Below, piece after piece: positions 1-64,000 of a stretch of 64,000 bases of DNA. Under the pieces are notes generated by a model, which did no database searches, was not told where the DNA came from, and saw only the letters and a list, made by a program, of their open reading frames with translations. The position numbers were made by a program, and so were the translations under genes. Source of the stretch: an uncultured Acetatifactor sp. GTDB taxonomy: Bacteria; Bacillota; Clostridia; Lachnospirales; Lachnospiraceae. Numbering within the stretch: position 1 is the first letter of the stretch; every line of letters starts with the position of its first letter. The stretch spans positions 1-64,000 of the forward strand of contig CANQPH010000004.1 of assembly GCA_947625675.1 (NCBI GenBank). Reading direction: 5' to 3'.

Positions 1-200
1 ATGGACAAATAAATCACGTTCTCCATGGTCATGATCTTGAGGGCCTGCGCCTCCCGGTAGTCCGTGCCGTTCAGGGCGTTGTACAGCTGCAGGAGCGCTT
101 CCCTGTCCCGTTCGAATATGTAGCGGAACAGTCGGTCCTTCACGTTGCGCCTGACGTGCAGCCTACCCACTTTTCGTACAAAAATCCTGGAAATCTTCAT
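1..200 (-). pseudogene. Rpn-family recombination-promoting nuclease/putative transposase, 5' part, cut by window edge and probably frameshifted
   Basis: Partial gene running off the left edge. From the ATG at 200 the frame reads NVKDRLFRYIF, then LLQLYNALNGTDY and MTMENVIYLS, which I recognise as the N-terminus of the PD-(D/E)XK Rpn/transposase-like family common in Lachnospiraceae. A GGAGGGG site sits 5 nt before this ATG. However, the usual family start (a YEDFQDFC-like segment) lies in another frame, beginning with ATG at 213 and ending at a TAG at 163-165. Removing one base of the CCC run at 166-168 would join the two frames smoothly as TKSGRLHVRRN. I therefore infer a one-base insertion near the 5' end. 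The gene may still be translated from the ATG at 200, without the first dozen residues. The catalytic region lies outside the window. Confidence 0.7.
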
Positions 201-380
201 AAGTCCCCTCCATTCTGAATTGTGTTTCCTGCGGTGCAAAACAGAACGGGAGGATAGTGCTTCCCTGGCCCGGCCTTTCCGTTTCGCCCGCATTCTCATG
301 ACGTTGTGTTGCGTTGTCAATTTCTTCTGAGAATCCGTGGCGGAGATCGCCGGGAAGTGTGAGGCTACAGGAAGCGCATA

Positions 381-440
381 CCAAAAGCAAAGGACTGCAC
401 GGGATGCGCAGGCCAAAAGCTAGAAACTGCACAAAATGCG
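381..440. repeat. Two-copy degenerate tandem repeat, period 32
   Basis: Copies at 381-408 and 413-440 both run CCAAAAGC, then ACTGCAC, then ATGCG, with the bases between these blocks diverged (about 21 of 28 identical). It is one of several degenerate tandem repeats in this window. Confidence 0.6.
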
Positions 441-493
441 GCTTCACACGGTAGAAGCTCAGAAAAGCTATTTGATTTCTCTTTGGTAAATTG

Positions 494-523
494 CAGGGTT
501 CCTATAGGTTCGCAGGAACCCTG
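494..523 (-). promoter_or_regulatory. 10-bp perfect hairpin in the 5' leader
   Basis: CAGGGTTCCT (494-503) pairs with AGGAACCCTG (514-523) across a 10-base loop. On the minus strand it begins about 8 nt after the predicted transcription start of the 538-566 promoter. It lacks a following T-run, so it is more likely a leader structure or RNA stabiliser than a terminator. Confidence 0.5.
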
Positions 524-537
524 GTAATCTTGAAAAA

Positions 538-566
538 ATAATAGCACGCCGGGAAATAGGTGTCAA
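538..566 (-). promoter_or_regulatory. Sigma-A-type promoter reading toward the Rpn-like gene
   Basis: On the minus strand TTGACA (561-566) is followed after 17 bp by TATTAT (538-543). It starts 7 bp beyond the stop of the GNAT gene and points to the left edge. Confidence 0.75.
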
Positions 567-572
567 CTATTT

Positions 573-1124
573 TTATTCCGCCGCTCTGCAAAAACCGCCG
601 CTGTTCCACCAAAGAACCGGCCTGTAACCCAATTTCCGATACCAATTTTCCAAATCTGTGTAATGAATCCAGGAAAAATCAAAGCCTTCCCGTCGGAATA
701 TTTCCGTGGCCCGCCGCACCATTTCCAGACCGATGCCCTGCCTGCGGTATTCCGGTATGGTTCCGACGCAGCCGGGACCGCCGATATGGAGGCCCCGAAT
801 CCGACCCATGTCAGAAAGGTGGCAAAAGGCAACGATTTTTTCCCCGTCAAAGGCGCAATAATACCGATTCCCTTCCGTGAAATACCGCACCCAACCTTCT
901 TCTACCCGGGCGACTGTGTCCCGAAGCGCTGCAATCTCCCCGTGATATTCACCAAATATGATCCTTCCGGGAAAATGGAGCTGCGGCACATCCGGCACAG
1001 GCTCGTGCAGATCCATGATCAGTTCCGTGAAAACCCAGTCTTCCGGCAGGGTCCGAATATTTTCTTCCTGGAAAAAACCAGGATGCAGCCCCTGAAAAAG
1101 TTCTTGATAATCATTCATAGTCAC
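573..1124 (-). CDS. GNAT-family N-acetyltransferase
   Basis: A 183-residue protein with the GNAT acetyl-CoA motif A, IPEYRRQGIGLEMVRRA, at about residues 124-140. This is followed by the usual C-terminal strand-helix ending (NWYRKLGYRPV). It should transfer an acetyl group to an unknown small molecule or protein. I chose the GTG at 1124 because GAGGGA lies 8 nt upstream; the ATG at 1118 would be 14 nt away. It follows the ADP-ribosylglycohydrolase with a 101-bp gap that contains a degenerate repeat, and may be the last gene of that leftward unit. The substrate cannot be told from sequence. Confidence 0.85.
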   Translation of the reverse strand: MTMNDYQELFQGLHPGFFQEENIRTLPEDWVFTELIMDLHEPVPDVPQLHFPGRIIFGEYHGEIAALRDTVARVEEGWVRYFTEGNRYYCAFDGEKIVAFCHLSDMGRIRGLHIGGPGCVGTIPEYRRQGIGLEMVRRATEIFRREGFDFSWIHYTDLENWYRKLGYRPVLWWNSGGFCRAAE

Positions 1125-1152
1125 TTTTCAAATCCCTCATATTTCTATTTTT

Positions 1153-1194
1153 AAGACCGTCCTTCTTAAGGAAAAGACCGTTCCTCTTAAAAAT
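1153..1194. repeat. Degenerate 21-bp tandem repeat
   Basis: Two units (1153-1173 and 1174-1194) both start AAGACCGT and contain a CTCTTAA/TTCTTAA ending. They lie in the gap between the GNAT and ADP-ribosylglycohydrolase genes. The sequence just beyond (CTTAAAAATAAA) recurs at the 3' end of the hydrolase gene. Confidence 0.5.
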
Positions 1195-1225
1195 AAAGTT
1201 TTCCGCTTAGGAGCAAAAACTTCAA

Positions 1226-2023
1226 CTAAAAACTGCTCTGCTTAAAAATAAAATCCTCCGCCTCGTGCAAAATTTCCAGAAGCTCCGGGTTGAGAAATTT
1301 CTCCGCCGTGCGCCGAATCTCGTCGGGCACTCCATAATAGGCCTCGGCCATCCCGCCGGTGATCGCCGCCAGGGTGTCGCTGTCCCCTCCGATGGAAATT
1401 GCGTTCCGTATGGCGTCTTCAAAGCTCACAGACTCCAAGAACGCCTCAATGGCCTGGGGCACGGTTTCCTGACAAGTTTCGTTGAACCGATAGGTGCTGC
1501 GGATGCCGTCCAGCGTGAAATCCAGGGGATAATATGCCTCCATTGCGCTGCGGATCTCGCCTAAGGACCTGCCGGTCCTGGCGAGGTAAATTGCCGCCGC
1601 AGTGGCTTCGGCACCCTTGATGCCCTCCGGGTGATTGTGGGTGACTTCCGTAACGGCCTTGGACAGCTTCTTCGCCTCCTCCAGGCTTCCTGCCAGGAAG
1701 CCGCAGGCGCTCACCCGCATGGCCGCTCCGTTTCCATAACTGAAATAAGGCTGTGGATCATCGGAATACATCCAGCTGTAAAAGCGCCCGCCGTATCCGC
1801 AAGAGGGGTAGGGCTGGCCGATCCTGCGCATCCAATAAACGGCCTTCTCTCCGAGATCGGCATATTCTCCGTTGCAGGAGACAATGGCCTTTGCGATTGC
1901 CAGGGTCATGATGGAATCGTCCGTTGGCTCGCACTCTGTTGTAAAAAGTTCAAATTCCTTGTTCCTGTGATTGTTCCATTCAAAACGGGACCCAACGATG
2001 TCCCCGATGATCGCTCCGATCAT
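1226..2023 (-). CDS. ADP-ribosylglycohydrolase family protein (DraG-like)
   Basis: A 265-residue protein of the ADP-ribosylglycohydrolase fold, which removes ADP-ribose from modified protein or small-molecule targets using two metal ions. Metal-binding signatures are visible: the N-terminal GAIIGDIVGSRFEW, TDDSIMTLA at about residues 34-42, and the C-terminal GGDSDTLAAITGG. Length fits a single-domain member. AAAGGAGA lies upstream of the ATG at 2023. It follows the VWA gene by 19 bp, so the two are surely co-transcribed. With the macro-domain gene at 4064-5371 it forms an ADP-ribose-handling set. No partner ADP-ribosyltransferase is visible in the window. Confidence 0.93.
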   Translation of the reverse strand: MIGAIIGDIVGSRFEWNNHRNKEFELFTTECEPTDDSIMTLAIAKAIVSCNGEYADLGEKAVYWMRRIGQPYPSCGYGGRFYSWMYSDDPQPYFSYGNGAAMRVSACGFLAGSLEEAKKLSKAVTEVTHNHPEGIKGAEATAAAIYLARTGRSLGEIRSAMEAYYPLDFTLDGIRSTYRFNETCQETVPQAIEAFLESVSFEDAIRNAISIGGDSDTLAAITGGMAEAYYGVPDEIRRTAEKFLNPELLEILHEAEDFIFKQSSF

Positions 2024-2042
2024 AACCCAACTTCTCCTTTCG

Positions 2043-2696
2043 TTATTTCTTATTCTTTCTCTTGCGGTAGTCCTCGTCGATGCGCTGTTTCCAATCGGCG
2101 GTGATAGGGGTTGACGCCCGCATCTTGCAGATGGTCTCGCTTAAGACTTCGTAATTGAGCTGCGTGCCCTGACTGTCATTGTGGAAGTTCACGGCCCGGT
2201 CCTCAGAAATTCCAAATCCCCTTGCGGTCTCGACGGCATCGATGTTCGCTCCCAGGAAAAGGAACTCCCAGCCGTATTTCGTCTTCTGCCTTTCGATCAT
2301 CTGCCTGACCCGGTCGGCGGAATAGCGGCGGCTCGCATTTTCCATCCCGTCCGTGGTGATGACGAACAGGGTATGCTCCGGCACGTCTTCCTCCCGTGCG
2401 TACTTGTGAACGTTCCCGATGTGATGGATGGCTCCGCCGATGGCGTCCAACAGGGCGGTACACCCTCCCACGGAATAGTCCTGGTCGGTCAGGGGCCTGA
2501 CTGCCTGAACGTCCGCCCGGTCATGCAGCACCTCGCTGGAATTGTCAAAAAGGACTGTGGAGATCAGCGCTTCGCCTTCCGCCCGTTTCTGTTTTTCAAG
2601 CATGGAATTAAATCCGCCGATGGTGTCCGCTTCCAGACCGCTCATGGAGCCGCTGCGGTCAAGGATAAATACGATTTCCGTTAAGTTTTTCTTCAT
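2043..2696 (-). CDS. von Willebrand factor A domain protein (TerY-like)
   Basis: A 217-residue single-domain VWA protein. The metal-ion-dependent adhesion site is intact: DRSGSMSG near residue 11, the second-loop threonine region (GGCTALLDAI) and VITTDGMEN. There is no signal peptide or membrane segment, so it acts in the cytoplasm, as do TerY-type proteins of stress and tellurite loci. The ATG at 2696 has GGAGG 8 nt upstream; the ATG at 2702 directly abuts that site and is less likely. The ADP-ribosylglycohydrolase follows after 19 bp. It probably acts as a metal-dependent protein-interaction module, but its partner is unknown. Confidence 0.88.
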   Translation of the reverse strand: MKKNLTEIVFILDRSGSMSGLEADTIGGFNSMLEKQKRAEGEALISTVLFDNSSEVLHDRADVQAVRPLTDQDYSVGGCTALLDAIGGAIHHIGNVHKYAREEDVPEHTLFVITTDGMENASRRYSADRVRQMIERQKTKYGWEFLFLGANIDAVETARGFGISEDRAVNFHNDSQGTQLNYEVLSETICKMRASTPITADWKQRIDEDYRKRKNKK

Positions 2697-2714
2697 GGTC
2701 ATTCCCTCCGTTAA

Positions 2715-2774
2715 AAAATGTAGTTGTAGGATTTCACCCTATTGTTGTACGGCTTCACCTTACAACTACATTTT
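2715..2774 (-). terminator. Long AT-rich inverted repeat with T-run (terminator-like)
   Basis: AAAATGTAGTTGTA (2715-2728) pairs perfectly with TACAACTACATTTT (2761-2774). On the minus strand the stem ends in a T6 run, the right geometry for ending the peptidase-like transcript 90 bp after its stop. The loop holds two related segments (GGTGAAGCC and GGGTGAAATCC). The low GC and long loop also leave a small mobile repeat as an alternative. Confidence 0.5.
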
Positions 2775-2864
2775 AGAACAAATGACCTTCGAAGAGGTCG
2801 CCTGGCAAGCGACAATTATTTTTGCGAATGAATTGTTGCAATTCTCATGTTCAATCTCGTTTCC

Positions 2865-3929
2865 TTATGGTTGGTTTTCGTCCTGGATATAGAGCCTGTG
2901 ACCTCCGATACAGTTCGTACAAAATTTTTTTACCCAAGTGTCCGTGAATTTTGTATTTGCCATTTCCGGCGAGTAGGACAAAGCAAGCGCAACATCTACA
3001 ACAGCGTTGTCAAGAAGTCCACACGCTTCTTTAGCCATTGCCCGTTCAAGCAAAGTCACATATCCCGGATGGAGCCTTACTGCCTTATTCAAAATCCACA
3101 AACTTCGGAAGGCACTATCCGCTTTATGCGCAAGCTCAATGAGTTCTTTTGCATCCGTTGCCTCTATCGCAATCGCCTCGCAATCAATCGCATTATCGTC
3201 AAGACCGAGTTCGTGAACATCAAGATCATACAGATTGATTGCTTCTATCACATTTTTCGCATCTTCCTTACCAAGCGCTTCTAACCTGCAGATCCCTTTT
3301 TGAATATACTGTTGGGGCATCGAATCTAATGTACCTAGATCAAGCACCCCAGAAGGTAAAAGAATTTGCCCATCATTACGCTTGTACTTAAAGTGATAGT
3401 CCATTTCTCCATATTGGTATTTTTTCATATCTATGTGCCGGGGTCTCGCATGAAGAATTACGTTTCTTGCCCATCCCGTTATAAACGAATGACCATTTGC
3501 GTCTACTGTGAAGATGACTTGCTCAAACCTGCCCTCATATTCTTCGGGCAAATCAGGATCGCAGCATCCTACAATACGATGGTCAAAATACTCCAGCGCC
3601 TTCCAATAAGAGTCTTCATCGTTTTTGTCATAACGCATCCGTAAAATCAAGGCACTTTTGTTTTCCATTTTTGTGTCCTGCGTTTTTGCTGGCGGGTACT
3701 CTGAAAGTTCTTCAAAGTAACTTGTCAGCTCTTTATTTACTTTGTCGTACCCGTCAAAAAGACGCATGGCCTTTTCAAATTCCTTTGTATGCTCTGCCAT
3801 TGGCTGATGTTTATATTCATGGTATATGACGGAAGCAACAGCTCTTTCTGAAACCTTGTCCGTGTTCAACAGCCGACTCACAATGATACGATTATTCCAA
3901 TACTGATACTCCGCATATCTTCCTACCAT
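2865..3929 (-). CDS. HEXXH zinc-peptidase-like protein with C-terminal extension, apparently 5'-interrupted by TGA
   Basis: The 354-residue open frame begins MVGRYAEYQYWNN and carries VIYHEYKHQPM near residue 35. This is an HEXXH zinc-binding motif with a further histidine 6 residues on, as in SprT/WLM-like metallopeptidases. The remaining 300 residues resemble nothing I recognise. The ATG at 3929 has no ribosome site. The same frame extends upstream to an ATG at 4022 with AGAGGA 7 nt before it, adding about 26 plausible residues that end at a TGA at 3942-3944. I infer a gene of 4022..2865 broken by one nonsense codon. It is AT-richer than its neighbours and lies 41 bp after the macro-domain gene. 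Function unknown. Confidence 0.65.
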   Translation of the reverse strand: MVGRYAEYQYWNNRIIVSRLLNTDKVSERAVASVIYHEYKHQPMAEHTKEFEKAMRLFDGYDKVNKELTSYFEELSEYPPAKTQDTKMENKSALILRMRYDKNDEDSYWKALEYFDHRIVGCCDPDLPEEYEGRFEQVIFTVDANGHSFITGWARNVILHARPRHIDMKKYQYGEMDYHFKYKRNDGQILLPSGVLDLGTLDSMPQQYIQKGICRLEALGKEDAKNVIEAINLYDLDVHELGLDDNAIDCEAIAIEATDAKELIELAHKADSAFRSLWILNKAVRLHPGYVTLLERAMAKEACGLLDNAVVDVALALSYSPEMANTKFTDTWVKKFCTNCIGGHRLYIQDENQP

Positions 3930-4063
3930 GTTTTCATCAGATCATGAAATGTCCGGAACACTGTAACCTTCGTTTTTCCCATAGGTATTTATTATATCGT
4001 TCAATATTTTGTTCAAGTCCATAAATTATTCCTCTGCCTCGCTGGTATATAAAATCGCAGCGC

Positions 4064-5371
4064 CTATGCTCCCAGGAGGCTCTGGTCAAAGGCGAACAGC
4101 GCTTCGTTGATTTCAAAAATATTGTAATTTTTGTGACTGATGAAAAATTCCACGATAATGTCGAACTTATTGCTGTGGGATAAGGCAAACCCAGCCTTCA
4201 TCAACATTTCCCGGGTCTCGTCCAGCGAGAGCTCCAGGGCGATGGCGAAGGCCAGGACCGTAGGCTTGCTAGGTTTGTAGAATTTGTCGCTCCGTATCTT
4301 GGAAAACAGCTTGCGGTCAATGTTCGCTTTTTTATAGCATTGAGCGTCCGTGATGCCGCTCTCGTCTATCTTTCGAAGCAGCATTTCCGAAAAGCTCTCG
4401 TCCATCATCCGAACCGCTTCGTCCAGGGTGAACGCAGCCGGGGCCGCACTGCACTTCTCAGCCGGGGCTACTCCGGGCTTTATGGTCAGGGCCTTGCCGG
4501 GTTTCGACATCGGGGCCGCCACATCAGGCTTTACGGCCGGAACCTTTGCACCGGGCTTCACAGCCAGGAACGCTGCGTCTGATTTTACGGCCGGAGCCTT
4601 TGCGTCAGGCTTCGCAGTTGGGGCCGCCGTATCGGGCTTTACGAATTGCAGCCGACTCGACTTCTTCTTGGCAGGACCTTGAAAAGCAGACGCCAATGAG
4701 GCACCGTCAGATGGTTCGCTCTCCATGGGGAATGCGTCCTTGCTCTCCCCAGAGGATGCGTCACTGCTTTCCTCAAAAACTATGTTTTCGCTCTCCTCAA
4801 GGAGCAGGCTCCTGCTTTGCTCCCTGCGGCTGTCGGTGTGTTCCTCGACATAATGATCATCGATGTACTCTGCGATATCCTGGAACAGTTTTTCCCCGAT
4901 CTGATACGCCGCCCTGTCATAGATCACGATATAGACAGTCATATCGTGCTCGAAAAGGAAATCGCTGATGGTATCGATGGCGACCTTCAGGGCCTTGTCC
5001 TTCGGATAACCATAGATGCCGGAGGAAATCAGGGGGAACGCCACGGTTTCGCACTCGTTCTCTGCGGCGAGGGTCAGGGACGTGCGGTAACAGGACACCA
5101 GCTTGTCCCGCTCCCCATGGTTTCCTCCCCGCCAGCGGGGTCCCACGGTATGTATCACGTACTTGCAGGGCAGACGATACGCTCCGGTAAGCTTGGCGCT
5201 GCCGGTCTCACAGCCGCCCAGCGTCCGGCACTCGGCGAGAAGTCCCGGCCCTGCGGCATGATGGATTGCGCCATCGACTCCCCCGCCGCCCAGCAGGGTC
5301 TGGTTGGCGGCGTTTACAATGGCATCCACCTTCATTTTCGTGATATCATTTCTCACGATTATCAGGGGCAT
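4064..5371 (-). CDS. Macro-domain protein (ADP-ribose/O-acetyl-ADP-ribose deacetylase-like) with repeat linker
   Basis: Residues 1-165 form a macro domain: [23 protein letters not shown] is the ribose-binding stretch, and [10 protein letters not shown] is the phosphate loop. Such domains bind or hydrolyse ADP-ribose and its acetyl ester. Residues 190-226 are Glu/Ser-rich, 245-306 hold seven degenerate 9-residue units of the KPDAKAPAV type, and 310-435 form a helical C-terminal domain ([17 protein letters not shown]) that looks like a small DNA- or RNA-binding helix-turn-helix. GGGAGGG precedes the ATG at 5371. It lies 36 bp after truA and upstream of the peptidase-like gene, so all three may be one unit. 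The macro-domain assignment is firm; the C-terminal role is inferred. Confidence 0.92.
4454..4639 (-). repeat. Seven degenerate 27-bp repeats encoding the macro-protein linker
   Basis: In-frame 27-bp units encode 9-residue Pro/Ala/Lys blocks such as [27 protein letters not shown] and KPDVAAPMS. The units share GGCTTTACGGCC-like DNA but have drifted. Confidence 0.8.
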
Positions 5372-5407
5372 GATTCATCCCTCCCGTCTCAGCCGATGTT
5401 TTTTCCC

Positions 5408-6151
5408 TCAAAAATAGCGCACTTCCATGAGGCACAGTCCCTGAGGCGGCATCAAATATCCGGCCTCCGAGCGTTTTTTGGCCGCAAGCACCGCCTCCAT
5501 GCTCTCCGGCGAGCGTTTGCCGGAGCCCACCTCCAACAGGGTTCCGGTGAGGATGCGGACCATGTAGCGCAAAAATCTGTCGCCCTGATAGGTGAAATTC
5601 AGATAAGCGCCGCTTCTTGTGATTTCAATGGAGGTGATGTTACATACGGTAGACTTTTTCATCCGGGGATTTCCGCAGAAACTGGCGAAATCATGCTCCC
5701 CCGTCAGGTATGCCGCAGCCTTCCGCATCAGCTCCAGGTTGGGCTCGTTCTCCAGCACGCAAACGTACTTCCGATTGAACACCGGCTTCAGGGGGCCGCT
5801 GTAACAACTGTAGCGGTAGGTCTTCCCCGTGGCGTTATATCTGGCATGAAACCGCTCCGAAGCGGCCTTCACCTCCAGCACACAGATATCCTCCGGCAAA
5901 TAGCGGTTCAAATAGTTCCGAATTTTGTCCTCGCTCATTTCCGTATCGAGGTGCACGTTGGCCACCATGCCCCTGGCGTGAACTCCCGCATCCGTCCTTC
6001 CCGCACCGATCACCTTCACCGGCGCTCCCGCCATTTTTTCCAACACCGACTCCAGCTTCCCTTGAATCGTCATCTCCGCATCCGGCTTGGCCTCCCAGCC
6101 ATGATAACGGGTGCCATCATAGGAAATAAGCAACTTATAATTCTGATCCAT
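5408..6151 (-). CDS. truA: tRNA pseudouridine(38-40) synthase TruA
   Basis: TruA isomerises uridines 38-40 of the tRNA anticodon arm to pseudouridine. The catalytic aspartate is in GAGRTDAGVHARG (about residues 48-60). Other family features are the N-terminal KLLISYDGTRYHGW, the ERFHARYNATGKTYRY block and the C-terminal GDRFLRYMVRILTGTL. The 247-residue length is typical. The ATG at 6151 has GGAGGAG 8 nt upstream; longer open frame 5' of it lacks family similarity and covers the promoter. It is transcribed from 6194-6221 and heads the leftward genes. It ends in TGA, showing that TGA is a normal stop here. Confidence 0.97.
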   Translation of the reverse strand: MDQNYKLLISYDGTRYHGWEAKPDAEMTIQGKLESVLEKMAGAPVKVIGAGRTDAGVHARGMVANVHLDTEMSEDKIRNYLNRYLPEDICVLEVKAASERFHARYNATGKTYRYSCYSGPLKPVFNRKYVCVLENEPNLELMRKAAAYLTGEHDFASFCGNPRMKKSTVCNITSIEITRSGAYLNFTYQGDRFLRYMVRILTGTLLEVGSGKRSPESMEAVLAAKKRSEAGYLMPPQGLCLMEVRYF

Positions 6152-6193
6152 CCTTTTTCTCCTCCTGAACTGTATGGTAAACAAGTTACCTGA

Positions 6194-6221
6194 ATTATAT
6201 AGGAAATGAATTGCCTTGCAA
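6194..6221 (-). promoter_or_regulatory. Leftward truA promoter sharing its -35 box with the divergent promoter
   Basis: On the minus strand TTGCAA (6216-6221) is followed after 16 bp by TATAAT (6194-6199). TTGCAA is its own reverse complement, and the same six bases serve the rightward promoter. Confidence 0.75.
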
Positions 6222-6243
6222 TTTTCCCCAAAAGCAATATAAT
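6216..6243 (+). promoter_or_regulatory. Rightward promoter of the small membrane-protein gene, shared -35 box
   Basis: TTGCAA (6216-6221), a 16-bp spacer and TATAAT (6238-6243) point to the gene at 6294. The arrangement mirrors the truA promoter exactly around the palindromic -35 hexamer. Confidence 0.75.
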
Positions 6244-6293
6244 GATTCTGTAACCGTTTTGTCTTTCTCCACCCAACACAAGGGAGGTATTCC

Positions 6294-6716
6294 ATGATCC
6301 AAGACTTTTCCGACCGTCATCCAGCTCTTTCCGCCGTAACCATTGCGACGCTGTTTTCCATTGTGCCGGGTGCGTTTCTCGTGATCCTGGACGTCCTGTC
6401 GGGCGGGACGCTGAACGATATCGCCTTGAAAATCTCCTTCGTTTACTTTTTTGCCCTGGAACTGGTTCTCTGCTTTCAGGTGGAACGGCCCATCCTCTGG
6501 CTCCTGCCTTTCGCCATGAGCCTTCTGGGCTGCATCGCCTGCGAAATCATCTATACCCTGTCCATGGGCCTGCAGGCTCCCGGCGTAGGGCCAGATCCCT
6601 TAGGTTATCTGATTTCATCGGCACTCATCATTCTCTTCGGCTGCGAGGCGGCGGCAGTAGTGGGCGCATTGTTCTGTTTCGGCCTCATTTCCCTCGTCCG
6701 ATCCCTATTCCGCTGA
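6294..6716 (+). CDS. Small integral membrane protein, unknown function
   Basis: A 140-residue hydrophobic protein with four predicted membrane helices, roughly residues 13-36, 44-62, 67-87 and 106-136, joined by short loops. I do not recognise the family. GGGAGG lies 7 nt before the ATG, and a consensus promoter (6216-6243) drives it, so it is very likely a real gene. It stands alone on the plus strand between the divergent truA and the convergent M20 gene, whose stop lies 18 bp from its own. Nothing in the sequence indicates a substrate. Confidence 0.85.
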   Translation: MIQDFSDRHPALSAVTIATLFSIVPGAFLVILDVLSGGTLNDIALKISFVYFFALELVLCFQVERPILWLLPFAMSLLGCIACEIIYTLSMGLQAPGVGPDPLGYLISSALIILFGCEAAAVVGALFCFGLISLVRSLFR

Positions 6717-6734
6717 GAGCCGCAGTTCGCCCAC

Positions 6735-8105
6735 TTATTTGTCAGCCTTGTTCCCAGCCAACTCTTCCAACCGCTCCCCGGCCCGCACTTCGGTTCGGAT
6801 CTGGGAATCCATATAGGCCACGTACTCCTCCCTGGTAAAAACGGGTCGATAGTCTTCTACCACTTTTTTCGCCGCCTTCGCTCCATCCTTCAGGAAGCGG
6901 TAAGCCCCCAGGGCGAAAATCTTGGCCGTCATCAGGTAAGCCAGCTCCTCATCCACCACGTCGAAGTCCGCACTGTGCATCCTTCCTGCGATACCTCCCG
7001 TCCGAAAGCTGCAGACCGGCTGCACATGCTGCAGATCCCCCACGTCCGTGGAGCTGGTGTTGAGATTCTCCGCCGGATTGGGACGAAGCAGGATCTCGTA
7101 TTTTCCATCCGAAGCCGTCCGGGCCGCTTCCACCAGTTCTTCCGAAATGCCCGTGGCCAGGGTGGGCAGGTAGCCGGGCAAGGTCTCAATCTCCACCGCG
7201 GCCCCCAGGGCCGCACCTCCTGCGAAGAAAGCCCGATCCGTCTTCCGGCAGGCGTCTTCCAGGGCCTCCTTGTTGCCGGCCCGCACCAAGGTCTCCACCA
7301 CCGCTTCCTCCGGCACCACGTTCACCAAATCTCCGCCCCTGGTGATGATGGGATGGATGCGGACATGGTCCTTGTCCTGGAAAGTATCCCGCAGATACTG
7401 CAAGGCGGTAAGCCCTAACGTGGCCGCATGAAGGGCGTTCACCCCCAGGTGGGGCGCTCCCGCCGCATGGGCCGCCGTCCCCTTGTACCGGATGACCTTG
7501 CTGACGAAGCCGTTGTTGGTGCCGTTTACAAAGATGATCTTGTTCCCCACGGAAGAATGATGGACGATGCTCAAGTCGATGTCCTCGAAAGCCCCGATGC
7601 GAATCAGCTCACATTTTCCTCCGCCGTATCGTATCTTCCCTTCCTCCCGCAGACGGTTCTTGAATTCCACTTCCCCGTACTCTTCCGCAGGCACAGCGAA
7701 AAACACCACCTGGCCGTCCAGGGCCGCCGCCACTTCCGGATCGCTCAAGGCCAGGGCCGCTCCCAAGATCCCTGCCATCTGGCAATGGTGGCCGCAGCAA
7801 TGGGCCGCCTGGGTGGCGGGATTGGCGCACTTATGGTTGGGAATCCGCAGGGCGTCCATCTCCCCGATCAGCCCCAAGCTGACCTGGTCTTTTTTCTCCG
7901 GATTCAGATAGGCCTTTACCCCGGTCACCGCCAGTCCCTCCTGCACCCTAAGACCCAGGGCCTTCATGCGCTCCGCAAACTTTCGGGCCGTCTCCTTTTC
8001 CTTAAACCCTAATTCTCCATGGGAATAGAGATCCCTGGCAAAACCAAGGATCTCTTCTCTATGGGACTCGATATTCTCAAGAATCTTTCGCTCGACAGCG
8101 TCCAT
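6735..8105 (-). CDS. M20-family amidohydrolase (AbgB/aminobenzoyl-glutamate hydrolase-like)
   Basis: A 456-residue zinc-dependent amidohydrolase of the M20 peptidase family, which cleaves N-acyl or aminobenzoyl-amino acid bonds in the cytoplasm. Metal-ligand regions are visible: AAHCCGHHCQMAGILGAA (matching the usual HxCGH motif), AVPAEEYGE with the catalytic glutamate, HHSSVGNK, and a late MHSADFD. The dimerisation domain spans about residues 180-300 (GTAAHAAGAPHLGVNALHA). GGAG lies 8 nt before the ATG at 8105. It is separated from clpX by 138 bp of repeat DNA. The exact substrate is not determinable. Confidence 0.92.
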   Translation of the reverse strand: MDAVERKILENIESHREEILGFARDLYSHGELGFKEKETARKFAERMKALGLRVQEGLAVTGVKAYLNPEKKDQVSLGLIGEMDALRIPNHKCANPATQAAHCCGHHCQMAGILGAALALSDPEVAAALDGQVVFFAVPAEEYGEVEFKNRLREEGKIRYGGGKCELIRIGAFEDIDLSIVHHSSVGNKIIFVNGTNNGFVSKVIRYKGTAAHAAGAPHLGVNALHAATLGLTALQYLRDTFQDKDHVRIHPIITRGGDLVNVVPEEAVVETLVRAGNKEALEDACRKTDRAFFAGGAALGAAVEIETLPGYLPTLATGISEELVEAARTASDGKYEILLRPNPAENLNTSSTDVGDLQHVQPVCSFRTGGIAGRMHSADFDVVDEELAYLMTAKIFALGAYRFLKDGAKAAKKVVEDYRPVFTREEYVAYMDSQIRTEVRAGERLEELAGNKADK

Positions 8106-8121
8106 GCCATTCTCCTTTTTT

Positions 8122-8245
8122 CAGGCGAGCCTGCTTCACATTCCCTGCAGGCCGCTCCGGGCCAATCTGACTTCCGTCCAGGCGAGTCTACCTTCCGTTC
8201 CCTGCAGGCCGCTCCGGGCTAAAGCAGCCTTCCGCAGGCGAGCCT
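8122..8245. repeat. 57-bp degenerate tandem repeat between clpX and the M20 gene
   Basis: CAGGCGAGCCT-type blocks recur at 8122, 8179 and 8235. A 22-bp segment containing CCCTGCAGGCCGCTCCGGG is identical at 8141-8162 and 8198-8219. The period is 57 bp, with about 2.2 copies. The third copy runs into the 3' end of clpX. Confidence 0.8.
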
Positions 8246-9812
8246 ACCTCCCCTGCTCCGGGTAGGACTTCAGCTCCTCCAGCCTTCCCGTCACCTGGTT
8301 GCTGCGGATATCTATGATGGGACCTCCCGTCCCTTCGATATACTCCTTCGTAATGGTGACCCGGCCGATGTTGTCGTCCTTGGGGATCTCATACATGATG
8401 TCCAGCATGAATTCCTCAATGATGGAACGCAGAGCCCTGGCGCCGGTATCCCGTTCCATGGCCTTGTCCGCAATGGCTTCCAGAGCGTCCTCCGTGAACT
8501 CCAGCTTCACCTCGTCCAGTTCCAAAAGCTTCTGATATTGCTTCAAAATGGCGTTCTTGGGCTCTTTCAGGATCTTCACCAGCATGTCTCTGGTAAGGCC
8601 CTGGAGGGCGCAGATCACCGGCAGACGCCCGATGAATTCCGGAATCATGCCGAACTTGCGGATATCCTCCACCGTCACCTTGGACAGGATGTTCTTATCC
8701 TTGTCATATTTATCCTTCAACTCCGCCCCGAAACCGATGGAGGCGGTTCTGGTCAGGCGTTCCCGAATGATCTGATCCAGATCCGGGAAGGCGCCGCCGC
8801 AGATGAACAAGATGTTCCGGGTGTTCACCGTGGCCAGGGGCACCATGGCGTTCTTGCTGTTGGCGCCCACGGGCACCTCCACCTCCGCCCCTTCCAGGAG
8901 TTTCAAAAGCCCCTGCTGCACGCTTTCCCCGCTGACGTCCCGGGAAGTGGTGTTTTTCTTCTTGGCGATCTTGTCGATCTCATCGATGAAGATGATACCA
9001 CGCTCCGTCTTCTCGATATCGTTGTCCGCCGCCGCCAGAAGCTTGCTGACCACGCTCTCGATATCGTCTCCAATGTATCCGGCCTCCGTCAGGGCCGTGG
9101 CATCCGCTATGGCCAGGGGCACGTCCAGGAGTCTGGCCAGGGTTTTCACCAAATAGGTCTTGCCGCAGCCGGTAGGGCCGATCATCAGGATGTTGGACTT
9201 CTCGATCTCGATCTCGTCCATGGTGCCGGTGGCCACCCGTTTGTAATGGTTGTAGACGGCCACGGAGATCACCTTTTTGGCATGTTCCTGGCCCACCACG
9301 TATTCATCCAGACTGGCCTTAATCTTGTGGGGAGGGGGGATGTTCTTGATGTCCAAAACGGGCTCTTCCACCGTCCCCGCTTCTTTTTCCTTCTTCTTTT
9401 TCAGCTTCTGCTTGTTGGGAATTCCCCCATCGCCCCGCAAGTCCGCCAGATTCACGAAGCTGATGTTGGGGAAGCCGCCTTTTTTGGCCATCTCGCTCAT
9501 TTCCCGCTGAAAGTCGGGATTGTTCAGCATCCCCTGGTAATCGAACTGGCTCACCGCATCCATGGTCTTGTGCATGCAGTCCTCACAGACACAAATGTTG
9601 TTGGGAAGCTTGTACATCTTCCCCGCCTTGCTTTCCGGACGGCGGCAGACGAAACACACGTCCTCGTAGTCGCTGTTGTCGCTTTTCCCAGCCCTGGCGG
9701 TGGTGGACGCATCCATCCGTTTCCCGTCTTTGGAGCCGTCCCTGGACGTGTCTTTTTTTTCTTCCGTCTCTTTGGTCTTGTCTTCGTCGTTGTAATCTAT
9801 ATAATCTGACAT
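8244..9812 (-). CDS. clpX: ClpX-type AAA+ unfoldase, long-linker variant
   Basis: ClpX unfolds tagged proteins and feeds them to the ClpP peptidase. Visible elements are an N-terminal zinc-binding domain (VCFVCRRPESK and CVCEDC), Walker A GPTGCGKTYL, Walker B IIFIDEIDKI, and the IGF loop that docks to ClpP (TRTASIGFGAE). At 522 residues it is about 90 longer than usual ClpX. The excess is a charged N-terminus and a Lys/Glu-rich linker between zinc and AAA+ domains. The sequence is divergent (GYIGDDIESVV instead of GYVGEDVEN). The ATG at 9812 has AGGAGAG 6 nt upstream. No clpP or tig is adjacent, so this may be a second ClpX besides a canonical one elsewhere; that is inference. Confidence 0.9.
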   Translation of the reverse strand: MSDYIDYNDEDKTKETEEKKDTSRDGSKDGKRMDASTTARAGKSDNSDYEDVCFVCRRPESKAGKMYKLPNNICVCEDCMHKTMDAVSQFDYQGMLNNPDFQREMSEMAKKGGFPNISFVNLADLRGDGGIPNKQKLKKKKEKEAGTVEEPVLDIKNIPPPHKIKASLDEYVVGQEHAKKVISVAVYNHYKRVATGTMDEIEIEKSNILMIGPTGCGKTYLVKTLARLLDVPLAIADATALTEAGYIGDDIESVVSKLLAAADNDIEKTERGIIFIDEIDKIAKKKNTTSRDVSGESVQQGLLKLLEGAEVEVPVGANSKNAMVPLATVNTRNILFICGGAFPDLDQIIRERLTRTASIGFGAELKDKYDKDKNILSKVTVEDIRKFGMIPEFIGRLPVICALQGLTRDMLVKILKEPKNAILKQYQKLLELDEVKLEFTEDALEAIADKAMERDTGARALRSIIEEFMLDIMYEIPKDDNIGRVTITKEYIEGTGGPIIDIRSNQVTGRLEELKSYPEQGR

Positions 9813-9814
9813 GA

Positions 9815-9984
9815 ATTCTCTCCTGTTTCCAAATCCCACTTCCGGATCAAGAGCCTCCCCCGCCGGAACATATTCTCCGTCAAGAAAATCTCTCACCTGA
9901 AAAAATCCCTTGCTCGGAAAAATTCTCCCGCATGAAAAATTGTCTTTCCCGGAATTTTCCAATTCAAAAATTCTCTTCCAGCAC
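9815..9984. repeat. Degenerate repeats between htrA and clpX
   Basis: Read on the minus strand, this gap contains repeated GAGAATTTTT-like blocks (near 9972, 9925 and 9885) at irregular spacing of about 25-45 bp, with no gene. Confidence 0.35.
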
Positions 9985-11541
9985 TCACCGCATGGACGCC
10001 GGTTTCTCCCCCAGGGTGATGGTCAGCTCCACCTCCTGGTAGACGCCCTCCTGCAGACGCATGACCGTCAGGGAGGTGGTGGTGCCTGCGGAATAATATT
10101 CCAGGACGCCCTGCAGCTCATCAATGGAGGACACGGAATCCTCTCCCAGGGCCACTACCACGTCTCCGGGCAGGATTCCCGCTTCCTGGGCCGGGCTCCC
10201 TTCGTTCACCTCTTTGACAAAGGCTCCCTCCGGCACGCCATAGATTTCCTGGAACTGATAATCGAGCTCCGCCATGACGATCCCGATATAACCCCTGTCC
10301 TCTTCCGCCACCTTGAACCGGGTCTCCTTCAGCTTCAATTCTCCGATGATGGGCTCCGCCGCCGAAATGGGAATGGCGAACCCCACCCCGTCCACCAGAG
10401 TGCCTCCGATCTTGCTGGAATTGATCCCGATCACTTCTCCCTGCAGATTCAGCAAGGCTCCTCCGGAATTCCCGGGATTGATGGCGGCGTCCGTCTGAAT
10501 GAAAATGCCGGTGCTGCCGTCCTCCATGGTCACTTCCCGCTCCGGGGCGCTGACATATCCTCCCGTCATGGACTGTCCATAGCCCAAGGCATTGCCCAGG
10601 GCGATGACGGGCTGTCCCATCACCAAGCTGTCACTGTCCCCCAGCTTCGCATAACCGATGGCCCTCCGGGTCTTTGGCTCCAATTCGGACAAGGGTACGG
10701 CGATCACCGCCAAATCCATCTCCGGATCCGTGCCCTTTACCTGGGCTTCCGCCTCGGAACCGTCTATAAAAGTGACATCCAGCTCCACCGTGCCCTCCAC
10801 CACGTGATAATTGGTGGCGATCAAAAGCTCCGTGTCATTTTCTTCCACGATAATGCCGGACCCGCTGGCCGGCAGGATCTCGCTGTAGCTTTGCCCGAAG
10901 AAGGTGGTGCCTTCATCCAGGTAATTGTTGACGATGCACACCATGGCCGGGATCACCTCCGCCACCATTTCCGACACGTCTGAAGTGATGAGCCGGGTGA
11001 CCTCCGCATGTTCCCAATCCACGGGCGCACGCTTCTGTTCCGCCAGCGCTTCGTCTATCAAGGCCAGCACGGCTTCCTCGTTCACTCCTCTTCCAGGGAA
11101 GCTGCCCGTGGCTTCCATCACCGCATAAATTCCCATCCCTGCGAACAAGCCAAAAAGAAGTCCCAGGCTCACCGCCAACAGGGCCTTCTGAAAAAAGCCG
11201 CTTTTCTTTTTCGGCGTCTTCCGCTCCTTTTCCTTTCCGGAATAAGGCTTCGCCGTCCGGTCAGGAGCTTCGGGAGCTTTCAAGGTATACATTTGAAAAC
11301 CGCTGCCTGCTGTCTGCTTGTCTTCTGTCACCGACTCCAGCACGGTCTCCACCAGCTTTCTGGCCTCGGCTTCCCCCGCCCCGTCGCCCTCCGGGTCTCC
11401 GGCTTTGCCGCTTTCCGCAGTTTCCTCCTTGTCATTCTCCGGCTTTGCCGTCTCCTCCAGCCGATATTCCTCCAGACCTTTTTCTCCCAAGGGAGTCTCG
11501 GGAGCATTTATTTCCCCGGAAATTCTCTCCTGTTCGTCCAT
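9985..11541 (-). CDS. htrA: HtrA/DegP-like membrane-anchored serine protease with PDZ domain
   Basis: A 518-residue S1C protease for quality control of envelope proteins. Residues 1-115 are a Glu-rich cytoplasmic segment, followed by one membrane helix (KALLAVSLGLLFGLFAGMG), placing the protease outside. The catalytic triad is intact: His in LIATNYHVVEG, Asp in PEMDLAVIAV, Ser in NPGNSGGALLN. A single PDZ domain follows (GSPAQEAGILPGDVVVALG). The start at 11541 has GGTTACGGAG just upstream. It lies between glmS and clpX, all leftward. The long acidic tail is unusual for HtrA and recalls the tails of the proteins near 37 kb. Confidence 0.95.
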   Translation of the reverse strand: MDEQERISGEINAPETPLGEKGLEEYRLEETAKPENDKEETAESGKAGDPEGDGAGEAEARKLVETVLESVTEDKQTAGSGFQMYTLKAPEAPDRTAKPYSGKEKERKTPKKKSGFFQKALLAVSLGLLFGLFAGMGIYAVMEATGSFPGRGVNEEAVLALIDEALAEQKRAPVDWEHAEVTRLITSDVSEMVAEVIPAMVCIVNNYLDEGTTFFGQSYSEILPASGSGIIVEENDTELLIATNYHVVEGTVELDVTFIDGSEAEAQVKGTDPEMDLAVIAVPLSELEPKTRRAIGYAKLGDSDSLVMGQPVIALGNALGYGQSMTGGYVSAPEREVTMEDGSTGIFIQTDAAINPGNSGGALLNLQGEVIGINSSKIGGTLVDGVGFAIPISAAEPIIGELKLKETRFKVAEEDRGYIGIVMAELDYQFQEIYGVPEGAFVKEVNEGSPAQEAGILPGDVVVALGEDSVSSIDELQGVLEYYSAGTTTSLTVMRLQEGVYQEVELTITLGEKPASMR

Positions 11542-11721
11542 CTCCGTAACCTTTCCCTACACTACTTTCATTTTGCGGCTGATCCGCCGCCAGCCCATCC
11601 CTTCCCGTCCCCAAACCTTCCCGCCAAAGCCTTTGCGGATCTGACCTTTTTGTCGCAGCGGCCGCACCGTTACTGTTCACTCTGCGCTTATGCGTTTTCC
11701 GTTGCTCCTAAAACGCCGCAT

Positions 11722-13548
11722 TTATTCCACCGTCACGGACTTGGCCAGATTCCTGGGTTTATCCACGTCGCAGCCTCTGCCCACGGCCACGTAATAGCCG
11801 AAGAGCTGCAGCGGGATGATGGCCAGGGAATTGGCGAAAATAGGTTCCGTCTGAGGTAAATATACCACATAATCCGATGCTTTTTCAATAGCCAGATTTC
11901 CTTCCCCCGTCACGGCCATGACAAAGGCGCCCCTGGCCTTGACCTCCACCATGTTGCTGATGGTCTTTTGATACAAATTGGGCTGGGTGGACACCGCCAC
12001 CACCAGGGTCCCGTCCTCAATCAGGGAAATGGTGCCGTGCTTCAGTTCCCCGGCCGCATAGGCCTCGGAGTGCACGTAGGAAATCTCCTTCAGCTTCAGG
12101 GAGCCCTCCAGGGAAATGGCGTAATCGATGCCTCTGCCGATAAAGAAGATGTCCCTGGCGCCCACGTAACGGTTGGCGAAATGTTGGATTTTTTCCTTCT
12201 GACCCAACAACAGCTCGATCTGATCCGGAATACGGCGCAGGGCCATGAGAAGCTCCTGGAACCGGGCCTCCGAAATCGTCCCCCGCACCTTGGCCAGCTT
12301 CATGGCCAGCAGATAGAGGGCCGCCAGCTGGGCGCTGTAAGCTTTGGTGGTGGCCACGGCGATCTCCGGCCCCGCCCAGGTGTAGAACACGCTGTCCGCT
12401 TCCCTGGCGATGGAGCTGCCCACCACGTTCACGATGCCCAGCACTTTAAATCCCCTGGCCTTGGATTCCCGAAGGGCCGCCAGAGAATCCGCCGTTTCCC
12501 CGGACTGACTGATGATGATGACCAGGGTATTGGGGGCCAAAATGGGATCCCGATACCGGAATTCGCTGGCCACTTCCACCTCCACCGGCACCCTGGCCAG
12601 GTTCTCGATCACGTATTTTCCCGTCACCCCGGCATGGTAGGCCGAGCCGCAGGCCACGATATGGATCTTCTCTATTTTGCCCAGTTCCTCCTCCGTCATG
12701 TGCAGTTCCTCGATGACGATGTCGTTGTCCTTGATCCTGGGCGAAATGGTATCGGTGATGGTCTTGGGCTGCTCATACATTTCCTTCAGCATGAAATGCT
12801 CATAGCCGGCCTTCTCCGCCGCATCCGCATCCCAATCGATCTGCACCGATTCCTTGCGGATCTCTTCTTCGTCCACGGAGTAAAAGGTGATGCCGTCCCG
12901 CCGAAGCTGGGCCACCTCCTGATTGTCCATGTAATACACGCTTCTGGTGTATTTCAAAATGGCGGGCACGTCGGAAGCGATGAAGCTGCCCTCCTCGCTC
13001 TCGCCCACGATCAGCGGGCTGTCCTTCCTGGCCGCATAGATTTCATCCGGGTGATCCGCAAAAATGATGCCCAAAGCGTAAGAGCCCTCCACCCGGTGGA
13101 GCACCTTGGTGATGGCCTCCAGGGGATTGCCTTTATAATATCGGTCCAGCAGATGGGCCAGCACCTCCGTATCCGTTTCGGACACGAACTGATAGCCCCT
13201 CTCCTCCAGTCTTTTTTTCAAGGGAATGTAGTTCTCGATGATCCCGTTGTGCACCACTGCGATGGTTCCCTCCTGGTTCAGATGAGGATGGGAATTCACG
13301 TCGCTGGGGGCCCCGTGGGTGGCCCAGCGGGTGTGGCCGATCCCTGCGGTGCCCGGCATGGTCTCCCCTCCATGGGTGAGATTTTCCAGCACCTTCAGCC
13401 TTCCCACGGACTTCTTGAGCACAATTTTCTTTCCGTCGTAGACCGCCATCCCGGCGGAGTCATACCCCCGATATTCCAGCTTGGACAAGCCGTCCAAAAT
13501 AATAGGCGCCGCCTGGCGATTTCCGATATATCCTACAATTCCGCACAT
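11722..13548 (-). CDS. glmS: Glutamine-fructose-6-phosphate aminotransferase (isomerizing)
   Basis: GlmS makes glucosamine-6-phosphate from fructose-6-phosphate and glutamine, the first step to UDP-GlcNAc and hence to peptidoglycan and pseudaminic acid. The start MCGIVGYIGNRQ places the nucleophilic cysteine at position 2. The glutaminase domain (HTRWATHGAPSD) is followed by two SIS sugar-isomerase domains (SQSGETADSL; GRGIDYAISLEGSLKLKEISY) and the conserved end LAKSVTVE. At 608 residues it is full length. GAGGTTG lies before the ATG at 13548. It follows a GT2 gene by only 38 bp, leaving no room for a glmS ribozyme. Confidence 0.98.
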   Translation of the reverse strand: MCGIVGYIGNRQAAPIILDGLSKLEYRGYDSAGMAVYDGKKIVLKKSVGRLKVLENLTHGGETMPGTAGIGHTRWATHGAPSDVNSHPHLNQEGTIAVVHNGIIENYIPLKKRLEERGYQFVSETDTEVLAHLLDRYYKGNPLEAITKVLHRVEGSYALGIIFADHPDEIYAARKDSPLIVGESEEGSFIASDVPAILKYTRSVYYMDNQEVAQLRRDGITFYSVDEEEIRKESVQIDWDADAAEKAGYEHFMLKEMYEQPKTITDTISPRIKDNDIVIEELHMTEEELGKIEKIHIVACGSAYHAGVTGKYVIENLARVPVEVEVASEFRYRDPILAPNTLVIIISQSGETADSLAALRESKARGFKVLGIVNVVGSSIAREADSVFYTWAGPEIAVATTKAYSAQLAALYLLAMKLAKVRGTISEARFQELLMALRRIPDQIELLLGQKEKIQHFANRYVGARDIFFIGRGIDYAISLEGSLKLKEISYVHSEAYAAGELKHGTISLIEDGTLVVAVSTQPNLYQKTISNMVEVKARGAFVMAVTGEGNLAIEKASDYVVYLPQTEPIFANSLAIIPLQLFGYYVAVGRGCDVDKPRNLAKSVTVE

Positions 13549-13586
13549 ATCAACCTCTTTCCGGTGTCCGGGACACCCTTGTCTTT

Positions 13587-14516
13587 TTATTGATTTTGAT
13601 CCCAATACTCCCTGTTATCCGTACACTTGAGGATCCAGGAGCGGGGAAGCTTCTGATAATGCTTTCCCAGCAGATATCCCGCATATTTGCAGGCCGTCTG
13701 CAGGTAGAGATGAGGGATCTTTCTTCTCATTCCCTGCTTCTTCAGATACTTTACGGTCTGCAGCACCATCTTTTTTCCTTCCCCTTCCGAAGAGAGGCCG
13801 CCGAACACCTCCGGATGGTCGGCCTGGGAGACCCCCAGGTCAAAATTGCGGCGAAACTGCTGCCCATTGGTATAGTTATGAGAATGTACCACGCAGGCCT
13901 CCGCCGCATAAGCCACGCTGTACCCCGCCCGCATCACGGCGGCGGCATAGAGCATATCCTCGTTAAATATGGTATGCTTCACGAAGCCTTCGGATTCCTC
14001 ATAGACGTCCCGCCGGTATGCGGCGCAGACATTGGAGCAAAAATAGGTCTTGATCCCCAGTTCCGGCAGATCCTCCAGAGTTTTGATCCTGGACTGCTCC
14101 GGATAATTGAACTGCCTCATGTAACTCTCTGCAGCGCCGCAGCCCGGGGCAGGCAGCTGTCTGGCATAAGCCACCGCCACGTTTCCCTGCAGATACCCCG
14201 CCAGCCGTTCCAGCAGATATTCGTCCGCCGGCATGGCGTCCTGGGTCATCATGACAAAAACCGGAGCGGTGGATCTCTTCACCGCTTCCCGTCTGGTCCT
14301 CCCATGATTAAATTCCTTCTTGGACAGATGATACACCTTCACTTCCCTGTGCTGCTCCAGAAAGCGAGTCCCATACACCAGCTGCGTAAAATACTTTTCT
14401 TCCGTGTTCATCAGAAGAATATTCCGAATCGGAACCGTCTGCCCTTCCAGCCGCTCCACCAGGGTAAACAGCTCCTTTCCCGGCTTATAGACCGGGATGA
14501 TCACATCAACGTCCAT
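13587..14516 (-). CDS. GT2 glycosyltransferase (rhamnosyltransferase-like)
   Basis: An A-fold GT2 enzyme with VDVIIPVYKPGKELF at the N-terminus and MMTQDAMPADEYL in place of the DXD metal site. A conserved NEDMLYAAAVM acceptor-side motif is also present. This pattern resembles rhamnosyltransferases (RfbF/WbbL type) that use dTDP-rhamnose, matching the dTDP-sugar genes at 31-34 kb. I chose the third ATG (14516), which has GGGATGG 8 nt upstream; 14534 is the longest possible start. It lies between the LCP gene and glmS. Cytoplasmic, at the membrane face. Confidence 0.87.
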   Translation of the reverse strand: MDVDVIIPVYKPGKELFTLVERLEGQTVPIRNILLMNTEEKYFTQLVYGTRFLEQHREVKVYHLSKKEFNHGRTRREAVKRSTAPVFVMMTQDAMPADEYLLERLAGYLQGNVAVAYARQLPAPGCGAAESYMRQFNYPEQSRIKTLEDLPELGIKTYFCSNVCAAYRRDVYEESEGFVKHTIFNEDMLYAAAVMRAGYSVAYAAEACVVHSHNYTNGQQFRRNFDLGVSQADHPEVFGGLSSEGEGKKMVLQTVKYLKKQGMRRKIPHLYLQTACKYAGYLLGKHYQKLPRSWILKCTDNREYWDQNQ

Positions 14517-14554
14517 TTGCAAATCCATCCCCATTGATATGGCTGCGTCTCACG

Positions 14555-14581
14555 CAAGAAAGGGAGCTTTTCTGCTCCCCT
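14555..14581 (-). terminator. Weak hairpin between LCP and GT2 genes
   Basis: GGGAGC (14562-14567) pairs with GCTCCC (14574-14579), flanked by partly pairing A/G bases. On the minus strand it is followed by TTTCTT. It could partly end the LCP transcript. Confidence 0.4.
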
Positions 14582-14592
14582 TCTCTGGACCA

Positions 14593-15780
14593 CTATTTCA
14601 AACGATTTTGTGTGTCATTTTTTATATGTTTACTATATTCCTGAACCACGGTGGACACACTATAGTTCTCATCTGCGAACAAGAATTTGTGAAGCCATTC
14701 CACGTTGGACTGCAGATCCAGGGGAATGACGCACTCCCCTTTTCGGTTGTCCATGCTGGCGTCTCCCCACATATCGCTCTGGGGAAGGCTGTCCTCTCCC
14801 ACGATCTTGAAGTTCGCCAGATTGGCTTCCGTGACATAAGGCAACAGCTCTTCCGGCTGGATGGAAGTCACCACGTTCTCCATGGCCACGTTAAAGGCGT
14901 TCAACACCTGATCCAGACTTGCCTGCTTGGCCTGCTCCGCAATGGCCATGAGCAATTCCCTCTGAGCCTGAGTCCTGGCGAAATCGTTTCCCTTCCGATA
15001 CCGAATCCGGCAATAAGCCGTGGCCTGCAGGCCGTTCAGCTTCTGATATCCGGTCTGGGTCACCTTTGTAAAAGCTCCGGGAGCGTCCGGATCCACGCCC
15101 CTCGTATTCAAAATGCTCCACTGATAATTGTCAATGTGCTGGATCTCGGTGTCATCCACATCCAGGTAAACACCTCCGATGGCGTCCACGATGGCCTCCA
15201 GGCCGTCAAACCCGACTGCGATGAAATCCGTGATGTTTAAATCCAAATTGGCATTCAGCATCTTTATGGCACGTTCCCCGCCGCCGGTGAAATAAGCGTT
15301 ATTGGCCTTGAAATAGGTATCCCCCTCTCCATCTGGATTGGTGTTGAGGTAGGTGTCCCGCAAGACGCTGACCAGCCGGATTTCCTCGGTATCCAAATTG
15401 ATGCTGGCAATGATGATGCTGTCGCTGTGAGCCCCCTTGACCAGCTGCTTCTTCTTATTGGCGTCAAGACCGAACAGGGCGATATTCCAATACCCTTTCA
15501 TAGTGCTGTCTTCTTTTTCCAGTTCCTGCTGCACCTCCGTGGGAATTGCCAGGGACTCCGGTTCGCTGGGCATCTCCACATAAGTGGGTCCCTCTCCTCC
15601 TACATGCATCACCACCCAGAGGATTGCCAGCATCACGCCCAAAAGCACGATTTCCACTCCAAAAACGATGAATTTGCGCCGTTTTCTTGCGGCGGCCCGC
15701 TGTGCCACGGCCTTCCGGGTTCCTGCGCTGTCTCCTGGCCTGCCCCCATTATTTTGCGGATGATTCTTTGTCGTTCCCAT
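14593..15780 (-). CDS. LCP (LytR-CpsA-Psr) family glycopolymer ligase
   Basis: LCP enzymes move polyprenyl-pyrophosphate-linked glycans onto peptidoglycan or proteins at the outer face of the membrane. One N-terminal helix (FGVEIVLLGVMLAILWVV, residues 40-57) anchors the protein. The extracellular domain has the expected blocks GAHSDSIIIASINLDT, VSVLRDTYLN with its catalytic arginine, VGFDGLEAIVDAIGGV and CRIRYRKGNDFARTQAQR. It has 395 residues, typical. GGGAG lies 10 nt before the ATG. It follows the initiating sugar transferase by 32 bp, so the enzymes that start and attach the polymer are probably co-transcribed. Confidence 0.95.
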   Translation of the reverse strand: MGTTKNHPQNNGGRPGDSAGTRKAVAQRAAARKRRKFIVFGVEIVLLGVMLAILWVVMHVGGEGPTYVEMPSEPESLAIPTEVQQELEKEDSTMKGYWNIALFGLDANKKKQLVKGAHSDSIIIASINLDTEEIRLVSVLRDTYLNTNPDGEGDTYFKANNAYFTGGGERAIKMLNANLDLNITDFIAVGFDGLEAIVDAIGGVYLDVDDTEIQHIDNYQWSILNTRGVDPDAPGAFTKVTQTGYQKLNGLQATAYCRIRYRKGNDFARTQAQRELLMAIAEQAKQASLDQVLNAFNVAMENVVTSIQPEELLPYVTEANLANFKIVGEDSLPQSDMWGDASMDNRKGECVIPLDLQSNVEWLHKFLFADENYSVSTVVQEYSKHIKNDTQNRLK

Positions 15781-15812
15781 TGTCTTTTTTCTCCCTTGTG
15801 CCTGATCCGGGA

Positions 15813-17219
15813 TCAGTATGCGTTTTTATTTACAAATCCTGTAAAGAATGTCATGAACATGATTTTAAAGTCAAATCCCAAAGTCCAGTTCTCGATATAG
15901 TAAAGATCGTAATCAATCCGTTTCCGGATGGAGGTGTCCCCCCGGTATCCGCAGACCTGGGCCCAGCCTGTCAGACCCGGCCTTACCTGGTGCTTCACCA
16001 TGTACCTGGGAATCTCTTCCTTGAATTTCTCCACGAAAAGCGGACGCTCCGGTCTCGGGCCCACCAAACTCATGTCGCCCTTGATAATGTTGAACAGCTG
16101 AGGAAGCTCATCCAAACTCAACCGGCGCAGGAACCTTCCGAAAGGGGTCACCCGAGGATCGTCCTTGATGGTCCAGGCCTTGCGCTCTTCCTTGGGAGAC
16201 TGCACTTCCATGGTTCGGAATTTATACATATAGAAGGGCTTGTTGTGAAGCCCGATCCTCTCCTGCTTAAAGATCACCGGCCCCGGACTGGTAATCTTGA
16301 TCATGGCGGCGATCAGCAGCATGATGGGCGAAGTCACCACGATCCCCACCAGGGAACCCACGATGTCTACCGTCCTCTTGACGTTGGCGTTCAAGGTATT
16401 GGTAAGGGGCACGTTCCGGATGTTGATGACGGGAAGCCCCATCAGATCCTCCGTATAAGGATGGGTCGGAATCAGGTTGTTGTAATCCGGAATGAATTTC
16501 GTATGCACTCCGGCCTTCTCGCAGACATGGACGATTTCCTCCAGTCTGTCATAGCAGCTCAGGGGAAGCGTGATGGCGATCTCATCCATCTTGTTCTCTG
16601 GCAGGATATAATTCAGATTACCGATGGAGCCCAGAACCTTCACGCCCTTGTACATGGCGCCGTGGGGAACCTGATCGTCTAGGATTCCGCAGACCACGTA
16701 GCCCCACTGGGGGTTCTCCAGAATGCGGTCGATATATTCCTCGGCGGACCGGGAATAGCCCACCAGGAGAATGTGCCGGAGGTTGTAGCCCTTGCTGCGG
16801 ATGGTCTGAAGACTCTTTCGCAGAACCACCCTGGAACAGCTCATGACGAACACGTTCAAACAGAAAAACAGCACCAGCATCCCCCGGGATACATCGATTT
16901 CCTTCATCACCAGATAAAGGAAAAGAATGAATGCGATGATTCCGATGACGTTGGCCTGGATAATGCCGAATATTTCATGACGATGCCTGGTGGTCCGCTT
17001 GGGCCCATACACATTGCACTTGTAGTACAGAACCAAATACAAGGGCACGATGGCCAGCAGCATCATGAAATAATCCCTGGCGGGAAGCACCCCCATCTGG
17101 GGATCCGGTTCCATGATATAAAATTTTATGAAATATGCCAACCCATAGGTCGCTGCCGTGATGATTCCGTCCACCACCACCTGCAGTCCGTTGAAAACCT
17201 TCTGATTGTCCCTGATCAT
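15813..17219 (-). CDS. Polyprenyl-phosphate sugar phosphotransferase (initiating glycosyltransferase)
   Basis: This enzyme starts a surface polymer by moving a sugar-1-phosphate from UDP-sugar to undecaprenyl phosphate. The N-terminal half has four or five membrane helices and a CoA-binding-like domain (LLVGYSRSAEEYIDRIL). The C-terminal bacterial sugar-transferase domain contains KRTVDIVGSLVG, FKQERIGLHNKPFYMYKFRT, RRLSLDELPQLFNIIKGDMS and VRPGLTGWAQVCG. At 468 residues it matches WbaP/CpsE-like proteins. A strong promoter lies at 17295-17323. The LCP gene follows. Which sugar is used (glucose or galactose) cannot be decided. Confidence 0.95.
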   Translation of the reverse strand: MIRDNQKVFNGLQVVVDGIITAATYGLAYFIKFYIMEPDPQMGVLPARDYFMMLLAIVPLYLVLYYKCNVYGPKRTTRHRHEIFGIIQANVIGIIAFILFLYLVMKEIDVSRGMLVLFFCLNVFVMSCSRVVLRKSLQTIRSKGYNLRHILLVGYSRSAEEYIDRILENPQWGYVVCGILDDQVPHGAMYKGVKVLGSIGNLNYILPENKMDEIAITLPLSCYDRLEEIVHVCEKAGVHTKFIPDYNNLIPTHPYTEDLMGLPVINIRNVPLTNTLNANVKRTVDIVGSLVGIVVTSPIMLLIAAMIKITSPGPVIFKQERIGLHNKPFYMYKFRTMEVQSPKEERKAWTIKDDPRVTPFGRFLRRLSLDELPQLFNIIKGDMSLVGPRPERPLFVEKFKEEIPRYMVKHQVRPGLTGWAQVCGYRGDTSIRKRIDYDLYYIENWTLGFDFKIMFMTFFTGFVNKNAY

Positions 17220-17294
17220 GTCATCACCCGGTTACCTTAAGAATCTGCTCCAAAACCGCATAAATCTCCAACATGCTCCCGAATTACTAACTGT

Positions 17295-17323
17295 ATTTTA
17301 CAATAATCTCCTTCTTCGGGCAA
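17295..17323 (-). promoter_or_regulatory. Promoter of the initiating sugar transferase-LCP unit
   Basis: On the minus strand TTGCCC (17318-17323), a 17-bp spacer and TAAAAT (17295-17300). The transcript start would be about 70 nt before the ATG. Confidence 0.65.
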
Positions 17324-17371
17324 CTTAAGATTTTATGAAGCGTTTTCTTAATAAAGTCTTAAAAATTTGTT

Positions 17372-18364
17372 CTATCCTTTTGTAAGCAGTCTCAGGGTGT
17401 TCAAGTAGAGCTGGCCTTGAATTTTCAGGTAATTTCCCAAGTGCTTCCAGCGAAACGGCACCTTGGCAGCCCGTCCTTCTTCGGAAAAAATGCGCTTACA
17501 CCCTTTCCAAAGTCCCTTCAGGTATAATATGCCCATTCTTTTCCCAGAAAAAAAGCAGGCCTTGATGGCAAATCCTGTCAATAAAAAAGGCAAATTGATC
17601 AAACACTGCAAGAACGGCATATTTTTACCGATGACGTAGACGCTGTTGGCGGAGGCCAGCTTCGTCTTAAACTCATTATAGCGGGAACCGGAAGAAGCCG
17701 AGCCGTAGTGGATCACCTCGGCCCGGGGTTCGTAGGCGTTTTCATAGCCGTGGATCCGGGCGCGGTAGCCGATGTCCAGATCCTCCAGGTAGGCAAAATG
17801 GGCCTCGTCAAAAAGCCCGATCTCGTCGAACACGCTGCGTCGGTAAATGGCGGCTCCCCCGCAGGCGGAAAATACCTTTTCCGGCCGGTCAAAATCCGCC
17901 GCCGGTCGGCCCTTTCCCCGAGCGTAGGCCCAGCCCAGCACGCAATACCGGTCCCCCGCCCCGTCCAGAAGCTCCGGGCGGTCCCACTGAAGCATCCGGG
18001 CGCTGACCGAAAACAGCTTCGGATCCCGGCGAATGGCCTCATACAAGGCCTTGACGAAGCCCTGCCGGACCTTGGTGTCATTGTTCAACAGGATCACGTA
18101 AGGGGCCCGGGTCATCTTGATGCCCTCGTTCACGGCATGGGAAAAACCCGTGTTTTCTTCCAGAAAGAGCTTCCGCACATCGGGCCAAAGCTCCGTCAGC
18201 ATCCATCTGATCCCTTGTTCCCGGGAACCGTTGTCCACCACGATAATCTCCAGGGAAGGCGTGGCAGGATCCGCCGCCTCCCTGTCCAGGGACATCAGAC
18301 ACTCCTGCAAGTATTCTTTTCCATTGTAATTGGGAATCACAACCGCAATTTCTTTTTCCATCAT
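17372..18364 (-). CDS. GT2 glycosyltransferase (WcaA/rhamnosyltransferase-like)
   Basis: A 330-residue GT2 enzyme. It starts EIAVVIPNYNGKEYLQECL, has the nucleotide-binding LLNNDTKV near residue 96 and the acceptor motif FAYLEDLDIGYRARIHG. These place it with the rhamnosyl or N-acetylglucosaminyl transferases of O-antigen-type clusters. Its ATG overlaps the TGA of the preceding GT2 gene as ATGA, indicating translational coupling. The C-terminal 60 residues are basic and amphipathic, fitting membrane association. Donor and acceptor unknown. Confidence 0.92.
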   Translation of the reverse strand: MMEKEIAVVIPNYNGKEYLQECLMSLDREAADPATPSLEIIVVDNGSREQGIRWMLTELWPDVRKLFLEENTGFSHAVNEGIKMTRAPYVILLNNDTKVRQGFVKALYEAIRRDPKLFSVSARMLQWDRPELLDGAGDRYCVLGWAYARGKGRPAADFDRPEKVFSACGGAAIYRRSVFDEIGLFDEAHFAYLEDLDIGYRARIHGYENAYEPRAEVIHYGSASSGSRYNEFKTKLASANSVYVIGKNMPFLQCLINLPFLLTGFAIKACFFSGKRMGILYLKGLWKGCKRIFSEEGRAAKVPFRWKHLGNYLKIQGQLYLNTLRLLTKG

Positions 18365-20001
18365 TTCTCTTTACTCTGTTTTTCTTTTTCCTTCCAGAAA
18401 AGCTGGCGGTCCGGGTCATAGAGCAACCTGTACCCCGCCTGGCGAAAAGCCTTGGAAAGGGCCAGGCTCAGGGCCTTGTAGTCCGTCCCTTCCGGCAGGG
18501 CGGAAGCGTCAAAGACCGCCTTACCGGGCAGTTCCCGGTAAGGCACCCCCGTCACTTCCCGGAAAAGCTCCCTGCATTCCCGCCGCACTTCCAGGTTCCG
18601 GATATCCAGGGCGGCGGCGTCCTGCTGCAGCGCCGCACGGTGCATGTAACCGCTGTATCCGGGGGGCAGCGTCCCATAGAGGAGTTCTCCTTCCTCCGTC
18701 ATGGGGCCGCCGATCATGGAGCCTGGCCGCAAAGGACTTCCGGTTATGCGGTTTTCCTGCGAACGGTTTCCAGCCGACTCATTTTCCGGCAAAGAGTTTC
18801 CGGCCAACCGCTTTCTCAGGGAAGGCTTGCCGGACAAGACTTTGCCTCCCACGGCCGCCAGATCCTTTCGGGCGTCCAGAGGGCCTTTCCCGTAGGAAAC
18901 CCGGTAAAAGCCCTTGTGCTCCATGCCATCCACCCTGGCGGGGATTCCCCTTTCCCGCAGGAAATCCTGAACGGCCCGCCGACCCGCCTCGTAGGCGTAT
19001 TCCTTGCTGCCGGGGTTCTCGGCCGTGGACAGTCTGTGGCATCTCCAATGATAAAGCACCCTGGGGACATGACAGATCCTCCCTTCCGCCACAGGAGAAA
19101 GTTCCGCTTCCCCTGGCAGCCCCAGGATTTCCCCCGCAGCCCGCAGGACCAGATCATAGTCCTGGGCCCCGTCGTAGGCCTCCCGCAGCCCCAGCCTTTG
19201 GATCAGCTCCCTTTCCAGAACCAGAAAATGACAGATATAATTATTGGTAAGAAGCAGATCCAGGTTGAAATCCATCTTCCAGTGGGGCTCGTAATATTCT
19301 GTGCGGTCCCCGTTGCACTTATCCTCGTCGGAATAAAGCATTCGCACTGCTCCGCCCTTTTCAACAGCGGCAGCCATTTCATAGAGGGCGTCCTCCGTCA
19401 GCACATCGTCATGATCCAGGAGCCCCACGTAATCCCCGGAGGCCCAGGCCAGCCCGCAATTCGTGTTCCGGGAAATGCCCCCGTTTTCCTCCAGGGACAG
19501 ATAAAGGATGCGCCCATCCTTCCAGGGGCCCGGAGCCGCTTCCAGCGGTTTCGGCATCCCCGCTTCCGCCAGCCCAGCCGCTCCTTCTTCCGGCACTTTC
19601 GACATCCGCTCCTCAGTCGGCTCGGGTAACCTTTCTTCCGGCAGTTCCGATATCCGTTCCCCCGCCAGCTCCTGCAGGATATCCTTCACACCCTCATCCT
19701 CCGTGGCATCCGCCAGAATCAGCTCCCAATGAGGATAACTCTGATTTTCCAGGGAGTGCAGCAGGTCTTCCAGATAGACCCTTGGCGTCTTGTAAAGGGG
19801 CACCACGATGCTGAAACGCAGATTTTGCTTCAAGGACCATTCCCTTTGGGCCTCCCACCGCTCCCGGCTCACCGGTTCAAAACGGTACGCCTCTTTATTT
19901 TGCTCCATCCGCTCCCTGGCGGCATAATATGTTTTGACCAGCCCGTTTCTCTTCAAATAAGACCAGGCCTTGCCGATGTTCGCTTTGCTGAAGCTCCCCA
20001 T
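18361..20001 (-). CDS. GT2 glycosyltransferase with two degenerate repeat insertions
   Basis: The GT2 domain starts NLRFSIVVPLYKTPRVYLED, has the donor site VGLLDHDDVLTEDALYEM and ends with GAQDYDLVLRAAGE and VLYHWRCHRLSTAENP. It is most like the first domain of the large GT2 protein at 24581-26542. Two Glu/Pro- and Asn/Ser-rich inserts interrupt it: about residues 111-159 (ELPEERLPEPTEERMSKVPE) and 387-428 (LRKRLAGNSLPENESAGNRS). These look like expanded short repeats rather than domains. I start at 20001 because upstream open frame crosses the pgcA terminator. Its end overlaps the next GT2 start by 4 nt. Confidence 0.9.
   Translation of the reverse strand: MGSFSKANIGKAWSYLKRNGLVKTYYAARERMEQNKEAYRFEPVSRERWEAQREWSLKQNLRFSIVVPLYKTPRVYLEDLLHSLENQSYPHWELILADATEDEGVKDILQELAGERISELPEERLPEPTEERMSKVPEEGAAGLAEAGMPKPLEAAPGPWKDGRILYLSLEENGGISRNTNCGLAWASGDYVGLLDHDDVLTEDALYEMAAAVEKGGAVRMLYSDEDKCNGDRTEYYEPHWKMDFNLDLLLTNNYICHFLVLERELIQRLGLREAYDGAQDYDLVLRAAGEILGLPGEAELSPVAEGRICHVPRVLYHWRCHRLSTAENPGSKEYAYEAGRRAVQDFLRERGIPARVDGMEHKGFYRVSYGKGPLDARKDLAAVGGKVLSGKPSLRKRLAGNSLPENESAGNRSQENRITGSPLRPGSMIGGPMTEEGELLYGTLPPGYSGYMHRAALQQDAAALDIRNLEVRRECRELFREVTGVPYRELPGKAVFDASALPEGTDYKALSLALSKAFRQAGYRLLYDPDRQLFWKEKEKQSKEK
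18718..18843 (-). repeat. In-frame degenerate repeat insert (second) in the GT2 gene
   Basis: Short TTTCCGGC-like blocks recur about every 24-30 bp and encode GNSLPENESAGNRSQENR-type sequence. The insert lies outside conserved GT2 motifs. Confidence 0.55.
19525..19671 (-). repeat. In-frame degenerate repeat insert (first) in the GT2 gene
   Basis: The DNA encodes repeated (S/P)ELPEER, TEERMSKVPEE and AGMPKPLE blocks between two conserved GT2 strands. Related GT2 domains have no such insert here. Confidence 0.6.
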
Positions 20002-20038
20002 GCCCTTACCTTTCTTTTTCCAATCCGGCCGCAGATAG

Positions 20039-20083
20039 AAAAAACTGCTGCGGAACGGCCTTTCGGCCTCCATCCCGCAGCAG
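20039..20083 (-). terminator. Rho-independent terminator of pgcA
   Basis: On the minus strand CTGCTGCGG pairs with CCGCAGCAG (outer 9 bp) with an inner GGCC/GGCC stem, followed directly by TTTTTT (20039-20044). It lies 16 bp after the phosphoglucomutase stop. Confidence 0.9.
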
Positions 20084-20098
20084 CCCCTGTCAACTCTT

Positions 20099-21820
20099 TT
20101 ACAATACGGCCTTTACCGCCTCGGTGAGCTCCTGCACTTTGGCCTGGGCGTCCTCCAGGCTCGTGCCCTTCACGCCCATATAGAACTTGATCTTGGGCTC
20201 CGTGCCGGAAGGACGGGCGCAGCACCAGGCGTCCTCGGGCAATTCAAAATACAGCACGTTGGACTTGGGCAGGCCCGTGACGGTCTCCTCCCCGGTCTCC
20301 ATGTCCACGCAGCGGTTCAGCTGATAATCCCGGAACCTCAGCACCTTCGCATCTCCGAAAGCCTTGGGCGGATTCTTGCGCAGCTTCTCCATGATCTCGG
20401 CGATCTGCTTGGAACCGTCGATTCCCTTCAGTGTGATGGTGTACTGGGTCTCCTTGTAGTAACCATATTTTTCATACATATCCAACATCATGTCCCACAG
20501 GGTCTTGCCGTGCTTCTTGCAGTAAGCGGCCACCTCGCACAGACACATCACGGCCACGCAGGCGTCCTTGTCCCTGGCGTGGGTTCCCGCCAGACAGCCG
20601 TAACTTTCCTCCAGGCCGAACACGTAATGGTTGGAGCCCGTCTGTTCAAAGCGCTTGATCTGTTCGCCGATGAACTTGAAGCCGGTCAACACCTCGATCT
20701 TCTTCACCCCGTAAGCCTGGGTGATGGGAGTGGTCATGTTGGTGGTCACGATGGTGGTCACCAGGGCCGGGTTCTCCGGCATGGTGCCCGTGGCCGTCCT
20801 CTCCCTCAAAATATATTCCGCAATCAGCATGCCGGACATGTTGCCGGTGAAGGATACGTATTCTCCGGTCTTCGCATCCTTGCAGTACACGCCCAGACGG
20901 TCCGCATCCGGATCCGTGGCCAGGACGATGTCCGCATCCTTTTCCTTCGCCAGGCGCAGAGCATAGGTGAAAGCCTTGGGATCCTCGGGATTCGGATATT
21001 CCAGAGTGGTGAAGTTGGGATCCGGGTTCTCCTGCTCCGGCACCACGTATACATGCTTGAAGCCCAACTCGGAGAGCACCCTCCGCACGGGCAGGTTGCC
21101 GGTGCCGCACAGCGGGGTGTACACGATCTTGATATCCTCCGCCATCTCCTTGATCACGTCGGGATGGATGATCTGCTTCTTCAGCTCCACCATGTAAGCG
21201 TCATCGATCTCCTTGCCGATGACCTGGTATAGGCCCGCAGCGATGGCCGCTTCCTTGTCCATGGTCTTCACGGTATGATAATCCTTGATGGCCTGCACTT
21301 CGTCTATGATCTCTTTGTCCTTGGGAGCGGTCACCTGGGCGCCGTCCTCCCAATACACCTTGTAGCCGTTGTACTCCGGCGGGTTATGGCTGGCCGTCAC
21401 CACGATGCCTGCGGTACAGCCTAAGGTGCGCAGGGCGAAGGAAAGCTCCGGGGTGGGGCGGAGGGACTCAAAGACGTAAGCCTTGATGCCGTTAGCCGCC
21501 AAGCACAGGCCCGCCACGTCTGCGAATTCGGGGGACATCCTCCTGGAATCATAGGCGATGGCCACGCCCTTCGCCTGGGTTCCCTGCTTCAAAATGAAGT
21601 TCGCCAGGCCCTGGGTGGCCTTGCGGACGGTGTAGACGTTCATGCGGTTGATCCCGGCCCCGATGATTCCTCTCAAACCTCCGGTTCCGAACTCCAGCTC
21701 CTTATAAAAACGCTCCTCGATCTCCTTTTCATTGTCCCGGATGGCAAGCAGCTCATCCTTGGTGGCCTGGTCGAAATAATCATCCTCCAGCCAGAATTTG
21801 TAATCCTCCATATAGCTCAT
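20099..21820 (-). CDS. pgcA: Phosphoglucomutase/phosphomannomutase family enzyme
   Basis: This interconverts hexose-6-phosphate and hexose-1-phosphate, supplying glucose-1-phosphate for RfbA and for UDP-glucose. Signature sites: GTGGLRGIIGAGINRMN, the phosphoserine loop VVTASHNPPEYNGYKV, the metal site ATDPDADRLGVY, the sugar-specificity loop GLEESYGCL and the phosphate-binding CARPSGTEPKIKFY. At 573 residues it matches the long B. subtilis PgcA type. GGAGG lies 8 nt before the ATG at 21820, the second in-frame start. It has its own extended -10 promoter and a strong terminator, so it is monocistronic. Confidence 0.96.
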   Translation of the reverse strand: MSYMEDYKFWLEDDYFDQATKDELLAIRDNEKEIEERFYKELEFGTGGLRGIIGAGINRMNVYTVRKATQGLANFILKQGTQAKGVAIAYDSRRMSPEFADVAGLCLAANGIKAYVFESLRPTPELSFALRTLGCTAGIVVTASHNPPEYNGYKVYWEDGAQVTAPKDKEIIDEVQAIKDYHTVKTMDKEAAIAAGLYQVIGKEIDDAYMVELKKQIIHPDVIKEMAEDIKIVYTPLCGTGNLPVRRVLSELGFKHVYVVPEQENPDPNFTTLEYPNPEDPKAFTYALRLAKEKDADIVLATDPDADRLGVYCKDAKTGEYVSFTGNMSGMLIAEYILRERTATGTMPENPALVTTIVTTNMTTPITQAYGVKKIEVLTGFKFIGEQIKRFEQTGSNHYVFGLEESYGCLAGTHARDKDACVAVMCLCEVAAYCKKHGKTLWDMMLDMYEKYGYYKETQYTITLKGIDGSKQIAEIMEKLRKNPPKAFGDAKVLRFRDYQLNRCVDMETGEETVTGLPKSNVLYFELPEDAWCCARPSGTEPKIKFYMGVKGTSLEDAQAKVQELTEAVKAVL

Positions 21821-21900
21821 GGCAGCAACCTCCTTTTTTATCATCTCTTATGCAGGATATCCGCCTTGTCTCTCTCAGCGGATTTTTTGTCACTTTCAAT

Positions 21901-21929
21901 ATTGTATCACATTATTTTCCATCTGAAAA
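21901..21929 (-). promoter_or_regulatory. Extended -10 promoter of pgcA
   Basis: On the minus strand TTTTCA (21924-21929), a 17-bp spacer and TACAAT (21901-21906) preceded by TGA, giving a TGN extended -10. A 6-bp stem (ATCCGC/GCGGAT) lies in the leader. Confidence 0.55.
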
Positions 21930-21951
21930 GAGTTTTCTGACCTTCCGATGC

Positions 21952-22998
21952 TCAGTAGTACCGGTAGATCTCCTCCTCCGTGATCTTTTTCGCCAACGCC
22001 CGCATGTCCGCAATCACGGACTCCCAATTTTCCAGGGTCACCCGGTTGTCATTCCGGATCATGGCCTCCAACATTTCCTGGTTCACCTCCGGGCTGTAAT
22101 GAATCATGTCCATGTAGAGATCCGGATTGCAGACAGTGTCCGCTTCGTTTTGGAAGTAGTAAATTTCCACGTTCGGCAGCTGCAGCAGGGCGGGCAGCGT
22201 CCGCTCCAGCATGTAGAAATTCTGTTCCAACATGCCGTTGACATAGGCGCAGTCCCACCACATCATGGAATAGGGCGGGAACAGAATTCGGTACATCGTC
22301 CCTTCATGTTCACGGATTTCCTCACACAGCAAGGCAAGGTTCTGCTCCACCAGGCCCTTTATCTCCGAGAAATCCTGGGGCGGCAAAATCTCCTTCGGCT
22401 TCTCATAAGCCCGCATGGCATTGTCGGCGCTGAAATTCTTGTCCCGGGACCAATCGTAAGCATGTCCCCCGGTATTGATGCCCTGCAGTGCATAGCCGAA
22501 CATCTGAGGCACTTTTTCCAGCAGTATTTCCTTGTTGAACACATACGGGAAATCATCCAGCACCGTGGCGGTATGCAGATACCTGGGGATCTCTTCCCCA
22601 TACAGAGTGGACTCCGTGGAGGAACTCAGGGCAAAAAGATCCAGGCACCAGAACACATTGGTCAAATCCCGCTTTTCCCTGACCATATCCAAATAATATA
22701 AAAGATCCGCCAGAGAACCAGAAGCCCGGATCACCTTCAGCGTCCTGCAGCCATAAGCGCTATCCAGAAACTCGCTGTCAAAATTTTCCGCCACGGAAGA
22801 ACCCACCAGCACGCTGTCATATTCCAAATTTCGGATACTTCCCGGCATCTGGTTGTCCCTGTCGTACAGCACCGTCTCCATTCCTCCCAGGGGACCGTGA
22901 TACTGATAAAAAGGGTCAAAAAGCCACACCAGGAGGATGACTCCCAGCATTTCCAGCCCTATGAACAGAAACAACAGCTTCAAACTCTTTTTTTCCAT
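21952..22998 (-). CDS. SGNH/DltD-like membrane-anchored protein, partner of the MBOAT acyltransferase
   Basis: A 348-residue protein with one N-terminal membrane helix (LLFLFIGLEMLGVILLVWLF) and an extracellular SGNH-like domain. The nucleophile block is YDSVLVGSSVAENF, and the late Asp-His block is YMDMIHYSPEV. Proteins of this kind (DltD, AlgJ/AlgX types) work with an MBOAT to move acyl groups onto surface polymers. It follows the MBOAT gene by 78 bp. The GAGGATAAAATGGAAA ribosome-site-plus-start segment is duplicated 20 bp upstream. It is the last gene of the rfb-exporter operon. Confidence 0.85.
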   Translation of the reverse strand: MEKKSLKLLFLFIGLEMLGVILLVWLFDPFYQYHGPLGGMETVLYDRDNQMPGSIRNLEYDSVLVGSSVAENFDSEFLDSAYGCRTLKVIRASGSLADLLYYLDMVREKRDLTNVFWCLDLFALSSSTESTLYGEEIPRYLHTATVLDDFPYVFNKEILLEKVPQMFGYALQGINTGGHAYDWSRDKNFSADNAMRAYEKPKEILPPQDFSEIKGLVEQNLALLCEEIREHEGTMYRILFPPYSMMWWDCAYVNGMLEQNFYMLERTLPALLQLPNVEIYYFQNEADTVCNPDLYMDMIHYSPEVNQEMLEAMIRNDNRVTLENWESVIADMRALAKKITEEEIYRYY

Positions 22999-23076
22999 TT
23001 TATCCTCTGTATTTCCATTTTATCCTTTGTTCCAGAGCGTTCATGCGACAGGGCAAAGATGAGTCTTTGCCGCCCC

Positions 23077-24591
23077 TCAGAAATTGAAATACAAAAAGGT
23101 GCTCACCTGGGACAAGGAAACCAGGGACCAGACAAACAAAGTGGCCAAAAGCAATATGCCGACAGGTTTCTGCCCCTTCTTTTCCAGCCATTCCTCCGCC
23201 CTTTTCCCGCTGACCAGGCGAATGCTGATCCCCAAAAGCAGCGCCGTGCAGATTACGAAAAACGCATTCAGCGCCTGGGGGAATTTCCATTCCAGAAGCT
23301 TTCGCAGCGCATAGGTCTCCGGAATCTGGAGCACGTTGCACATCCCCAGAAGCATTCCGTTCATTCCTCCCGCAAACAGCTTCCGCCAGAGCAAAAAAGC
23401 GCTCTCCAGGGAATCGCTCCGAAAAATGGAAAAGGACAGCGTGACAAACAGCCCCGTCACAATGCGGTTCGCCCAATCCTTTTTGAAGCGGAGCCTGGGA
23501 AAAAGAGTCTCCCAGATGCAGGCGAGCCCGTGCATCAGTCCCCAGACGATGAAGGTCCAGTCAGCCCCGTGCCAGATTCCGCTGGCCAGGAACACCAGGA
23601 ACAGATTCAGGCATTGTCTGCCCTTTCCCTTCCGGTTCCCTCCCAAGGGAATATAAATATAGGCGGACAGAAATCTGGACAAAGTGAGATGCCACCTGCG
23701 CCAGAAATCCTTCACGCTGACGGCCATCAGAGGCGAGCGGAAATTTTCCGGCAGTTCAAAGCCGAACAGACGCCCCAAACCTCTGGCCATGTCGCTGTAT
23801 CCGCTGAAATCAAAGTACAATTCAAGCATGTAGCAGACAATGGTGAGCCAGGCGGAAGGACAGTCCAAATATGCGATATTGTCAAATTCCGCATTCACCA
23901 GGATGCCCAGCACGTCCGCCAAAAGCACCTTTTTGGCCAGGCCAAGAATGAACAGAGACACCCCTCGGTAAAACAGATCTGCCCTGGGTCTGCGCACCAG
24001 ACGCCCCTGAAGCTGAGGGATAAACTCGTCATGCAGCACGATGGGCCCTGCCACCAGTTGCGGGAAAAAGGTGATAAAGCAGCCGTAATCCAGGAAGGCG
24101 TACCGGGGCGCTTTTCCCCGATATCGTTCCACCAGGAAGGAAATCTGCTGAAAGGTAAAAAAACTGATTCCCAGGGGCAATGCGATCTCTTCGATCTGAA
24201 TCTGCGTATGTAGAAGCCAATTACAATTCTCGATAAAAAAGTTGAAATATTTAAAATAAAACAACAGGCCCAGATTGCCGGACAATCCGAGGATCAGCAG
24301 GAATCTGCGGTTCCGCAATGACCTCCCTCCGGACGCCTGCGGCGTCTGCGCCCCCATTTCCGAAGGCGTCTTCCCCAACAGGGCGAACCCTTCGCTGACA
24401 CAATAGTTCCACAGCAGACTGACCACCAGGATCCATAGATAAGAAACATTATAATACCCATAAAAGAACAGGGAGCACCCTATCAAAAAGACCTTCCCGT
24501 AGGCAGGATTCTCCAGCCTCTGCAGGAGGTACCAGCCCGTCAGGACGAAGGGTAAAAATATGGTGATAAAGATAACCGAATTAAATAACAT
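23077..24591 (-). CDS. MBOAT-family O-acyltransferase (AlgI/DltB-like)
   Basis: A polytopic membrane acyltransferase that passes acetyl or similar groups across the membrane to a surface glycan. About 11 helices are visible. The MBOAT core has FRSPLMAVSVKDFWRRWH, LSRFLSAYIYIPLGGNRKG and the catalytic histidine in LASGIWHGADWTFIVWG. At 504 residues it fits the PatA/AlgI group. Its start overlaps the end of the upstream GT2 gene by 11 nt. The next gene encodes the expected SGNH partner. Target glycan inferred from context to be the ABC-exported polymer. Confidence 0.95.
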   Translation of the reverse strand: MLFNSVIFITIFLPFVLTGWYLLQRLENPAYGKVFLIGCSLFFYGYYNVSYLWILVVSLLWNYCVSEGFALLGKTPSEMGAQTPQASGGRSLRNRRFLLILGLSGNLGLLFYFKYFNFFIENCNWLLHTQIQIEEIALPLGISFFTFQQISFLVERYRGKAPRYAFLDYGCFITFFPQLVAGPIVLHDEFIPQLQGRLVRRPRADLFYRGVSLFILGLAKKVLLADVLGILVNAEFDNIAYLDCPSAWLTIVCYMLELYFDFSGYSDMARGLGRLFGFELPENFRSPLMAVSVKDFWRRWHLTLSRFLSAYIYIPLGGNRKGKGRQCLNLFLVFLASGIWHGADWTFIVWGLMHGLACIWETLFPRLRFKKDWANRIVTGLFVTLSFSIFRSDSLESAFLLWRKLFAGGMNGMLLGMCNVLQIPETYALRKLLEWKFPQALNAFFVICTALLLGISIRLVSGKRAEEWLEKKGQKPVGILLLATLFVWSLVSLSQVSTFLYFNF

Positions 24592-26542
24592 TTAACGAAA
24601 AATCACTCCGATCCAGGGAAAAATTGGGGTTGTAATAAGGGTCTCCGGCCTCCAGTTCCTTCTTCCACTTGGTGCGGAAACGCTCCGACTCCTGGTTATA
24701 ACGCTCCGCTTTTTCCCCTGCGTCATCCAGGCCCCGGGATACGGACTCGTAATGATACAGCTCCGCAAAGGGCGTCCAGACGTTGAGCAAGCCCTTCTGG
24801 CGCAGGCGCAGGCAGAAATCCACGTCGTTCAAGGAGATCTCGAAGCTTTCATCCAGACCCCGCAGTTCCTCGTAAAGGCTCTTTTTCACCAAAAGGCAGG
24901 CCCCCGTCACCGCCGTGACGTCCTGGGCGTAGCAGAGCCGTCCCATGTAACCCAGGTTCTGCCGGGACTGTTTATAGTGGGTATGGCCCGCCGTCCGATG
25001 GGCGCCCAGGCCGATGACCACCCCGGCGTGCTGGATGGTCCGGTCCCCATAGTAGAGCTTGGCTCCCACCGCCCCCACGTCCTCCCGCTGGGCGTACATC
25101 AGAAGTTCTTCCATCCAGTTGACCGTAATGACCTCCGTATCGTTGTTCAAAAGCAGGAGATACTCCCCGGAAGCCGCCTTTGCCCCGAAATTATTGACCG
25201 CGGAATAATTGAAGGCTCCCTCATAGGTCAGAAGCTTCACCTTCTCGTTTTGAACCATTTCCTCATAATAGGCCTTGATCTCCGGCGTGGTGCTGTTGTT
25301 TTCAATCACCAGGATTTCATAATTATCATAGGTGGATTTCTCCAGGATAGAATTCACGCACCGTCTCAAGTCCTCCGCATGATCCTTGTTGGGAATGAGG
25401 ATGGAGATCTTAGGGGTGCCCAGAATCTGGTACTGAATCCGGAAAATCGTCTCAAAGGCCTTGGTGCTGGTGATCCGGAAGTGTTCAAAACCATGGTTCC
25501 GCAAATGCTCCGCCACGGCCCCCCGGGCTGCCTCCACGGCGTAAGGCTTGGCCGTAATGCTGGCCGCCGTGCTGCCCTGATGGCTCCTCCAGTAATACAT
25601 CAGCTTCGGCACGTGCACCACGCACTTCGCCCGGTCCGTCAGCCGCAGAATCATGTCATGGTCCTGGCTGCCGTCAAACTTGGTGCGGAACAGTTCCGTG
25701 CCCTCCAAAAGCTCTCTGGAAAACACGCTGAAATGACAGATATAATTGTTGGCCCGCAGATTGTCCGGCGCATAGTCCGGCTTGAAATGCATGGTCAGCA
25801 TCTTGTTGATGTCGCCGTTTCGGAAGGTGGTTTCATCGCAGTACAGATAATCCGCCCCCCGCTCGTTGATGGCTTTCACGTATTCATAGAGAGTGCTGGG
25901 ATGCAGGATGTCGTCCTGGTCGAACAGGCCGATGTATTCCCCCGTGGCCATAAGGTAGCAGGCGTTGGTGTTGCCGGAGATCCCTTCGTTCTTCTCCAGG
26001 TGCTGATAGACGATGCGCCCTTTCGCCCGGGCCGCATATTCCCTGCAGATCTCCCCGATGTAAGCGTGTTCCTCGTCGGAACCGTCCGCCAGACACAGCT
26101 CCCAGTTCTCGTAAGTCTGGTTCATGACGGAATCCAGCATTTCCCGCTGGAACTGAGCGTCATTGTTCCACAGGGGCACCAGGATGCTGATCTTCACCAT
26201 CCGTGGGAAACGAGTCTCCCGCTGGGCCCTGGCTTCCTCCTCGGATGGGAAGCTCTCCGTGCCGAACCGCTTCATGGCTTCCCGCTCCCTTTTTTTGTAA
26301 TTCAGCTTGGATATGAAGCCCTGCAGGCTTCCGCATCCAGCCAGCCGATCCTTCTGGCGGATGACCCAATGCAGCAGATTCCTGGCAGGGAGGCTGGCCT
26401 TCCAAAGCGGATTGTTCTTGATCCGGGAAAGCTTCCATTCCAATTCCTCGTTTTTGGCCTCTAGATCCGCAATCCGGGACGCCAGTTCCGCACATCTCAA
26501 GTGCTCCTGTTCATAAGCTTCCTGAAAATGATTCTCCGTCAT
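24581..26542 (-). CDS. Large two-domain GT2 glycosyltransferase with N-terminal coiled coil
   Basis: A 653-residue protein. Residues 8-45 form a coiled coil (LASRIADLEAKNEELEWKL). Domain 1 is a GT2 fold at about 115-340 (ISILVPLWNNDAQFQREML; GLFDQDDILHPSTLYEYV). Domain 2 is a second GT2 fold at about 375-640 (ISILIPNKDHAEDLRRCV; LLLNNDTEVITVNWMEEL; SLNDVDFCLRLRQKG). Such twin-GT2 proteins extend rhamnan or O-antigen backbones on the cytoplasmic face, often with ABC export. It lies between the methyltransferase-kinase fusion (16 bp) and the MBOAT gene (11-nt overlap). It probably adds two linkages of the repeat unit. Confidence 0.94.
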   Translation of the reverse strand: MTENHFQEAYEQEHLRCAELASRIADLEAKNEELEWKLSRIKNNPLWKASLPARNLLHWVIRQKDRLAGCGSLQGFISKLNYKKREREAMKRFGTESFPSEEEARAQRETRFPRMVKISILVPLWNNDAQFQREMLDSVMNQTYENWELCLADGSDEEHAYIGEICREYAARAKGRIVYQHLEKNEGISGNTNACYLMATGEYIGLFDQDDILHPSTLYEYVKAINERGADYLYCDETTFRNGDINKMLTMHFKPDYAPDNLRANNYICHFSVFSRELLEGTELFRTKFDGSQDHDMILRLTDRAKCVVHVPKLMYYWRSHQGSTAASITAKPYAVEAARGAVAEHLRNHGFEHFRITSTKAFETIFRIQYQILGTPKISILIPNKDHAEDLRRCVNSILEKSTYDNYEILVIENNSTTPEIKAYYEEMVQNEKVKLLTYEGAFNYSAVNNFGAKAASGEYLLLLNNDTEVITVNWMEELLMYAQREDVGAVGAKLYYGDRTIQHAGVVIGLGAHRTAGHTHYKQSRQNLGYMGRLCYAQDVTAVTGACLLVKKSLYEELRGLDESFEISLNDVDFCLRLRQKGLLNVWTPFAELYHYESVSRGLDDAGEKAERYNQESERFRTKWKKELEAGDPYYNPNFSLDRSDFSLNVI

Positions 26543-26558
26543 AGTTTCCAGAATTCTC

Positions 26559-28685
26559 CTATATCAGCTTCTTCACGGATGCGGCCATGTCCTGGGCAAT
26601 GGACGCCGGTATCCGCACGATCTCCATGCGCACCTTTAAGATATTCTCGGATTTCAGTCCAATTCCTTCCAGATTGAGATTGATGTTCGGATCCTCCGTG
26701 GGAAATACCAGGCTGGGCTGATAGATTTCCGCTTCCTTATCCGCCGGTTTGGCAATCCTACCGTTCACCAGGAGCACCTTCCGTCTCTCCAGAGGCACCC
26801 TCTCCCCGTTCAGCGTCATCTCCAAAATCTTCACCATGCAGGAATCCAGGGCCGGATCGATCCGCAATATTTTCACATTCTCCCGGAAAGAGATCTGAAA
26901 CTCAATGAGCCCGTCCCCCTTATATGCGTCTCTCACAAAATAAGAATGCTCCTCGCTGCATCCCTCGCCGGTATCCTCATAGATCTGCACCCGGTTCACG
27001 TTCCGGGAATCCTTGTATCTGTCGATCCAGTCCCGGGGCGCCAGGAGCCTGCCGCCCATCAGATCTCTCATCTGGGCCATGGTCGTGCGGTTTCCCCGTA
27101 TCAACGCCTGGAACTCCTTCTCCTGTTCCCAGATAGCTTCCGCTTCCGTCTCCGTCAGCTGCAGCTCTTCCAGCACCCAGTCAAGAGGAATCCGTTTCCT
27201 CTTTTCATCTTCATAAAAATAATAATAGATCGCCCGGTAGGCCAGCTCCCTGGGGGGAATGGCCTTGCCGAAGGTCCATTCATAATCGATCAGGGTCCAG
27301 GCATCGTCCTTTACCAGGATATTGGAAAAAATCAAGTCAAAATCCGCCGCCGGGAACTCCGCATTGTGCCCGATCTTCCTCACGAAATCCCTGAAACACT
27401 CCTGGAACCCCGTCAGATCGCCCTTTGCCAGAAGCGCATCCATCCGCTCCGTCAAGGGAACCCCTTCTTCATATGCGAATCGGGCACAGACTCCGTCTTC
27501 CCCTTCCTCCAGTTGACAGGGATTGATCTTCAGCCCGCTTCCCGCATATTTTTCCCACAGGCTGTCATAAGCCAGCGCCATTTCCCTCACATGGGCCTCC
27601 GCTTCCGGCCCCAGGGGATACTTCCGCACGCACAGCCCGGCCCCATCCTCCATAATCTGGGTACGGACGGCATATTCCGGCGCCCTGTCATTGGAATATT
27701 TCACATACTTCACCGGAAAATCCCTGCCGATCACCGCCAGATAGGAGTTGGAAAACACAGGAAAAAGTCCCTCCTCCACCAGGCCGTCGAAGGCGTTCTT
27801 TTCATCGAACAGCACCATTCTGTCATTGTCAAAATTCCGCAGATTGTCGCAAAGCTCTCCCTTTCCCGGCAGCCGTGCGTCACTGTAAAGGCTGGTCATG
27901 AATTTATAATCCGGATAGGGGTAATAAAAATGATACTCCTTTACGCCGCAGCTTTCAAAAATGCGTTCCAGACCGTTCCTGCCGAAGGTCCGCACGCCTC
28001 CCCCCTCGGCATAATTCTCGATCCCTCCGAAGTAAGAGCCCAGGTGATCCTCCTTGCATCCCGCAAAATATTTTAATCCATATTTGTTTTCAATGGCGAT
28101 GATGATCCTGCCTTCCGGCTTCAAATGAGGGAGCAGCGTCCCCAGGAAATCCTCAAAGGGCGTATCTCCGCCGATGTAGCTCTGCCCGTATTCAAAGACG
28201 CCGATCAGGCAGATGAAATCATAATCCAACCCCAGCGTCGGCTCTATATCCTTGAAATTGCCGAGCCGTATGGTCACATTGCCGCAATCCCTGTGGCGGT
28301 AGGCATTGATGAGACTTCTTTTTCGGGACAATTCCACACAAGTGACTTCCCCCGCCTTGCGGGCCAGGGCCCCCGTGATGGCGCCGCAGCCGCTGCCCAC
28401 CTCCAGCACTTTGGAATCGGGGGACATGGGGATCCAGTCCACGATATTTTCCCGAAGCGACGACAGATGATAGAGAAAGGGCCAGCTTTGCCGCTCTCCG
28501 ATGAGCTGTTCATACTCTCCCGAAGACCGCTCCATGACGACCTTCAAAAGCTCGTCTTCGATTTCCCCTTCGCTGTAATAGTCCTTTCCGGAATAAAAGG
28601 TATCATCCAACGTCACTTCGCCGATCTTCTCACAGCCCCTCTGCTCCAGGGTCCGCTCCCCGCCAGTGCGCAGCTCTTCTTCCAT
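26559..28685 (-). CDS. SAM-dependent methyltransferase fused to a kinase-like domain
   Basis: A 708-residue fusion. Residues 90-290 are a class I methyltransferase: SKVLEVGSGCGAITGAL is motif I, and LLPHLKPEGRIIIAIENKYG a later strand. Residues about 330-560 resemble a small-molecule or LPS-core kinase: an N-lobe-like VKYVKYSNDRAPEYAVRT, then ADFDLIFSNILVKDD and WTLIDYEWTF, which look like the catalytic Asp-Asn and metal Asp. The last 130 residues are beta-rich. This recalls polymer-end methyl/phosphate caps that stop O-antigen chains before ABC export (WbdD type). AGGTGA lies 9 nt before the ATG. wzt is 63 bp upstream. Confidence 0.85.
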   Translation of the reverse strand: MEEELRTGGERTLEQRGCEKIGEVTLDDTFYSGKDYYSEGEIEDELLKVVMERSSGEYEQLIGERQSWPFLYHLSSLRENIVDWIPMSPDSKVLEVGSGCGAITGALARKAGEVTCVELSRKRSLINAYRHRDCGNVTIRLGNFKDIEPTLGLDYDFICLIGVFEYGQSYIGGDTPFEDFLGTLLPHLKPEGRIIIAIENKYGLKYFAGCKEDHLGSYFGGIENYAEGGGVRTFGRNGLERIFESCGVKEYHFYYPYPDYKFMTSLYSDARLPGKGELCDNLRNFDNDRMVLFDEKNAFDGLVEEGLFPVFSNSYLAVIGRDFPVKYVKYSNDRAPEYAVRTQIMEDGAGLCVRKYPLGPEAEAHVREMALAYDSLWEKYAGSGLKINPCQLEEGEDGVCARFAYEEGVPLTERMDALLAKGDLTGFQECFRDFVRKIGHNAEFPAADFDLIFSNILVKDDAWTLIDYEWTFGKAIPPRELAYRAIYYYFYEDEKRKRIPLDWVLEELQLTETEAEAIWEQEKEFQALIRGNRTTMAQMRDLMGGRLLAPRDWIDRYKDSRNVNRVQIYEDTGEGCSEEHSYFVRDAYKGDGLIEFQISFRENVKILRIDPALDSCMVKILEMTLNGERVPLERRKVLLVNGRIAKPADKEAEIYQPSLVFPTEDPNINLNLEGIGLKSENILKVRMEIVRIPASIAQDMAASVKKLI

Positions 28686-28748
28686 CCTCTTAAGTCACCT
28701 CGTTTCTCTCCCGGCTCATTCTTGTATTTTGTTTCCCATTCTCCCGGT

Positions 28749-30050
28749 TTATTCCGTTTCCGATCCTTCCGGCTCCGCATCCGTCACGGTCACCACGGAT
28801 TCCATGTCATAGAAGCCCACCGTGTTTTTGTCGGACACCACCGTGATATTGAGCACGTCATACAATCGATGATATACCTCGAAAACATCCTTCCGATATC
28901 CGGTAACGCCCAGGGAGATCAGATATTCCCCTCCCTGCAGGGTCATTTTCTGCCGAAAAGTGATCTGCTTGACCTGCCCAGGCTGCCCCGACTCCAAATA
29001 CGCCCTCTCCAGCATGGTATTGGTGCCCGTGATCTCCGTCCCATGAACGTCCTTGATCGAAAAAGCGAAAATCGGCTCCGGCACGTACTCCTCGAACTTC
29101 ACCTTCATGCTCATGGTGAATTCGCTGCCCTTCAGAATGGCCATGGTGGGCAGTCCCCCCGCATCCGTCAGGCGATATTCAATGATGGTGGCCTGCCCGT
29201 TTCCATACTCCTGAATGTCCGGATTCAGGCCCGGGACCGATTTCTGGTCCGTCTCCGAAACCGATTTCCGATCCGATTCTGAAAGTTCATACTGGCCGAC
29301 CAGCACTCTTTTAAAAGCGTCTATCATTTCCTTGGGAGAGCCCTCTCCCAGCAAATCTCCCTTGTTCAGCAGGAACACCCGGTCGCAGTATTTGCTGATG
29401 CTGTTCAGATCATGGCTCACGAACACGATGGTCTTGCCCTGTTCTTTAAATTCCTCGAATTTGTGATAGCATTTTGCCTGGAAAAAAACATCCCCCACGC
29501 TCAGCGCCTCATCCACGATCAGGATCTCCGGATCAATGTTGATCGCCACGGCAAAAGCCAGCCGCACGAACATGCCGCTGGAATAGGTCTTCACGGGCTG
29601 ATACACATAGTCCCCTATGTCTGCGAATTCCAGGATGGAAGGAAGCCTTTCATCGATCTCCTTTTCGGAAAATCCCATCATGGTGCCGTTCAGATATATA
29701 TTTTCAATTCCGTTGTATTCCTGATTGAAGCCCGCCCCCAGCTCCAAAAGGGCGGACACCCGGCCGTTTACCCGCACTTCTCCGGAGGTCGGATGCAGGA
29801 CGCCGGTAATGATCTTCAAAATCGTGGATTTCCCGGAACCGTTGGTGCCGATGATCCCCACCGTCTCGCCGGGATATATCTTCAGACTGACCCCGTTCAG
29901 GGCATAATGCAGCTTATAGGCCTTTTTCCCGATTCCAAAGGCCTCCTTCATCCGGTCCCTGAGCCTGTCATACAGCTTATAGACCTTTACCACGTTATTC
30001 ACTTCTATCGCCGGGGTTTCATCCCGCATTTCGCTGCAATTTTCTTTCAT
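28749..30050 (-). CDS. Polysaccharide ABC exporter ATPase with C-terminal glycan-binding domain (Wzt-like)
   Basis: Residues 14-255 form the nucleotide-binding domain: Walker A GTNGSGKSTIL, signature TYSSGMFVRLAFAVA, Walker B ILIVDEALSVGD, and the switch histidine in VFVSHDL. Residues about 285-425 form a beta-sandwich like the Wzt carbohydrate-binding domain that recognises the capped end of the polymer before export. A linker at 257-272 consists of two 8-residue copies (SESDRKSV, SETDQKSV). It pairs with the permease gene 120 bp upstream and with the methyltransferase-kinase gene that would make the cap. Confidence 0.95.
   Translation of the reverse strand: MKENCSEMRDETPAIEVNNVVKVYKLYDRLRDRMKEAFGIGKKAYKLHYALNGVSLKIYPGETVGIIGTNGSGKSTILKIITGVLHPTSGEVRVNGRVSALLELGAGFNQEYNGIENIYLNGTMMGFSEKEIDERLPSILEFADIGDYVYQPVKTYSSGMFVRLAFAVAINIDPEILIVDEALSVGDVFFQAKCYHKFEEFKEQGKTIVFVSHDLNSISKYCDRVFLLNKGDLLGEGSPKEMIDAFKRVLVGQYELSESDRKSVSETDQKSVPGLNPDIQEYGNGQATIIEYRLTDAGGLPTMAILKGSEFTMSMKVKFEEYVPEPIFAFSIKDVHGTEITGTNTMLERAYLESGQPGQVKQITFRQKMTLQGGEYLISLGVTGYRKDVFEVYHRLYDVLNITVVSDKNTVGFYDMESVVTVTDAEPEGSETE
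29235..29282 (-). repeat. Two-copy 24-bp in-frame repeat in the exporter ATPase linker
   Basis: Consecutive 24-bp units encode SESDRKSV and SETDQKSV between the ATPase and glycan-binding domains. Confidence 0.55.
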
Positions 30051-30170
30051 AGCTCCTCAATCAGGCCTCCGAAATCAATCCCGAAACCTCTTCTATTCTT
30101 CTAAATCCTCAAACCCGCAGATAATGGCTTCCTTACCGTACCAATCCGCCATAAAACGATTCGCCTTCCG

Positions 30171-31151
30171 TCACAGCACGTCCGCAAAATGCACCTTCAG
30201 TCTCCTGAAAATTGCGGCTCCCAAGCCAAACAGTACCACGGTGGCGATCCAGAAATACATGGTGGAAAAAAAGTCCTGGAAAAACCATTCCTTCCGGTAA
30301 ATTGCGCTTCTGTAGCCCTCCACGATGTATACCAGGGGATTGAGTTTCAGAACCAGCAGCCATTTTGCATCCATTCCATTGATGTCCCACAAAATCGGCG
30401 TCGCCCAAATGCCGATCTGCAGGATGATGTTGATGATCTGAGACAGATCCTTGAAAAAAACCACGATGGCGCAGGTCGTATAGCTCAGAGCGAGCACGAA
30501 GACGAACAGACAGGCGCTGTAATAGAACAGCTGCAGGGTATACACGCTGGGATAATACCCGTACAGCGCCGCCACGATCAGCAGGACCGCCACGAAAAAG
30601 ACATGGATAAAGGTGGCGGCGATCACCTTGATCACGGGCAGGATGCTGATCTTGAACACCACCTTTTTCACCAGATAATCGTACTCCCGAAGAGCGTTCG
30701 TCCCATTGTTCCAAGCCTCGTTAAAATAAAACCAGGGCACGAGCCCCGCCGTTAAAAACAACACAAAGGGGGCCTCTTCCGTCCGTGAGGTCCCCGGCAT
30801 AATCAACTCAAATACAATATAGTACATGGCCACCGTCACCACCGGCTGCGCCATGGCCCATACCGCACCCAGATAAGAACCGGCATACCGCTTTTTGAAG
30901 TCATTTTTCGCCAGCTTCCAGATCAGATGCCTGCTTTGATATAATTCCACGGGAAGAGTGGTAAATTTATCATACCACTTTGCAAAGATGATGCACGAAA
31001 CCAAAATAACGCCGCAGGAAATCACCTTTTTGAGCAATTCCTCCTGAGGATTTACGTTGGGTCCCTGATTCTGGTGGACGAGGATCACCACCGACATCAG
31101 CAGACCGATCAGGCAAAAAATCGTGATTCCGCCCTTTTTGCTAATTCTCAT
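30171..31151 (-). CDS. Polysaccharide ABC exporter permease (Wzm-like) with N-terminal extension
   Basis: An ABC-2 type permease for glycan export. The core begins near residue 75 with LIWKLAKNDFKKRYAGSYLG and has six helices, including the amphipathic coupling region and PLVYIVEGYRSAIY near the end. At 326 residues it is some 55-65 longer than usual Wzm/TagG proteins. The extra N-terminus holds two more helices (about residues 9-26 and 43-61). The rfbC stop is 3 bp upstream, so it is tightly linked to dTDP-sugar synthesis. It forms the membrane half of the exporter with the ATPase at 28749. Confidence 0.94.
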   Translation of the reverse strand: MRISKKGGITIFCLIGLLMSVVILVHQNQGPNVNPQEELLKKVISCGVILVSCIIFAKWYDKFTTLPVELYQSRHLIWKLAKNDFKKRYAGSYLGAVWAMAQPVVTVAMYYIVFELIMPGTSRTEEAPFVLFLTAGLVPWFYFNEAWNNGTNALREYDYLVKKVVFKISILPVIKVIAATFIHVFFVAVLLIVAALYGYYPSVYTLQLFYYSACLFVFVLALSYTTCAIVVFFKDLSQIINIILQIGIWATPILWDINGMDAKWLLVLKLNPLVYIVEGYRSAIYRKEWFFQDFFSTMYFWIATVVLFGLGAAIFRRLKVHFADVL

Positions 31152-31154
31152 GAA

Positions 31155-31721
31155 TCACTCAATCCCTCTCTCCGCCTTGTAAGCGGACAAGCCGCCCCAT
31201 TTGGTATCCTTTTCCGAAAAGATCAATTCCATCCCCTCCGGAATAGGCCATTCCACCCCGATCTCCGGATCGCTGTAGAGAAGTCCGCCCTCGTCATTGG
31301 GATGGTAGAAATCGGAACATTTATAGCAGAATTCGGCATAGTCCGACAGTACCAGGAAACCATGGGCGAAATTCTTCGGAATATAGAATTGCTTCTTATT
31401 TTCCTCGCTCAAAATCTCCCCGTGCCACTTTCCGAAAGTAGGAGAACCTTCCCGCAGATCCACGGCCACGTCGAAGACCTCTCCCCTGATGACCCGCACC
31501 AGCTTGTCTTGAGGAAACTGCTTCTGGAAATGCAGCCCCCGCAGCACGCCCTTCTTGGAAGCGGACTGGTTATCCTGCACGAAAACCGTGTCGATGCCAG
31601 CTTCCTTGAAATCATTATAGTGATAGGTTTCCATAAAGTATCCCCTGGCATCTCCATGCACGGCAGGGATAATCGTCTTCAGTCCCTCAATTTCACAGGT
31701 TTCTACCCTTATCTGTCCCAT
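31155..31721 (-). CDS. rfbC: dTDP-4-dehydrorhamnose 3,5-epimerase
   Basis: Epimerises dTDP-4-keto-6-deoxy-D-glucose at C3 and C5, the third step to dTDP-L-rhamnose. The cupin core has ARGYFMETYHYNDF, the catalytic histidine in GVLRGLHFQKQ, FDVAVDLREGSPTFGKW, IPKNFAHGFLVLSD and the tyrosine in AEFCYKCSDFY. At 188 residues it is full length. I start at 31721, with AAAGGA 8 nt upstream. The rfbA gene lies 198 bp upstream across repeat-like DNA, and the permease follows after 3 bp. The rfbD reductase that would finish rhamnose is not in the window. Confidence 0.96.
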   Translation of the reverse strand: MGQIRVETCEIEGLKTIIPAVHGDARGYFMETYHYNDFKEAGIDTVFVQDNQSASKKGVLRGLHFQKQFPQDKLVRVIRGEVFDVAVDLREGSPTFGKWHGEILSEENKKQFYIPKNFAHGFLVLSDYAEFCYKCSDFYHPNDEGGLLYSDPEIGVEWPIPEGMELIFSEKDTKWGGLSAYKAERGIE

Positions 31722-31919
31722 CCTTCCAATCCTTTCCTCCTGGCCCGCCACCTGGGTACCCGCCCGGCCAGCCCACAAGCGCATCAATAAACACCCCCGC
31801 GGCTCATTTCCAAAGCCGTTTCCGGCCCGGCCGCTTCCAAAAAAGCCTTCCTCACAGCCGACGGCCCTTCCAAAGGCATCGCTGACCAGCTGCTTCCTAA
31901 GCCGCTCCCGGCCCGCAGT
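31722..31919. repeat. Degenerate repeat gap between rfbA and rfbC
   Basis: From about 31808 to 31918, diverged units of roughly 27-35 bp share CTTCCAAAG, GCCG and CCCGGCCCG blocks. No gene is supported here. Confidence 0.5.
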
Positions 31920-32789
31920 TTACAGGCCGTCTGCGATCTCCACCAGATATTTGCCATAATTGGTCTTCATCAAAGGCTCCGCCAGCCGGAGAAGCTGCTC
32001 CCTGTCGATGAAACCTCTTTTATAAGCGATCTCTTCAATGCAGGAAATATAGAGTCCCTGGCGCTTTTGGAAAGCCGCCACGAAATCCGACGCATCCAGC
32101 AGGGCGTCATGGTTGCCCGTATCCAGCCAGGCGAACCCCCGTCCCAATGTCTCCACGTACAAGGTGCCCCGGCTCAAATACTCGTTGTTGATGCTGGTGA
32201 TCTCGATCTCTCCCCGGGCGGAAGGCTTCACGTTCCTTGCGATCTCCACCACGTCGTTGTCGTAGAAATACAAACCTGGCACCGCATAATTGCTCTTGGG
32301 ATTCTGGGGCTTTTCCTCAATGGAAATGGCCTTTCCTGCGGAGTCGAACTCCACCACCCCGTACTCCCTGGGATCCCGCACGTAATAGCCGAAGATCGTG
32401 GCCCCCTTTTCCCTGGAGGCCGCTTCCTGCAGCACCCTGGAAAAGCTCTGTCCATAGAAAATATTGTCCCCCAGCACCAGAGCCACCCTGTCATTTCCAA
32501 TGAACTGGGCGCCTATGATAAAGGCGTCCGCCAGCCCTCTGGGATATTCCTGCACCGCATAATGAATCTCCATCCCCAGCTGACTGCCGTCACCCAGAAG
32601 TTCCTCGAATACCGGAAGATCCCTGGGAGTGGAGATAATCAGAATCTCCCGAATGCCCGCCAGCATCAGCGTGGACAGGGGATAATAGATCATGGGCTTG
32701 TCATAGACCGGCATGATCTGTTTGGAAATGGCCTTTGTCAAAGGATACAACCGGGTTCCCGAACCCCCGGCCAAGATGATTCCCTTCAT
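31920..32789 (-). CDS. rfbA: Glucose-1-phosphate thymidylyltransferase
   Basis: Makes dTDP-glucose from glucose-1-phosphate and dTTP. The nucleotide-binding start is [18 protein letters not shown], followed by [20 protein letters not shown], the catalytic region [36 protein letters not shown] and [19 protein letters not shown]. At 289 residues it is full length with the family's short-form C-terminus. It lies between rfbB (46 bp upstream) and rfbC in the operon, and its substrate comes from the phosphoglucomutase at 20099. Confidence 0.97.
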
Positions 32790-32835
32790 CCGACTCTAAT
32801 TTCTGCGCCCTGTGCGCATACTCCTCCGTCTGTTC

Positions 32836-33918
32836 TCATTTATTCCCATACATTTCGGAATAATACTTCTGATAATCCCCGCTGGTCACGTTTTTCATCC
32901 AGTCCTCATGCTCGAAATACCACTGAATGGTCTTGCGGATACCGTCCTTGAACATGGTTTCCGGGTACCAGCCGATCTCCGACTTGATCTTATCCGGGGC
33001 GATGGCGTATCTGCGGTCATGACCCTTGCGGTCCTCCACATAGGTGATCAAATCCTTGGTCACCAGGGCCTTCCTGGGGTCGGAATCCTCCAGCATCTCC
33101 TGCAGAGTTTCGATGATGATGTTGATGATTTCGATATTCTGCTTCTCATTGTGACCGCCCACGTTATAAGTTTCAAACAGCCGGCCCTGTTCCTGCACCA
33201 TGTCGATGGCCTTGGCGTGATCCTCCACGTACAGCCAGTCCCTCACATTTTTGCCGTCCCCGTACACGGGAAGCTTCTTGCCTTGCAGCGCATTGTTGAT
33301 GATCAGGGGGATCAGCTTCTCAGGGAACTGATAAGGACCGTAGTTATTGGAACAGTTGGTGATGTTGGCCGGGAAATGATAGGTGTCCATATAGGCCTTC
33401 ACCAACATGTCCGAACCGGCCTTGCTGGCGGAATACGGGCTGTGAGGCGCATAGGGAGTGGTCTCATAGAAGTATTCCCCTTCTTTTTCCAGGGAACCGT
33501 ACACCTCGTCCGTGGAAACGTGCAGGAACTTCTTCCCTTCCTTGAAGGTGCCGTCCGGAAGCTCCCAGGCCGCTTTGGCGCAATTCAGCATCACGGCCGT
33601 CCCCAGCACGTTGGTCTGCACGAATACCTCCGGATTGCGGATGCTCCTGTCCACATGGCTCTCCGCCGCAAAGTGCACCACCCGGTCAATGTCATTTTCG
33701 GCAAAAATTTTCGAGATGGCCTCCTTGTCGCAGATATTGGCCTTGACAAACGTGTAGTTAGCCTTTCCTTCCAAATCTTTCAAATTTTCCAAATTGCCCG
33801 CATAGGTCAGGGCGTCCACATTGATGATGCGGATCGCATCCCCGTACTTGCGGAACATATAATGAATATAATTGGATCCGATAAAACCGGCTCCGCCCGT
33901 CACCAGATAAGTTCTCAT
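32836..33918 (-). CDS. rfbB: dTDP-glucose 4,6-dehydratase
   Basis: Converts dTDP-glucose to dTDP-4-keto-6-deoxyglucose, which can feed both rhamnose (RfbC) and the 4-amino sugar made by RffA. The NAD-binding loop is YLVTGGAGFIGSNYIHYM, the catalytic site HVSTDEVYGSLEKEG, and the YXXXK motif SPYSASKAGSDML. The length of 360 residues is typical. I start at 33918 because the conserved N-terminus begins there; no good ribosome site precedes it, and a TTG at 33972 gives an unlikely 18-residue extension. A strong extended -10 promoter is just upstream, making this the first gene of the exporter operon. Confidence 0.96.
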   Translation of the reverse strand: MRTYLVTGGAGFIGSNYIHYMFRKYGDAIRIINVDALTYAGNLENLKDLEGKANYTFVKANICDKEAISKIFAENDIDRVVHFAAESHVDRSIRNPEVFVQTNVLGTAVMLNCAKAAWELPDGTFKEGKKFLHVSTDEVYGSLEKEGEYFYETTPYAPHSPYSASKAGSDMLVKAYMDTYHFPANITNCSNNYGPYQFPEKLIPLIINNALQGKKLPVYGDGKNVRDWLYVEDHAKAIDMVQEQGRLFETYNVGGHNEKQNIEIINIIIETLQEMLEDSDPRKALVTKDLITYVEDRKGHDRRYAIAPDKIKSEIGWYPETMFKDGIRKTIQWYFEHEDWMKNVTSGDYQKYYSEMYGNK

Positions 33919-34001
33919 CCTCAGATTTCTTTTTCCTTTCGCCGTATTGTTATTTGTCTTATGCTTTTTCAAGTGCTTTTTGCACCCGAAATCACTGCCT
34001 T

Positions 34002-34030
34002 AGTATAACAGATAACCCCTTTTTTATCAA
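34002..34030 (-). promoter_or_regulatory. Promoter of the rfbB-rfbA-rfbC-exporter operon
   Basis: On the minus strand TTGATA (34025-34030), a 17-bp spacer and TATACT (34002-34007) with TGT in front, forming an extended -10. The pseB promoter at 62415 has a very similar TGTTATACT core. Confidence 0.75.
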
Positions 34031-34044
34031 TATCCCATTATAAC

Positions 34045-34221
34045 AACAGTTCAGCTGCGCCATTCGCAAAGCCGCGCTATGCGCTTTCCGTCGCTTTGCG
34101 ACTACCTTTGCTCATAAAATGGCTGCCCCCAAGTCGAACGCAGTTCGACTCGCCGCCAGACATGATTGAAAATTCGTGCAAGCACGATTTTCAATCAAAT
34201 CAGGCGGCTGGCTGAACTGTT
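34045..34221. repeat. Multi-hairpin palindromic element with 11-bp terminal inverted repeats
   Basis: The ends are AACAGTTCAGC (34045-34055) and GCTGAACTGTT (34211-34221). Inside are a 15-bp hairpin (34164-34196, GATTGAAAATTCGTGC), AGTCGAACGCAGTTCGACT (34132-34150), GCCGCC/GGCGGC arms around 34153 and 34204, and smaller GTCGC/GCGAC stems near 34090. The right end overlaps the stop codon of the GH25 gene. It may be a REP- or MITE-like element that also serves as 3' end of that gene. No protein is encoded. Confidence 0.75.
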
Positions 34222-37042
34222 ACTCCATGTAGCTCCAATTCATATCCACGTCCGTGCTGATCCCGCTGATCCGGCCGGTGCTCTGATACTGCCACATGTC
34301 ATATTTTCCGGTATAGGTGGGCTCCGTTGCATATTGGGCCAGCCAAATCTTATAAGAACTCAGGCTCGATGCATCGATCTTCTCCGTCAGCCAGGTTTTG
34401 TTGGCATAAATTCCCGCAGTATAACCTGCCTTTTGGATGGTCTCGCAAAAGGCCTTGCAGACCTCCGTCCTAACCCCCTTGCCGATTCCGTCAGCCCTTC
34501 CTCCGCTGGATTCCACATCCAGGAAAATCGGATAAGAAAGGCTGTAATTCTTCACCCGTTCCAGTACCATGGAGGCTTCCTCCACCGCCTCTACGGCGCT
34601 GATCGCCTGGGTGAAGAAATAAACTCCCACCTTCAGCCCCGCCGCAGTAGCTCCCTGGATGTTCTTCTTGTAAGTCGGATCCTCCACCAGAACGCCGGAG
34701 CCATAACCCCTGTAACCGCAGCGAATGATGACAAAATCAATTCCGGAATTTTTTACCGCTTTCCAGTCCACGCTGCCATTCCATTTGGATACATCGATTC
34801 CCCTGACGCCAGAACCGGTCACCAGCACGCCATTTGCGTCAAAGGTATATTTTGCACCTTCGATTACCTGCTCTCCGGTCACCTTGTTTCCATCGGCATC
34901 AAAATAGTAAACCTTGCCATCTATGGTCTGCCAGCCGGTATGCTTCTCTTCCCCTCTGATATAAAAGGCCTCCGCAGTATAGTAATCCGCATAACAGGCC
35001 TCCCGGTATCCTCCGTTCTCCAACACGTAGACCTGATTGCCATTCACATCCTTCAACAGATTTTCCCGATCCTGCTTGGGGTCCTGTCTCACCGTCACGG
35101 CGCAGGCCGCCTTCGCCTCCTGACCGGCATCGTTCAACGTCACAGTGATCACAGCGCTTCCGACGTTTACTCCGCTCACCGTAATCACGTTCCCCTCCAG
35201 AGTCGCCACAGCCACGTTGGCATCGGAAGATTCCACTGAAATGACGGCGGAGTCCTCCCCGCTCTGCACGGTCACGTTCAAAGTTACCGGTATTCCGATA
35301 AAGGCGGTAAGAGAAGACTGATCCAGCTGAACCTCGCTCTTAGCCACTACCGTGATGACGCAGCCGGCAGAATAAACCGCCGCATCCCCGGGGCTGACCG
35401 CATCGTTGGCAGTAAAGGAAATCGTGGCCGTTCCGCGGGCCACCGCAGTCACTTTCCCGCTTTCGTCCACTGCGGCCACACCGGCATTATCGCTGCTCCA
35501 CGCCACGTTGACCAAGTCTATTCCTTCCACATAAGCGCTAAGCTGAACGGTTTCTCCCACAATAAGGGAGGCTTTCTCCGCCCGCACCCCTGCCGCAGCC
35601 TGCAGGGAGCCTAACTCGGCAAGCCGCTGAAAACTGCCTGCATAAGCCAAACTCATGGGATCCACGATGGTGCTTTTATCCACTTGTTGATATTCTTCAG
35701 AAGTCGTGGCGCTGTCCACCCAGGTCACGGTATCCTGCGGTTTCTCTTCGACCTGCACGTCATGCTGCCGACTATTATCTTCTTTGGAAACATCCACCTC
35801 GTCTTCCGTCTTCACTTCATCGGAAACATCCACTTTTTCATATACGATTTCTTTCTTGACTTCCACCTTTTTGGCTTTTTCCGGCAATTCATAATTATCA
35901 TATTTGGCACTCTCAAAAGCGGCCATTTTCACGGAATACTGGCCAGGCGTCAGATCAATCTTATAGATGATGCCGTCCATGTCATCATCCTTCCATTCCG
36001 ACGTTTTCCCTTCCGCATCCGTCACGAAAACCGCAAACGGCACATTGGAAATCAGTTTCCCCGTATCGTCATTGACGAACTTGATTTTCAAATCCTTCTC
36101 TATGGATGACAAGTTCATGGTTACCGTAATCAGCTTGCGATAATCCGTCTCTTCGTAATCCTGTCTCTGTTGTTCCTCCTGCTGCCGTCTTTCCTCTTCT
36201 TCCTGTCTGCGCCGTTCTTCCGCCAGAGCCTCCGCCGCCGCTTTCTTGGCCGCTTCCGCATCCGCCACCGCCAGAAGGCCGGTCTGACCCGGCAGTTCAA
36301 TATCCGCCAATGAACTCCCCACGCTGACGAACTCCTGTCTTTCGGCATCCGCCCTGCTTCTAATATAATAAATTCCTCCAACCACCATTGCCACGATCAC
36401 AAGCAAAAGACTGGCATAGGCCGCCACAATCCCCCGCTTTCCTATGCGGAGCGATCTTTTTGACTCTGTTCTCCCTTTTTTAGCGGCCCGCTCTGTCTCT
36501 TCTTCCCCAAAAGTGCCTGAGAATTCATCTTCCATCTGATCGAGGGAATTCCAGGAAGCCGTTTCCTCATAAACCACTTGTCCCCCTTCGGGAACGAATT
36601 TTACGCCATCATTCCAAGAGCCTTCTTCCTCATAAAATTCCTCTTCCTCATAAGGCTCCTCATAAAACTCCAGTTCTTCGGGATTTTCTTCCATCTCCGC
36701 CTCATAAGGTTCCTCTTCCTCATAGAGCCCTTCTACTTCATAAGGCTCTTCTTCATAAGACTCTTCTTCATAGGACCCTTCGTCATAGGACTCTTCCATC
36801 CCGTAAGGTTCCGCCTCGTCACAGGACTCTTCCAACTCATAAGGTTCCGCTTCCCCATAAGACCCTTCCATCTCATAAGGTTCCGCTTCCTCATAAGACC
36901 CTTCCATCTCATAAGGTTCCGCTTCCCCATCAAGTTCCTCCGCCTCATAGGGTTCCTCTTCGTAAACCCCGAGCTCTTCCGGACTGTAACGAAAATCCTC
37001 TTCCTCTATTTTCTTATTGCGGCCAAACAACTTCATTCCCAT
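34220..37042 (-). CDS. Membrane-anchored GH25 muramidase with acidic repeat tail, coiled coil and Big2 domains
   Basis: Domain order, with residues approximate: acidic cytoplasmic tail 1-185 containing four 12-residue EAEPYEMEGSY-type repeats; one membrane helix 205-227 (AYASLLLVIVAMVVGGIYYI); a Glu/Arg/Gln coiled coil 262-298; a beta domain; two Big2-like immunoglobulin domains (SLIVGETVQLSAYVEG; LTAFIGIPVTLNVTV); wall-binding-type repeats (IDGKVYYFDADGNK); and a C-terminal GH25 lysozyme domain with RGIDVSKWNGSVDWKAVK and the FLDVES acid pair. GH25 enzymes cut the MurNAc-GlcNAc bond in peptidoglycan. The ATG at 37042 follows GGGGG; 37036 is also possible. It has its own consensus promoter. 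A phage endolysin is unlikely because it is anchored and no phage genes are near. Confidence 0.93.
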   Translation of the reverse strand: MGMKLFGRNKKIEEEDFRYSPEELGVYEEEPYEAEELDGEAEPYEMEGSYEEAEPYEMEGSYGEAEPYELEESCDEAEPYGMEESYDEGSYEEESYEEEPYEVEGLYEEEEPYEAEMEENPEELEFYEEPYEEEEFYEEEGSWNDGVKFVPEGGQVVYEETASWNSLDQMEDEFSGTFGEEETERAAKKGRTESKRSLRIGKRGIVAAYASLLLVIVAMVVGGIYYIRSRADAERQEFVSVGSSLADIELPGQTGLLAVADAEAAKKAAAEALAEERRRQEEEERRQQEEQQRQDYEETDYRKLITVTMNLSSIEKDLKIKFVNDDTGKLISNVPFAVFVTDAEGKTSEWKDDDMDGIIYKIDLTPGQYSVKMAAFESAKYDNYELPEKAKKVEVKKEIVYEKVDVSDEVKTEDEVDVSKEDNSRQHDVQVEEKPQDTVTWVDSATTSEEYQQVDKSTIVDPMSLAYAGSFQRLAELGSLQAAAGVRAEKASLIVGETVQLSAYVEGIDLVNVAWSSDNAGVAAVDESGKVTAVARGTATISFTANDAVSPGDAAVYSAGCVITVVAKSEVQLDQSSLTAFIGIPVTLNVTVQSGEDSAVISVESSDANVAVATLEGNVITVSGVNVGSAVITVTLNDAGQEAKAACAVTVRQDPKQDRENLLKDVNGNQVYVLENGGYREACYADYYTAEAFYIRGEEKHTGWQTIDGKVYYFDADGNKVTGEQVIEGAKYTFDANGVLVTGSGVRGIDVSKWNGSVDWKAVKNSGIDFVIIRCGYRGYGSGVLVEDPTYKKNIQGATAAGLKVGVYFFTQAISAVEAVEEASMVLERVKNYSLSYPIFLDVESSGGRADGIGKGVRTEVCKAFCETIQKAGYTAGIYANKTWLTEKIDASSLSSYKIWLAQYATEPTYTGKYDMWQYQSTGRISGISTDVDMNWSYME
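36785..36928 (-). repeat. Four tandem 36-bp repeats in the GH25 protein tail
   Basis: Four adjacent in-frame 36-bp units encode 12-residue blocks (GEAEPYEMEGSY, EEAEPYEMEGSY, GEAEPYELEESC, DEAEPYGMEESY). The first two are nearly identical, so copy number may vary. Confidence 0.9.
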
Positions 37043-37069
37043 AATGCCCCCATTATTCAATAATGTAGT

Positions 37070-37098
37070 ATTATATCATCAAGGTTTCCCATTGGCAA
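37070..37098 (-). promoter_or_regulatory. Promoter of the GH25 gene
   Basis: On the minus strand TTGCCA (37093-37098), a 17-bp spacer and a perfect TATAAT (37070-37075). Confidence 0.8.
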
Positions 37099-37143
37099 GA
37101 ACAAGGACAAATTATTCAGAAATTCTTAAATTTTCAAATATTC

Positions 37144-37172
37144 TGGACATTTATTTCACATAATAGTAGAAT
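37144..37172 (+). promoter_or_regulatory. Promoter of the SGNH-like gene at 37213
   Basis: TGGACA (37144-37149), a 17-bp spacer and TAGAAT (37167-37172), divergent from the GH25 promoter 46 bp away. Confidence 0.7.
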
Positions 37173-37212
37173 AATCTCATATTTTGAAACTGAAATCGAA
37201 ACGAGGTATGAA

Positions 37213-38406
37213 ATGCAAAAAAGAACCCATCGGGAACAGGAACCGGGGCGACCGGCAATGCGTTCTTTTCCCGAACCGAAAATCATCGACCTTGACAAAG
37301 AACCCATTTCAAGTCTTTCCGGCTTATCTCAGGGGACGGCAGAAGAAGAACCCTTCGAAATAGAGAAAGAACTTTACGAAACGGAGGAAGAGTCGCTTGA
37401 AACGAAGACATCGCAAAAGCTTTCCCCCGGGAAAAAGCCTTTTCATATTTATTTTCATCTGATTTTCCTGGCAGTGGCAGTTTGTACCGTTTTCCTGGTC
37501 GGCTGGCGCATCACCCATTTTGGCTCCTGGGCGGATCCGGACGAATATGAGGCGCCGGAATTCCAGGGAGACACCATGGATGCCATTTTTCCTTTCCGCC
37601 TGCCGGAGGGAATGGTAAACCCCGCTGACGACGGCGTTACCAGGATTGTGGCTTTCGGCAACGCTCCCTTTGCGGATGACAAGGGCTCGAAAGATAACCT
37701 GGCGAGTATGATCGAGGATCTGACCGATTCCACGGTTTATAATTGCGCCTTCCCCAATTCCTACCTGGCGGCTTCCGGCAATCCTCTGCTTTATTCTCCT
37801 CAGGATGCTTTTAACTTTTACTGGATGGTCCTGGCCCTCACTACCCACGAGGTGGATCCCACCTATGAGACCCTTTTCCAAGATGAAGGCAATCATTTCT
37901 CCGAGGAAGACCTTGAGACCTTCCGCACCCTGATGTCCATAGATTTCAACACCGTGGATATTATCGTAATCCTATATGATGCCAGCGATTATTTGGCCGG
38001 TCATGAAATGTACAATGATGCCAATGACTCGGACATCAAACAATTTACGGGCAATCTGGTGGCCGGGATTGACTTGCTCAGGCAATATTATCCCCATATC
38101 CAGATTATCGTCATGTCCCCGCCCTACGCCCATGCCGTCAATGAGAAAGGGGAATACGTAAGCAGTGAAAGCTATCGGTACGGATGGGACACGCTTTCCA
38201 CTTATATGATCAAAGAGGGGGAATATGTTTATCAAAGGGGAATTTCCTTCGTGGATAACCTCTACGGCACCATCGATGAAAGCAATGCGGACAAATATCT
38301 GGTGGACAATCTTCACCTGACAATAGAGGGCCGAAAGGCGATTGCGGAGCGTTTTGCAGACGTGCTGCATTATTATGACAGGGTTTACTCAACGGAAGAG
38401 GAATAA
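37213..38406 (+). CDS. Membrane-anchored SGNH-fold-like protein lacking the usual serine
   Basis: A 397-residue protein with an acidic cytoplasmic tail (residues 1-75, EEEPFEIEKELYETEEE), one membrane helix (IYFHLIFLAVAVCTVFLVGW, about 80-98) and an extracellular domain with SGNH hydrolase layout. Block I reads IVAFGNAPFADD, where the nucleophilic GDS would be expected. Block V, VDNLHLTIEGRKAIAERF, retains the Asp-X-X-His pair. It may be inactive or use another residue; I have a memory of related Lachnospiraceae proteins with the same GNAPFADD block, but cannot check it. An ACGAGG ribosome site precedes the ATG. It is divergent from the GH25 gene and may share regulation with it. Function unknown. 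Confidence 0.85.
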   Translation: MQKRTHREQEPGRPAMRSFPEPKIIDLDKEPISSLSGLSQGTAEEEPFEIEKELYETEEESLETKTSQKLSPGKKPFHIYFHLIFLAVAVCTVFLVGWRITHFGSWADPDEYEAPEFQGDTMDAIFPFRLPEGMVNPADDGVTRIVAFGNAPFADDKGSKDNLASMIEDLTDSTVYNCAFPNSYLAASGNPLLYSPQDAFNFYWMVLALTTHEVDPTYETLFQDEGNHFSEEDLETFRTLMSIDFNTVDIIVILYDASDYLAGHEMYNDANDSDIKQFTGNLVAGIDLLRQYYPHIQIIVMSPPYAHAVNEKGEYVSSESYRYGWDTLSTYMIKEGEYVYQRGISFVDNLYGTIDESNADKYLVDNLHLTIEGRKAIAERFADVLHYYDRVYSTEEE

Positions 38407-38460
38407 AGGGACGGCAAAAAGGCGAGCTGCCGGACTCCTCAAGTCTCTGCTTGCGGCGGG

Positions 38461-39195
38461 TCAATACCCGAAATACATCGTGGTGTCCTTATATATCTCA
38501 TAGCCGTCCATGTCGGCAAAGAGCTCGTAGTCATACTCCAGAAGACTTCCTCTCATTTCCCGAGATTCCGGAAGAATGACGTAATGACAACCCTGGGCCT
38601 TTGCCAGAACTGCCAGTTTTTGCGCATCGATGACCTCCTCCTGAACCGCTACATGCAGGTCCGTGGTTCTGCTGAACACTTCGCGGCCATAAGGCATACA
38701 GACGGTCGGGGCATACTGGCGCACATAAACCAATAATTCATCCGGGAACAACGCCATCACTTCCCTGCCTTCTATCTCTATGGCATCGCAAATGTCCACC
38801 ACGGCCTGGGGCATGTGGTAAGGATTCTCCGCCTGTACAAAGCCATCGTCATATATATAATTGCCGGAAAACATCACCAATGCCGCCAGAAGCAGAGCAA
38901 AAACCATTCGGATTTTCCCCTTCATTCTGCCATACAGGGTTACCGCCGCATAAGCCAATGTCATGGTGATCGGCAGCAGCCACAGCAGCCTCCAATAAAT
39001 GTCTTCCATTCTCAAGACCAATTTCGTGAACAAGGGATTGAAAAAGAGCAATAACAGTGCCAGCGGAACATAAATGAACAGGATACGCATCTGTTTTCTT
39101 TTTTCCCTCAACATCAAGTATAATATGGAAATCAGGTACCACTCAACGATCAACCCGTTTCCCATGAAGCTCTGAAACCTTACGATTCCCTGCAC
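38461..39195 (-). CDS. C-terminal part of an interrupted DUF6077-like membrane protein
   Basis: A 244-residue open frame starting at a GTG (39195) with GGGAGGGAGG 10 nt upstream. It has four or five membrane helices, then a soluble domain of about 110 residues ending CHYVILPESREMRGSLLEYD. It is in the same frame as the 352-residue protein just upstream, with only one TGA (39256-39258) and 20 sense codons between. The domain order fits one polytopic protein of about 600 residues, so I infer a nonsense mutation or a real split into two proteins. The good ribosome site leaves open that this part is still made separately. Confidence 0.7.
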   Translation of the reverse strand: MQGIVRFQSFMGNGLIVEWYLISILYLMLREKRKQMRILFIYVPLALLLLFFNPLFTKLVLRMEDIYWRLLWLLPITMTLAYAAVTLYGRMKGKIRMVFALLLAALVMFSGNYIYDDGFVQAENPYHMPQAVVDICDAIEIEGREVMALFPDELLVYVRQYAPTVCMPYGREVFSRTTDLHVAVQEEVIDAQKLAVLAKAQGCHYVILPESREMRGSLLEYDYELFADMDGYEIYKDTTMYFGY

Positions 39196-39255
39196 GGCAA
39201 CGCTTCCTCCCTCCCTGCAGATTTTACTTATGGAACCCCGACTATTGATGGATCC

Positions 39256-40314
39256 TCAGCGAAGAAGAACATACATGACGGCATAACAGGCGGCAGGCAG
39301 ACAGCAAAACGCCAACGGCACCAAGATTCTCCACCTGCGATATCCGACTGCGGCACATATGCCAAAAACCACCGTCAAAAACCCGCAAAGTTCCGCTCCC
39401 TGGGTGCTGCACATACACCCAGCCATCATTGCGGATACCAGCAGTGTCCATATGCTCCCCTCAACTTTCTGGCGCTCTTGCACTCGATCCAGCAAAAGAA
39501 GGAAACAAAAGAAGAGAAACGGAAGAATAAGTCCCGCCAGGGCCGCTTTTCCCTGCCTGCTCCTCGCAAGCAGAAATTTTTCCGCTGTGTAGGCAGAATA
39601 ACCTCCAAACAAAAACAGAAGCTGAGTCAATACCAAAAAGAACGGTAACTTTTCTCCGGTCCGTCCAAACAATTTGTTGCCAATCAGATAATAGATCCCA
39701 TAAACCATTAATATGGAAAAAAAAGGCACCACGATATGAGCCACGCTGACCACCTGCATTCCTGAGATTCTGCTCAGGAACGCAATCCAAATTGGAAAGG
39801 GCGCCAGGCTATGCCTTGCGTCCAGCCCGGTAGCACCGCCGGTATAGGGCAGTTTCATGTACATGTAACCGCTCTCCTCCGCCACGGAAGCGACCGCCAC
39901 GTAGAAAGCGTCATCCCCGTCACTGTAAGTCAATCTCAACGCCTGCACGAGCTGAAATACAAGAAGCAGGCAAAAAACGCTCCATAAACAGAGACGCCAC
40001 TTCTCCCCCTCTTCTTTTGCGGGCACCACGACGCCCTTTGGCGCAGGCTTCTTCCAATACTTTCTTCCCAAAAGAAGGGCCAGGACCGCCAACAGCCCGC
40101 ACATGCCTCCATAAACTCTCACCAGCTGGGCAAAATCCTTCTGCAGAAGGATAAAGGGAACGCAGATCAGCTGAAACAGGGCCCAAAGGAGAATCTGCCC
40201 GGAAATCCATATAAAAGGCAAGTTTTTCTTCCATTTCAACAAGCCGTTTCCCACAAGACTTCCTACAAAGAGAGGAAGAACCCCCAGCCAAAGCGTCAAA
40301 ATTATTATCGACAT
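39256..40314 (-). CDS. N-terminal part of an interrupted DUF6077-like polytopic membrane protein
   Basis: A 352-residue protein with about 10 membrane helices. Between helices lies an extracytoplasmic segment with TYSDGDDAFYVAVASVAEES and ATGLDARHSLAPFPIWIAFL. The acidic DGDD placement resembles the first loop of GT-C glycosyltransferases. I associate it with DUF6077, a Lachnospiraceae membrane family. The start at 40314 has GAGG 6 nt upstream, 25 bp after rffA. It ends at TGA inside the last helix (MYVLLR), and the frame resumes downstream as the 38461-39195 gene. Last part of the leftward pse operon. A role in transferring a lipid-linked sugar is inference only. Confidence 0.72.
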   Translation of the reverse strand: MSIIILTLWLGVLPLFVGSLVGNGLLKWKKNLPFIWISGQILLWALFQLICVPFILLQKDFAQLVRVYGGMCGLLAVLALLLGRKYWKKPAPKGVVVPAKEEGEKWRLCLWSVFCLLLVFQLVQALRLTYSDGDDAFYVAVASVAEESGYMYMKLPYTGGATGLDARHSLAPFPIWIAFLSRISGMQVVSVAHIVVPFFSILMVYGIYYLIGNKLFGRTGEKLPFFLVLTQLLFLFGGYSAYTAEKFLLARSRQGKAALAGLILPFLFFCFLLLLDRVQERQKVEGSIWTLLVSAMMAGCMCSTQGAELCGFLTVVFGICAAVGYRRWRILVPLAFCCLPAACYAVMYVLLR

Positions 40315-40339
40315 TTTCTACCTCGCCATCAAAAATCAC

Positions 40340-41491
40340 TCAAACGTTCTTCCAAGACTGCGAAGGAGAAAAGAAAGCCTTCACCTTTTCACAGATGTAA
40401 TCCACCTGGTCCAGCGTCAAGCGATAGTACATGGGCAGGCGCACCAGGCGCTCGCTTTCCCGGGTGGTATATCTGTCCTCCCCGTGGAAGCGGCCGAAAC
40501 GCAGGCCCGCCGGAGCGGTATGAAGCGGGATGTAATGGAACACCGCCCAGATCCCGGAAGCCTTCAAGTAATCGATAAAGTCCGTCCGCTCTTCAATGTC
40601 CCGGGTCTTGATATAAAACATATGGGCGTTGTGGACACAGTCCTCCGGCACCGTGGGGAGTTCGATCTTGCCCGCATCGGCCAGGGGCTTCAGGTTCTCA
40701 TAGTAGCGGTTCCAGCTGCGCAGCCGGGCCTCGTTGATCTCGTCCGCCTCCTCCAGCTGGGCATAGAGATATGCCGCATTCATGTCGCTGGGCAAATAGG
40801 AAGAGCCGTAATTCACCCAGGTATATTTGTCGATCTGCCCCCGGTTGAACTTGCTGCGGTTGGTCCCTTTCTCCCGGATGATCTCCGCTTCCTCCACGTA
40901 CTTCGGATCCCGGATCAGCAGAGCGCCCCCTTCTCCCATGCTGTAGTTCTTGGTCTCATGGAAACTGTAGCAGCCGAAGTCTCCGATGGTTCCCAGAGCT
41001 CTTCCTTTATAAAAAGACATGACGGCCTGGGCCGCATCCTCTATGACCATCAGATTGTGCCGTCTTGCGATGTCCATGATCGTATCCATCTCACAGGCCA
41101 CCCCGGCATAATGCACCGGTGCGATGGCCTTGGTGCGCTCCGTGATGGCGTCCTCTATGAGCTTCTCATCCATGTTCATGGTGTCCGGCCGGATGTCCAC
41201 GAAGACCGGCACTCCTCCCCGGAGCACGAAGGCGTTGGCCGTGGACACGAAAGTATAGGCGGGCATGATCACCTCGTCCCCCTCTTCGATCCCCGCCAGG
41301 AAAGCCGCCAGCTCCGTGGCATGGGTGCAGGAGGTGGTCATCAGGCACTTGGAAGTCCCCATCCTCTTTTCCATCCATTCATTGCATTTTTTGGTAAACG
41401 GCCCGTCCCCGCAGATTTTCTGGTTCTCCACGCATTGGCGGATATACTCCATTTCCCGCCCCGTATAAGGAGGTACATTAAAATTAATCAT
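40340..41491 (-). CDS. rffA: dTDP-4-amino-4,6-dideoxygalactose transaminase
   Basis: A PLP-dependent DegT/DnrJ aminotransferase that converts dTDP-4-keto-6-deoxyglucose into dTDP-4-amino-4,6-dideoxy-D-galactose, with glutamate as donor. The sequence follows the enterobacterial RffA/WecE pattern closely: INFNVPPYTGREMEYI, KICGDGPFTKKC, VIMPAYTFVSTANAFVL, VPVHYAGVACEMDTIM and the PLP lysine in YSFHETKNYSMGEGG. Full length. I start at 41491; an ATG at 41500 abuts its ribosome site. Its substrate is made by RfbA and RfbB, 7 kb away. No adjacent RffC acetyltransferase is evident. In this operon it follows a GT-C-like gene. Confidence 0.95.
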   Translation of the reverse strand: MINFNVPPYTGREMEYIRQCVENQKICGDGPFTKKCNEWMEKRMGTSKCLMTTSCTHATELAAFLAGIEEGDEVIMPAYTFVSTANAFVLRGGVPVFVDIRPDTMNMDEKLIEDAITERTKAIAPVHYAGVACEMDTIMDIARRHNLMVIEDAAQAVMSFYKGRALGTIGDFGCYSFHETKNYSMGEGGALLIRDPKYVEEAEIIREKGTNRSKFNRGQIDKYTWVNYGSSYLPSDMNAAYLYAQLEEADEINEARLRSWNRYYENLKPLADAGKIELPTVPEDCVHNAHMFYIKTRDIEERTDFIDYLKASGIWAVFHYIPLHTAPAGLRFGRFHGEDRYTTRESERLVRLPMYYRLTLDQVDYICEKVKAFFSPSQSWKNV

Positions 41492-41533
41492 GTTCCTCAT
41501 CCTCTCTTTCAGCCAAATTTTTAAAGCGATCTA

Positions 41534-43459
41534 TCAGATTTCGCCGAGCAGTAAAATAAATTTTTCATTTTCAAAAACAACCCGGTAGGAATATCCTTTC
41601 ATCCATGCGAACAAGGCTTCCGTCTTGGCATCTCTATCCTCCTGCGAAGCGCCCTCACCCAGGACGATCTGCCCCAGTTCCTCCTCCAGCTGTTCCCGCA
41701 GGCCCGCTTCCAACAGGACCGCTGGGACCTCTCTCTCCCCTGCGCCAATCTCCTCCGTCAGCTTCGCCAAATCCGCCTCCAGCACGCTTAAATTGTAGGA
41801 AGCCATTTCCGGCCAGGAAGTGATAGCAAAGGGCATGTTCAAATAATAGGGCAGGGACGGAATCCAGCCCGAAACGCTGCCGCCGTACACGATGATATCA
41901 TGGCCCTCAAGCCCCCGCTCTTCCACGTAGCCGTACAAAGAGCTCAAAACCCGGGCACGGTCCGGGGAGGTGTACATCCCCTTCAGGGTGTCATTGCCTT
42001 CGATGGCGGTGTGCAGGTTTTCCCCTCCTCCGCTCTCGGAGAACACGTATACGAGCCCAAAACCCATGCTCTGCACAAAAAGCACGAGCAGGGCGCTCAG
42101 GATCATAGCCTTCGCCGGGAAGGTGAAAATGCGGAACTTGGAAAGCTTTCCCAGCGCCGGAAGCCTCTGGAACAAGTTTTGCGGCAGCTTCCACTCCTGG
42201 GGCAGGGCCCGGAGCAGGCGATACAGCACCCACAAAGTATAGGGAGCCACGAAGAACAAATTGTTGATGCTGGAATACAGATGGTTGTTGCTGCCCAGGG
42301 GGGTGATCAGGATGATCAAAATCCCCATCCCCAACATCAGCTTATCCTGGGGCTCCGCTTTCTTTCGGAAGATCGTCACGAGGCCCAGGACAATGGTGAC
42401 GGTGAGGAACAGGGCCCCCCACTGGAAAACGCTTTCCTTGGTAGTATACCGCAGATTGAACATATTGCGGCGCATCATGAGAAAATAAAATCCCAGGAAC
42501 ACGCAGACCGTATAGCCCAGTTTTTTCAGCTTCACCAGCCGTTCCGGCAGAACCGCAAACCCCAGCACGCCGAGAGCCGTGAACAACAGAAGATATCCCG
42601 CATAGGTCAGGTTATGGCGATAATTCTCAATCTGGCTCAAGACCATGGAGACCGGAGTGTAGCCGGAGGCCTCCGCTGGCATGGCGAGCAGTCTCTGAAT
42701 GGCGGACACATACTCTCCCAAGCCGTAGCGCAGGGACAAATACCCCAGACACAGCAGAGCTCCCGCCGCATATCCCAGGACGCACCAACTCGTCTCCTGC
42801 AAGATGCACAGGAACTTCTTTTTCCGGATGACTCCGTAGGCCCAGACGCCGACGATCAGCCCCATTTCCGCCAGATTGGGGAACCGCACGAAGACATTGA
42901 CCCCCAGGGCGATTCCGGCCACCACGAAATAACAGTTCTTTTCCTCCGTCAGGGCACAGTACAGGGCCATCACCCCCGCACCGAAAAGCACATAGGTCAG
43001 GTAGTTATACAAAAGGGCCGTGGGGCACCAGCAGAGATTCAGGGCCAGCAACTCCCCCAGGAAAGCGATCCAGGCGGGAAGCTTTCCCTTTTTGGTGAAA
43101 AAATAATATCCTGACAGCGCCAGGAGGATCACCAACAGCGCCGTGTATACATTGAGACCCAGCATTCGGTTTCCAAAGGGCAGCTTTGTGAACAAGTGCC
43201 CCAGAGCGTTCCCAAGATAGGTGCTGAACACCCACATGGGATCCATCCGGTCCATGAACAGGAAGTTGCCGTAATTATACCCCGTATCCCACCATTCCAC
43301 GCCGTAACGGATGTGGCGAAGGGGGTACAGGAGCAGTATCGCCGGGAACAATACCTTTTCACAGAGCCGGTAAAAGGCGGCCCAGGCTTGCGGAACCGGG
43401 CCTTCAAAAGCCCTGAAACGAAATGCCTGTGATTTTTCCTTCCCCATCCTTTCCCTCAT
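41534..43459 (-). CDS. Polytopic membrane protein, GT-C glycosyltransferase-like
   Basis: A 641-residue protein with about 12-13 membrane helices in residues 30-480 and an extracytoplasmic C-terminal domain of about 160 residues. After the first helix comes GVEWWDTGYNYGNFLFMD, where GT-C enzymes carry the catalytic acidic residue of loop 1. I recognise no named family. The upstream acyltransferase stop overlaps its start as ATGA. With the GtrB-like protein encoded at 44692-45648 it could transfer a sugar from a polyprenyl-phosphate carrier to the glycan outside the cell; this is inference from topology and neighbours. Confidence 0.8.
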   Translation of the reverse strand: MRERMGKEKSQAFRFRAFEGPVPQAWAAFYRLCEKVLFPAILLLYPLRHIRYGVEWWDTGYNYGNFLFMDRMDPMWVFSTYLGNALGHLFTKLPFGNRMLGLNVYTALLVILLALSGYYFFTKKGKLPAWIAFLGELLALNLCWCPTALLYNYLTYVLFGAGVMALYCALTEEKNCYFVVAGIALGVNVFVRFPNLAEMGLIVGVWAYGVIRKKKFLCILQETSWCVLGYAAGALLCLGYLSLRYGLGEYVSAIQRLLAMPAEASGYTPVSMVLSQIENYRHNLTYAGYLLLFTALGVLGFAVLPERLVKLKKLGYTVCVFLGFYFLMMRRNMFNLRYTTKESVFQWGALFLTVTIVLGLVTIFRKKAEPQDKLMLGMGILIILITPLGSNNHLYSSINNLFFVAPYTLWVLYRLLRALPQEWKLPQNLFQRLPALGKLSKFRIFTFPAKAMILSALLVLFVQSMGFGLVYVFSESGGGENLHTAIEGNDTLKGMYTSPDRARVLSSLYGYVEERGLEGHDIIVYGGSVSGWIPSLPYYLNMPFAITSWPEMASYNLSVLEADLAKLTEEIGAGEREVPAVLLEAGLREQLEEELGQIVLGEGASQEDRDAKTEALFAWMKGYSYRVVFENEKFILLLGEI

Positions 43460-44685
43460 CTCCCTTCGGCGGCCAGCCGATCTATTTTTTTCAAAAATTC
43501 ATCCAGCCTGCCGCCGGACAGCGGCTTCCGCAGAAGCCGGAACAGCAGCCCCCGCAGCATGTCCGCTAGGATTCCCACGGCCAGGACCAGCGTCACGGAA
43601 AGGAGGCAGCGCACCACGAACCACAGGGGATTGCCTAGGGAACTGGCCCCCAGCCAGGCGGGCCACAAATAACGCACCTCCACTTGTTCCTGGAGTAGGT
43701 ACACGCCCAGGGTATAGGGGGCGATGCGCACCACAGCCCTGGAAAACCAGCCTTCCGGAAGCTTCCAATAGTAGAATCCCACAAACAAGCACACCGCCGC
43801 CACAAGATTCAAAATATGATTGTAACCGCAGACTGCGGACAAAAAATCCTCCAGTTTCCCCGTCCACAGATACAGGGCCCGGACGAGCAGGGTGACGCCC
43901 AGCATGGCGGCCCATGCCAACAGATAACCGGCGAAGCCTCTGCGGGACAAATCAGACTGCCCCTCTAACGGCTTTCTTCTCCGCCCTGATACCGCTCCTG
44001 CCCAGCGCTCCAGCTCCTCCAGCCCGTAATACCGCAGATAGGCGGCGGCCAGGTAAACGCACATGAACCAAATCCCGTCATATCCCAACTGATCCATCTC
44101 CAGACGCACCGGCAGAAGGGATTTGTTCACGGACAAAAACAGCAGAAGCAGCAGGATCACGACCCGCAGGGCGTTTTTGCCCAAATGCTTCACCCCCGCC
44201 CTCAGGATCGGGGAAAAGAGGTACATCATCACATAAGCGGAGATAAACCAGTAGTGGTTCATCTGGACGGGCAGCAGATACTGCAGCAGTCGATAAATCG
44301 TCAGTTCGCCGGGCTGCAGAACCCCAAGGGCCAACAGGACCACCGGTACCAAGAGACTGTAAAAAAACGTCTGACAGATCAGTTCCAGCAGCCTCTTTAT
44401 TTTGAATCCGGATTCCACCAGGAAAAAGCCGCTGATCAGCATATAGGTGTTCACCGCCGCAATGGACAAAAGTTCCAGCCCCCAGGCCAGATACCCGTTC
44501 AGGGAAAAGGAAGAATCTGTCAGTTCCGGCAGGATCCCTCCCTTGTCCAGGTAATGCAGCATGGTTACCATCAGCATGGCCAGAATCCGCAAAGCCTCGA
44601 TATTGGACATACGCTTTTTCCCAGCCATGACGGCGCTTTTTCCGCCATATTCATGGCTGGTTTGCAATTCTCTCCCTTCCGCCAT
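43456..44685 (-). CDS. Acyltransferase-3 family O-acyltransferase
   Basis: An integral membrane acyltransferase of the OafA/acyltransferase-3 type, with about 10 helices. The first helix region reads SNIEALRILAMLMVTMLHYLDKGG, containing the R and H hallmark (RILAM...MLHY). QMNHYWFISAYVMMYLFSPIL is the second conserved block. Such enzymes acetylate sugars of surface glycans from acetyl-CoA. GAGG lies before the ATG at 44685, though in-frame ATGs at 44628 and 44610 are closer to the conserved start. It lies 6 bp after the GtrB-like gene and overlaps the next by 4 nt. Confidence 0.93.
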   Translation of the reverse strand: MAEGRELQTSHEYGGKSAVMAGKKRMSNIEALRILAMLMVTMLHYLDKGGILPELTDSSFSLNGYLAWGLELLSIAAVNTYMLISGFFLVESGFKIKRLLELICQTFFYSLLVPVVLLALGVLQPGELTIYRLLQYLLPVQMNHYWFISAYVMMYLFSPILRAGVKHLGKNALRVVILLLLLFLSVNKSLLPVRLEMDQLGYDGIWFMCVYLAAAYLRYYGLEELERWAGAVSGRRRKPLEGQSDLSRRGFAGYLLAWAAMLGVTLLVRALYLWTGKLEDFLSAVCGYNHILNLVAAVCLFVGFYYWKLPEGWFSRAVVRIAPYTLGVYLLQEQVEVRYLWPAWLGASSLGNPLWFVVRCLLSVTLVLAVGILADMLRGLLFRLLRKPLSGGRLDEFLKKIDRLAAEGR

Positions 44686-44691
44686 GATGCC

Positions 44692-45648
44692 TCACCTTCT
44701 TCCCCAGCTTCCCGTGGCATTGCCGTCCACGTTGTCCGTCACCCGGCTGATGATGAACTTGGGACGCCCCTTCACCTCTTCATAAATTCGAGCGATATAG
44801 TGTCCGATGATTCCAAGACTCACCATGATAAAACCGCCGATAATCAGAACCAGCAGGATCACCGTGGTAAAGCCCTCCACCGCCGTTCCGGAGAGATATT
44901 TCACCAGGGTCTGCGCCCCCAGTGCCAGGCTGAACAGGATCGAAACAATTCCCATGCCCGTCACCAGCTGCAGGGGCAGGGTGCTGAAAGAGGTCACGTT
45001 GGAGACCGCATACTTCATCAGGCTCCACATGGACCATTTGCTGACGCCGTAAAGGCGCTCTTGTACCTCGTATTCCACGGAAGCGGTGCGGAATCCGGCC
45101 CAAAACGTCAGGGCTCGGAAAAACGTATTTTTTTCCGGAAGGGCCGTCAGAACATCCACCACCTTCCGGTCCAGAAGCTTGTAATCCGAAGAAGCGTTCA
45201 TATCCATTTTGATCAGTTTGCTCATGACGCTGTAAAACAGGCCCGCCGACAGCTTGTGAGCCAAGCTCTCCCGCCCTCGGCTGGTTTTGATGCCTTCCAC
45301 CACTTCGTAGCCTTCCTGCCAAAGCTTCCACATCTGCGGAATCACCTGGGGAGGGTGCTGCAGATCGCAGTCCATGACCACCACCGCATCCCCGCAGGCC
45401 AACTGCAGTCCCGCAAAGATACTGGCTTCCTTGCCGAAATTCCGGGAGAACTCCGCTCCCTTCACTCTTGGGTCTTTCTCCGCCGCTTTCAGGATTTCCT
45501 GATAGGTAGCATCCCGGGAGCCATCGCTGACAAAGATCAGTTCATAGTCAATCCCGGCTTCCTTCAGCACCTGGGCCAACACTCCGGCCGTGTTGGCGAT
45601 ATTTTGTTCTTCATTATAGGACGGCAGCACTACCGACAACAAAGACAT
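44692..45648 (-). CDS. GtrB-like polyprenyl-phosphate glycosyltransferase
   Basis: A GT2 enzyme with two C-terminal membrane helices, the architecture of proteins that load a sugar onto undecaprenyl phosphate at the inner face. SLLSVVLPSYNEEQNI begins the protein, the donor site is VVVMDCDLQHPPQVIPQM, then FKYLSG-like and helices about residues 225-250 and 265-290 (VILLVLIIGGFIMVSLGIIG). AGGAG lies 8 nt before the ATG at 45648. The preceding gene is a Glucos_trans_II-type membrane protein, the usual partner in Gtr glucosylation systems. Three such GtrB-like genes occur in the window. Confidence 0.94.
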   Translation of the reverse strand: MSLLSVVLPSYNEEQNIANTAGVLAQVLKEAGIDYELIFVSDGSRDATYQEILKAAEKDPRVKGAEFSRNFGKEASIFAGLQLACGDAVVVMDCDLQHPPQVIPQMWKLWQEGYEVVEGIKTSRGRESLAHKLSAGLFYSVMSKLIKMDMNASSDYKLLDRKVVDVLTALPEKNTFFRALTFWAGFRTASVEYEVQERLYGVSKWSMWSLMKYAVSNVTSFSTLPLQLVTGMGIVSILFSLALGAQTLVKYLSGTAVEGFTTVILLVLIIGGFIMVSLGIIGHYIARIYEEVKGRPKFIISRVTDNVDGNATGSWGRR

Positions 45649-45693
45649 AGGCTTGCTCCTTTCCCGCAATAGCAGACATCTCTCTTCCCTGCG

Positions 45694-47433
45694 TCATCTG
45701 TTCACGTTTTCCGTCTTCACATATAGGATTCCATCCACGATTTGAATGGAGTCCGGCGCCGGGAAACTCCCCATCTCCAAGTAAAAATCTTCATAATAGG
45801 CCTCTTCCATAGCTTCCTGAGGCAGAATGTTCAGGGTGGCGCCCAGGTAATGACGGAGGAATGCCTCATAATTCGTTCCCCGATACAGCAGGAAATCTCC
45901 CGACAGACCGATCATGTTGGAAGTCACCTTCCCCGTAACATCCGTTGGCGGGAACTGCTCCTCTCCCACCACGCCGATCATGGCGATAGGGATTCCCTGA
46001 TAATAGCCTGGCGTCTGTTCGATCCGGTCCAATAACCGGATGCAATAGGCGTAGGTCTTCTCATAACGCTTCTGCAGATTGGAGTAAGCGATGTTGTCCG
46101 TCACAGCGTAGTGGAACACCAGCACACCCGCCGCCAGCAGAATGCCCCAGGAGGACAGAACTTCCCAAGACCACAGGCCCCGGCCGGCCGAACCGTTCGC
46201 TCCAGACCCATCGCCAGCGTTGGCGCTCAAATCCGCCGCTCCTGGTCTCTCGCCAGTGTTGGCACTCAAATCCACCGCTCCGGGTCTCCCGACAACACCT
46301 TCACTCGAGTCTGCCGCCCCAGGCCTGCCGTCGGTGCCATCTTCCAGCCCGTACCGGCTGACAAAGGCCACCATCAGGATCAGGAGCAATGCCCACTGGT
46401 ACCGCATCAACAAATGGTAGGTGACCTCCGGGGACACCACCAGGATCAAATTGGAGGCCAGCGGGATCCCCGCCGCCAACAACACCAAAATCAGATAAAA
46501 CCAAGGGTTCTTCCACCATTTTTTCCGAATCACCAGCCGTAGGACGCACGCACAGGTCAGCGCCGTCAGAAGAAGCAATGCGGCGGCGGAAAAAAAGTCA
46601 TTCCACAATATAGTTCCCTTCAAGGTGAAGGCGAAAAAATCCCGGTACAGATTGCCAAAAAGGGAGGGCAGACCTCCCAAGGCGTTCCCCGCCCCTCCCA
46701 GGCCGCCGGAACCGCCGATGCCGCCGCTGATGCCCTGATAGGTATCCAGCGCTTTCCCCTGAACCCCTAGCAGAATCTGCAGCATTCCATAATACAACAC
46801 CGCTCCCAGGACGCCCATGTACAAATAACGCAGACCTCTGCGGAATTTTTCCCGCAGGGAAAGTTCCGACAGAGCCAGCATCAAAATTCCGTAAATGCAA
46901 AGCAGCACCGCAAAAGGCAGATAAGCCTGATAGGTGCCCATACTCAAGGCCAGGCAAACCGCCCCCGCCAGGAACCCCTTCCGGAACCGGGAGGTCAGAA
47001 GCGCCGACAGCACCGCCAAAAGCAGGGCCAGCATATAGCCGTCCATGGTAAACACATAGGCAAAGGTGGATGCCAGGGCAGGGAAAGATACCAGCAGCCC
47101 GCTGACCAGCAGGATGCTCCAGGTCCGCCGAAGCTCCAGAAACTCCGTCAGGGCGACGCTGCACAAAGCCAGGTTCAGTACTGCGATCAGCCCGATCACC
47201 CAGGGCAGGGTGAAATAAGAGGAAAATCCGCAGGCCACCGTCAGGAACCATCTCCCGGAGGTGATCATGTTCTGGTCAAAATACATGCTGTCCAGTCCGT
47301 CATGGTTGGGAACGTCCATGAGCATGGCGGGCAGATGGATCAGCAAACCCAGGATGGCCGCCGACCAGAAGGCCGTCTTCCACTCCGGTTTGCAATGCTT
47401 CTTGATCCAGTTCCAGGTTCGTGTGGGATCCAT
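45694..47433 (-). CDS. Glucosyltransferase-II (GtrII-type) membrane protein with repeat insert
   Basis: A 579-residue polytopic protein of the type that takes a sugar from a polyprenyl-phosphate carrier and adds it to a surface glycan outside the membrane. The family segment MLMDVPNHDGLDSMYFDQN follows the first helix and carries acidic residues, then FSSYFTLPWVIGL. It has about 10 helices and a soluble C-terminal domain from residue 450. Residues 365-419 form a hydrophilic insert of 13-residue units (GRPGAADSSEGVV, GRPGAVDLSANTG) between helices, and 235-255 is Gly-rich. AAAGGAGG precedes the ATG. It pairs with the GtrB-like gene 45 bp downstream. Confidence 0.88.
   Translation of the reverse strand: MDPTRTWNWIKKHCKPEWKTAFWSAAILGLLIHLPAMLMDVPNHDGLDSMYFDQNMITSGRWFLTVACGFSSYFTLPWVIGLIAVLNLALCSVALTEFLELRRTWSILLVSGLLVSFPALASTFAYVFTMDGYMLALLLAVLSALLTSRFRKGFLAGAVCLALSMGTYQAYLPFAVLLCIYGILMLALSELSLREKFRRGLRYLYMGVLGAVLYYGMLQILLGVQGKALDTYQGISGGIGGSGGLGGAGNALGGLPSLFGNLYRDFFAFTLKGTILWNDFFSAAALLLLTALTCACVLRLVIRKKWWKNPWFYLILVLLAAGIPLASNLILVVSPEVTYHLLMRYQWALLLILMVAFVSRYGLEDGTDGRPGAADSSEGVVGRPGAVDLSANTGERPGAADLSANAGDGSGANGSAGRGLWSWEVLSSWGILLAAGVLVFHYAVTDNIAYSNLQKRYEKTYAYCIRLLDRIEQTPGYYQGIPIAMIGVVGEEQFPPTDVTGKVTSNMIGLSGDFLLYRGTNYEAFLRHYLGATLNILPQEAMEEAYYEDFYLEMGSFPAPDSIQIVDGILYVKTENVNR
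46177..46341 (-). repeat. In-frame 39-bp degenerate repeats in the GtrII-type gene
   Basis: Three diverged 39-bp units encode GRPGAADSSEGVV, GRPGAVDLSANTG and ERPGAADLSANAG, followed by a Gly/Ser/Asn-rich remnant. Confidence 0.75.
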
Positions 47434-47468
47434 CGGTTTTTCCTCCTTTCTTTCACCGGACTTGCGCC

Positions 47469-48542
47469 CTACTCCGCCAGCAGCTGCGCTATCCTATCGG
47501 CTCCCCTGCCATCCACAAGTTTCCTCTCTTCTTTCTGGTAAGCTTCTCTCAGCGAATAATTTTCCCGCAGCTCCCTCACTTGTTCCCGGAGTCTGTCGAG
47601 TACCTTTACGGGTTCCCGGTGATAAGCGCCAACATATCCTCCGATTCCCTTTTCCCCCATATACTCCGCCAATCGCTCCTGGTTCTCCGCACAGGAAAAA
47701 CACACGAAGGGCAGTCCAACGGCTGCCAGCTCATAGACCGTGGTTCCGGCAGCTGTCACCGCTAGGTCGCATTTACGCATGAGAGAAGCCATGTCCTTCA
47801 CATCCACGTACAAATGAATTCGAGGACTCTTCCTTTCCCAATCTCCCCATTCCTGCCAACGGGTATGGAATCGGCCCAGCGCCACATGAAAATGACAATT
47901 TTCCCCAAAAAGCGTCTTGAGAAGCTGCGGAACAACATTTCCGGCGTTGCCGCCCCCTGCAGTCACCAGGATATCTTTCACCTCCGGCCGCAACACATAA
48001 GCGGCTTTCTGAAATTGGGATCGGACGGGCACATACCGGCTCCCCAAACAGTAACGAGTACCCCCTCCCTGATACAACCGCTGATATTTTTCTACAGAAG
48101 CGTAACAATTATAATTAATCACTCCGTCCACGGGAAAAGCGTGCTGTTCCATATCGTCCAGCAGCCAGACTCGGCCGTATCTCCTCAGATTTCTTAAGTA
48201 AACATCAGTTACAAAATAACTGTCCACCAGAATGCAGACTTCCGAGGTCTCCCGGCGCAGCATTGACTCCAACGCTGGAAGCTCCTCCTCCATATGTCGA
48301 TAATCCGTTCCCAGCGTCACGATCTGGAAACTTCCCCCGTCCTCCGGGGCGTCCTGCCCGGAAAGCCTGCTTCGCAGCAGCTCTTCCGAACGCTCTTCCG
48401 CAGTCAGAAAGCAGATTTTGTCCCGATTCCCTAACAGCCTGGCCAAGGCTTCCGCAATGGTAATGCACCGCATCAGGTGCCCCGCTCCGATCACTTCGTT
48501 TCCATCTGTGCGGATAAAAAAACGCTCCTGTTCATGTCTCAT
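47469..48542 (-). CDS. pseG: PseG, UDP-sugar hydrolase of pseudaminic acid synthesis
   Basis: Removes UDP from the 2,4-diacetamido-trideoxy-altrose intermediate, giving the free sugar for PseI. It has a GT-B-like fold: the N-terminal FFIRTDGNEVIGAGHLMRC carries the GXGHXXR site with the catalytic histidine, and the C-terminal half has LVTAGGGNAGNVVPQLL and AVTAAGTTVYELAAVGLPF for UDP binding. At 357 residues it is typical. Its start overlaps the end of pseI by 11 nt, so translation is coupled. It is in the leftward operon driven from 51665. Confidence 0.93.
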   Translation of the reverse strand: MRHEQERFFIRTDGNEVIGAGHLMRCITIAEALARLLGNRDKICFLTAEERSEELLRSRLSGQDAPEDGGSFQIVTLGTDYRHMEEELPALESMLRRETSEVCILVDSYFVTDVYLRNLRRYGRVWLLDDMEQHAFPVDGVINYNCYASVEKYQRLYQGGGTRYCLGSRYVPVRSQFQKAAYVLRPEVKDILVTAGGGNAGNVVPQLLKTLFGENCHFHVALGRFHTRWQEWGDWERKSPRIHLYVDVKDMASLMRKCDLAVTAAGTTVYELAAVGLPFVCFSCAENQERLAEYMGEKGIGGYVGAYHREPVKVLDRLREQVRELRENYSLREAYQKEERKLVDGRGADRIAQLLAE

Positions 48543-49596
48543 CGAAATCCACCAAATCCCAGCTCATGGGCGTGCCCATTTTGGCATCCCTGCGAATCTT
48601 CTTTCCAAGCAAATCATCATAATATTTCGTGTGCAGGCCGCAGGAAGGGCGCACGGAACGAAGATTTTCCGGGGTGAAGATCTCCCCGGCCTTCATGTCC
48701 CGGGCCACAAACAAGGATCTCGCATGAGCCCTGCTGGCGACCTGTTTGGGAGTCAGATCATAGGTCACTTTCCCAAGGGCCTTTTCCACGATGCGGATAT
48801 GATCCACCATTTCTTTAAATTCTTCCGGTTCCATGGAGAAAGCCGCATCCGCTCCCCCGTCCGAACGCCGCAGGGTAAGATGCTTCTCAACCACCTTTGC
48901 CCCCAGGGCCACCCCGGCCTGGGCCACCACCGTACCCAACGTATGATCCGACAAGCCCGTCAGGCATTGAAAGGTCTCCTTCATGGCCGGAATCGTATTC
49001 AGATTAATTTCTTCATAGGGGGAAGGATAAGCGGAAGTACATTTCAACAAAATCACATCTTCATTGCCTTCTTCCCGACAGGTTCGGAGCGCAAGCTCGA
49101 TGTCGGCCAAATAAGCGATACCCGTAGACATGATGATGGGCTTCCCCTTCCTCGCAATTTTGCGAAGGAAGGGAATGTCATTGATCTCAAAGCTTGCCAC
49201 CTTGTAGGCCGGCACATTCATTTCCTCCAGGAAGTCCACGCTGCTCAAGTCAAAGGGAGAAGAGAAAAAGATCAAGCCCATTTCTTCCGCAATCTTCTTC
49301 AGTCTGGGCTGCCATTCCCAAGGAGTATAAGCGGTCTCATATAGTTTATGAAGCGTGGTTCCGTCCCATATGGTTCCCTGGGTAATCTGAAAACAAGGAT
49401 CATCGCAGTCCAGCGTGATGGTGTCGGCCGTATAGGTCTGTATCTTGATCGCATCCGCCCCGGCTTTCCTAGCAGCTTCCATGATCGCCACCGCACGGTT
49501 GAAATCCATCCCATGATTGGCGGACATCTCTGCGACAATAAAAGTAGGAGAGTTTTCATCAATTATCCTGTTGCCAATTTTAATTTCCTTATTCAT
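48532..49596 (-). CDS. pseI: PseI, pseudaminic acid synthase
   Basis: Condenses phosphoenolpyruvate with 2,4-diacetamido-2,4,6-trideoxy-L-altrose to make pseudaminic acid. The NeuB-type TIM barrel has FIVAEMSANHGMDFNRAV, KIQTYTADTITLD, the Pse-type TIWDGTTLHKLYETAYTPWE, FFSSPFDLSSVDFLEEM and DGGADAAFSMEPEEFKEMV. A C-terminal SAF domain (ARSLFVARDMKAGEIFTPEN) completes it. The WDGTTLHKLYE and ADAAFSMEP blocks favour PseI over sialic or legionaminic acid synthases. It overlaps pseF by 8 nt and pseG by 11 nt. Confidence 0.95.
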   Translation of the reverse strand: MNKEIKIGNRIIDENSPTFIVAEMSANHGMDFNRAVAIMEAARKAGADAIKIQTYTADTITLDCDDPCFQITQGTIWDGTTLHKLYETAYTPWEWQPRLKKIAEEMGLIFFSSPFDLSSVDFLEEMNVPAYKVASFEINDIPFLRKIARKGKPIIMSTGIAYLADIELALRTCREEGNEDVILLKCTSAYPSPYEEINLNTIPAMKETFQCLTGLSDHTLGTVVAQAGVALGAKVVEKHLTLRRSDGGADAAFSMEPEEFKEMVDHIRIVEKALGKVTYDLTPKQVASRAHARSLFVARDMKAGEIFTPENLRSVRPSCGLHTKYYDDLLGKKIRRDAKMGTPMSWDLVDFDET

Positions 49597-50293
49597 CTTT
49601 AACCTCCCCCCTTTTCATAACTTGATATTTCAATTCGGCAATCTCCCAATCCGTCTGATTGTCAATATCCTGCACTTCCATTTCCGAGACCTCGAAGGGA
49701 AGTACATTTCCCGTCATCAATTCCCCATTCCTCCGATATGCCGCCGTATCAAAAAAATAGAACTGCCCTGCATCATGGTAATAAGGGACCAAATCCTGAG
49801 ATCTGCTGCTCAAATACTGAGGATGCCGAAAAATCAATCTCCCTTCTTCAATCGCCATGGCCCTTTGAGGGGGATAAGAGAACTTCACCACGGGAATCAA
49901 GGTATCCGCATCACTGCTTTCAAGCCTTTCCGCCGCCTTCCTGAGCTTCCGGGCCGTTACAAAGGGAGCCGTGGGATAAATACAAGCCGCCGTTGTAAAG
50001 CTTCGTCCCATTTCTTCATAACGCTCCAAGACCTCCCGAAGCACGTCATTGGTAGTTGCAAAATCGCTGGCCGTTCTCTCACTCCTGAAAAAAGGCACCT
50101 TCGCCCCATACTGCCGGGCAATGGCGGCGATCTCCTCGTCATCCGTGGAAACCATGACTTCTTCAAACAGTTCTGAGGCCAGCGCAGCCTCTATAGAATA
50201 AGCCAAAATAGGTTTGCCGCAAAATTCCTTGATGTTTTTCCTGGGAATCCTTTTGCTGCCTCCACGGGCCGTAATGATTGCAATCCTGGACAT
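49589..50293 (-). CDS. pseF: PseF, pseudaminic acid cytidylyltransferase
   Basis: Activates pseudaminic acid with CTP to CMP-pseudaminic acid, the donor for a transferase. The CMP-sugar synthetase start is RIAIITARGGSKRIPRKNIK, followed by PILAYSIEAALASELFEEV, VSTDDEEIAAIARQYGA, the FATTNDVLREVLE segment and DAGQFYFFDTAAYRRNG. At 235 residues it is typical of PseF. I start at 50293 (MSRIAI); the ATG at 50302 abuts its ribosome site. It lies 34 bp after the DUF4910 gene and overlaps pseI. Confidence 0.95.
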   Translation of the reverse strand: MSRIAIITARGGSKRIPRKNIKEFCGKPILAYSIEAALASELFEEVMVSTDDEEIAAIARQYGAKVPFFRSERTASDFATTNDVLREVLERYEEMGRSFTTAACIYPTAPFVTARKLRKAAERLESSDADTLIPVVKFSYPPQRAMAIEEGRLIFRHPQYLSSRSQDLVPYYHDAGQFYFFDTAAYRRNGELMTGNVLPFEVSEMEVQDIDNQTDWEIAELKYQVMKRGEVKDE

Positions 50294-50327
50294 AAACCCC
50301 ATCCCCTTCCGCCTTTATGACCAATGT

Positions 50328-51626
50328 TTATCTTTCAACACCCCATGGCTTGTCGGCAGCCTCCAGCAGACCTGCTTCGCACAACGTCTTTACCATGGGA
50401 ATCAACTCCTTCACGGGAACATGAATTCTGCTGCTGATCTGAATCAGATCTTCCGAACCATCCGAATAAGCGATGAGGTTCGTCATCTTCTTCACTTCCT
50501 CATAAATGCCCTTGCGGCTGACCGTGGGATAAAGACCTCTTTTTCCAAGCTGGGGTTCACATAAACAAGTGACCCGATAATAACGATTATACTCCAGCGC
50601 ACTGATCACTTGCTTCATCACTTCCAAAGAGTCTTCCAGACCCTGAGGCGATATCAAGGACATGTCATCCGCCGATGTATGATATTCGGGATATTCTCCA
50701 TATTTGGAACGGCAAAAATCGCATACCGGAAGATCCACGCCGGGCGCATTATACTGGCGCTCGTCAGACCCCCTCTCCAAATAGCTGTAAGTCAAATAAT
50801 CAGGATGGGCGAAACCGAGTACGTTCTTCATCACCCGATCCGTCAGCGTATCGCCCTTCCTAGTCTCCAGATAAGAATACGCCCTTTCATCTCCCACGCA
50901 GGTCAACACGAAACCTGCAATCACTCGCTTCTTCAGCGTCGAAAGATTTTTACTCAAATAAACGATGGAACCGATTGTCTCCGGAATAATGACAATGCGG
51001 TAAGAAAGTCTCCTGTCCAGACCCTTCAGCCATTTCACCAGCCAGGTGACCACCGCCGGGCCGGACAATTCATTGTTTGCCATGGACGGATGACAAATAT
51101 ACGTGGACAAAAGCACTTCTTTTTCAGATTCTCCTGGAAGCAGCAACTCCCCATAATTCAGAACGCCATCGAACAAGTCGCTGTCAATCACCATATGATA
51201 AATGCCGGGTTTCAAAGCGTCCCTTTGCTCTTTGGACATGCAGAAGGCATATCTCGGAGAATAATAGGAAGTCACATATGGAATCACCTCCGGCTGTCCT
51301 TCCTCCACCTTGATATACTGCAGCAATTCTTCCAGGCTGACATACCTGTCCACGGGCACGGAATATCCCATCACATGAAGATTGCTCTCCCGATAATCCA
51401 CGATCCGTTCTCCCCGTTCGTCCTCAATATAGCCTTGGCGGATGACCCATTCTTTCGGCACCGTCCAATCAAACGCCTGCGTCCCGCTGGGCACGGATTT
51501 TATTTCCAATTCAGGGATCTGCTCCTTGACCAATGCAAGGCTCTCTCTTACTCCCTCTCCAGTGAGACTCCTTCCGATGGGAAAAAGTCTTTCAGCAAAC
51601 GCATACATTTCTTCTCCAGAACTCAT
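50328..51626 (-). CDS. DUF4910/DUF2172 aminopeptidase-like protein with C-terminal winged-helix segment
   Basis: A 432-residue protein of the M28-like, aminopeptidase-fold DUF4910 family often found in glycan gene clusters. Markers are AERLFPIGRSLTGEGVRESL at the N-terminus, FDWTVPKEWVIRQGYI, STYICHPSMANNELSGPAV, SYLERGSDERQYNAPGVDLP and YPEYHTSADDMSLI. The histidine and acidic residues suggest a metal site. The last 80 residues resemble a winged helix (SRKGIYEEVKKMTNL). Its exact reaction is not known to me. GAGG precedes the ATG, and a near-perfect promoter makes it the first gene of the leftward pseF-pseI-pseG operon. Confidence 0.9.
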   Translation of the reverse strand: MSSGEEMYAFAERLFPIGRSLTGEGVRESLALVKEQIPELEIKSVPSGTQAFDWTVPKEWVIRQGYIEDERGERIVDYRESNLHVMGYSVPVDRYVSLEELLQYIKVEEGQPEVIPYVTSYYSPRYAFCMSKEQRDALKPGIYHMVIDSDLFDGVLNYGELLLPGESEKEVLLSTYICHPSMANNELSGPAVVTWLVKWLKGLDRRLSYRIVIIPETIGSIVYLSKNLSTLKKRVIAGFVLTCVGDERAYSYLETRKGDTLTDRVMKNVLGFAHPDYLTYSYLERGSDERQYNAPGVDLPVCDFCRSKYGEYPEYHTSADDMSLISPQGLEDSLEVMKQVISALEYNRYYRVTCLCEPQLGKRGLYPTVSRKGIYEEVKKMTNLIAYSDGSEDLIQISSRIHVPVKELIPMVKTLCEAGLLEAADKPWGVER

Positions 51627-51664
51627 GACATTTCCTCACTTTTCACAGTATCTTCAGCTAGAAT

Positions 51665-51693
51665 ATTATAGCCGAATTTCCCATGGTTTGCAA
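51665..51693 (-). promoter_or_regulatory. Promoter of the leftward DUF4910-pseF-pseI-pseG operon
   Basis: On the minus strand TTGCAA (51688-51693), a 17-bp spacer and a perfect TATAAT (51665-51670). Confidence 0.8.
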
Positions 51694-51742
51694 GGTTTAA
51701 TCAGTTTTTCCAAGAGATTTTGCAAAGTCTTCCAAAAAAGCA

Positions 51743-51771
51743 TTGCGAACCAAGAGATTGTTTGATAAGAT
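51743..51771 (+). promoter_or_regulatory. Promoter of the rightward glycan operon
   Basis: TTGCGA (51743-51748), a 17-bp spacer and TAAGAT (51766-51771), 49 bp from the divergent pse operon promoter. Confidence 0.5.
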
Positions 51772-51794
51772 AAATACAAATATCCTTTGAAAAC

Positions 51795-52925
51795 ATGGCT
51801 GGTAAAAACATGACAAAGTCCCCAAAAACAAAGCTTCAATGGGAAATAATATTGTATGCGGGCGCCATCATGCTGGCAGTCACAGAATTTGTACTGCATC
51901 GCATGATTCCTTTTATGATGGATGATCTATGGTATTCCACAAATCTGGTCACCGGCGAACGGCTTAGGAATCTTGCCGATATCGTGGAAAGCCAGAAATG
52001 GCACTTCCTAAATTGGGGAGGCCGGTGCATTACCCACGGAGTGCTGCAACTGACATTGATGTGTCCGGAATGGGTCGCTGACCTATGCAACCTGGCAATG
52101 ACCTTGCTGCTTGGAAAGCTCATTTGCCTGTTAGCAGGGCAAAAAGGTCCAATGTGGTTCCTAATGGCGTCATCTATGCTGATCAGTTTGAATGCCAACT
52201 GGAAAATGAGCATGTTCTGGCAGTCTGGAACGGTCAATTACGTTTATTCATCCGTATGGATACTGGTATTTTGGTATGTATATCTCAGCAAATTAAAAGA
52301 TACCGACCACCAATCATTGCCTTTGATTCACGTTTGGATTGTGCCGCTTGGAGTAATGGCCGGATGGAGTAATGAAAACGTAGGACCGGTATGCTTCCTG
52401 CTCGCCGCATTTACGGCATTTCATTTGTTTTTAAAAAAACAAAAAATACCGGTTTGGGTTATGGAGGGCGCTGTCAGTTCTCTGGCTGGAAGCGTCCTCG
52501 TGATCGCAGCTCCCGGCAACTTCGTCAGGAGTGCGCTGATCCCGAGAGGCAACCTGGGAGAGACGCTGTGGGAAAGATTTCTGTCCATGCTTACGGCTGG
52601 AGCAGATTTTCTATTTCCTTCGGCTCTATTACTGACGCTGACTCTGTTGATCCGCCTGGCCGTGGCCAACGGGAAGCTGAGCATTGCACAATGGGTGCTC
52701 CTGGCAGGAATCGTATTGTCCTTCGGCGCAATGGTGCTATCCCCGCATTACCCCGACAGGGCGACTTTCGGGACCATGGTATTATGCATCGTATTGCTTC
52801 AATCGATATGGAAGGATTTGCTGACATCCAATGAGAAATTAATGCCTTATGCCGCCGCATTGACTCTTCTGTCTTGGGTAAATGCAATGCTTATCATGAT
52901 GGAGGGATGCTGGCAGAACGTATGA
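51795..52925 (+). CDS. DUF6056-like polytopic membrane protein
   Basis: A 376-residue protein with about 9 membrane helices. After the first helix is MIPFMMDDLWYSTNLVTGE, then LNWGGRCITHGVLQLTL and SMFWQSGTVNYVYSSVWIL. The DDLWY and NWGGR blocks are what I associate with DUF6056, a GT-C-like family whose acidic pair lies in the first external loop. It may transfer a lipid-linked sugar to the growing glycan; this is inference. No clear ribosome site precedes the ATG at 51795, and the next ATG is at 51810. It starts the rightward operon and is AT-richer than the region left of 50 kb. Confidence 0.82.
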   Translation: MAGKNMTKSPKTKLQWEIILYAGAIMLAVTEFVLHRMIPFMMDDLWYSTNLVTGERLRNLADIVESQKWHFLNWGGRCITHGVLQLTLMCPEWVADLCNLAMTLLLGKLICLLAGQKGPMWFLMASSMLISLNANWKMSMFWQSGTVNYVYSSVWILVFWYVYLSKLKDTDHQSLPLIHVWIVPLGVMAGWSNENVGPVCFLLAAFTAFHLFLKKQKIPVWVMEGAVSSLAGSVLVIAAPGNFVRSALIPRGNLGETLWERFLSMLTAGADFLFPSALLLTLTLLIRLAVANGKLSIAQWVLLAGIVLSFGAMVLSPHYPDRATFGTMVLCIVLLQSIWKDLLTSNEKLMPYAAALTLLSWVNAMLIMMEGCWQNV

Positions 52926-52978
52926 CTACGTTTTTATGGCAATATAAGGATTGGCATATTTTTAGGAGGTTTCACTTT

Positions 52979-54049
52979 ATGAAAGAAAGAATTTATGTCT
53001 GCCACACTTATTATCACGTATATGTCACCTATCTGAAAGAATTAAACCTTCCGGCGGAAAAACACGGGCAGGCCACCCTGGTCCTGAGCAAACTGTCCAC
53101 CGATTTTGAAAATTTAAAAAGCAGGGTGGAAAGCACCGGACTTTTCGCTGAAGTAATAGAGTTCGATGAAAAAAGAGATGACTATTTTCCGGAGCTGCAT
53201 AAATGGCGCAAAGGGACGGGAAACATCATAGGGAATCTTTTGTACCGCATAAAATTTACCAGATTATTTGCGAAGCTGGAAGAGCCATTTATCCCGGTTG
53301 ATTTCAGAGAATACGGCGATATTTACGTATATTGTGACGCCGACCCGATTGGATATTATTTGAACCAGAAAAAAATACCTTATCATGCAATGGAAGACGG
53401 CCTTAACATCCTGGAGATCAAGGATGACGCAAGGTATGACAACAGAGGTCATTTTAATATCAAGGCCTTTTTCTCCAAAAAACTAAATCTGATATTCATC
53501 CAGAACGGTTACGGAAAATATTGTATTGACATGGAAGTGAATGATCTTTCCCTGATCAAATATCCCCGAAAAAACTATATTGAAGAATCTCGCCTGAAGT
53601 TGGTGGAAAGATTGACAGAAGCGGACAAGGAGATACTTCTCAAGGCCTTTATTCGAGACCTGGACAGGCTAAAGGAACAAATAGCGAATTGCAGTAAACT
53701 TCCAAATAAAATATTGATTTTGACAGATCCTTTATGCTCCCTCGAAACAAGGGAGAGAATCTTCCGGGACATCATAGCGATGTATGAACCGGAAGGCGCC
53801 ATTTTCATCAAGCCACATCCCAGGGACGTGTTGGATTATAGGAAGCTGTTCGCCGAATATCCGCAATTTGACGCCACCGTGCCCATGGAAATGCTGAATT
53901 TTTTCCCTGATCTGCATTTTTCAAAGGTAGTGGCGGTGTTTACCGAAGTAAAAGAAATTCATTTTGCAGACGAGGTAGTCCGGCTCGGTGCGGATTTCAT
54001 GGATCGTTATGAGGATCCTCTGATCCACAGACAGAACGAGCAAATCTGA
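52979..54049 (+). CDS. Sialyltransferase-like glycosyltransferase (GT52-like), candidate pseudaminyltransferase
   Basis: A 356-residue GT-B-type enzyme. It starts RIYVCHTYYHVYVTYLKEL, as GT52 and polysialyltransferase proteins do. The two hallmark motifs of bacterial sialyltransferases are present: Asp/Glu-Asp/Glu-Gly in YHAMEDGLNILE and His-Pro in IFIKPHPRDVLDY. The enzyme would use a CMP-nonulosonic acid. The only such donor made by genes in the window is CMP-pseudaminic acid (PseF), so I infer it adds pseudaminic acid to the glycan. AGGAGG lies 9 nt before the ATG at 52979. The PglK-like flippase gene follows after 65 bp. Confidence 0.82.
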   Translation: MKERIYVCHTYYHVYVTYLKELNLPAEKHGQATLVLSKLSTDFENLKSRVESTGLFAEVIEFDEKRDDYFPELHKWRKGTGNIIGNLLYRIKFTRLFAKLEEPFIPVDFREYGDIYVYCDADPIGYYLNQKKIPYHAMEDGLNILEIKDDARYDNRGHFNIKAFFSKKLNLIFIQNGYGKYCIDMEVNDLSLIKYPRKNYIEESRLKLVERLTEADKEILLKAFIRDLDRLKEQIANCSKLPNKILILTDPLCSLETRERIFRDIIAMYEPEGAIFIKPHPRDVLDYRKLFAEYPQFDATVPMEMLNFFPDLHFSKVVAVFTEVKEIHFADEVVRLGADFMDRYEDPLIHRQNEQI

Positions 54050-54114
54050 CTTCGAATCAGGGAAGCGCTCGCCCAGGCACCAACAGTCAAGGGGAAGGAC
54101 AATCGGTAGGAAAA

Positions 54115-55866
54115 ATGCAACAGATATTAAAAAAGCTAAATGTATTATTGGACAAAAAGCAGAAAGCCACGATGGTCTGGCTCGTTTTCCTAATGGGAAT
54201 CGGTGCGGCCCTGCAAACGGCGGGCGTAGGAATCATCGTTCCCGTGATCAGCACGATTCTTGACGACAATGCGATTGAAGAAAATGAAATCCTAAATTAT
54301 TTTTACCACCTCAGCGGCGTGGGAAGCAAGAAAAACTTTATGATCCTGATCATGGCAACCATGATCCTCGTGTTCGTTGTCAAAAACGCCTTTTTATATT
54401 TCCAGCAAAAGATGACGCTTTCCTTCGTATACACCAATCAATTCCGTACCTCGGAACGGATGATGCGCAACTACTTGAGAAGAGGCTATGAGTTTTATCT
54501 GAATGCGGATACTGCGGTAGTGCAGAGGAGCATAACTTCCGATGTAAACAATATGTATGCGTTGATCCTGGCCTTGCTTCAGTTATTGTCGGACGGAATC
54601 GTGTCTTTGTTCGTGGTTTCCTTCTGTTTCCTGCAAAATGGCGCCATGACGATTCTGATCGCCGCAGTCCTGATCGCATTGCTGTTCCTGATCAAAAAAG
54701 TGTTGAAACCGATCATGCATAAGGCCGGTGAGGACAATCAAAATTATTACAGCGGACTTTTCAAGTGGATATCTCAAACGGTACAGGGGATCAAAGAAGT
54801 GAAGATCACCTGCAAGGAGCAGTATTTCGTATCCGAATATGTGAAGTGCGGAAAAGGCTATGTGGAAGCGGTTCAAAAATACAGTCTCTACAACAACATC
54901 CCCAAACTGTTGATTGAAACCGTATGTGTCGCCTGCATGGCCGGCTACATGATATTCATGGTATTTACCGGCATGCCAACATCAGAAATGTTGGACTCCA
55001 TCACCACGTTTGCCGCTGCGGCTCTGGTCCTGCTTCCCAGTGTAAACCGAATCAATAATCAAATCAATTCCATCGCTTATTTTGAACCATTCTTCATGGG
55101 AGTCAGCGATAATCTGCAGGACGAAATCAGCGGAGAAAACGTGGACATGTCCTTCGCCGTAGATGCGCCCAAGCTTCCTGTCCAAAACAGGATTGAGCTG
55201 CGGGGCATCACCTATGCATATCCAAATACGGAAAAACTGATCTTTGATCATGCGGACCTGATGATCCCGATAGGCAAATCCGTCGGCATCGTCGGGATCT
55301 CGGGGGCCGGCAAAAGCACAGTGGTGGATATCATGCTGGGACTCCTGGTGGCGCAGGAGGGTGAAATCCTGGCAGACGGTAGGAACGTAAGAGAAAATTA
55401 CAGGGGCTGGCTTAAAAATATCGGGTATATCCCTCAGATGATCTTCATGCTGGATGACACGATTCGAAAAAACATTGCATTCGGCGTGCCGGAAGAACAA
55501 GTCGATGATGAGCGGTTATGGGAAGTGCTCAGGGAAGCTCAGCTGGATGAATTCGTGAAAGAGCTTCCGGAAGGATTGGAGACCGGCATCGGCGAACGGG
55601 GAATCCGCCTGTCAGGAGGCCAAAGACAGAGAATCGGTATTGCGAGAGCGCTGTATTATGATCCCGAGGTTTTGATCCTGGATGAAGCCACTTCCGCTTT
55701 GGACAACGACACGGAAGCGGCGATCATGGATTCCATCAACCGCCTCCATGGCCGCAAAACGCTGATTATTATCGCCCACAGGCTGCAGACCATCGAAAAG
55801 TGCGATATCGTATATCGGGTGGAAGACGGCAAGGCAAAGATTGAGAGGGGAACTTTAAACGCATGA
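54115..55866 (+). CDS. PglK-like ABC transporter (lipid-linked glycan flippase)
   Basis: A half-transporter with six membrane helices (residues 20-310) and a nucleotide-binding domain (355-580). The ATPase has Walker A VGISGAGKSTVVDIML, signature RLSGGQRQRIGIARAL, Walker B EVLILDEATSALD and HRLQTIEKCD. The region IKEVKITCKEQYFVSEY and overall layout resemble PglK, which flips undecaprenyl-pyrophosphate oligosaccharides across the membrane. GGTAGG precedes the ATG. The following GT2 gene starts inside its stop (ATGA). It gives the locus a second translocation route besides the Wzm/Wzt-like exporter. A peptide or drug exporter is less likely given the neighbours. Confidence 0.9.
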   Translation: MQQILKKLNVLLDKKQKATMVWLVFLMGIGAALQTAGVGIIVPVISTILDDNAIEENEILNYFYHLSGVGSKKNFMILIMATMILVFVVKNAFLYFQQKMTLSFVYTNQFRTSERMMRNYLRRGYEFYLNADTAVVQRSITSDVNNMYALILALLQLLSDGIVSLFVVSFCFLQNGAMTILIAAVLIALLFLIKKVLKPIMHKAGEDNQNYYSGLFKWISQTVQGIKEVKITCKEQYFVSEYVKCGKGYVEAVQKYSLYNNIPKLLIETVCVACMAGYMIFMVFTGMPTSEMLDSITTFAAAALVLLPSVNRINNQINSIAYFEPFFMGVSDNLQDEISGENVDMSFAVDAPKLPVQNRIELRGITYAYPNTEKLIFDHADLMIPIGKSVGIVGISGAGKSTVVDIMLGLLVAQEGEILADGRNVRENYRGWLKNIGYIPQMIFMLDDTIRKNIAFGVPEEQVDDERLWEVLREAQLDEFVKELPEGLETGIGERGIRLSGGQRQRIGIARALYYDPEVLILDEATSALDNDTEAAIMDSINRLHGRKTLIIIAHRLQTIEKCDIVYRVEDGKAKIERGTLNA

Positions 55867-56879
55867 AACTGAGCGTAATCGTACCCGTTTATAACATGGC
55901 GGAAGATGAAAAATTAAATTACTGTCTTGATTCCTTGGTAAACCAGACAATCTCAGATTATGAGATCCTGGCGGTAAATGACGCATCCACGGATCAATCC
56001 CTTGACATTTTGCGGGAATATGAAAAACGCTACCCGGACAAAATACACGTGATCACTTATGAGAAGAACAAGCGCCAGGGAGGTGCCAAAAACGAAGGAT
56101 TACATGCGTCAAAAGGAGAGTGGGTCGGTTTCATTGACAGTGATGACTGGGTAACGCCAGATTATTATGAAAAGCTGCTGAATAAAGCGGAAGAAACCGG
56201 CGCCGACATGGTTGGCTGTGACTATAGCCTGGTGGAAGGCCATACCATGGCCGTGGGAACCGTGGTACAAATCAATACGCCGGAGCAAACGGGAATTTTG
56301 AATTTTGAAAAACATAAACTGATGTTGATGCGGTCAGGCAGCATGGTGGTGAAAATATATCGCCGCAGCGTGATTGAAGAAAACCATTTAGAATTCCCCG
56401 AAGGGATTTTTTACGAAGATAATTGTGCGAGTCCTCTGTGGAGTTTATATTTCAAACATTTTGAACGAGTGGAGGAACCTTTGTATTATTATTATCAGCA
56501 TTCGGCTTCAACCGTCCATCACATCACGGAAGACAAATGCCGAGACCGTATGAAAGCAGCGATGCTCTTATACGAAGAATGTGAAAAGCGAGGGTTCTTA
56601 CAGCCGTATCATGCGGAACTGGAATATCGATTTACAGAATTATATTATGTGAATACCTTGTTTTCCTATTTTGATGGAGTCCAGTCCCCACGCCTTTCAT
56701 TTATCCGAGAACTGAGAGAAGGCTTGGTGGAACGGTTTCCGCATTTTAAAAATAATCAATATTATCTGGAGTGGACTCCGGAAATGGAAAAGAAACTGAT
56801 ATCCTTGCAAGCCCGTTCAGATGCCGCATTTTTATGGTATTATCGGTGGAAGAGGTGGATATGGCATTTCCATAAATAA
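55863..56879 (+). CDS. GT2 glycosyltransferase
   Basis: A 338-residue GT2 enzyme that starts KLSVIVPVYNMAEDEKLNYC. It has the donor site VGFIDSDDWVTPDYYEKLL, the conserved IFYEDNCASPLW in place of the usual catalytic ED motif, and a basic C-terminus (WKRWIWHFHK). Its ATG overlaps the flippase stop by 4 nt, so it is co-translated with it. It probably adds one sugar of the flipped oligosaccharide on the cytoplasmic face. Donor unknown. Confidence 0.93.
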   Translation: MKLSVIVPVYNMAEDEKLNYCLDSLVNQTISDYEILAVNDASTDQSLDILREYEKRYPDKIHVITYEKNKRQGGAKNEGLHASKGEWVGFIDSDDWVTPDYYEKLLNKAEETGADMVGCDYSLVEGHTMAVGTVVQINTPEQTGILNFEKHKLMLMRSGSMVVKIYRRSVIEENHLEFPEGIFYEDNCASPLWSLYFKHFERVEEPLYYYYQHSASTVHHITEDKCRDRMKAAMLLYEECEKRGFLQPYHAELEYRFTELYYVNTLFSYFDGVQSPRLSFIRELREGLVERFPHFKNNQYYLEWTPEMEKKLISLQARSDAAFLWYYRWKRWIWHFHK

Positions 56880-56927
56880 GAAGTACTGCAGGGGTATATA
56901 TCAAAAGCGGCGCTACGAGGTAACAGA

Positions 56928-57665
56928 ATGGAAAAATTCAAACCAAGGATTTCTGCCAAATGCGTTTCCTGGATGAATGGTGTCCTATATGTGGGTACCT
57001 TTTTAATAACGGGATATGCGGTGCACGACGTACAGACGGCCCAGGGAGTGGGACTGTATTTATCCTTTCTATGGATGCCTGGAAAAAGGGAGCCTTTTGA
57101 CATTTTAGTGGACATAGCTGCTCTTTCCGGCCTTTTTATTTTGATGGTCTTACCCTGTATTTTGTCAAAGCGGTGCGGAGCAGCATCATTGATGAGGTTT
57201 TTGGCAGCTTCCCTGGCAATGCTCCCTACCATAAGCCTGGCGGACCTTGTGCACATCTTCGACCCTCCCGGGATATTCGCAATTAGAGAGACTCTCACAA
57301 ACGGGGAGTGGCTATCTGCCTTCTGGGAGAGCATAAACTGTTTGAACCCCCTTCTCCAGATGAGTATCCCTTTTTTATGCATACTGTCAGCCGGACGACT
57401 GCTTTCCAGCACGGGAAAAGGAACAAACCGATCGCTTTGGATTGTTGCGGTGATACTTGTCCCCGGAGTTTTTCTTTTCCAAAGATTGGCGGTCCCATTG
57501 ACATTTGTGATAATGTACTTGATTCTGGTAGCATGTTTTAATATTTGGGAAGGCCTTTATGACGCTTATCCCAAGGTCAAAATCTGGGGAAACATTTTAT
57601 TTGCGGGTTTTTGGTTAAGGGCCATCTATCGGCTAATCGTGCTGATGGAAGTTTATCATTTATAA
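56928..57665 (+). CDS. Hypothetical six-helix membrane protein
   Basis: A 245-residue protein with about six membrane helices (for example LYVGTFLITGYAV, LFILMVLPCIL and LWIVAVILVPGVFLF). I recognise no family or motif. GAGGTAA lies before the ATG, and it sits between a GT2 gene and pseC in the rightward operon, with 16 bp to pseC. It is AT-rich like its upstream neighbours and unlike pseC. The helix pattern differs from Wzx and from GT-C proteins, so I do not assign a role. Confidence 0.78.
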   Translation: MEKFKPRISAKCVSWMNGVLYVGTFLITGYAVHDVQTAQGVGLYLSFLWMPGKREPFDILVDIAALSGLFILMVLPCILSKRCGAASLMRFLAASLAMLPTISLADLVHIFDPPGIFAIRETLTNGEWLSAFWESINCLNPLLQMSIPFLCILSAGRLLSSTGKGTNRSLWIVAVILVPGVFLFQRLAVPLTFVIMYLILVACFNIWEGLYDAYPKVKIWGNILFAGFWLRAIYRLIVLMEVYHL

Positions 57666-57681
57666 GAAAGGATAGGATCTT

Positions 57682-58878
57682 ATGGAAAAACTAGCGATTC
57701 TGGGAGGCGACCCCGTGCGGAAGACCCCCCTCAGTTACGGCAGACAATATATCGATGATTCCGACATTGCGGCTGTGGTGGAAACCTTGAAAAGCGATTT
57801 CCTCACCTGCGGCCCCAAGATCGCCGAACTGGAACAGGCCCTGTGCCAAGTCACGGGTGCCAGATACTGCGTGGCTGTAAACAGCGGCACCGCCGCCCTG
57901 CACATCGCCGCCCTGGCGGCGGGCATCGGCCCCGGGGACGAGGTCATCACCACTCCCATCACCTTTGCGGCATCCGCCAACTGCGCCCTGTACTGCGGCG
58001 GGCGTCCCGTTTTTGCGGACATCAATCCCGAGACCTACAACATTGATCCCAAGGCCATCCGCAGGTGCATCACCCCCAGGACCAAGGCCGTCGTGGCCGT
58101 GGACTTCACCGGCCAGGCCGTACAGCTGGACGAGATCCGCACCATCTGTGAAAAACATAACTTGACCCTCATCGAAGATGCGGCTCATTCCATCGGCACC
58201 AAATACCGGGGAAGGCCGGTGGGAAGCATCGCCGACATGACCGCCTTCAGCTTCCACCCGGTGAAGACCGTCACCGCCGGAGAGGGCGGCGCCGTCACCA
58301 CCAACGACGAAAAGCTTTACGAGAAACTGCTCCTGGCCCGCACCCACGGCATCACCAGGGACCGGAGTCTGATGGTCCATCCCACCGACGACCCCTGGTA
58401 CAACGAACAGATTTCCCTGGGCTACAACTATCGCATGACCGATTTTCAGGCGGCCCTGCTGATCAGCCAGCTGAAAAAGCTGGAGCTTTTCTCCGCCCGT
58501 CGGAAAGCCATCGTGGCCAAGTATGACGAAGCTTTTTCCCAGATTCCCGAGATCCAGGTACAGAAGGAGATCCCGGAATCCGACACCACCAGGCACTTGT
58601 ACATCCTGCGGCTGCGCCTGGACATGCTGAACTGTACCAGAAGGGAATTTTTCGACGCCCTCCACGAAGAGAATATCTATTCCCAGGTACATTATCTGCC
58701 GGTATACTGGCATTCCTATTATGAAAAACTAGGGTATCAAAAAGGCCTCTGCCCCAACGCAGAAGCCTATTACGGCGAATGTATGAGTCTTCCCCTCTAC
58801 TACTCCCTGACAGACGGAGACGTGGAAGACGTGATCCATGGGGTCAAGAAGCTGGTGAATCATTATCGGAAAAATTGA
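57682..58878 (+). CDS. pseC: PseC, UDP-4-amino-4,6-dideoxy-altrose aminotransferase
   Basis: A PLP aminotransferase of the DegT family that aminates the PseB product at C4. Markers are SDFLTCGPKIAELEQALCQ, VAVNSGTAALHIAALAAG, VITTPITFAASANCALYCGG, the aspartate in IEDAAHSIGTKYRG and the PLP lysine in AFSFHPVKTVTAGEGGAV. The GPKI and HPVKTVTAGEGGA blocks are typical of PseC. At 398 residues it is full length. GGATAGGA lies before the ATG. Its DNA is far more GC-rich than the genes just upstream, and its last 35 bp overlap the convergent GT2 gene. Confidence 0.95.
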   Translation: MEKLAILGGDPVRKTPLSYGRQYIDDSDIAAVVETLKSDFLTCGPKIAELEQALCQVTGARYCVAVNSGTAALHIAALAAGIGPGDEVITTPITFAASANCALYCGGRPVFADINPETYNIDPKAIRRCITPRTKAVVAVDFTGQAVQLDEIRTICEKHNLTLIEDAAHSIGTKYRGRPVGSIADMTAFSFHPVKTVTAGEGGAVTTNDEKLYEKLLLARTHGITRDRSLMVHPTDDPWYNEQISLGYNYRMTDFQAALLISQLKKLELFSARRKAIVAKYDEAFSQIPEIQVQKEIPESDTTRHLYILRLRLDMLNCTRREFFDALHEENIYSQVHYLPVYWHSYYEKLGYQKGLCPNAEAYYGECMSLPLYYSLTDGDVEDVIHGVKKLVNHYRKN

Positions 58879-59794
58879 TTTTTTCCTTGATGACGTATTG
58901 AGGCGAATTGTTCATGCTGATGTAGATCCTGCCGATGTACTCGCCGATGAGGCCCAGCATCAGCATGATCATGCCGCCAAAGAACACCACGGCCGACATC
59001 AGGGAACTGAATCCCATGGGCACCAGTGGATTGATGAACCGCTTCACGATGGTGTATAGACCATAAAGGAAGCCCATTATGGCGCATACGCCTCCGATTA
59101 TGGTTGCAATCCGCAGCGGCTTCACGGAAAAGGCGGTAAATCCGTTGATCCAAAGTCCTAACAGCTTTTTGAAGGTATATCCCGAGGTTCCTTCCTGGCG
59201 ATCCCTGTGATTCACCACCACGTTGGTAATGTTCTTCGTGGTGCGCAGAACCAGACCGATCACGTAAGGATAAGAGTTCTCATAACGAATCATGTCTTCC
59301 ACTACGAATCTTCTCACCGCAAAATAGCTGGAAACATACAGGGAAGCCGGCTTATCCAGCATCACTCGGGCCATCAGGTCGTTAGCCCTGCTGCCCAGAT
59401 TGCGAAACGCAGAATGATGCTTGTGCTCATATTTGGCATAGACCGCATCATAACCTTCCTCCAGCTTCTCCAGAAGCTTTCCCACCTCGTTGGCCGGAGT
59501 CTGACCGTCATCGTCCAGACAGACCACGTAATCCCCGGCGGCATGACGTAAACCCGCCATGAGGGCCGCATGCTGACCGAAATTCCTGGCGAAATGGATT
59601 CCCCGTATCCGTGGGTTCTCCCGACACAGCTTCCGAATTGTACCCAGCGTATCGTCCGGCGAGCCATCATTTACCAGCACGATCTCATACTCGTACCTTC
59701 CAATTGCCTTCATCGTCTCCTGGATTTCCGCCACCACGGATGGAAGAGTGCGTTCCGACCGATAACAAGGAATCACAAAAGTAATCTTCTTCAT
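58844..59794 (-). CDS. GtrB-like GT2 polyprenyl-phosphate glycosyltransferase
   Basis: A 316-residue GT2 enzyme with two C-terminal helices (about 228-253 and 263-290, MSAVVFFGGMIMLMLGLIGEYIG). It starts ITFVIPCYRSERTLPSVVAE, with the donor site VVCLDDDGQTPANEVGKLL and the RNFGQHAALMAGLRHA block. This is the layout of ArnC/GtrB proteins, which load a sugar onto undecaprenyl phosphate. AGGGGG precedes the ATG. It ends inside the convergent pseC gene (35-bp overlap) and lies 10 bp after pseH. Confidence 0.94.
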   Translation of the reverse strand: MKKITFVIPCYRSERTLPSVVAEIQETMKAIGRYEYEIVLVNDGSPDDTLGTIRKLCRENPRIRGIHFARNFGQHAALMAGLRHAAGDYVVCLDDDGQTPANEVGKLLEKLEEGYDAVYAKYEHKHHSAFRNLGSRANDLMARVMLDKPASLYVSSYFAVRRFVVEDMIRYENSYPYVIGLVLRTTKNITNVVVNHRDRQEGTSGYTFKKLLGLWINGFTAFSVKPLRIATIIGGVCAIMGFLYGLYTIVKRFINPLVPMGFSSLMSAVVFFGGMIMLMLGLIGEYIGRIYISMNNSPQYVIKEKINFSDNDSPAS

Positions 59795-59804
59795 CCTAAC
59801 CCCC

Positions 59805-60317
59805 TCATCCTTGCTGGTTCAAAGCCGCCATCAATATGATATCCCGAAACTTCCCATTTACAAATACGTCGTCCCGGAGATAAGCTTCTTTTTGAAATCC
59901 AGCTTTCTCATAGCTCCTGATCGCTCGGAAATTATCCGCATAAACCCGCAGAAAAACCCGATGCAGCTGCAATTCCTTAAAACAATGACGCAGCATCAAT
60001 TTCGCCGCTTCCGTTCCAATTCCCTTCCCCCTGGCGGAAGACTCCCCGATGAAGATACCATATTCTCCCTTTTGATTCTGTCTATCGATATCCCGAACGT
60101 TAACGGAACCCACCGGCAGGGAATCTTCCCCCACGCAGATCATCATCTGAACCACTTTTCCCGTATCCACCATCGTCCTGATCCAATTCAAATGTCCCTC
60201 CCGAGTAAACGGGTCCTGACAAATGAAGTACTTCCGCACTTCCTCCTGGTTTCTCCAGGAGACGATCAAATCTGTATCTTCCACCGTCATGGGGCGTAAG
60301 GTGACTTTTTCATTCAT
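59805..60317 (-). CDS. pseH: PseH-like GNAT N-acetyltransferase of pseudaminic acid synthesis
   Basis: A 170-residue GNAT enzyme that would acetylate the 4-amino group of the PseC product with acetyl-CoA. It starts VTLRPMTVEDTDLIVSWRN, has the acetyl-CoA loop SSARGKGIGTEAAKLML and ends with the HRVFLRVYADNFRAIRSYEK and GFQKEAYLRD blocks, as PseH and related RimJ-like enzymes do. The sequence alone could fit another amino-sugar acetyltransferase, including one acting on the RffA product. Its place between pseB and pseC, with the other Pse genes present, favours PseH. Confidence 0.85.
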   Translation of the reverse strand: MNEKVTLRPMTVEDTDLIVSWRNQEEVRKYFICQDPFTREGHLNWIRTMVDTGKVVQMMICVGEDSLPVGSVNVRDIDRQNQKGEYGIFIGESSARGKGIGTEAAKLMLRHCFKELQLHRVFLRVYADNFRAIRSYEKAGFQKEAYLRDDVFVNGKFRDIILMAALNQQG

Positions 60318-60336
60318 ATGCTTCTCCTGTATTCCT

Positions 60337-61305
60337 TTATCGTACCACCCGTTCCGCCTCCGGCATCCCGGCCATCAACTGACGCATGTCCCTGCCCACA
60401 CATTTCAGGCGGTACTCATAATCTCTCCTGTCCTTGGCCGCCATGACCTCCAGAATCATCCCCGAGAAAAAGGACAAGAGCCCAGCCATGACGATAAACC
60501 CGCATACGATCAAAGTAGGGAACCGCAGAACCAATCCCGTTTCCAGATAATCCACGAGTACCGGTAAAAAGAAGACAGCCGCAGCAAATATCATGAGCAA
60601 ACCCAGCAGGCCGAAGAAACGCAGCGGTTTATAATTTTTGTACAGCTGTATCATTTTATGGATGACCTTGATCCCATCCCGATAAGTATTCAGCTTGGAC
60701 TGGCTTCCCTCCGGTCGGTCTCTGAAATTCACCACCACGTTGTCCACCTGCATATTGTAGTTCACGGCATGGATGGTCATCTCCGTCTCAATTTCAAACC
60801 CTTGGGAAAACACCGGAAAGGTTTTGACGAATTCATAGCCAAAAGCCCGGTATCCCGTCATAATATCCTTGATGTCCGAATGAAACAGCGTGTTGATCCC
60901 TGTCCGCATCAGGCTGTTGCCGAAATTGTGGAAAGGTCTCTTATTCTCTGTAAAATAGGTGGAAGAGAGCCGATCTCCCACCACCATATCCGCATTGTGA
61001 CAGAGCACCAGATCCACCATCTGTCTGGCGCAATCCAAAGGATAAGTGTCATCCCCGTCGATCATCAGATAGCACACTGCATCAATCTCCCGGAACATCC
61101 GCCGCACCACGTTCCCCTTGCCCTGCTTGTACTCATGCCGCAGCATGACGCCCGCCTCCTCGGCGATCTGAGCGGTGCGGTCCGTGGAATTATTGTCATA
61201 AACATAGATCACAGCCTCCGGCAGAGCTTCTCTGACGTCCTGAATGACCTTTCCTATGGTTTTTTCTTCATTATAACAAGGGATCAATACCGCTATCTTG
61301 TCCAT
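60337..61305 (-). CDS. GT2 polyprenyl-phosphate glycosyltransferase with C-terminal helices
   Basis: A 322-residue GT2 enzyme of the dolichol-phosphate-mannose-synthase-like group. It begins KIAVLIPCYNEEKTIGKVI, with donor site YLMIDGDDTYPLDCARQM, then GINTLFHSDIKDIMTGYRAF and FEIETEMTIHAVNYNMQV. Two helices follow (about 230-250 and 262-285). It likely loads a sugar onto undecaprenyl phosphate. GGAGG lies 6 nt before the ATG at 61305; a longer upstream frame covers only the pseB-side gap. It lies 74 bp after pseB and 19 bp before pseH. Confidence 0.94.
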   Translation of the reverse strand: MDKIAVLIPCYNEEKTIGKVIQDVREALPEAVIYVYDNNSTDRTAQIAEEAGVMLRHEYKQGKGNVVRRMFREIDAVCYLMIDGDDTYPLDCARQMVDLVLCHNADMVVGDRLSSTYFTENKRPFHNFGNSLMRTGINTLFHSDIKDIMTGYRAFGYEFVKTFPVFSQGFEIETEMTIHAVNYNMQVDNVVVNFRDRPEGSQSKLNTYRDGIKVIHKMIQLYKNYKPLRFFGLLGLLMIFAAAVFFLPVLVDYLETGLVLRFPTLIVCGFIVMAGLLSFFSGMILEVMAAKDRRDYEYRLKCVGRDMRQLMAGMPEAERVVR

Positions 61306-61379
61306 GCGTTCCTCCTCACGGCTCAGTCTGCCGTTTTCCCGCCGCTTTATCGTCCAAGGACCATCAATCGACCCGACTC

Positions 61380-62375
61380 CTACTTCTCCAGCTCCAGTTT
61401 CCGAAGCCGTTCCCGGATCTGCTCCACGTCCAGCCACTCCGTGTTGTTATCCGAGCTGTAAGAAAACCTCTCCGGAACCTTCTTCCCCGTCGGGACTGCT
61501 CTCCTGTGTTCGCTCCAAACCATCTGAGGGTACACGATATAATGCTTTTCATATTCATAGGTATTGGGAGAGTCCTCCGCCGTCACCATGATCTCATGCA
61601 GTTTCTCTCCCTCCCGGATCCCGATCTCCGGCTTCCCGCAGCCGGGCAGCATGGCCTCCGCCAGATCCGTGACCTTGAAGGACGGAATTTTGGAAATAAA
61701 AGTTTCCCCGCCCACAGATTCCTCCAAAGCCTTGATGACCAGCTCCACCCCCTGCTCCAAACTGATCCAAAATCTCGTCATTCTGTAATCCGTAATGGGA
61801 AGCTCCGTCCCGCCATTCTTAATAATGTTATGAAAAAAGGGAATGATGGAGCCCCGGCTGCCCGCCACATTGCCATACCGAACAATGGAAAAACAGACAT
61901 CCTTGCTGCCGACATAAGCATTGGCGGCAATGAAGAGCTTGTCCGATACCAGCTTGGTCCCTCCGTACAGATTCACGGGATTCACCGCCTTGTCCGTGGA
62001 CAAGGCCACCACCTTCTTCACTCCGGTATCCAGCACCGCATCGATCACGTTCTGGGCCCCGCCGATATTGGTCTTGATGGCCTCCGCCGGATTATATTCA
62101 CAGGCGGGTACCTGTTTCAGGGCCGCCGCATGCACTACATAATCCACACCCTCCAAAGCCCTCTTGAGGCGTTCCTTGTCCCTCACGTCCCCGATAAAAA
62201 AGCGAAGCCTGTTATCATATTTTTTAAACTCAGTCCTCATCATGAACTGCTTGAATTCATCCCGAGAATAGATGATGATTTTCTTCGGATCATAATGTTC
62301 GAAAACATATTTGGTAAACGCCTTCCCAAAGCTTCCGGTTCCGCCCGTCACCAAAATGGATTTATCATTTAACAT
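61380..62375 (-). CDS. pseB: PseB, UDP-GlcNAc 4,6-dehydratase (inverting)
   Basis: First enzyme of pseudaminic acid synthesis: dehydrates UDP-GlcNAc and inverts C5. The Rossmann loop is SILVTGGTGSFGKAFTKYV, followed by IIYSRDEFKQFMM, VVHAAALKQVPACEYNPAEA, the catalytic region ALSTDKAVNPVNLYGGTKLV and RYGNVAGSRGSIIPFFH. These blocks match PseB/FlaA1 rather than the larger PglF. At 331 residues it is full length. TGAGAGGAG precedes the ATG. It has its own promoter directly after the upstream membrane gene. Substrate UDP-GlcNAc depends on GlmS upstream in metabolism. Confidence 0.96.
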   Translation of the reverse strand: MLNDKSILVTGGTGSFGKAFTKYVFEHYDPKKIIIYSRDEFKQFMMRTEFKKYDNRLRFFIGDVRDKERLKRALEGVDYVVHAAALKQVPACEYNPAEAIKTNIGGAQNVIDAVLDTGVKKVVALSTDKAVNPVNLYGGTKLVSDKLFIAANAYVGSKDVCFSIVRYGNVAGSRGSIIPFFHNIIKNGGTELPITDYRMTRFWISLEQGVELVIKALEESVGGETFISKIPSFKVTDLAEAMLPGCGKPEIGIREGEKLHEIMVTAEDSPNTYEYEKHYIVYPQMVWSEHRRAVPTGKKVPERFSYSSDNNTEWLDVEQIRERLRKLELEK

Positions 62376-62414
62376 AAGTTTCTCCTCTCAATGTATGAAT
62401 TTGCCACCTCTGTC

Positions 62415-62443
62415 AGTATAACACACCCTTTTTTAAAAAGCAA
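62415..62443 (-). promoter_or_regulatory. Promoter of the pseB operon
   Basis: On the minus strand TTGCTT (62438-62443), a 17-bp spacer and TATACT (62415-62420) preceded by TGT, an extended -10. The TGTTATACT core matches that of the rfbB promoter at 34002. Confidence 0.65.
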
Positions 62444-62445
62444 CG

Positions 62446-63783
62446 TCAAGCGCCTTCCTTCCGTCCGAAAAAGGGTTCCGCCATCAAAATCCCCCAAGCC
62501 ATGCTCACCGGCATCACATTTTTATAATCCTGTATGCCCGCTCCGGACAAAGTATACCAAAGCGTCAATCCCAGGGACAGGAGCAGCAGGCTCAAGACCA
62601 GGGAATCCGATTTTTTCCTCTTACCGATTTTTTCCCCCTTTCCCGCCGCAAAGCTCAAAATCCCGCAACAGCAGACGAGAAGCAGGACCGCCAAAAAGGC
62701 GTTGCATGCATAGAAAACATAGCACTGCGTCAGCTTTCCATTTTCTCCCAACATGTGTCCATAATTCCAGCCGCTGTAAGATACGCCCCTTCCCCTTAAA
62801 TTATTGACCAGCGCAACCGGCGGGAAGGCGTATTGGATGAAATCCCTTCCAACGTCCTTCAGGACCTCTTTCGTCCGTATTCTCAAAGTGATTCTCGCCA
62901 TGCCAAGGTAATAGTCCCTTGCGGTGTCCAAGCCATATACCCGTTCCAGCTCCGGGCCAAATTGATACATCGGTCCTTCCGGATACCTGGATATTTCCAC
63001 CATGTCATCCTCTGTAAAGACTTCTTTGATCTCGTTCCGCCAAAAATAATAAGTATCTGAAAAATGCGGCCATACGAATCGCTGCAGGATTGCCGCCTCG
63101 GGCGTCCTGGCCATTCTTCCGCGGCTGTATCTCTCCACGGCGAATCCGTTCACAACGCCCGCCAGCAGACAGACGGACAACATGCCAATAATTCCTTTCA
63201 CAAACGTCCTGCTCCAAACCCTGCTTTCCCTTAAGCCGCATCCAATCAAGCAAACCACAAAAATCACGGCACAGAACAAAAAATACTCCGGCAACAGCAA
63301 ACCGGCCAAAAGCCAACAGACGGCTCCCTTCGGCAAATCGCCCTTCCTGCAATGACAAAGGCACAGCAACAGGGCCGAAGCCGCCAAAGATTGAGGAAGC
63401 ACCGCCAGGAAAAGCTGGTTTACGGTGGGAATCGTCATGACTGCCAAAGCCATCCAAAACCTATATCGGAAACCTTCCAGCACTTTCAGCAAAGCATAGC
63501 AGCCAACCGCCAACTGCAGAAGATACAAGAAGCCATAATAAGGAACATGAAATAGCTTTTCCAAAAGACCTGCGATTCTGATGAAAACAGGATATAAAAT
63601 GCCCACGTATTCGTCCGTGGTCATGGTGTCCGCAATCTGCAGCAATTCTTCCGTCTCTCGAAAACCTGGAAGTCTTCCCAGATTCAAAACCGCCCATGCC
63701 GCTCCCAGGAGAATCTGCATCATCGCCAGCAAGACCACTGTATGAAGCAATACCTTGCGAATTGACAAGAACCTATTCTTCAT
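62446..63783 (-). CDS. Polytopic membrane protein, GT-C-like, unknown
   Basis: A 445-residue protein with about 10 membrane helices and one long extracytoplasmic stretch (about residues 220-320, containing ISRYPEGPMYQFGPELERVY and YSGWNYGHMLGENG). After the first helix lies FRETEELLQIADTMTTDEYV, acidic as in the first loop of GT-C enzymes. I recognise no named family. The ATG at 63783 has GAGG 4 nt upstream; earlier in-frame starts lie inside a hairpin element. It precedes pseB, whose promoter overlaps its 3' end. Transfer of a lipid-linked sugar is possible but inferred from topology alone. Confidence 0.75.
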   Translation of the reverse strand: MKNRFLSIRKVLLHTVVLLAMMQILLGAAWAVLNLGRLPGFRETEELLQIADTMTTDEYVGILYPVFIRIAGLLEKLFHVPYYGFLYLLQLAVGCYALLKVLEGFRYRFWMALAVMTIPTVNQLFLAVLPQSLAASALLLCLCHCRKGDLPKGAVCWLLAGLLLPEYFLFCAVIFVVCLIGCGLRESRVWSRTFVKGIIGMLSVCLLAGVVNGFAVERYSRGRMARTPEAAILQRFVWPHFSDTYYFWRNEIKEVFTEDDMVEISRYPEGPMYQFGPELERVYGLDTARDYYLGMARITLRIRTKEVLKDVGRDFIQYAFPPVALVNNLRGRGVSYSGWNYGHMLGENGKLTQCYVFYACNAFLAVLLLVCCCGILSFAAGKGEKIGKRKKSDSLVLSLLLLSLGLTLWYTLSGAGIQDYKNVMPVSMAWGILMAEPFFGRKEGA

Positions 63784-63797
63784 GATTCCTCGCATTC

Positions 63798-63888
63798 TGC
63801 CGCCGATTAGGCGGCATTTAAATTTAAGGGACTTTGTGCGGCAGCACAAATCCCGAGATTGGAAATAGCCGAACGGCTATTTCCAATC
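63798..63888. repeat. Triple-hairpin intergenic element
   Basis: Three perfect hairpins in a row: TGCCGCC/GGCGGCA (63798-63816), TTTGTGC/GCACAAA (63833-63850) and a 14-bp GATTGGAAATAGCC/GGCTATTTCCAATC (63857-63888). The order and the GATTG-led long stem resemble the element at 34045-34221. None is followed by a clear T-run. Confidence 0.7.
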
Positions 63889-63907
63889 TTATACCTCTGC
63901 AACAGTC

Positions 63908-64000
63908 TCATTGTTCCTCATTCCGAGAATTTTCAATCTCCCTGATCTTATCAGCCAATCTCGAAGCCAATAACACCTCTCCGTTCAGATTGAGATGCAG
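63908..64000 (-). CDS. C-terminal end of an SGNH/GDSL-like hydrolase, cut by window edge
   Basis: Thirty codons enter from the right edge and end at TGA (63908-63910). The sequence LHLNLNGEVLLASRLADKIR fits the last block of SGNH/GDSL hydrolases, where a histidine follows a catalytic aspartate that would be just beyond the edge. Such proteins deacylate or acylate glycans. The multi-hairpin element follows its stop. The assignment rests on one motif. Confidence 0.55.
   Translation of the reverse strand: MHLNLNGEVLLASRLADKIREIENSRNEEQ

What the first reader, a model, noticed from the sequence alone, without database searches (positions are those of the whole stretch)
47469..62375. All six pseudaminic acid enzymes in one locus of a Gram-positive anaerobe, split over three transcription units
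PseB (61380), PseC (57682), PseH (59805), PseG (47469), PseI (48532) and PseF (49589) are all recognisable with intact key motifs. They lie in a leftward pseF-I-G operon, a leftward pseB...pseH operon and a rightward operon ending in pseC. No flagellar genes are seen, so the product is more likely destined for a surface glycan than for flagellin. A complete Pse route next to glycan export genes in an apparent Lachnospiraceae is notable because the pathway is best known from Campylobacter and Helicobacter.
Basis: partly seen in the sequence, partly recalled or inferred. Interest (0 to 1): 0.75.

Follow-up and report, generated by a model that had tools for sequence, protein, structure and literature searches.

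The report
Pseudaminic acid surface-sugar gene cluster
A gut bacterium of the Lachnospiraceae type, without detectable flagellin, carries genes to make the sialic-acid-like sugar pseudaminic acid and very probably attach it to a surface polysaccharide; the pathway is common in its relatives, but a neighbouring gene that may do the attaching looks like an undescribed kind of transferase.

The parts
61380..62375 (-). pseB, UDP-GlcNAc 4,6-dehydratase (5-inverting)
   Evidence: TIGR03589 536.9 bits, cut-off 407.75; 2gn4 379 bits
60337..61305 (-). AglJ-like GT2 glycosyltransferase
   Evidence: PF00535; TIGR04182 210.7 bits, under its cut-off 325
59805..60317 (-). GNAT acetyltransferase, possible PseH; its relatives usually lie beside an ArnC-like gene
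   Evidence: TIGR03585 94.3 bits, cut-off 93.1; neighbours; tree
58844..59794 (-). ArnC-like GT2 (polyprenyl-phosphate type)
   Evidence: NF007986 190.1 bits, under its cut-off 529; homologues in 85 of 299 genomes at E <= 1e-60
57682..58878 (+). pseC, aminotransferase
   Evidence: TIGR03588 482.8 bits, cut-off 423.5; in the PDB 4lc3 249 bits, 2fn6 240 bits
56928..57665 (+). protein of 245 aa without Pfam match
55863..56879 (+). GT2 glycosyltransferase
   Evidence: PF00535
54115..55866 (+). ABC exporter, PglK/MsbA-like, possible flippase of the lipid-linked glycan
   Evidence: NF050066 343 bits, under its cut-off 1000; PF00005 and PF00664
52979..54049 (+). GT52/GT38-like protein, candidate CMP-pseudaminic acid transferase
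   Evidence: PF07922 and PF07388 over cut-off; EDG and KxHP invariant; fold; co-occurrence with PseI. ORF listed from TTG 52874; homologues begin near the ATG at 52979
51795..52925 (+). DUF6056 protein
   Evidence: PF19528
50328..51626 (-). DUF4910/DUF2172/HTH_47 protein, possible sugar-modifying enzyme
   Evidence: PF16254, PF09940, PF16221; PMC4000134
49589..50302 (-). pseF, CMP-pseudaminic acid synthetase
   Evidence: TIGR03584 288.5 bits, cut-off 205.7
48532..49596 (-). pseI, pseudaminic acid synthase
   Evidence: TIGR03586 486.5 bits, cut-off 340.25; 8h2c 325 bits
47469..48542 (-). pseG, UDP-sugar hydrolase
   Evidence: TIGR03590 163.4 bits, cut-off 153.55; 3hbm 39.6 bits
45694..47433 (-). 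GtrII-type membrane glucosyltransferase
   Evidence: PF14264
44692..45669 (-). GT2, PgfS-like
   Evidence: NF047588 279.1 bits, under its cut-off 500
43456..44685 (-). acyltransferase 3 family protein
   Evidence: PF01757
40340..41500 (-). WecE-type dTDP-sugar aminotransferase
   Evidence: NF008687 642.7 bits, cut-off 375

Best explanation
The locus makes CMP-pseudaminic acid, or a close 7-N-acyl variant, from UDP-GlcNAc through PseB, PseC, an N-acyltransferase, PseG, PseI and PseF. The GT52/GT38-like protein at 52979-54049 then transfers the sugar from CMP to a lipid-linked glycan in the cytoplasm, the PglK-like ABC protein beside it flips that glycan, and membrane transferases finish a wall or surface polysaccharide. 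Shown here: five of the enzymes by curated models, no detectable flagellin or Maf, the sialyltransferase-like motifs and predicted fold of the transferase, and its co-occurrence and linkage with Pse genes. Inferred: the sugar itself, the donor and acceptor, the flipping step, and whether the 59805 GNAT does the PseH step (about even odds).
For: Equivalog cut-offs and nearest solved structures. No flagellin and no Maf in the genome. Transferase: PF07922 34.2/26.1 and PF07388 27.8/23.3 bits over cut-off; EDG and KxHP invariant in 20 homologues and KPHP in 36; the first 23 rows of the fold comparison are sialyl- or polysialyltransferases. 35 of 38 genomes with it have PseI over cut-off, against 32 of 261 without it (p 1.4e-23); among 96 WecE-positive genomes 31 of 32 against 9 of 64. 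In 67 pseI-centred pieces of 66 other genomes it occurs in 14, Maf in 12, flagellin in 7, and never together with either.
Against: The EDG and HP motifs do not prove the role: SpsB of Bacillus subtilis has such motifs and was not needed for legionaminic acid transfer (PMC7439481, passages). 32 of 67 PseI-positive genomes lack the transferase and 8 have both it and Maf. G031 (99% complete) has it without a PseI match, although pseB- and pseC-like genes lie near it. Genomes were not corrected for shared descent. No Neu or Leg specificity test was possible. The PseH step is unsecured. The part of the model that holds the EDG loop is poorly predicted.
Confidence: 0.68

Rival explanations
1. The 59805 GNAT is not PseH but acetylates the WecE-type amino sugar that the ArnC-like protein loads onto undecaprenyl phosphate. 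The PseH step is then done by something else (the DUF4910 protein or an unlinked enzyme) or is absent, so that the product is a 7-amino or otherwise acylated nonulosonic acid.
For: Relatives lie beside the ArnC-like gene in 21 of 40 fetched pieces, 15 of these with the WecE-type gene. Eight PseI-positive genomes hold another, pse-linked GNAT as well. It occurs in three genomes without PseI over cut-off. Its presence does not depend on another acyl enzyme being absent (9 of 12 against 20 of 23). Das et al. suggest transacylation of an amino sugar for DUF4910 (PMC4000134, section read).
Against: TIGR03585 is just over cut-off. The sister of the window GNAT in the tree lies in front of pseF in L181 (100/90, bootstrap not settled). 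29 of 32 genomes with this GNAT are PseI-positive. No other GNAT of the genome was listed near its score.
Confidence: 0.48
2. Another glycosyltransferase of the locus transfers Pse, and the GT52-like protein adds a different CMP-activated or other sugar of the same glycan.
For: Several other glycosyltransferases lie in the locus. SpsB is a precedent for a motif-bearing neighbour that was not needed for transfer.
Against: In the Pfam scans of 38 window proteins only this one matched a sialyl- or polysialyltransferase family, and PseI tracks it even within WecE-positive genomes. Only one strong NeuB-family synthase was found in the genome.
Confidence: 0.22
3. The pathway makes pseudaminic acid for flagellin, as in Campylobacter and Clostridium.
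For: Pse loci with Maf and flagellin occur in relatives.
Against: No flagellin and no Maf match in the 94%-complete genome.
Confidence: 0.04

Closest known systems
CMP-Pse pathway of Helicobacter pylori and Campylobacter jejuni (PseB,C,H,G,I,F)
   Same: The same enzyme set by curated models, PseH only marginally
   Different: Genes split over three units, PseH uncertain, no flagellin or Maf in the genome
Flagellar Pse loci of Clostridium (PMC13317340, abstract and passages)
   Same: Pse genes in Gram-positive anaerobes
   Different: Those lie in the flagellar locus with Maf transferases; here a surface-glycan setting with a GT52-like transferase
GT52, GT38 and GT80 sialyltransferases
   Same: Motifs, Pfam matches (GT52 and GT38 models) and predicted GT-B fold
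   Different: Low identity (8-12% to the structures aligned in rows 1-23) and, by context, Pse rather than Neu5Ac as likely donor sugar
KpsS1 of Acinetobacter baumannii, GT118 (PMC12887879, passages)
   Same: A Pse transferase of a surface polysaccharide; the paper describes a (K/R)XHP motif for CMP-sugar transferases
   Different: KpsS-related by that paper; the window protein matched only PF07922 and PF07388 in Pfam
Clostridium acetobutylicum CA_C2186-2199 (PMC4000134, section read)
   Same: DUF4910 gene with nonulosonate synthase and nucleotidyltransferase genes; ATP-grasp and HAD-acyltransferase genes of the kinds seen in relatives' Pse loci
   Different: That operon has a Maf-type protein; the window has the GT52-like one

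Membership tests
CMP-Pse pathway | PseB, PseC, PseG, PseI, PseF equivalogs | tested here: met
   all five over curated cut-offs
CMP-Pse pathway | PseH N-acetyltransferase | tested here: inconclusive
   94.3 against 93.1 bits; neighbourhood points to another pathway, tree to Pse; the model is a weak discriminator here
CMP-Pse pathway | CMP-Pse made | not testable with these tools
   needs biochemistry
Flagellar Pse glycosylation | flagellin gene in the genome | tested here: not met
   PF00669 0 matches; genome 94% complete
Flagellar Pse glycosylation | Maf transferase | tested here: not met
   PF01973 0 matches
GT52/GT38-like nonulosonate transferase (52979-54049) | Pfam model of the family over its gathering score | tested here: met
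   PF07922 34.2/26.1 and PF07388 27.8/23.3 bits; 17 and 12 of 20 homologues match at E <= 0.001
GT52/GT38-like nonulosonate transferase (52979-54049) | D/E-D/E-G and (K/R)xHP motifs | tested here: met
   EDG 139-141 and K278, H280, P281 invariant in 20 homologues; motifs from PMC2169525 and PMC12887879
GT52/GT38-like nonulosonate transferase (52979-54049) | GT-B fold of bacterial CMP-sialyltransferases | tested here: met
GT52/GT38-like nonulosonate transferase (52979-54049) | transfer of a CMP-activated nonulosonic acid | not testable with these tools
   needs assay
GT118 (KpsS1) | sequence kinship with KpsS/KpsC | tested here: inconclusive
   only PF07922 and PF07388 match at E <= 1 in Pfam; no direct comparison made

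The most novel reading that the evidence does not exclude
The protein at 52979-54049 founds a pseudaminyltransferase family of its own, centred on Lachnospiraceae and used for non-flagellar glycans, next to Maf and GT118. In these loci the N-acylation slot is exchanged between species (FkbH with GNAT, ATP-grasp ligase, recruited GNAT, DUF4910), so that different species would carry different N-acyl forms of Pse on their surface.
Probability: 0.5. Interest if true: 0.62.

Novelty: new variant of a known kind. Interest (0 to 1): 0.45.

Why it matters
In the papers seen here the Pse transferases discussed are Maf proteins and KpsS1. A gut-commensal family of proteins that seems to place Pse on a surface glycan would give a new enzyme to test and a bacterial sialic-acid mimic to look for in gut Lachnospiraceae. 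Acetatifactor muris DSM 23669 has such a locus (L230: transferase, ABC, GT2, pseF, FkbH, GNAT, pseI, pseG, GtrII), so the idea can be tested in a named strain. The pathway alone would not be news.

Tried and rejected
PseB as PglF or FnlA, and PseI as NeuB: rejected by cut-offs and PDB scores. In the family scan no PseI hit falls between 328.3 and 427.2 bits, so the window's 486.4 lies in a separate upper group. In the class sample four hits lie at 360.8-364.5 bits and one split frame sums to 414.4, so the gap is not absolute. No tree with named LegI or NeuB references was built.

TIGR03585 as a test for PseH was dropped: it is over cut-off in only 10 of 299 genomes while PseI is in 67, and it matches 282 of 299 at E <= 0.001. 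The idea that the 59805 GNAT fills in only where no other acyl enzyme exists was not supported (9 of 12 against 20 of 23, Fisher p 0.39). ATP-grasp as the window genome's acyl enzyme: one weak match only, E 2.1e-6, 26.8 bits, in a 1117-aa frame. A sequence search of the PDB with the GT52-like protein found no sialyltransferase at E <= 1, only short chance-like matches.

Rows dropped before counts. 49 genomes matched the GT52-like protein at E <= 0.001; 11 of them, with E from 1.1e-32 to 9.5e-4, were left out; none of the 11 has PseI over cut-off, so with them the ratio is 35 of 49. Of the 76 genomes over the PF01973 cut-off, 19 whose best match is under 88 bits were not counted as Maf. The genome sets were typed by hand. 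The GNAT class was assigned by hand, and GNATs below the printed list (about 38 bits) could be missed. The 40 pieces were picked by GNAT score, with two picked for the transferase. The 67 pseI pieces come from 66 genomes (L080 is a second one of G276). Maf is in 14 of these pieces by clustering and in 12 by a direct match. One search missed ATP-grasp genes that one search had found, so I use the recount. In one search the FkbH label was given by locus and so also fell on two ArnC-linked rows (L183_3063, L187_5484).

Literature. 'pseudaminic acid' with 'Lachnospiraceae' gave 9 papers, seen as a listing, with passages of two. 'Acetatifactor' with 'pseudaminic' gave 0. 'pseudaminyltransferase' gave 3. 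That this transferase is undescribed rests on these and on the listings, in an open-licence library only. Recalled and from no call: the names of the pathway intermediates and the usual catalytic residues of PseB and PglF.

Families not listed there are not excluded.
Full report
What is there. Against NCBIfam equivalog models PseB, PseC, PseF and PseI pass with room to spare, PseG by 10 bits and PseH by 1.2 bits. The competing models FnlA, LegB, NeuB, LegC-family and ArnB stay below their cut-offs. The nearest solved structures of PseB and PseI are the UDP-GlcNAc C6-dehydratase 2gn4 and a pseudaminic acid synthase. PseC is a near tie in the PDB between an ArnB-like chain (249 bits) and 2fn6 (240 bits); the equivalog model decides for PseC. 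PseG has one PDB match, a UDP-sugar hydrolase, at 39.6 bits.

Layout. Leftward from 62375: pseB, an AglJ-like GT2, the GNAT and an ArnC-like GT2. Rightward from 51795: DUF6056, the GT52-like protein, an ABC exporter, a GT2, a protein without Pfam match and pseC. Leftward from 51626: DUF4910, pseF, pseI, pseG, then GtrII, GT2, an acyltransferase, a large protein without Pfam match, and a WecE-type aminotransferase. pseF and pseI overlap by 8 bases, pseI and pseG by 11, and pseC and the ArnC-like gene converge with a 35-base overlap. Promoter-like patterns occur between 51626 and 51795, but they are consensus matches only. The rest of the window holds Wzm/Wzt-type ABC genes, RmlA, RmlB, a WcaJ-type sugar transferase, an LCP protein and further glycosyltransferases, which fits a wall or surface polysaccharide (inference).

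Host and destination. The genome (3.10 Mb, 101 contigs, 94% complete) has no Flagellin_N match and no PF01973/Maf match. Its only strong NeuB-family protein is the window's PseI; a second match has 35 bits. The nearest named homologue of the GT52-like protein is from an uncultured Acetatifactor (81% identity), and most of the 80 loci kept carry Lachnospiraceae or Acetatifactor titles, so the host is most likely of that kind (inference).

How common. TIGR03586 (PseI) is over cut-off in 67 of 299 genomes drawn from the same family, the window's own included, and in 13 of 99 drawn from the class. The pathway is therefore ordinary in these bacteria. A 2026 paper reports Pse flagellar loci as widespread in Clostridium (PMC13317340; abstract and passages).

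Link to Pse. Homologues with E < 1e-70 occur in 38 of 299 family genomes, and 35 of the 38 have PseI over cut-off, against 32 of the other 261 (Fisher p 1.4e-23). The exceptions are G006 (67% complete), G064 (61%) and G031 (99%); in G031 matches to pseB, pseC and pseF lie within about 6 kb of it, close to the contig's start. A shared WecE-type module does not explain the link: among 96 WecE-positive genomes 31 of 32 transferase-positive and 9 of 64 transferase-negative ones have PseI. In 67 pseI-centred pieces from 66 other genomes the transferase is present in 14, Maf in 12 and flagellin in 7, never the transferase with either. By genome, of 67 PseI-positive ones 35 have this transferase, 30 have Maf, 8 have both and 10 have neither. 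That set was chosen by likeness to the window, so it is not a random sample. In the class sample the 2 of 99 genomes that match are both of the family, so 0 of the 96 others, while 11 of those 96 have PseI over cut-off. The family draw is about one genome a genus, but shared descent was not corrected for.

The PseH question. In the tree the 59805 GNAT lies apart from the clade of FkbH-linked GNATs of other Pse loci. Its relatives lie beside the ArnC-like gene in 21 of 40 fetched pieces, 15 of them with the WecE-type gene. Same-genus G022 holds both a GNAT of this kind (contig C54) and a different one between FkbH and pseI; in the window that pseF-pseI interval is closed. On the other side, the MAG locus L181, whose gene order is close to the window's, has a second GNAT of this kind directly before pseF, and that copy is the sister of the window GNAT (100/90; the bootstrap had not settled). 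29 of 32 genomes with this GNAT are PseI-positive, and all 29 have the transferase. Its presence does not depend on the absence of another acyl enzyme. I leave PseH at about even odds.

The acylation slot. Among 56 loci with pseF, pseI and the transferase in view (the window included), 21 have FkbH with a GNAT near pseF-pseI, 9 an ATP-grasp gene, 3 a GNAT, 3 (window included) DUF4910 without a GNAT near, 1 both, and 19 none of these. Das et al. noted DUF4910 with nonulosonate, ATP-grasp and HAD-acyltransferase genes and suggested transacylation of an amino sugar (PMC4000134, section read).

Mechanism proposed. UDP-GlcNAc is converted to CMP-Pse; the GT52-like enzyme adds it to a lipid-linked glycan; the PglK-like ABC protein flips it; membrane transferases complete it. 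The enzymes of the first part are identified by curated models, PseH excepted; the rest is inferred from fold, motifs and neighbours.

Verdict. The candidate pseudaminyltransferase is the part worth an experiment.

Noticed in passing
L038:7016-9454; L230; 31 of 80 loci have an FkbH match: An FkbH/HAD-IIIC protein and a GNAT lie between pseF and pseI in many relatives, which hints at an unusual acyl group on the sugar.
   Followed up: partly
23 pseI neighbourhoods (cluster 1, such as L085:7204-8427) and 4 more (cluster 16): ATP-grasp ligase genes are common in Lachnospiraceae Pse loci, where they may attach an acid or amino acid to the amino sugar.
   Followed up: partly
L219:17476-18990, L234:12813-14408, L246:15640-17160; L052:6231-7817, L054:3947-5476: Fused open frames: PseI with a GNAT in three loci and GNAT with PseG in two.
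   Followed up: no
window 50328-51626: DUF4910 protein heads the pseF-I-G unit; it also lies near the transferase in L207, L212, L234, L241 and L245.
   Followed up: partly
window 62446-63849, 41534-43459, 56928-57665: Proteins of the locus without any Pfam match at E <= 0.001.
   Followed up: no
window 50001-58000: G+C falls to 0.45-0.48 against 0.51-0.57 between 40 and 50 kb, which may mark a separately acquired block.
   Followed up: no
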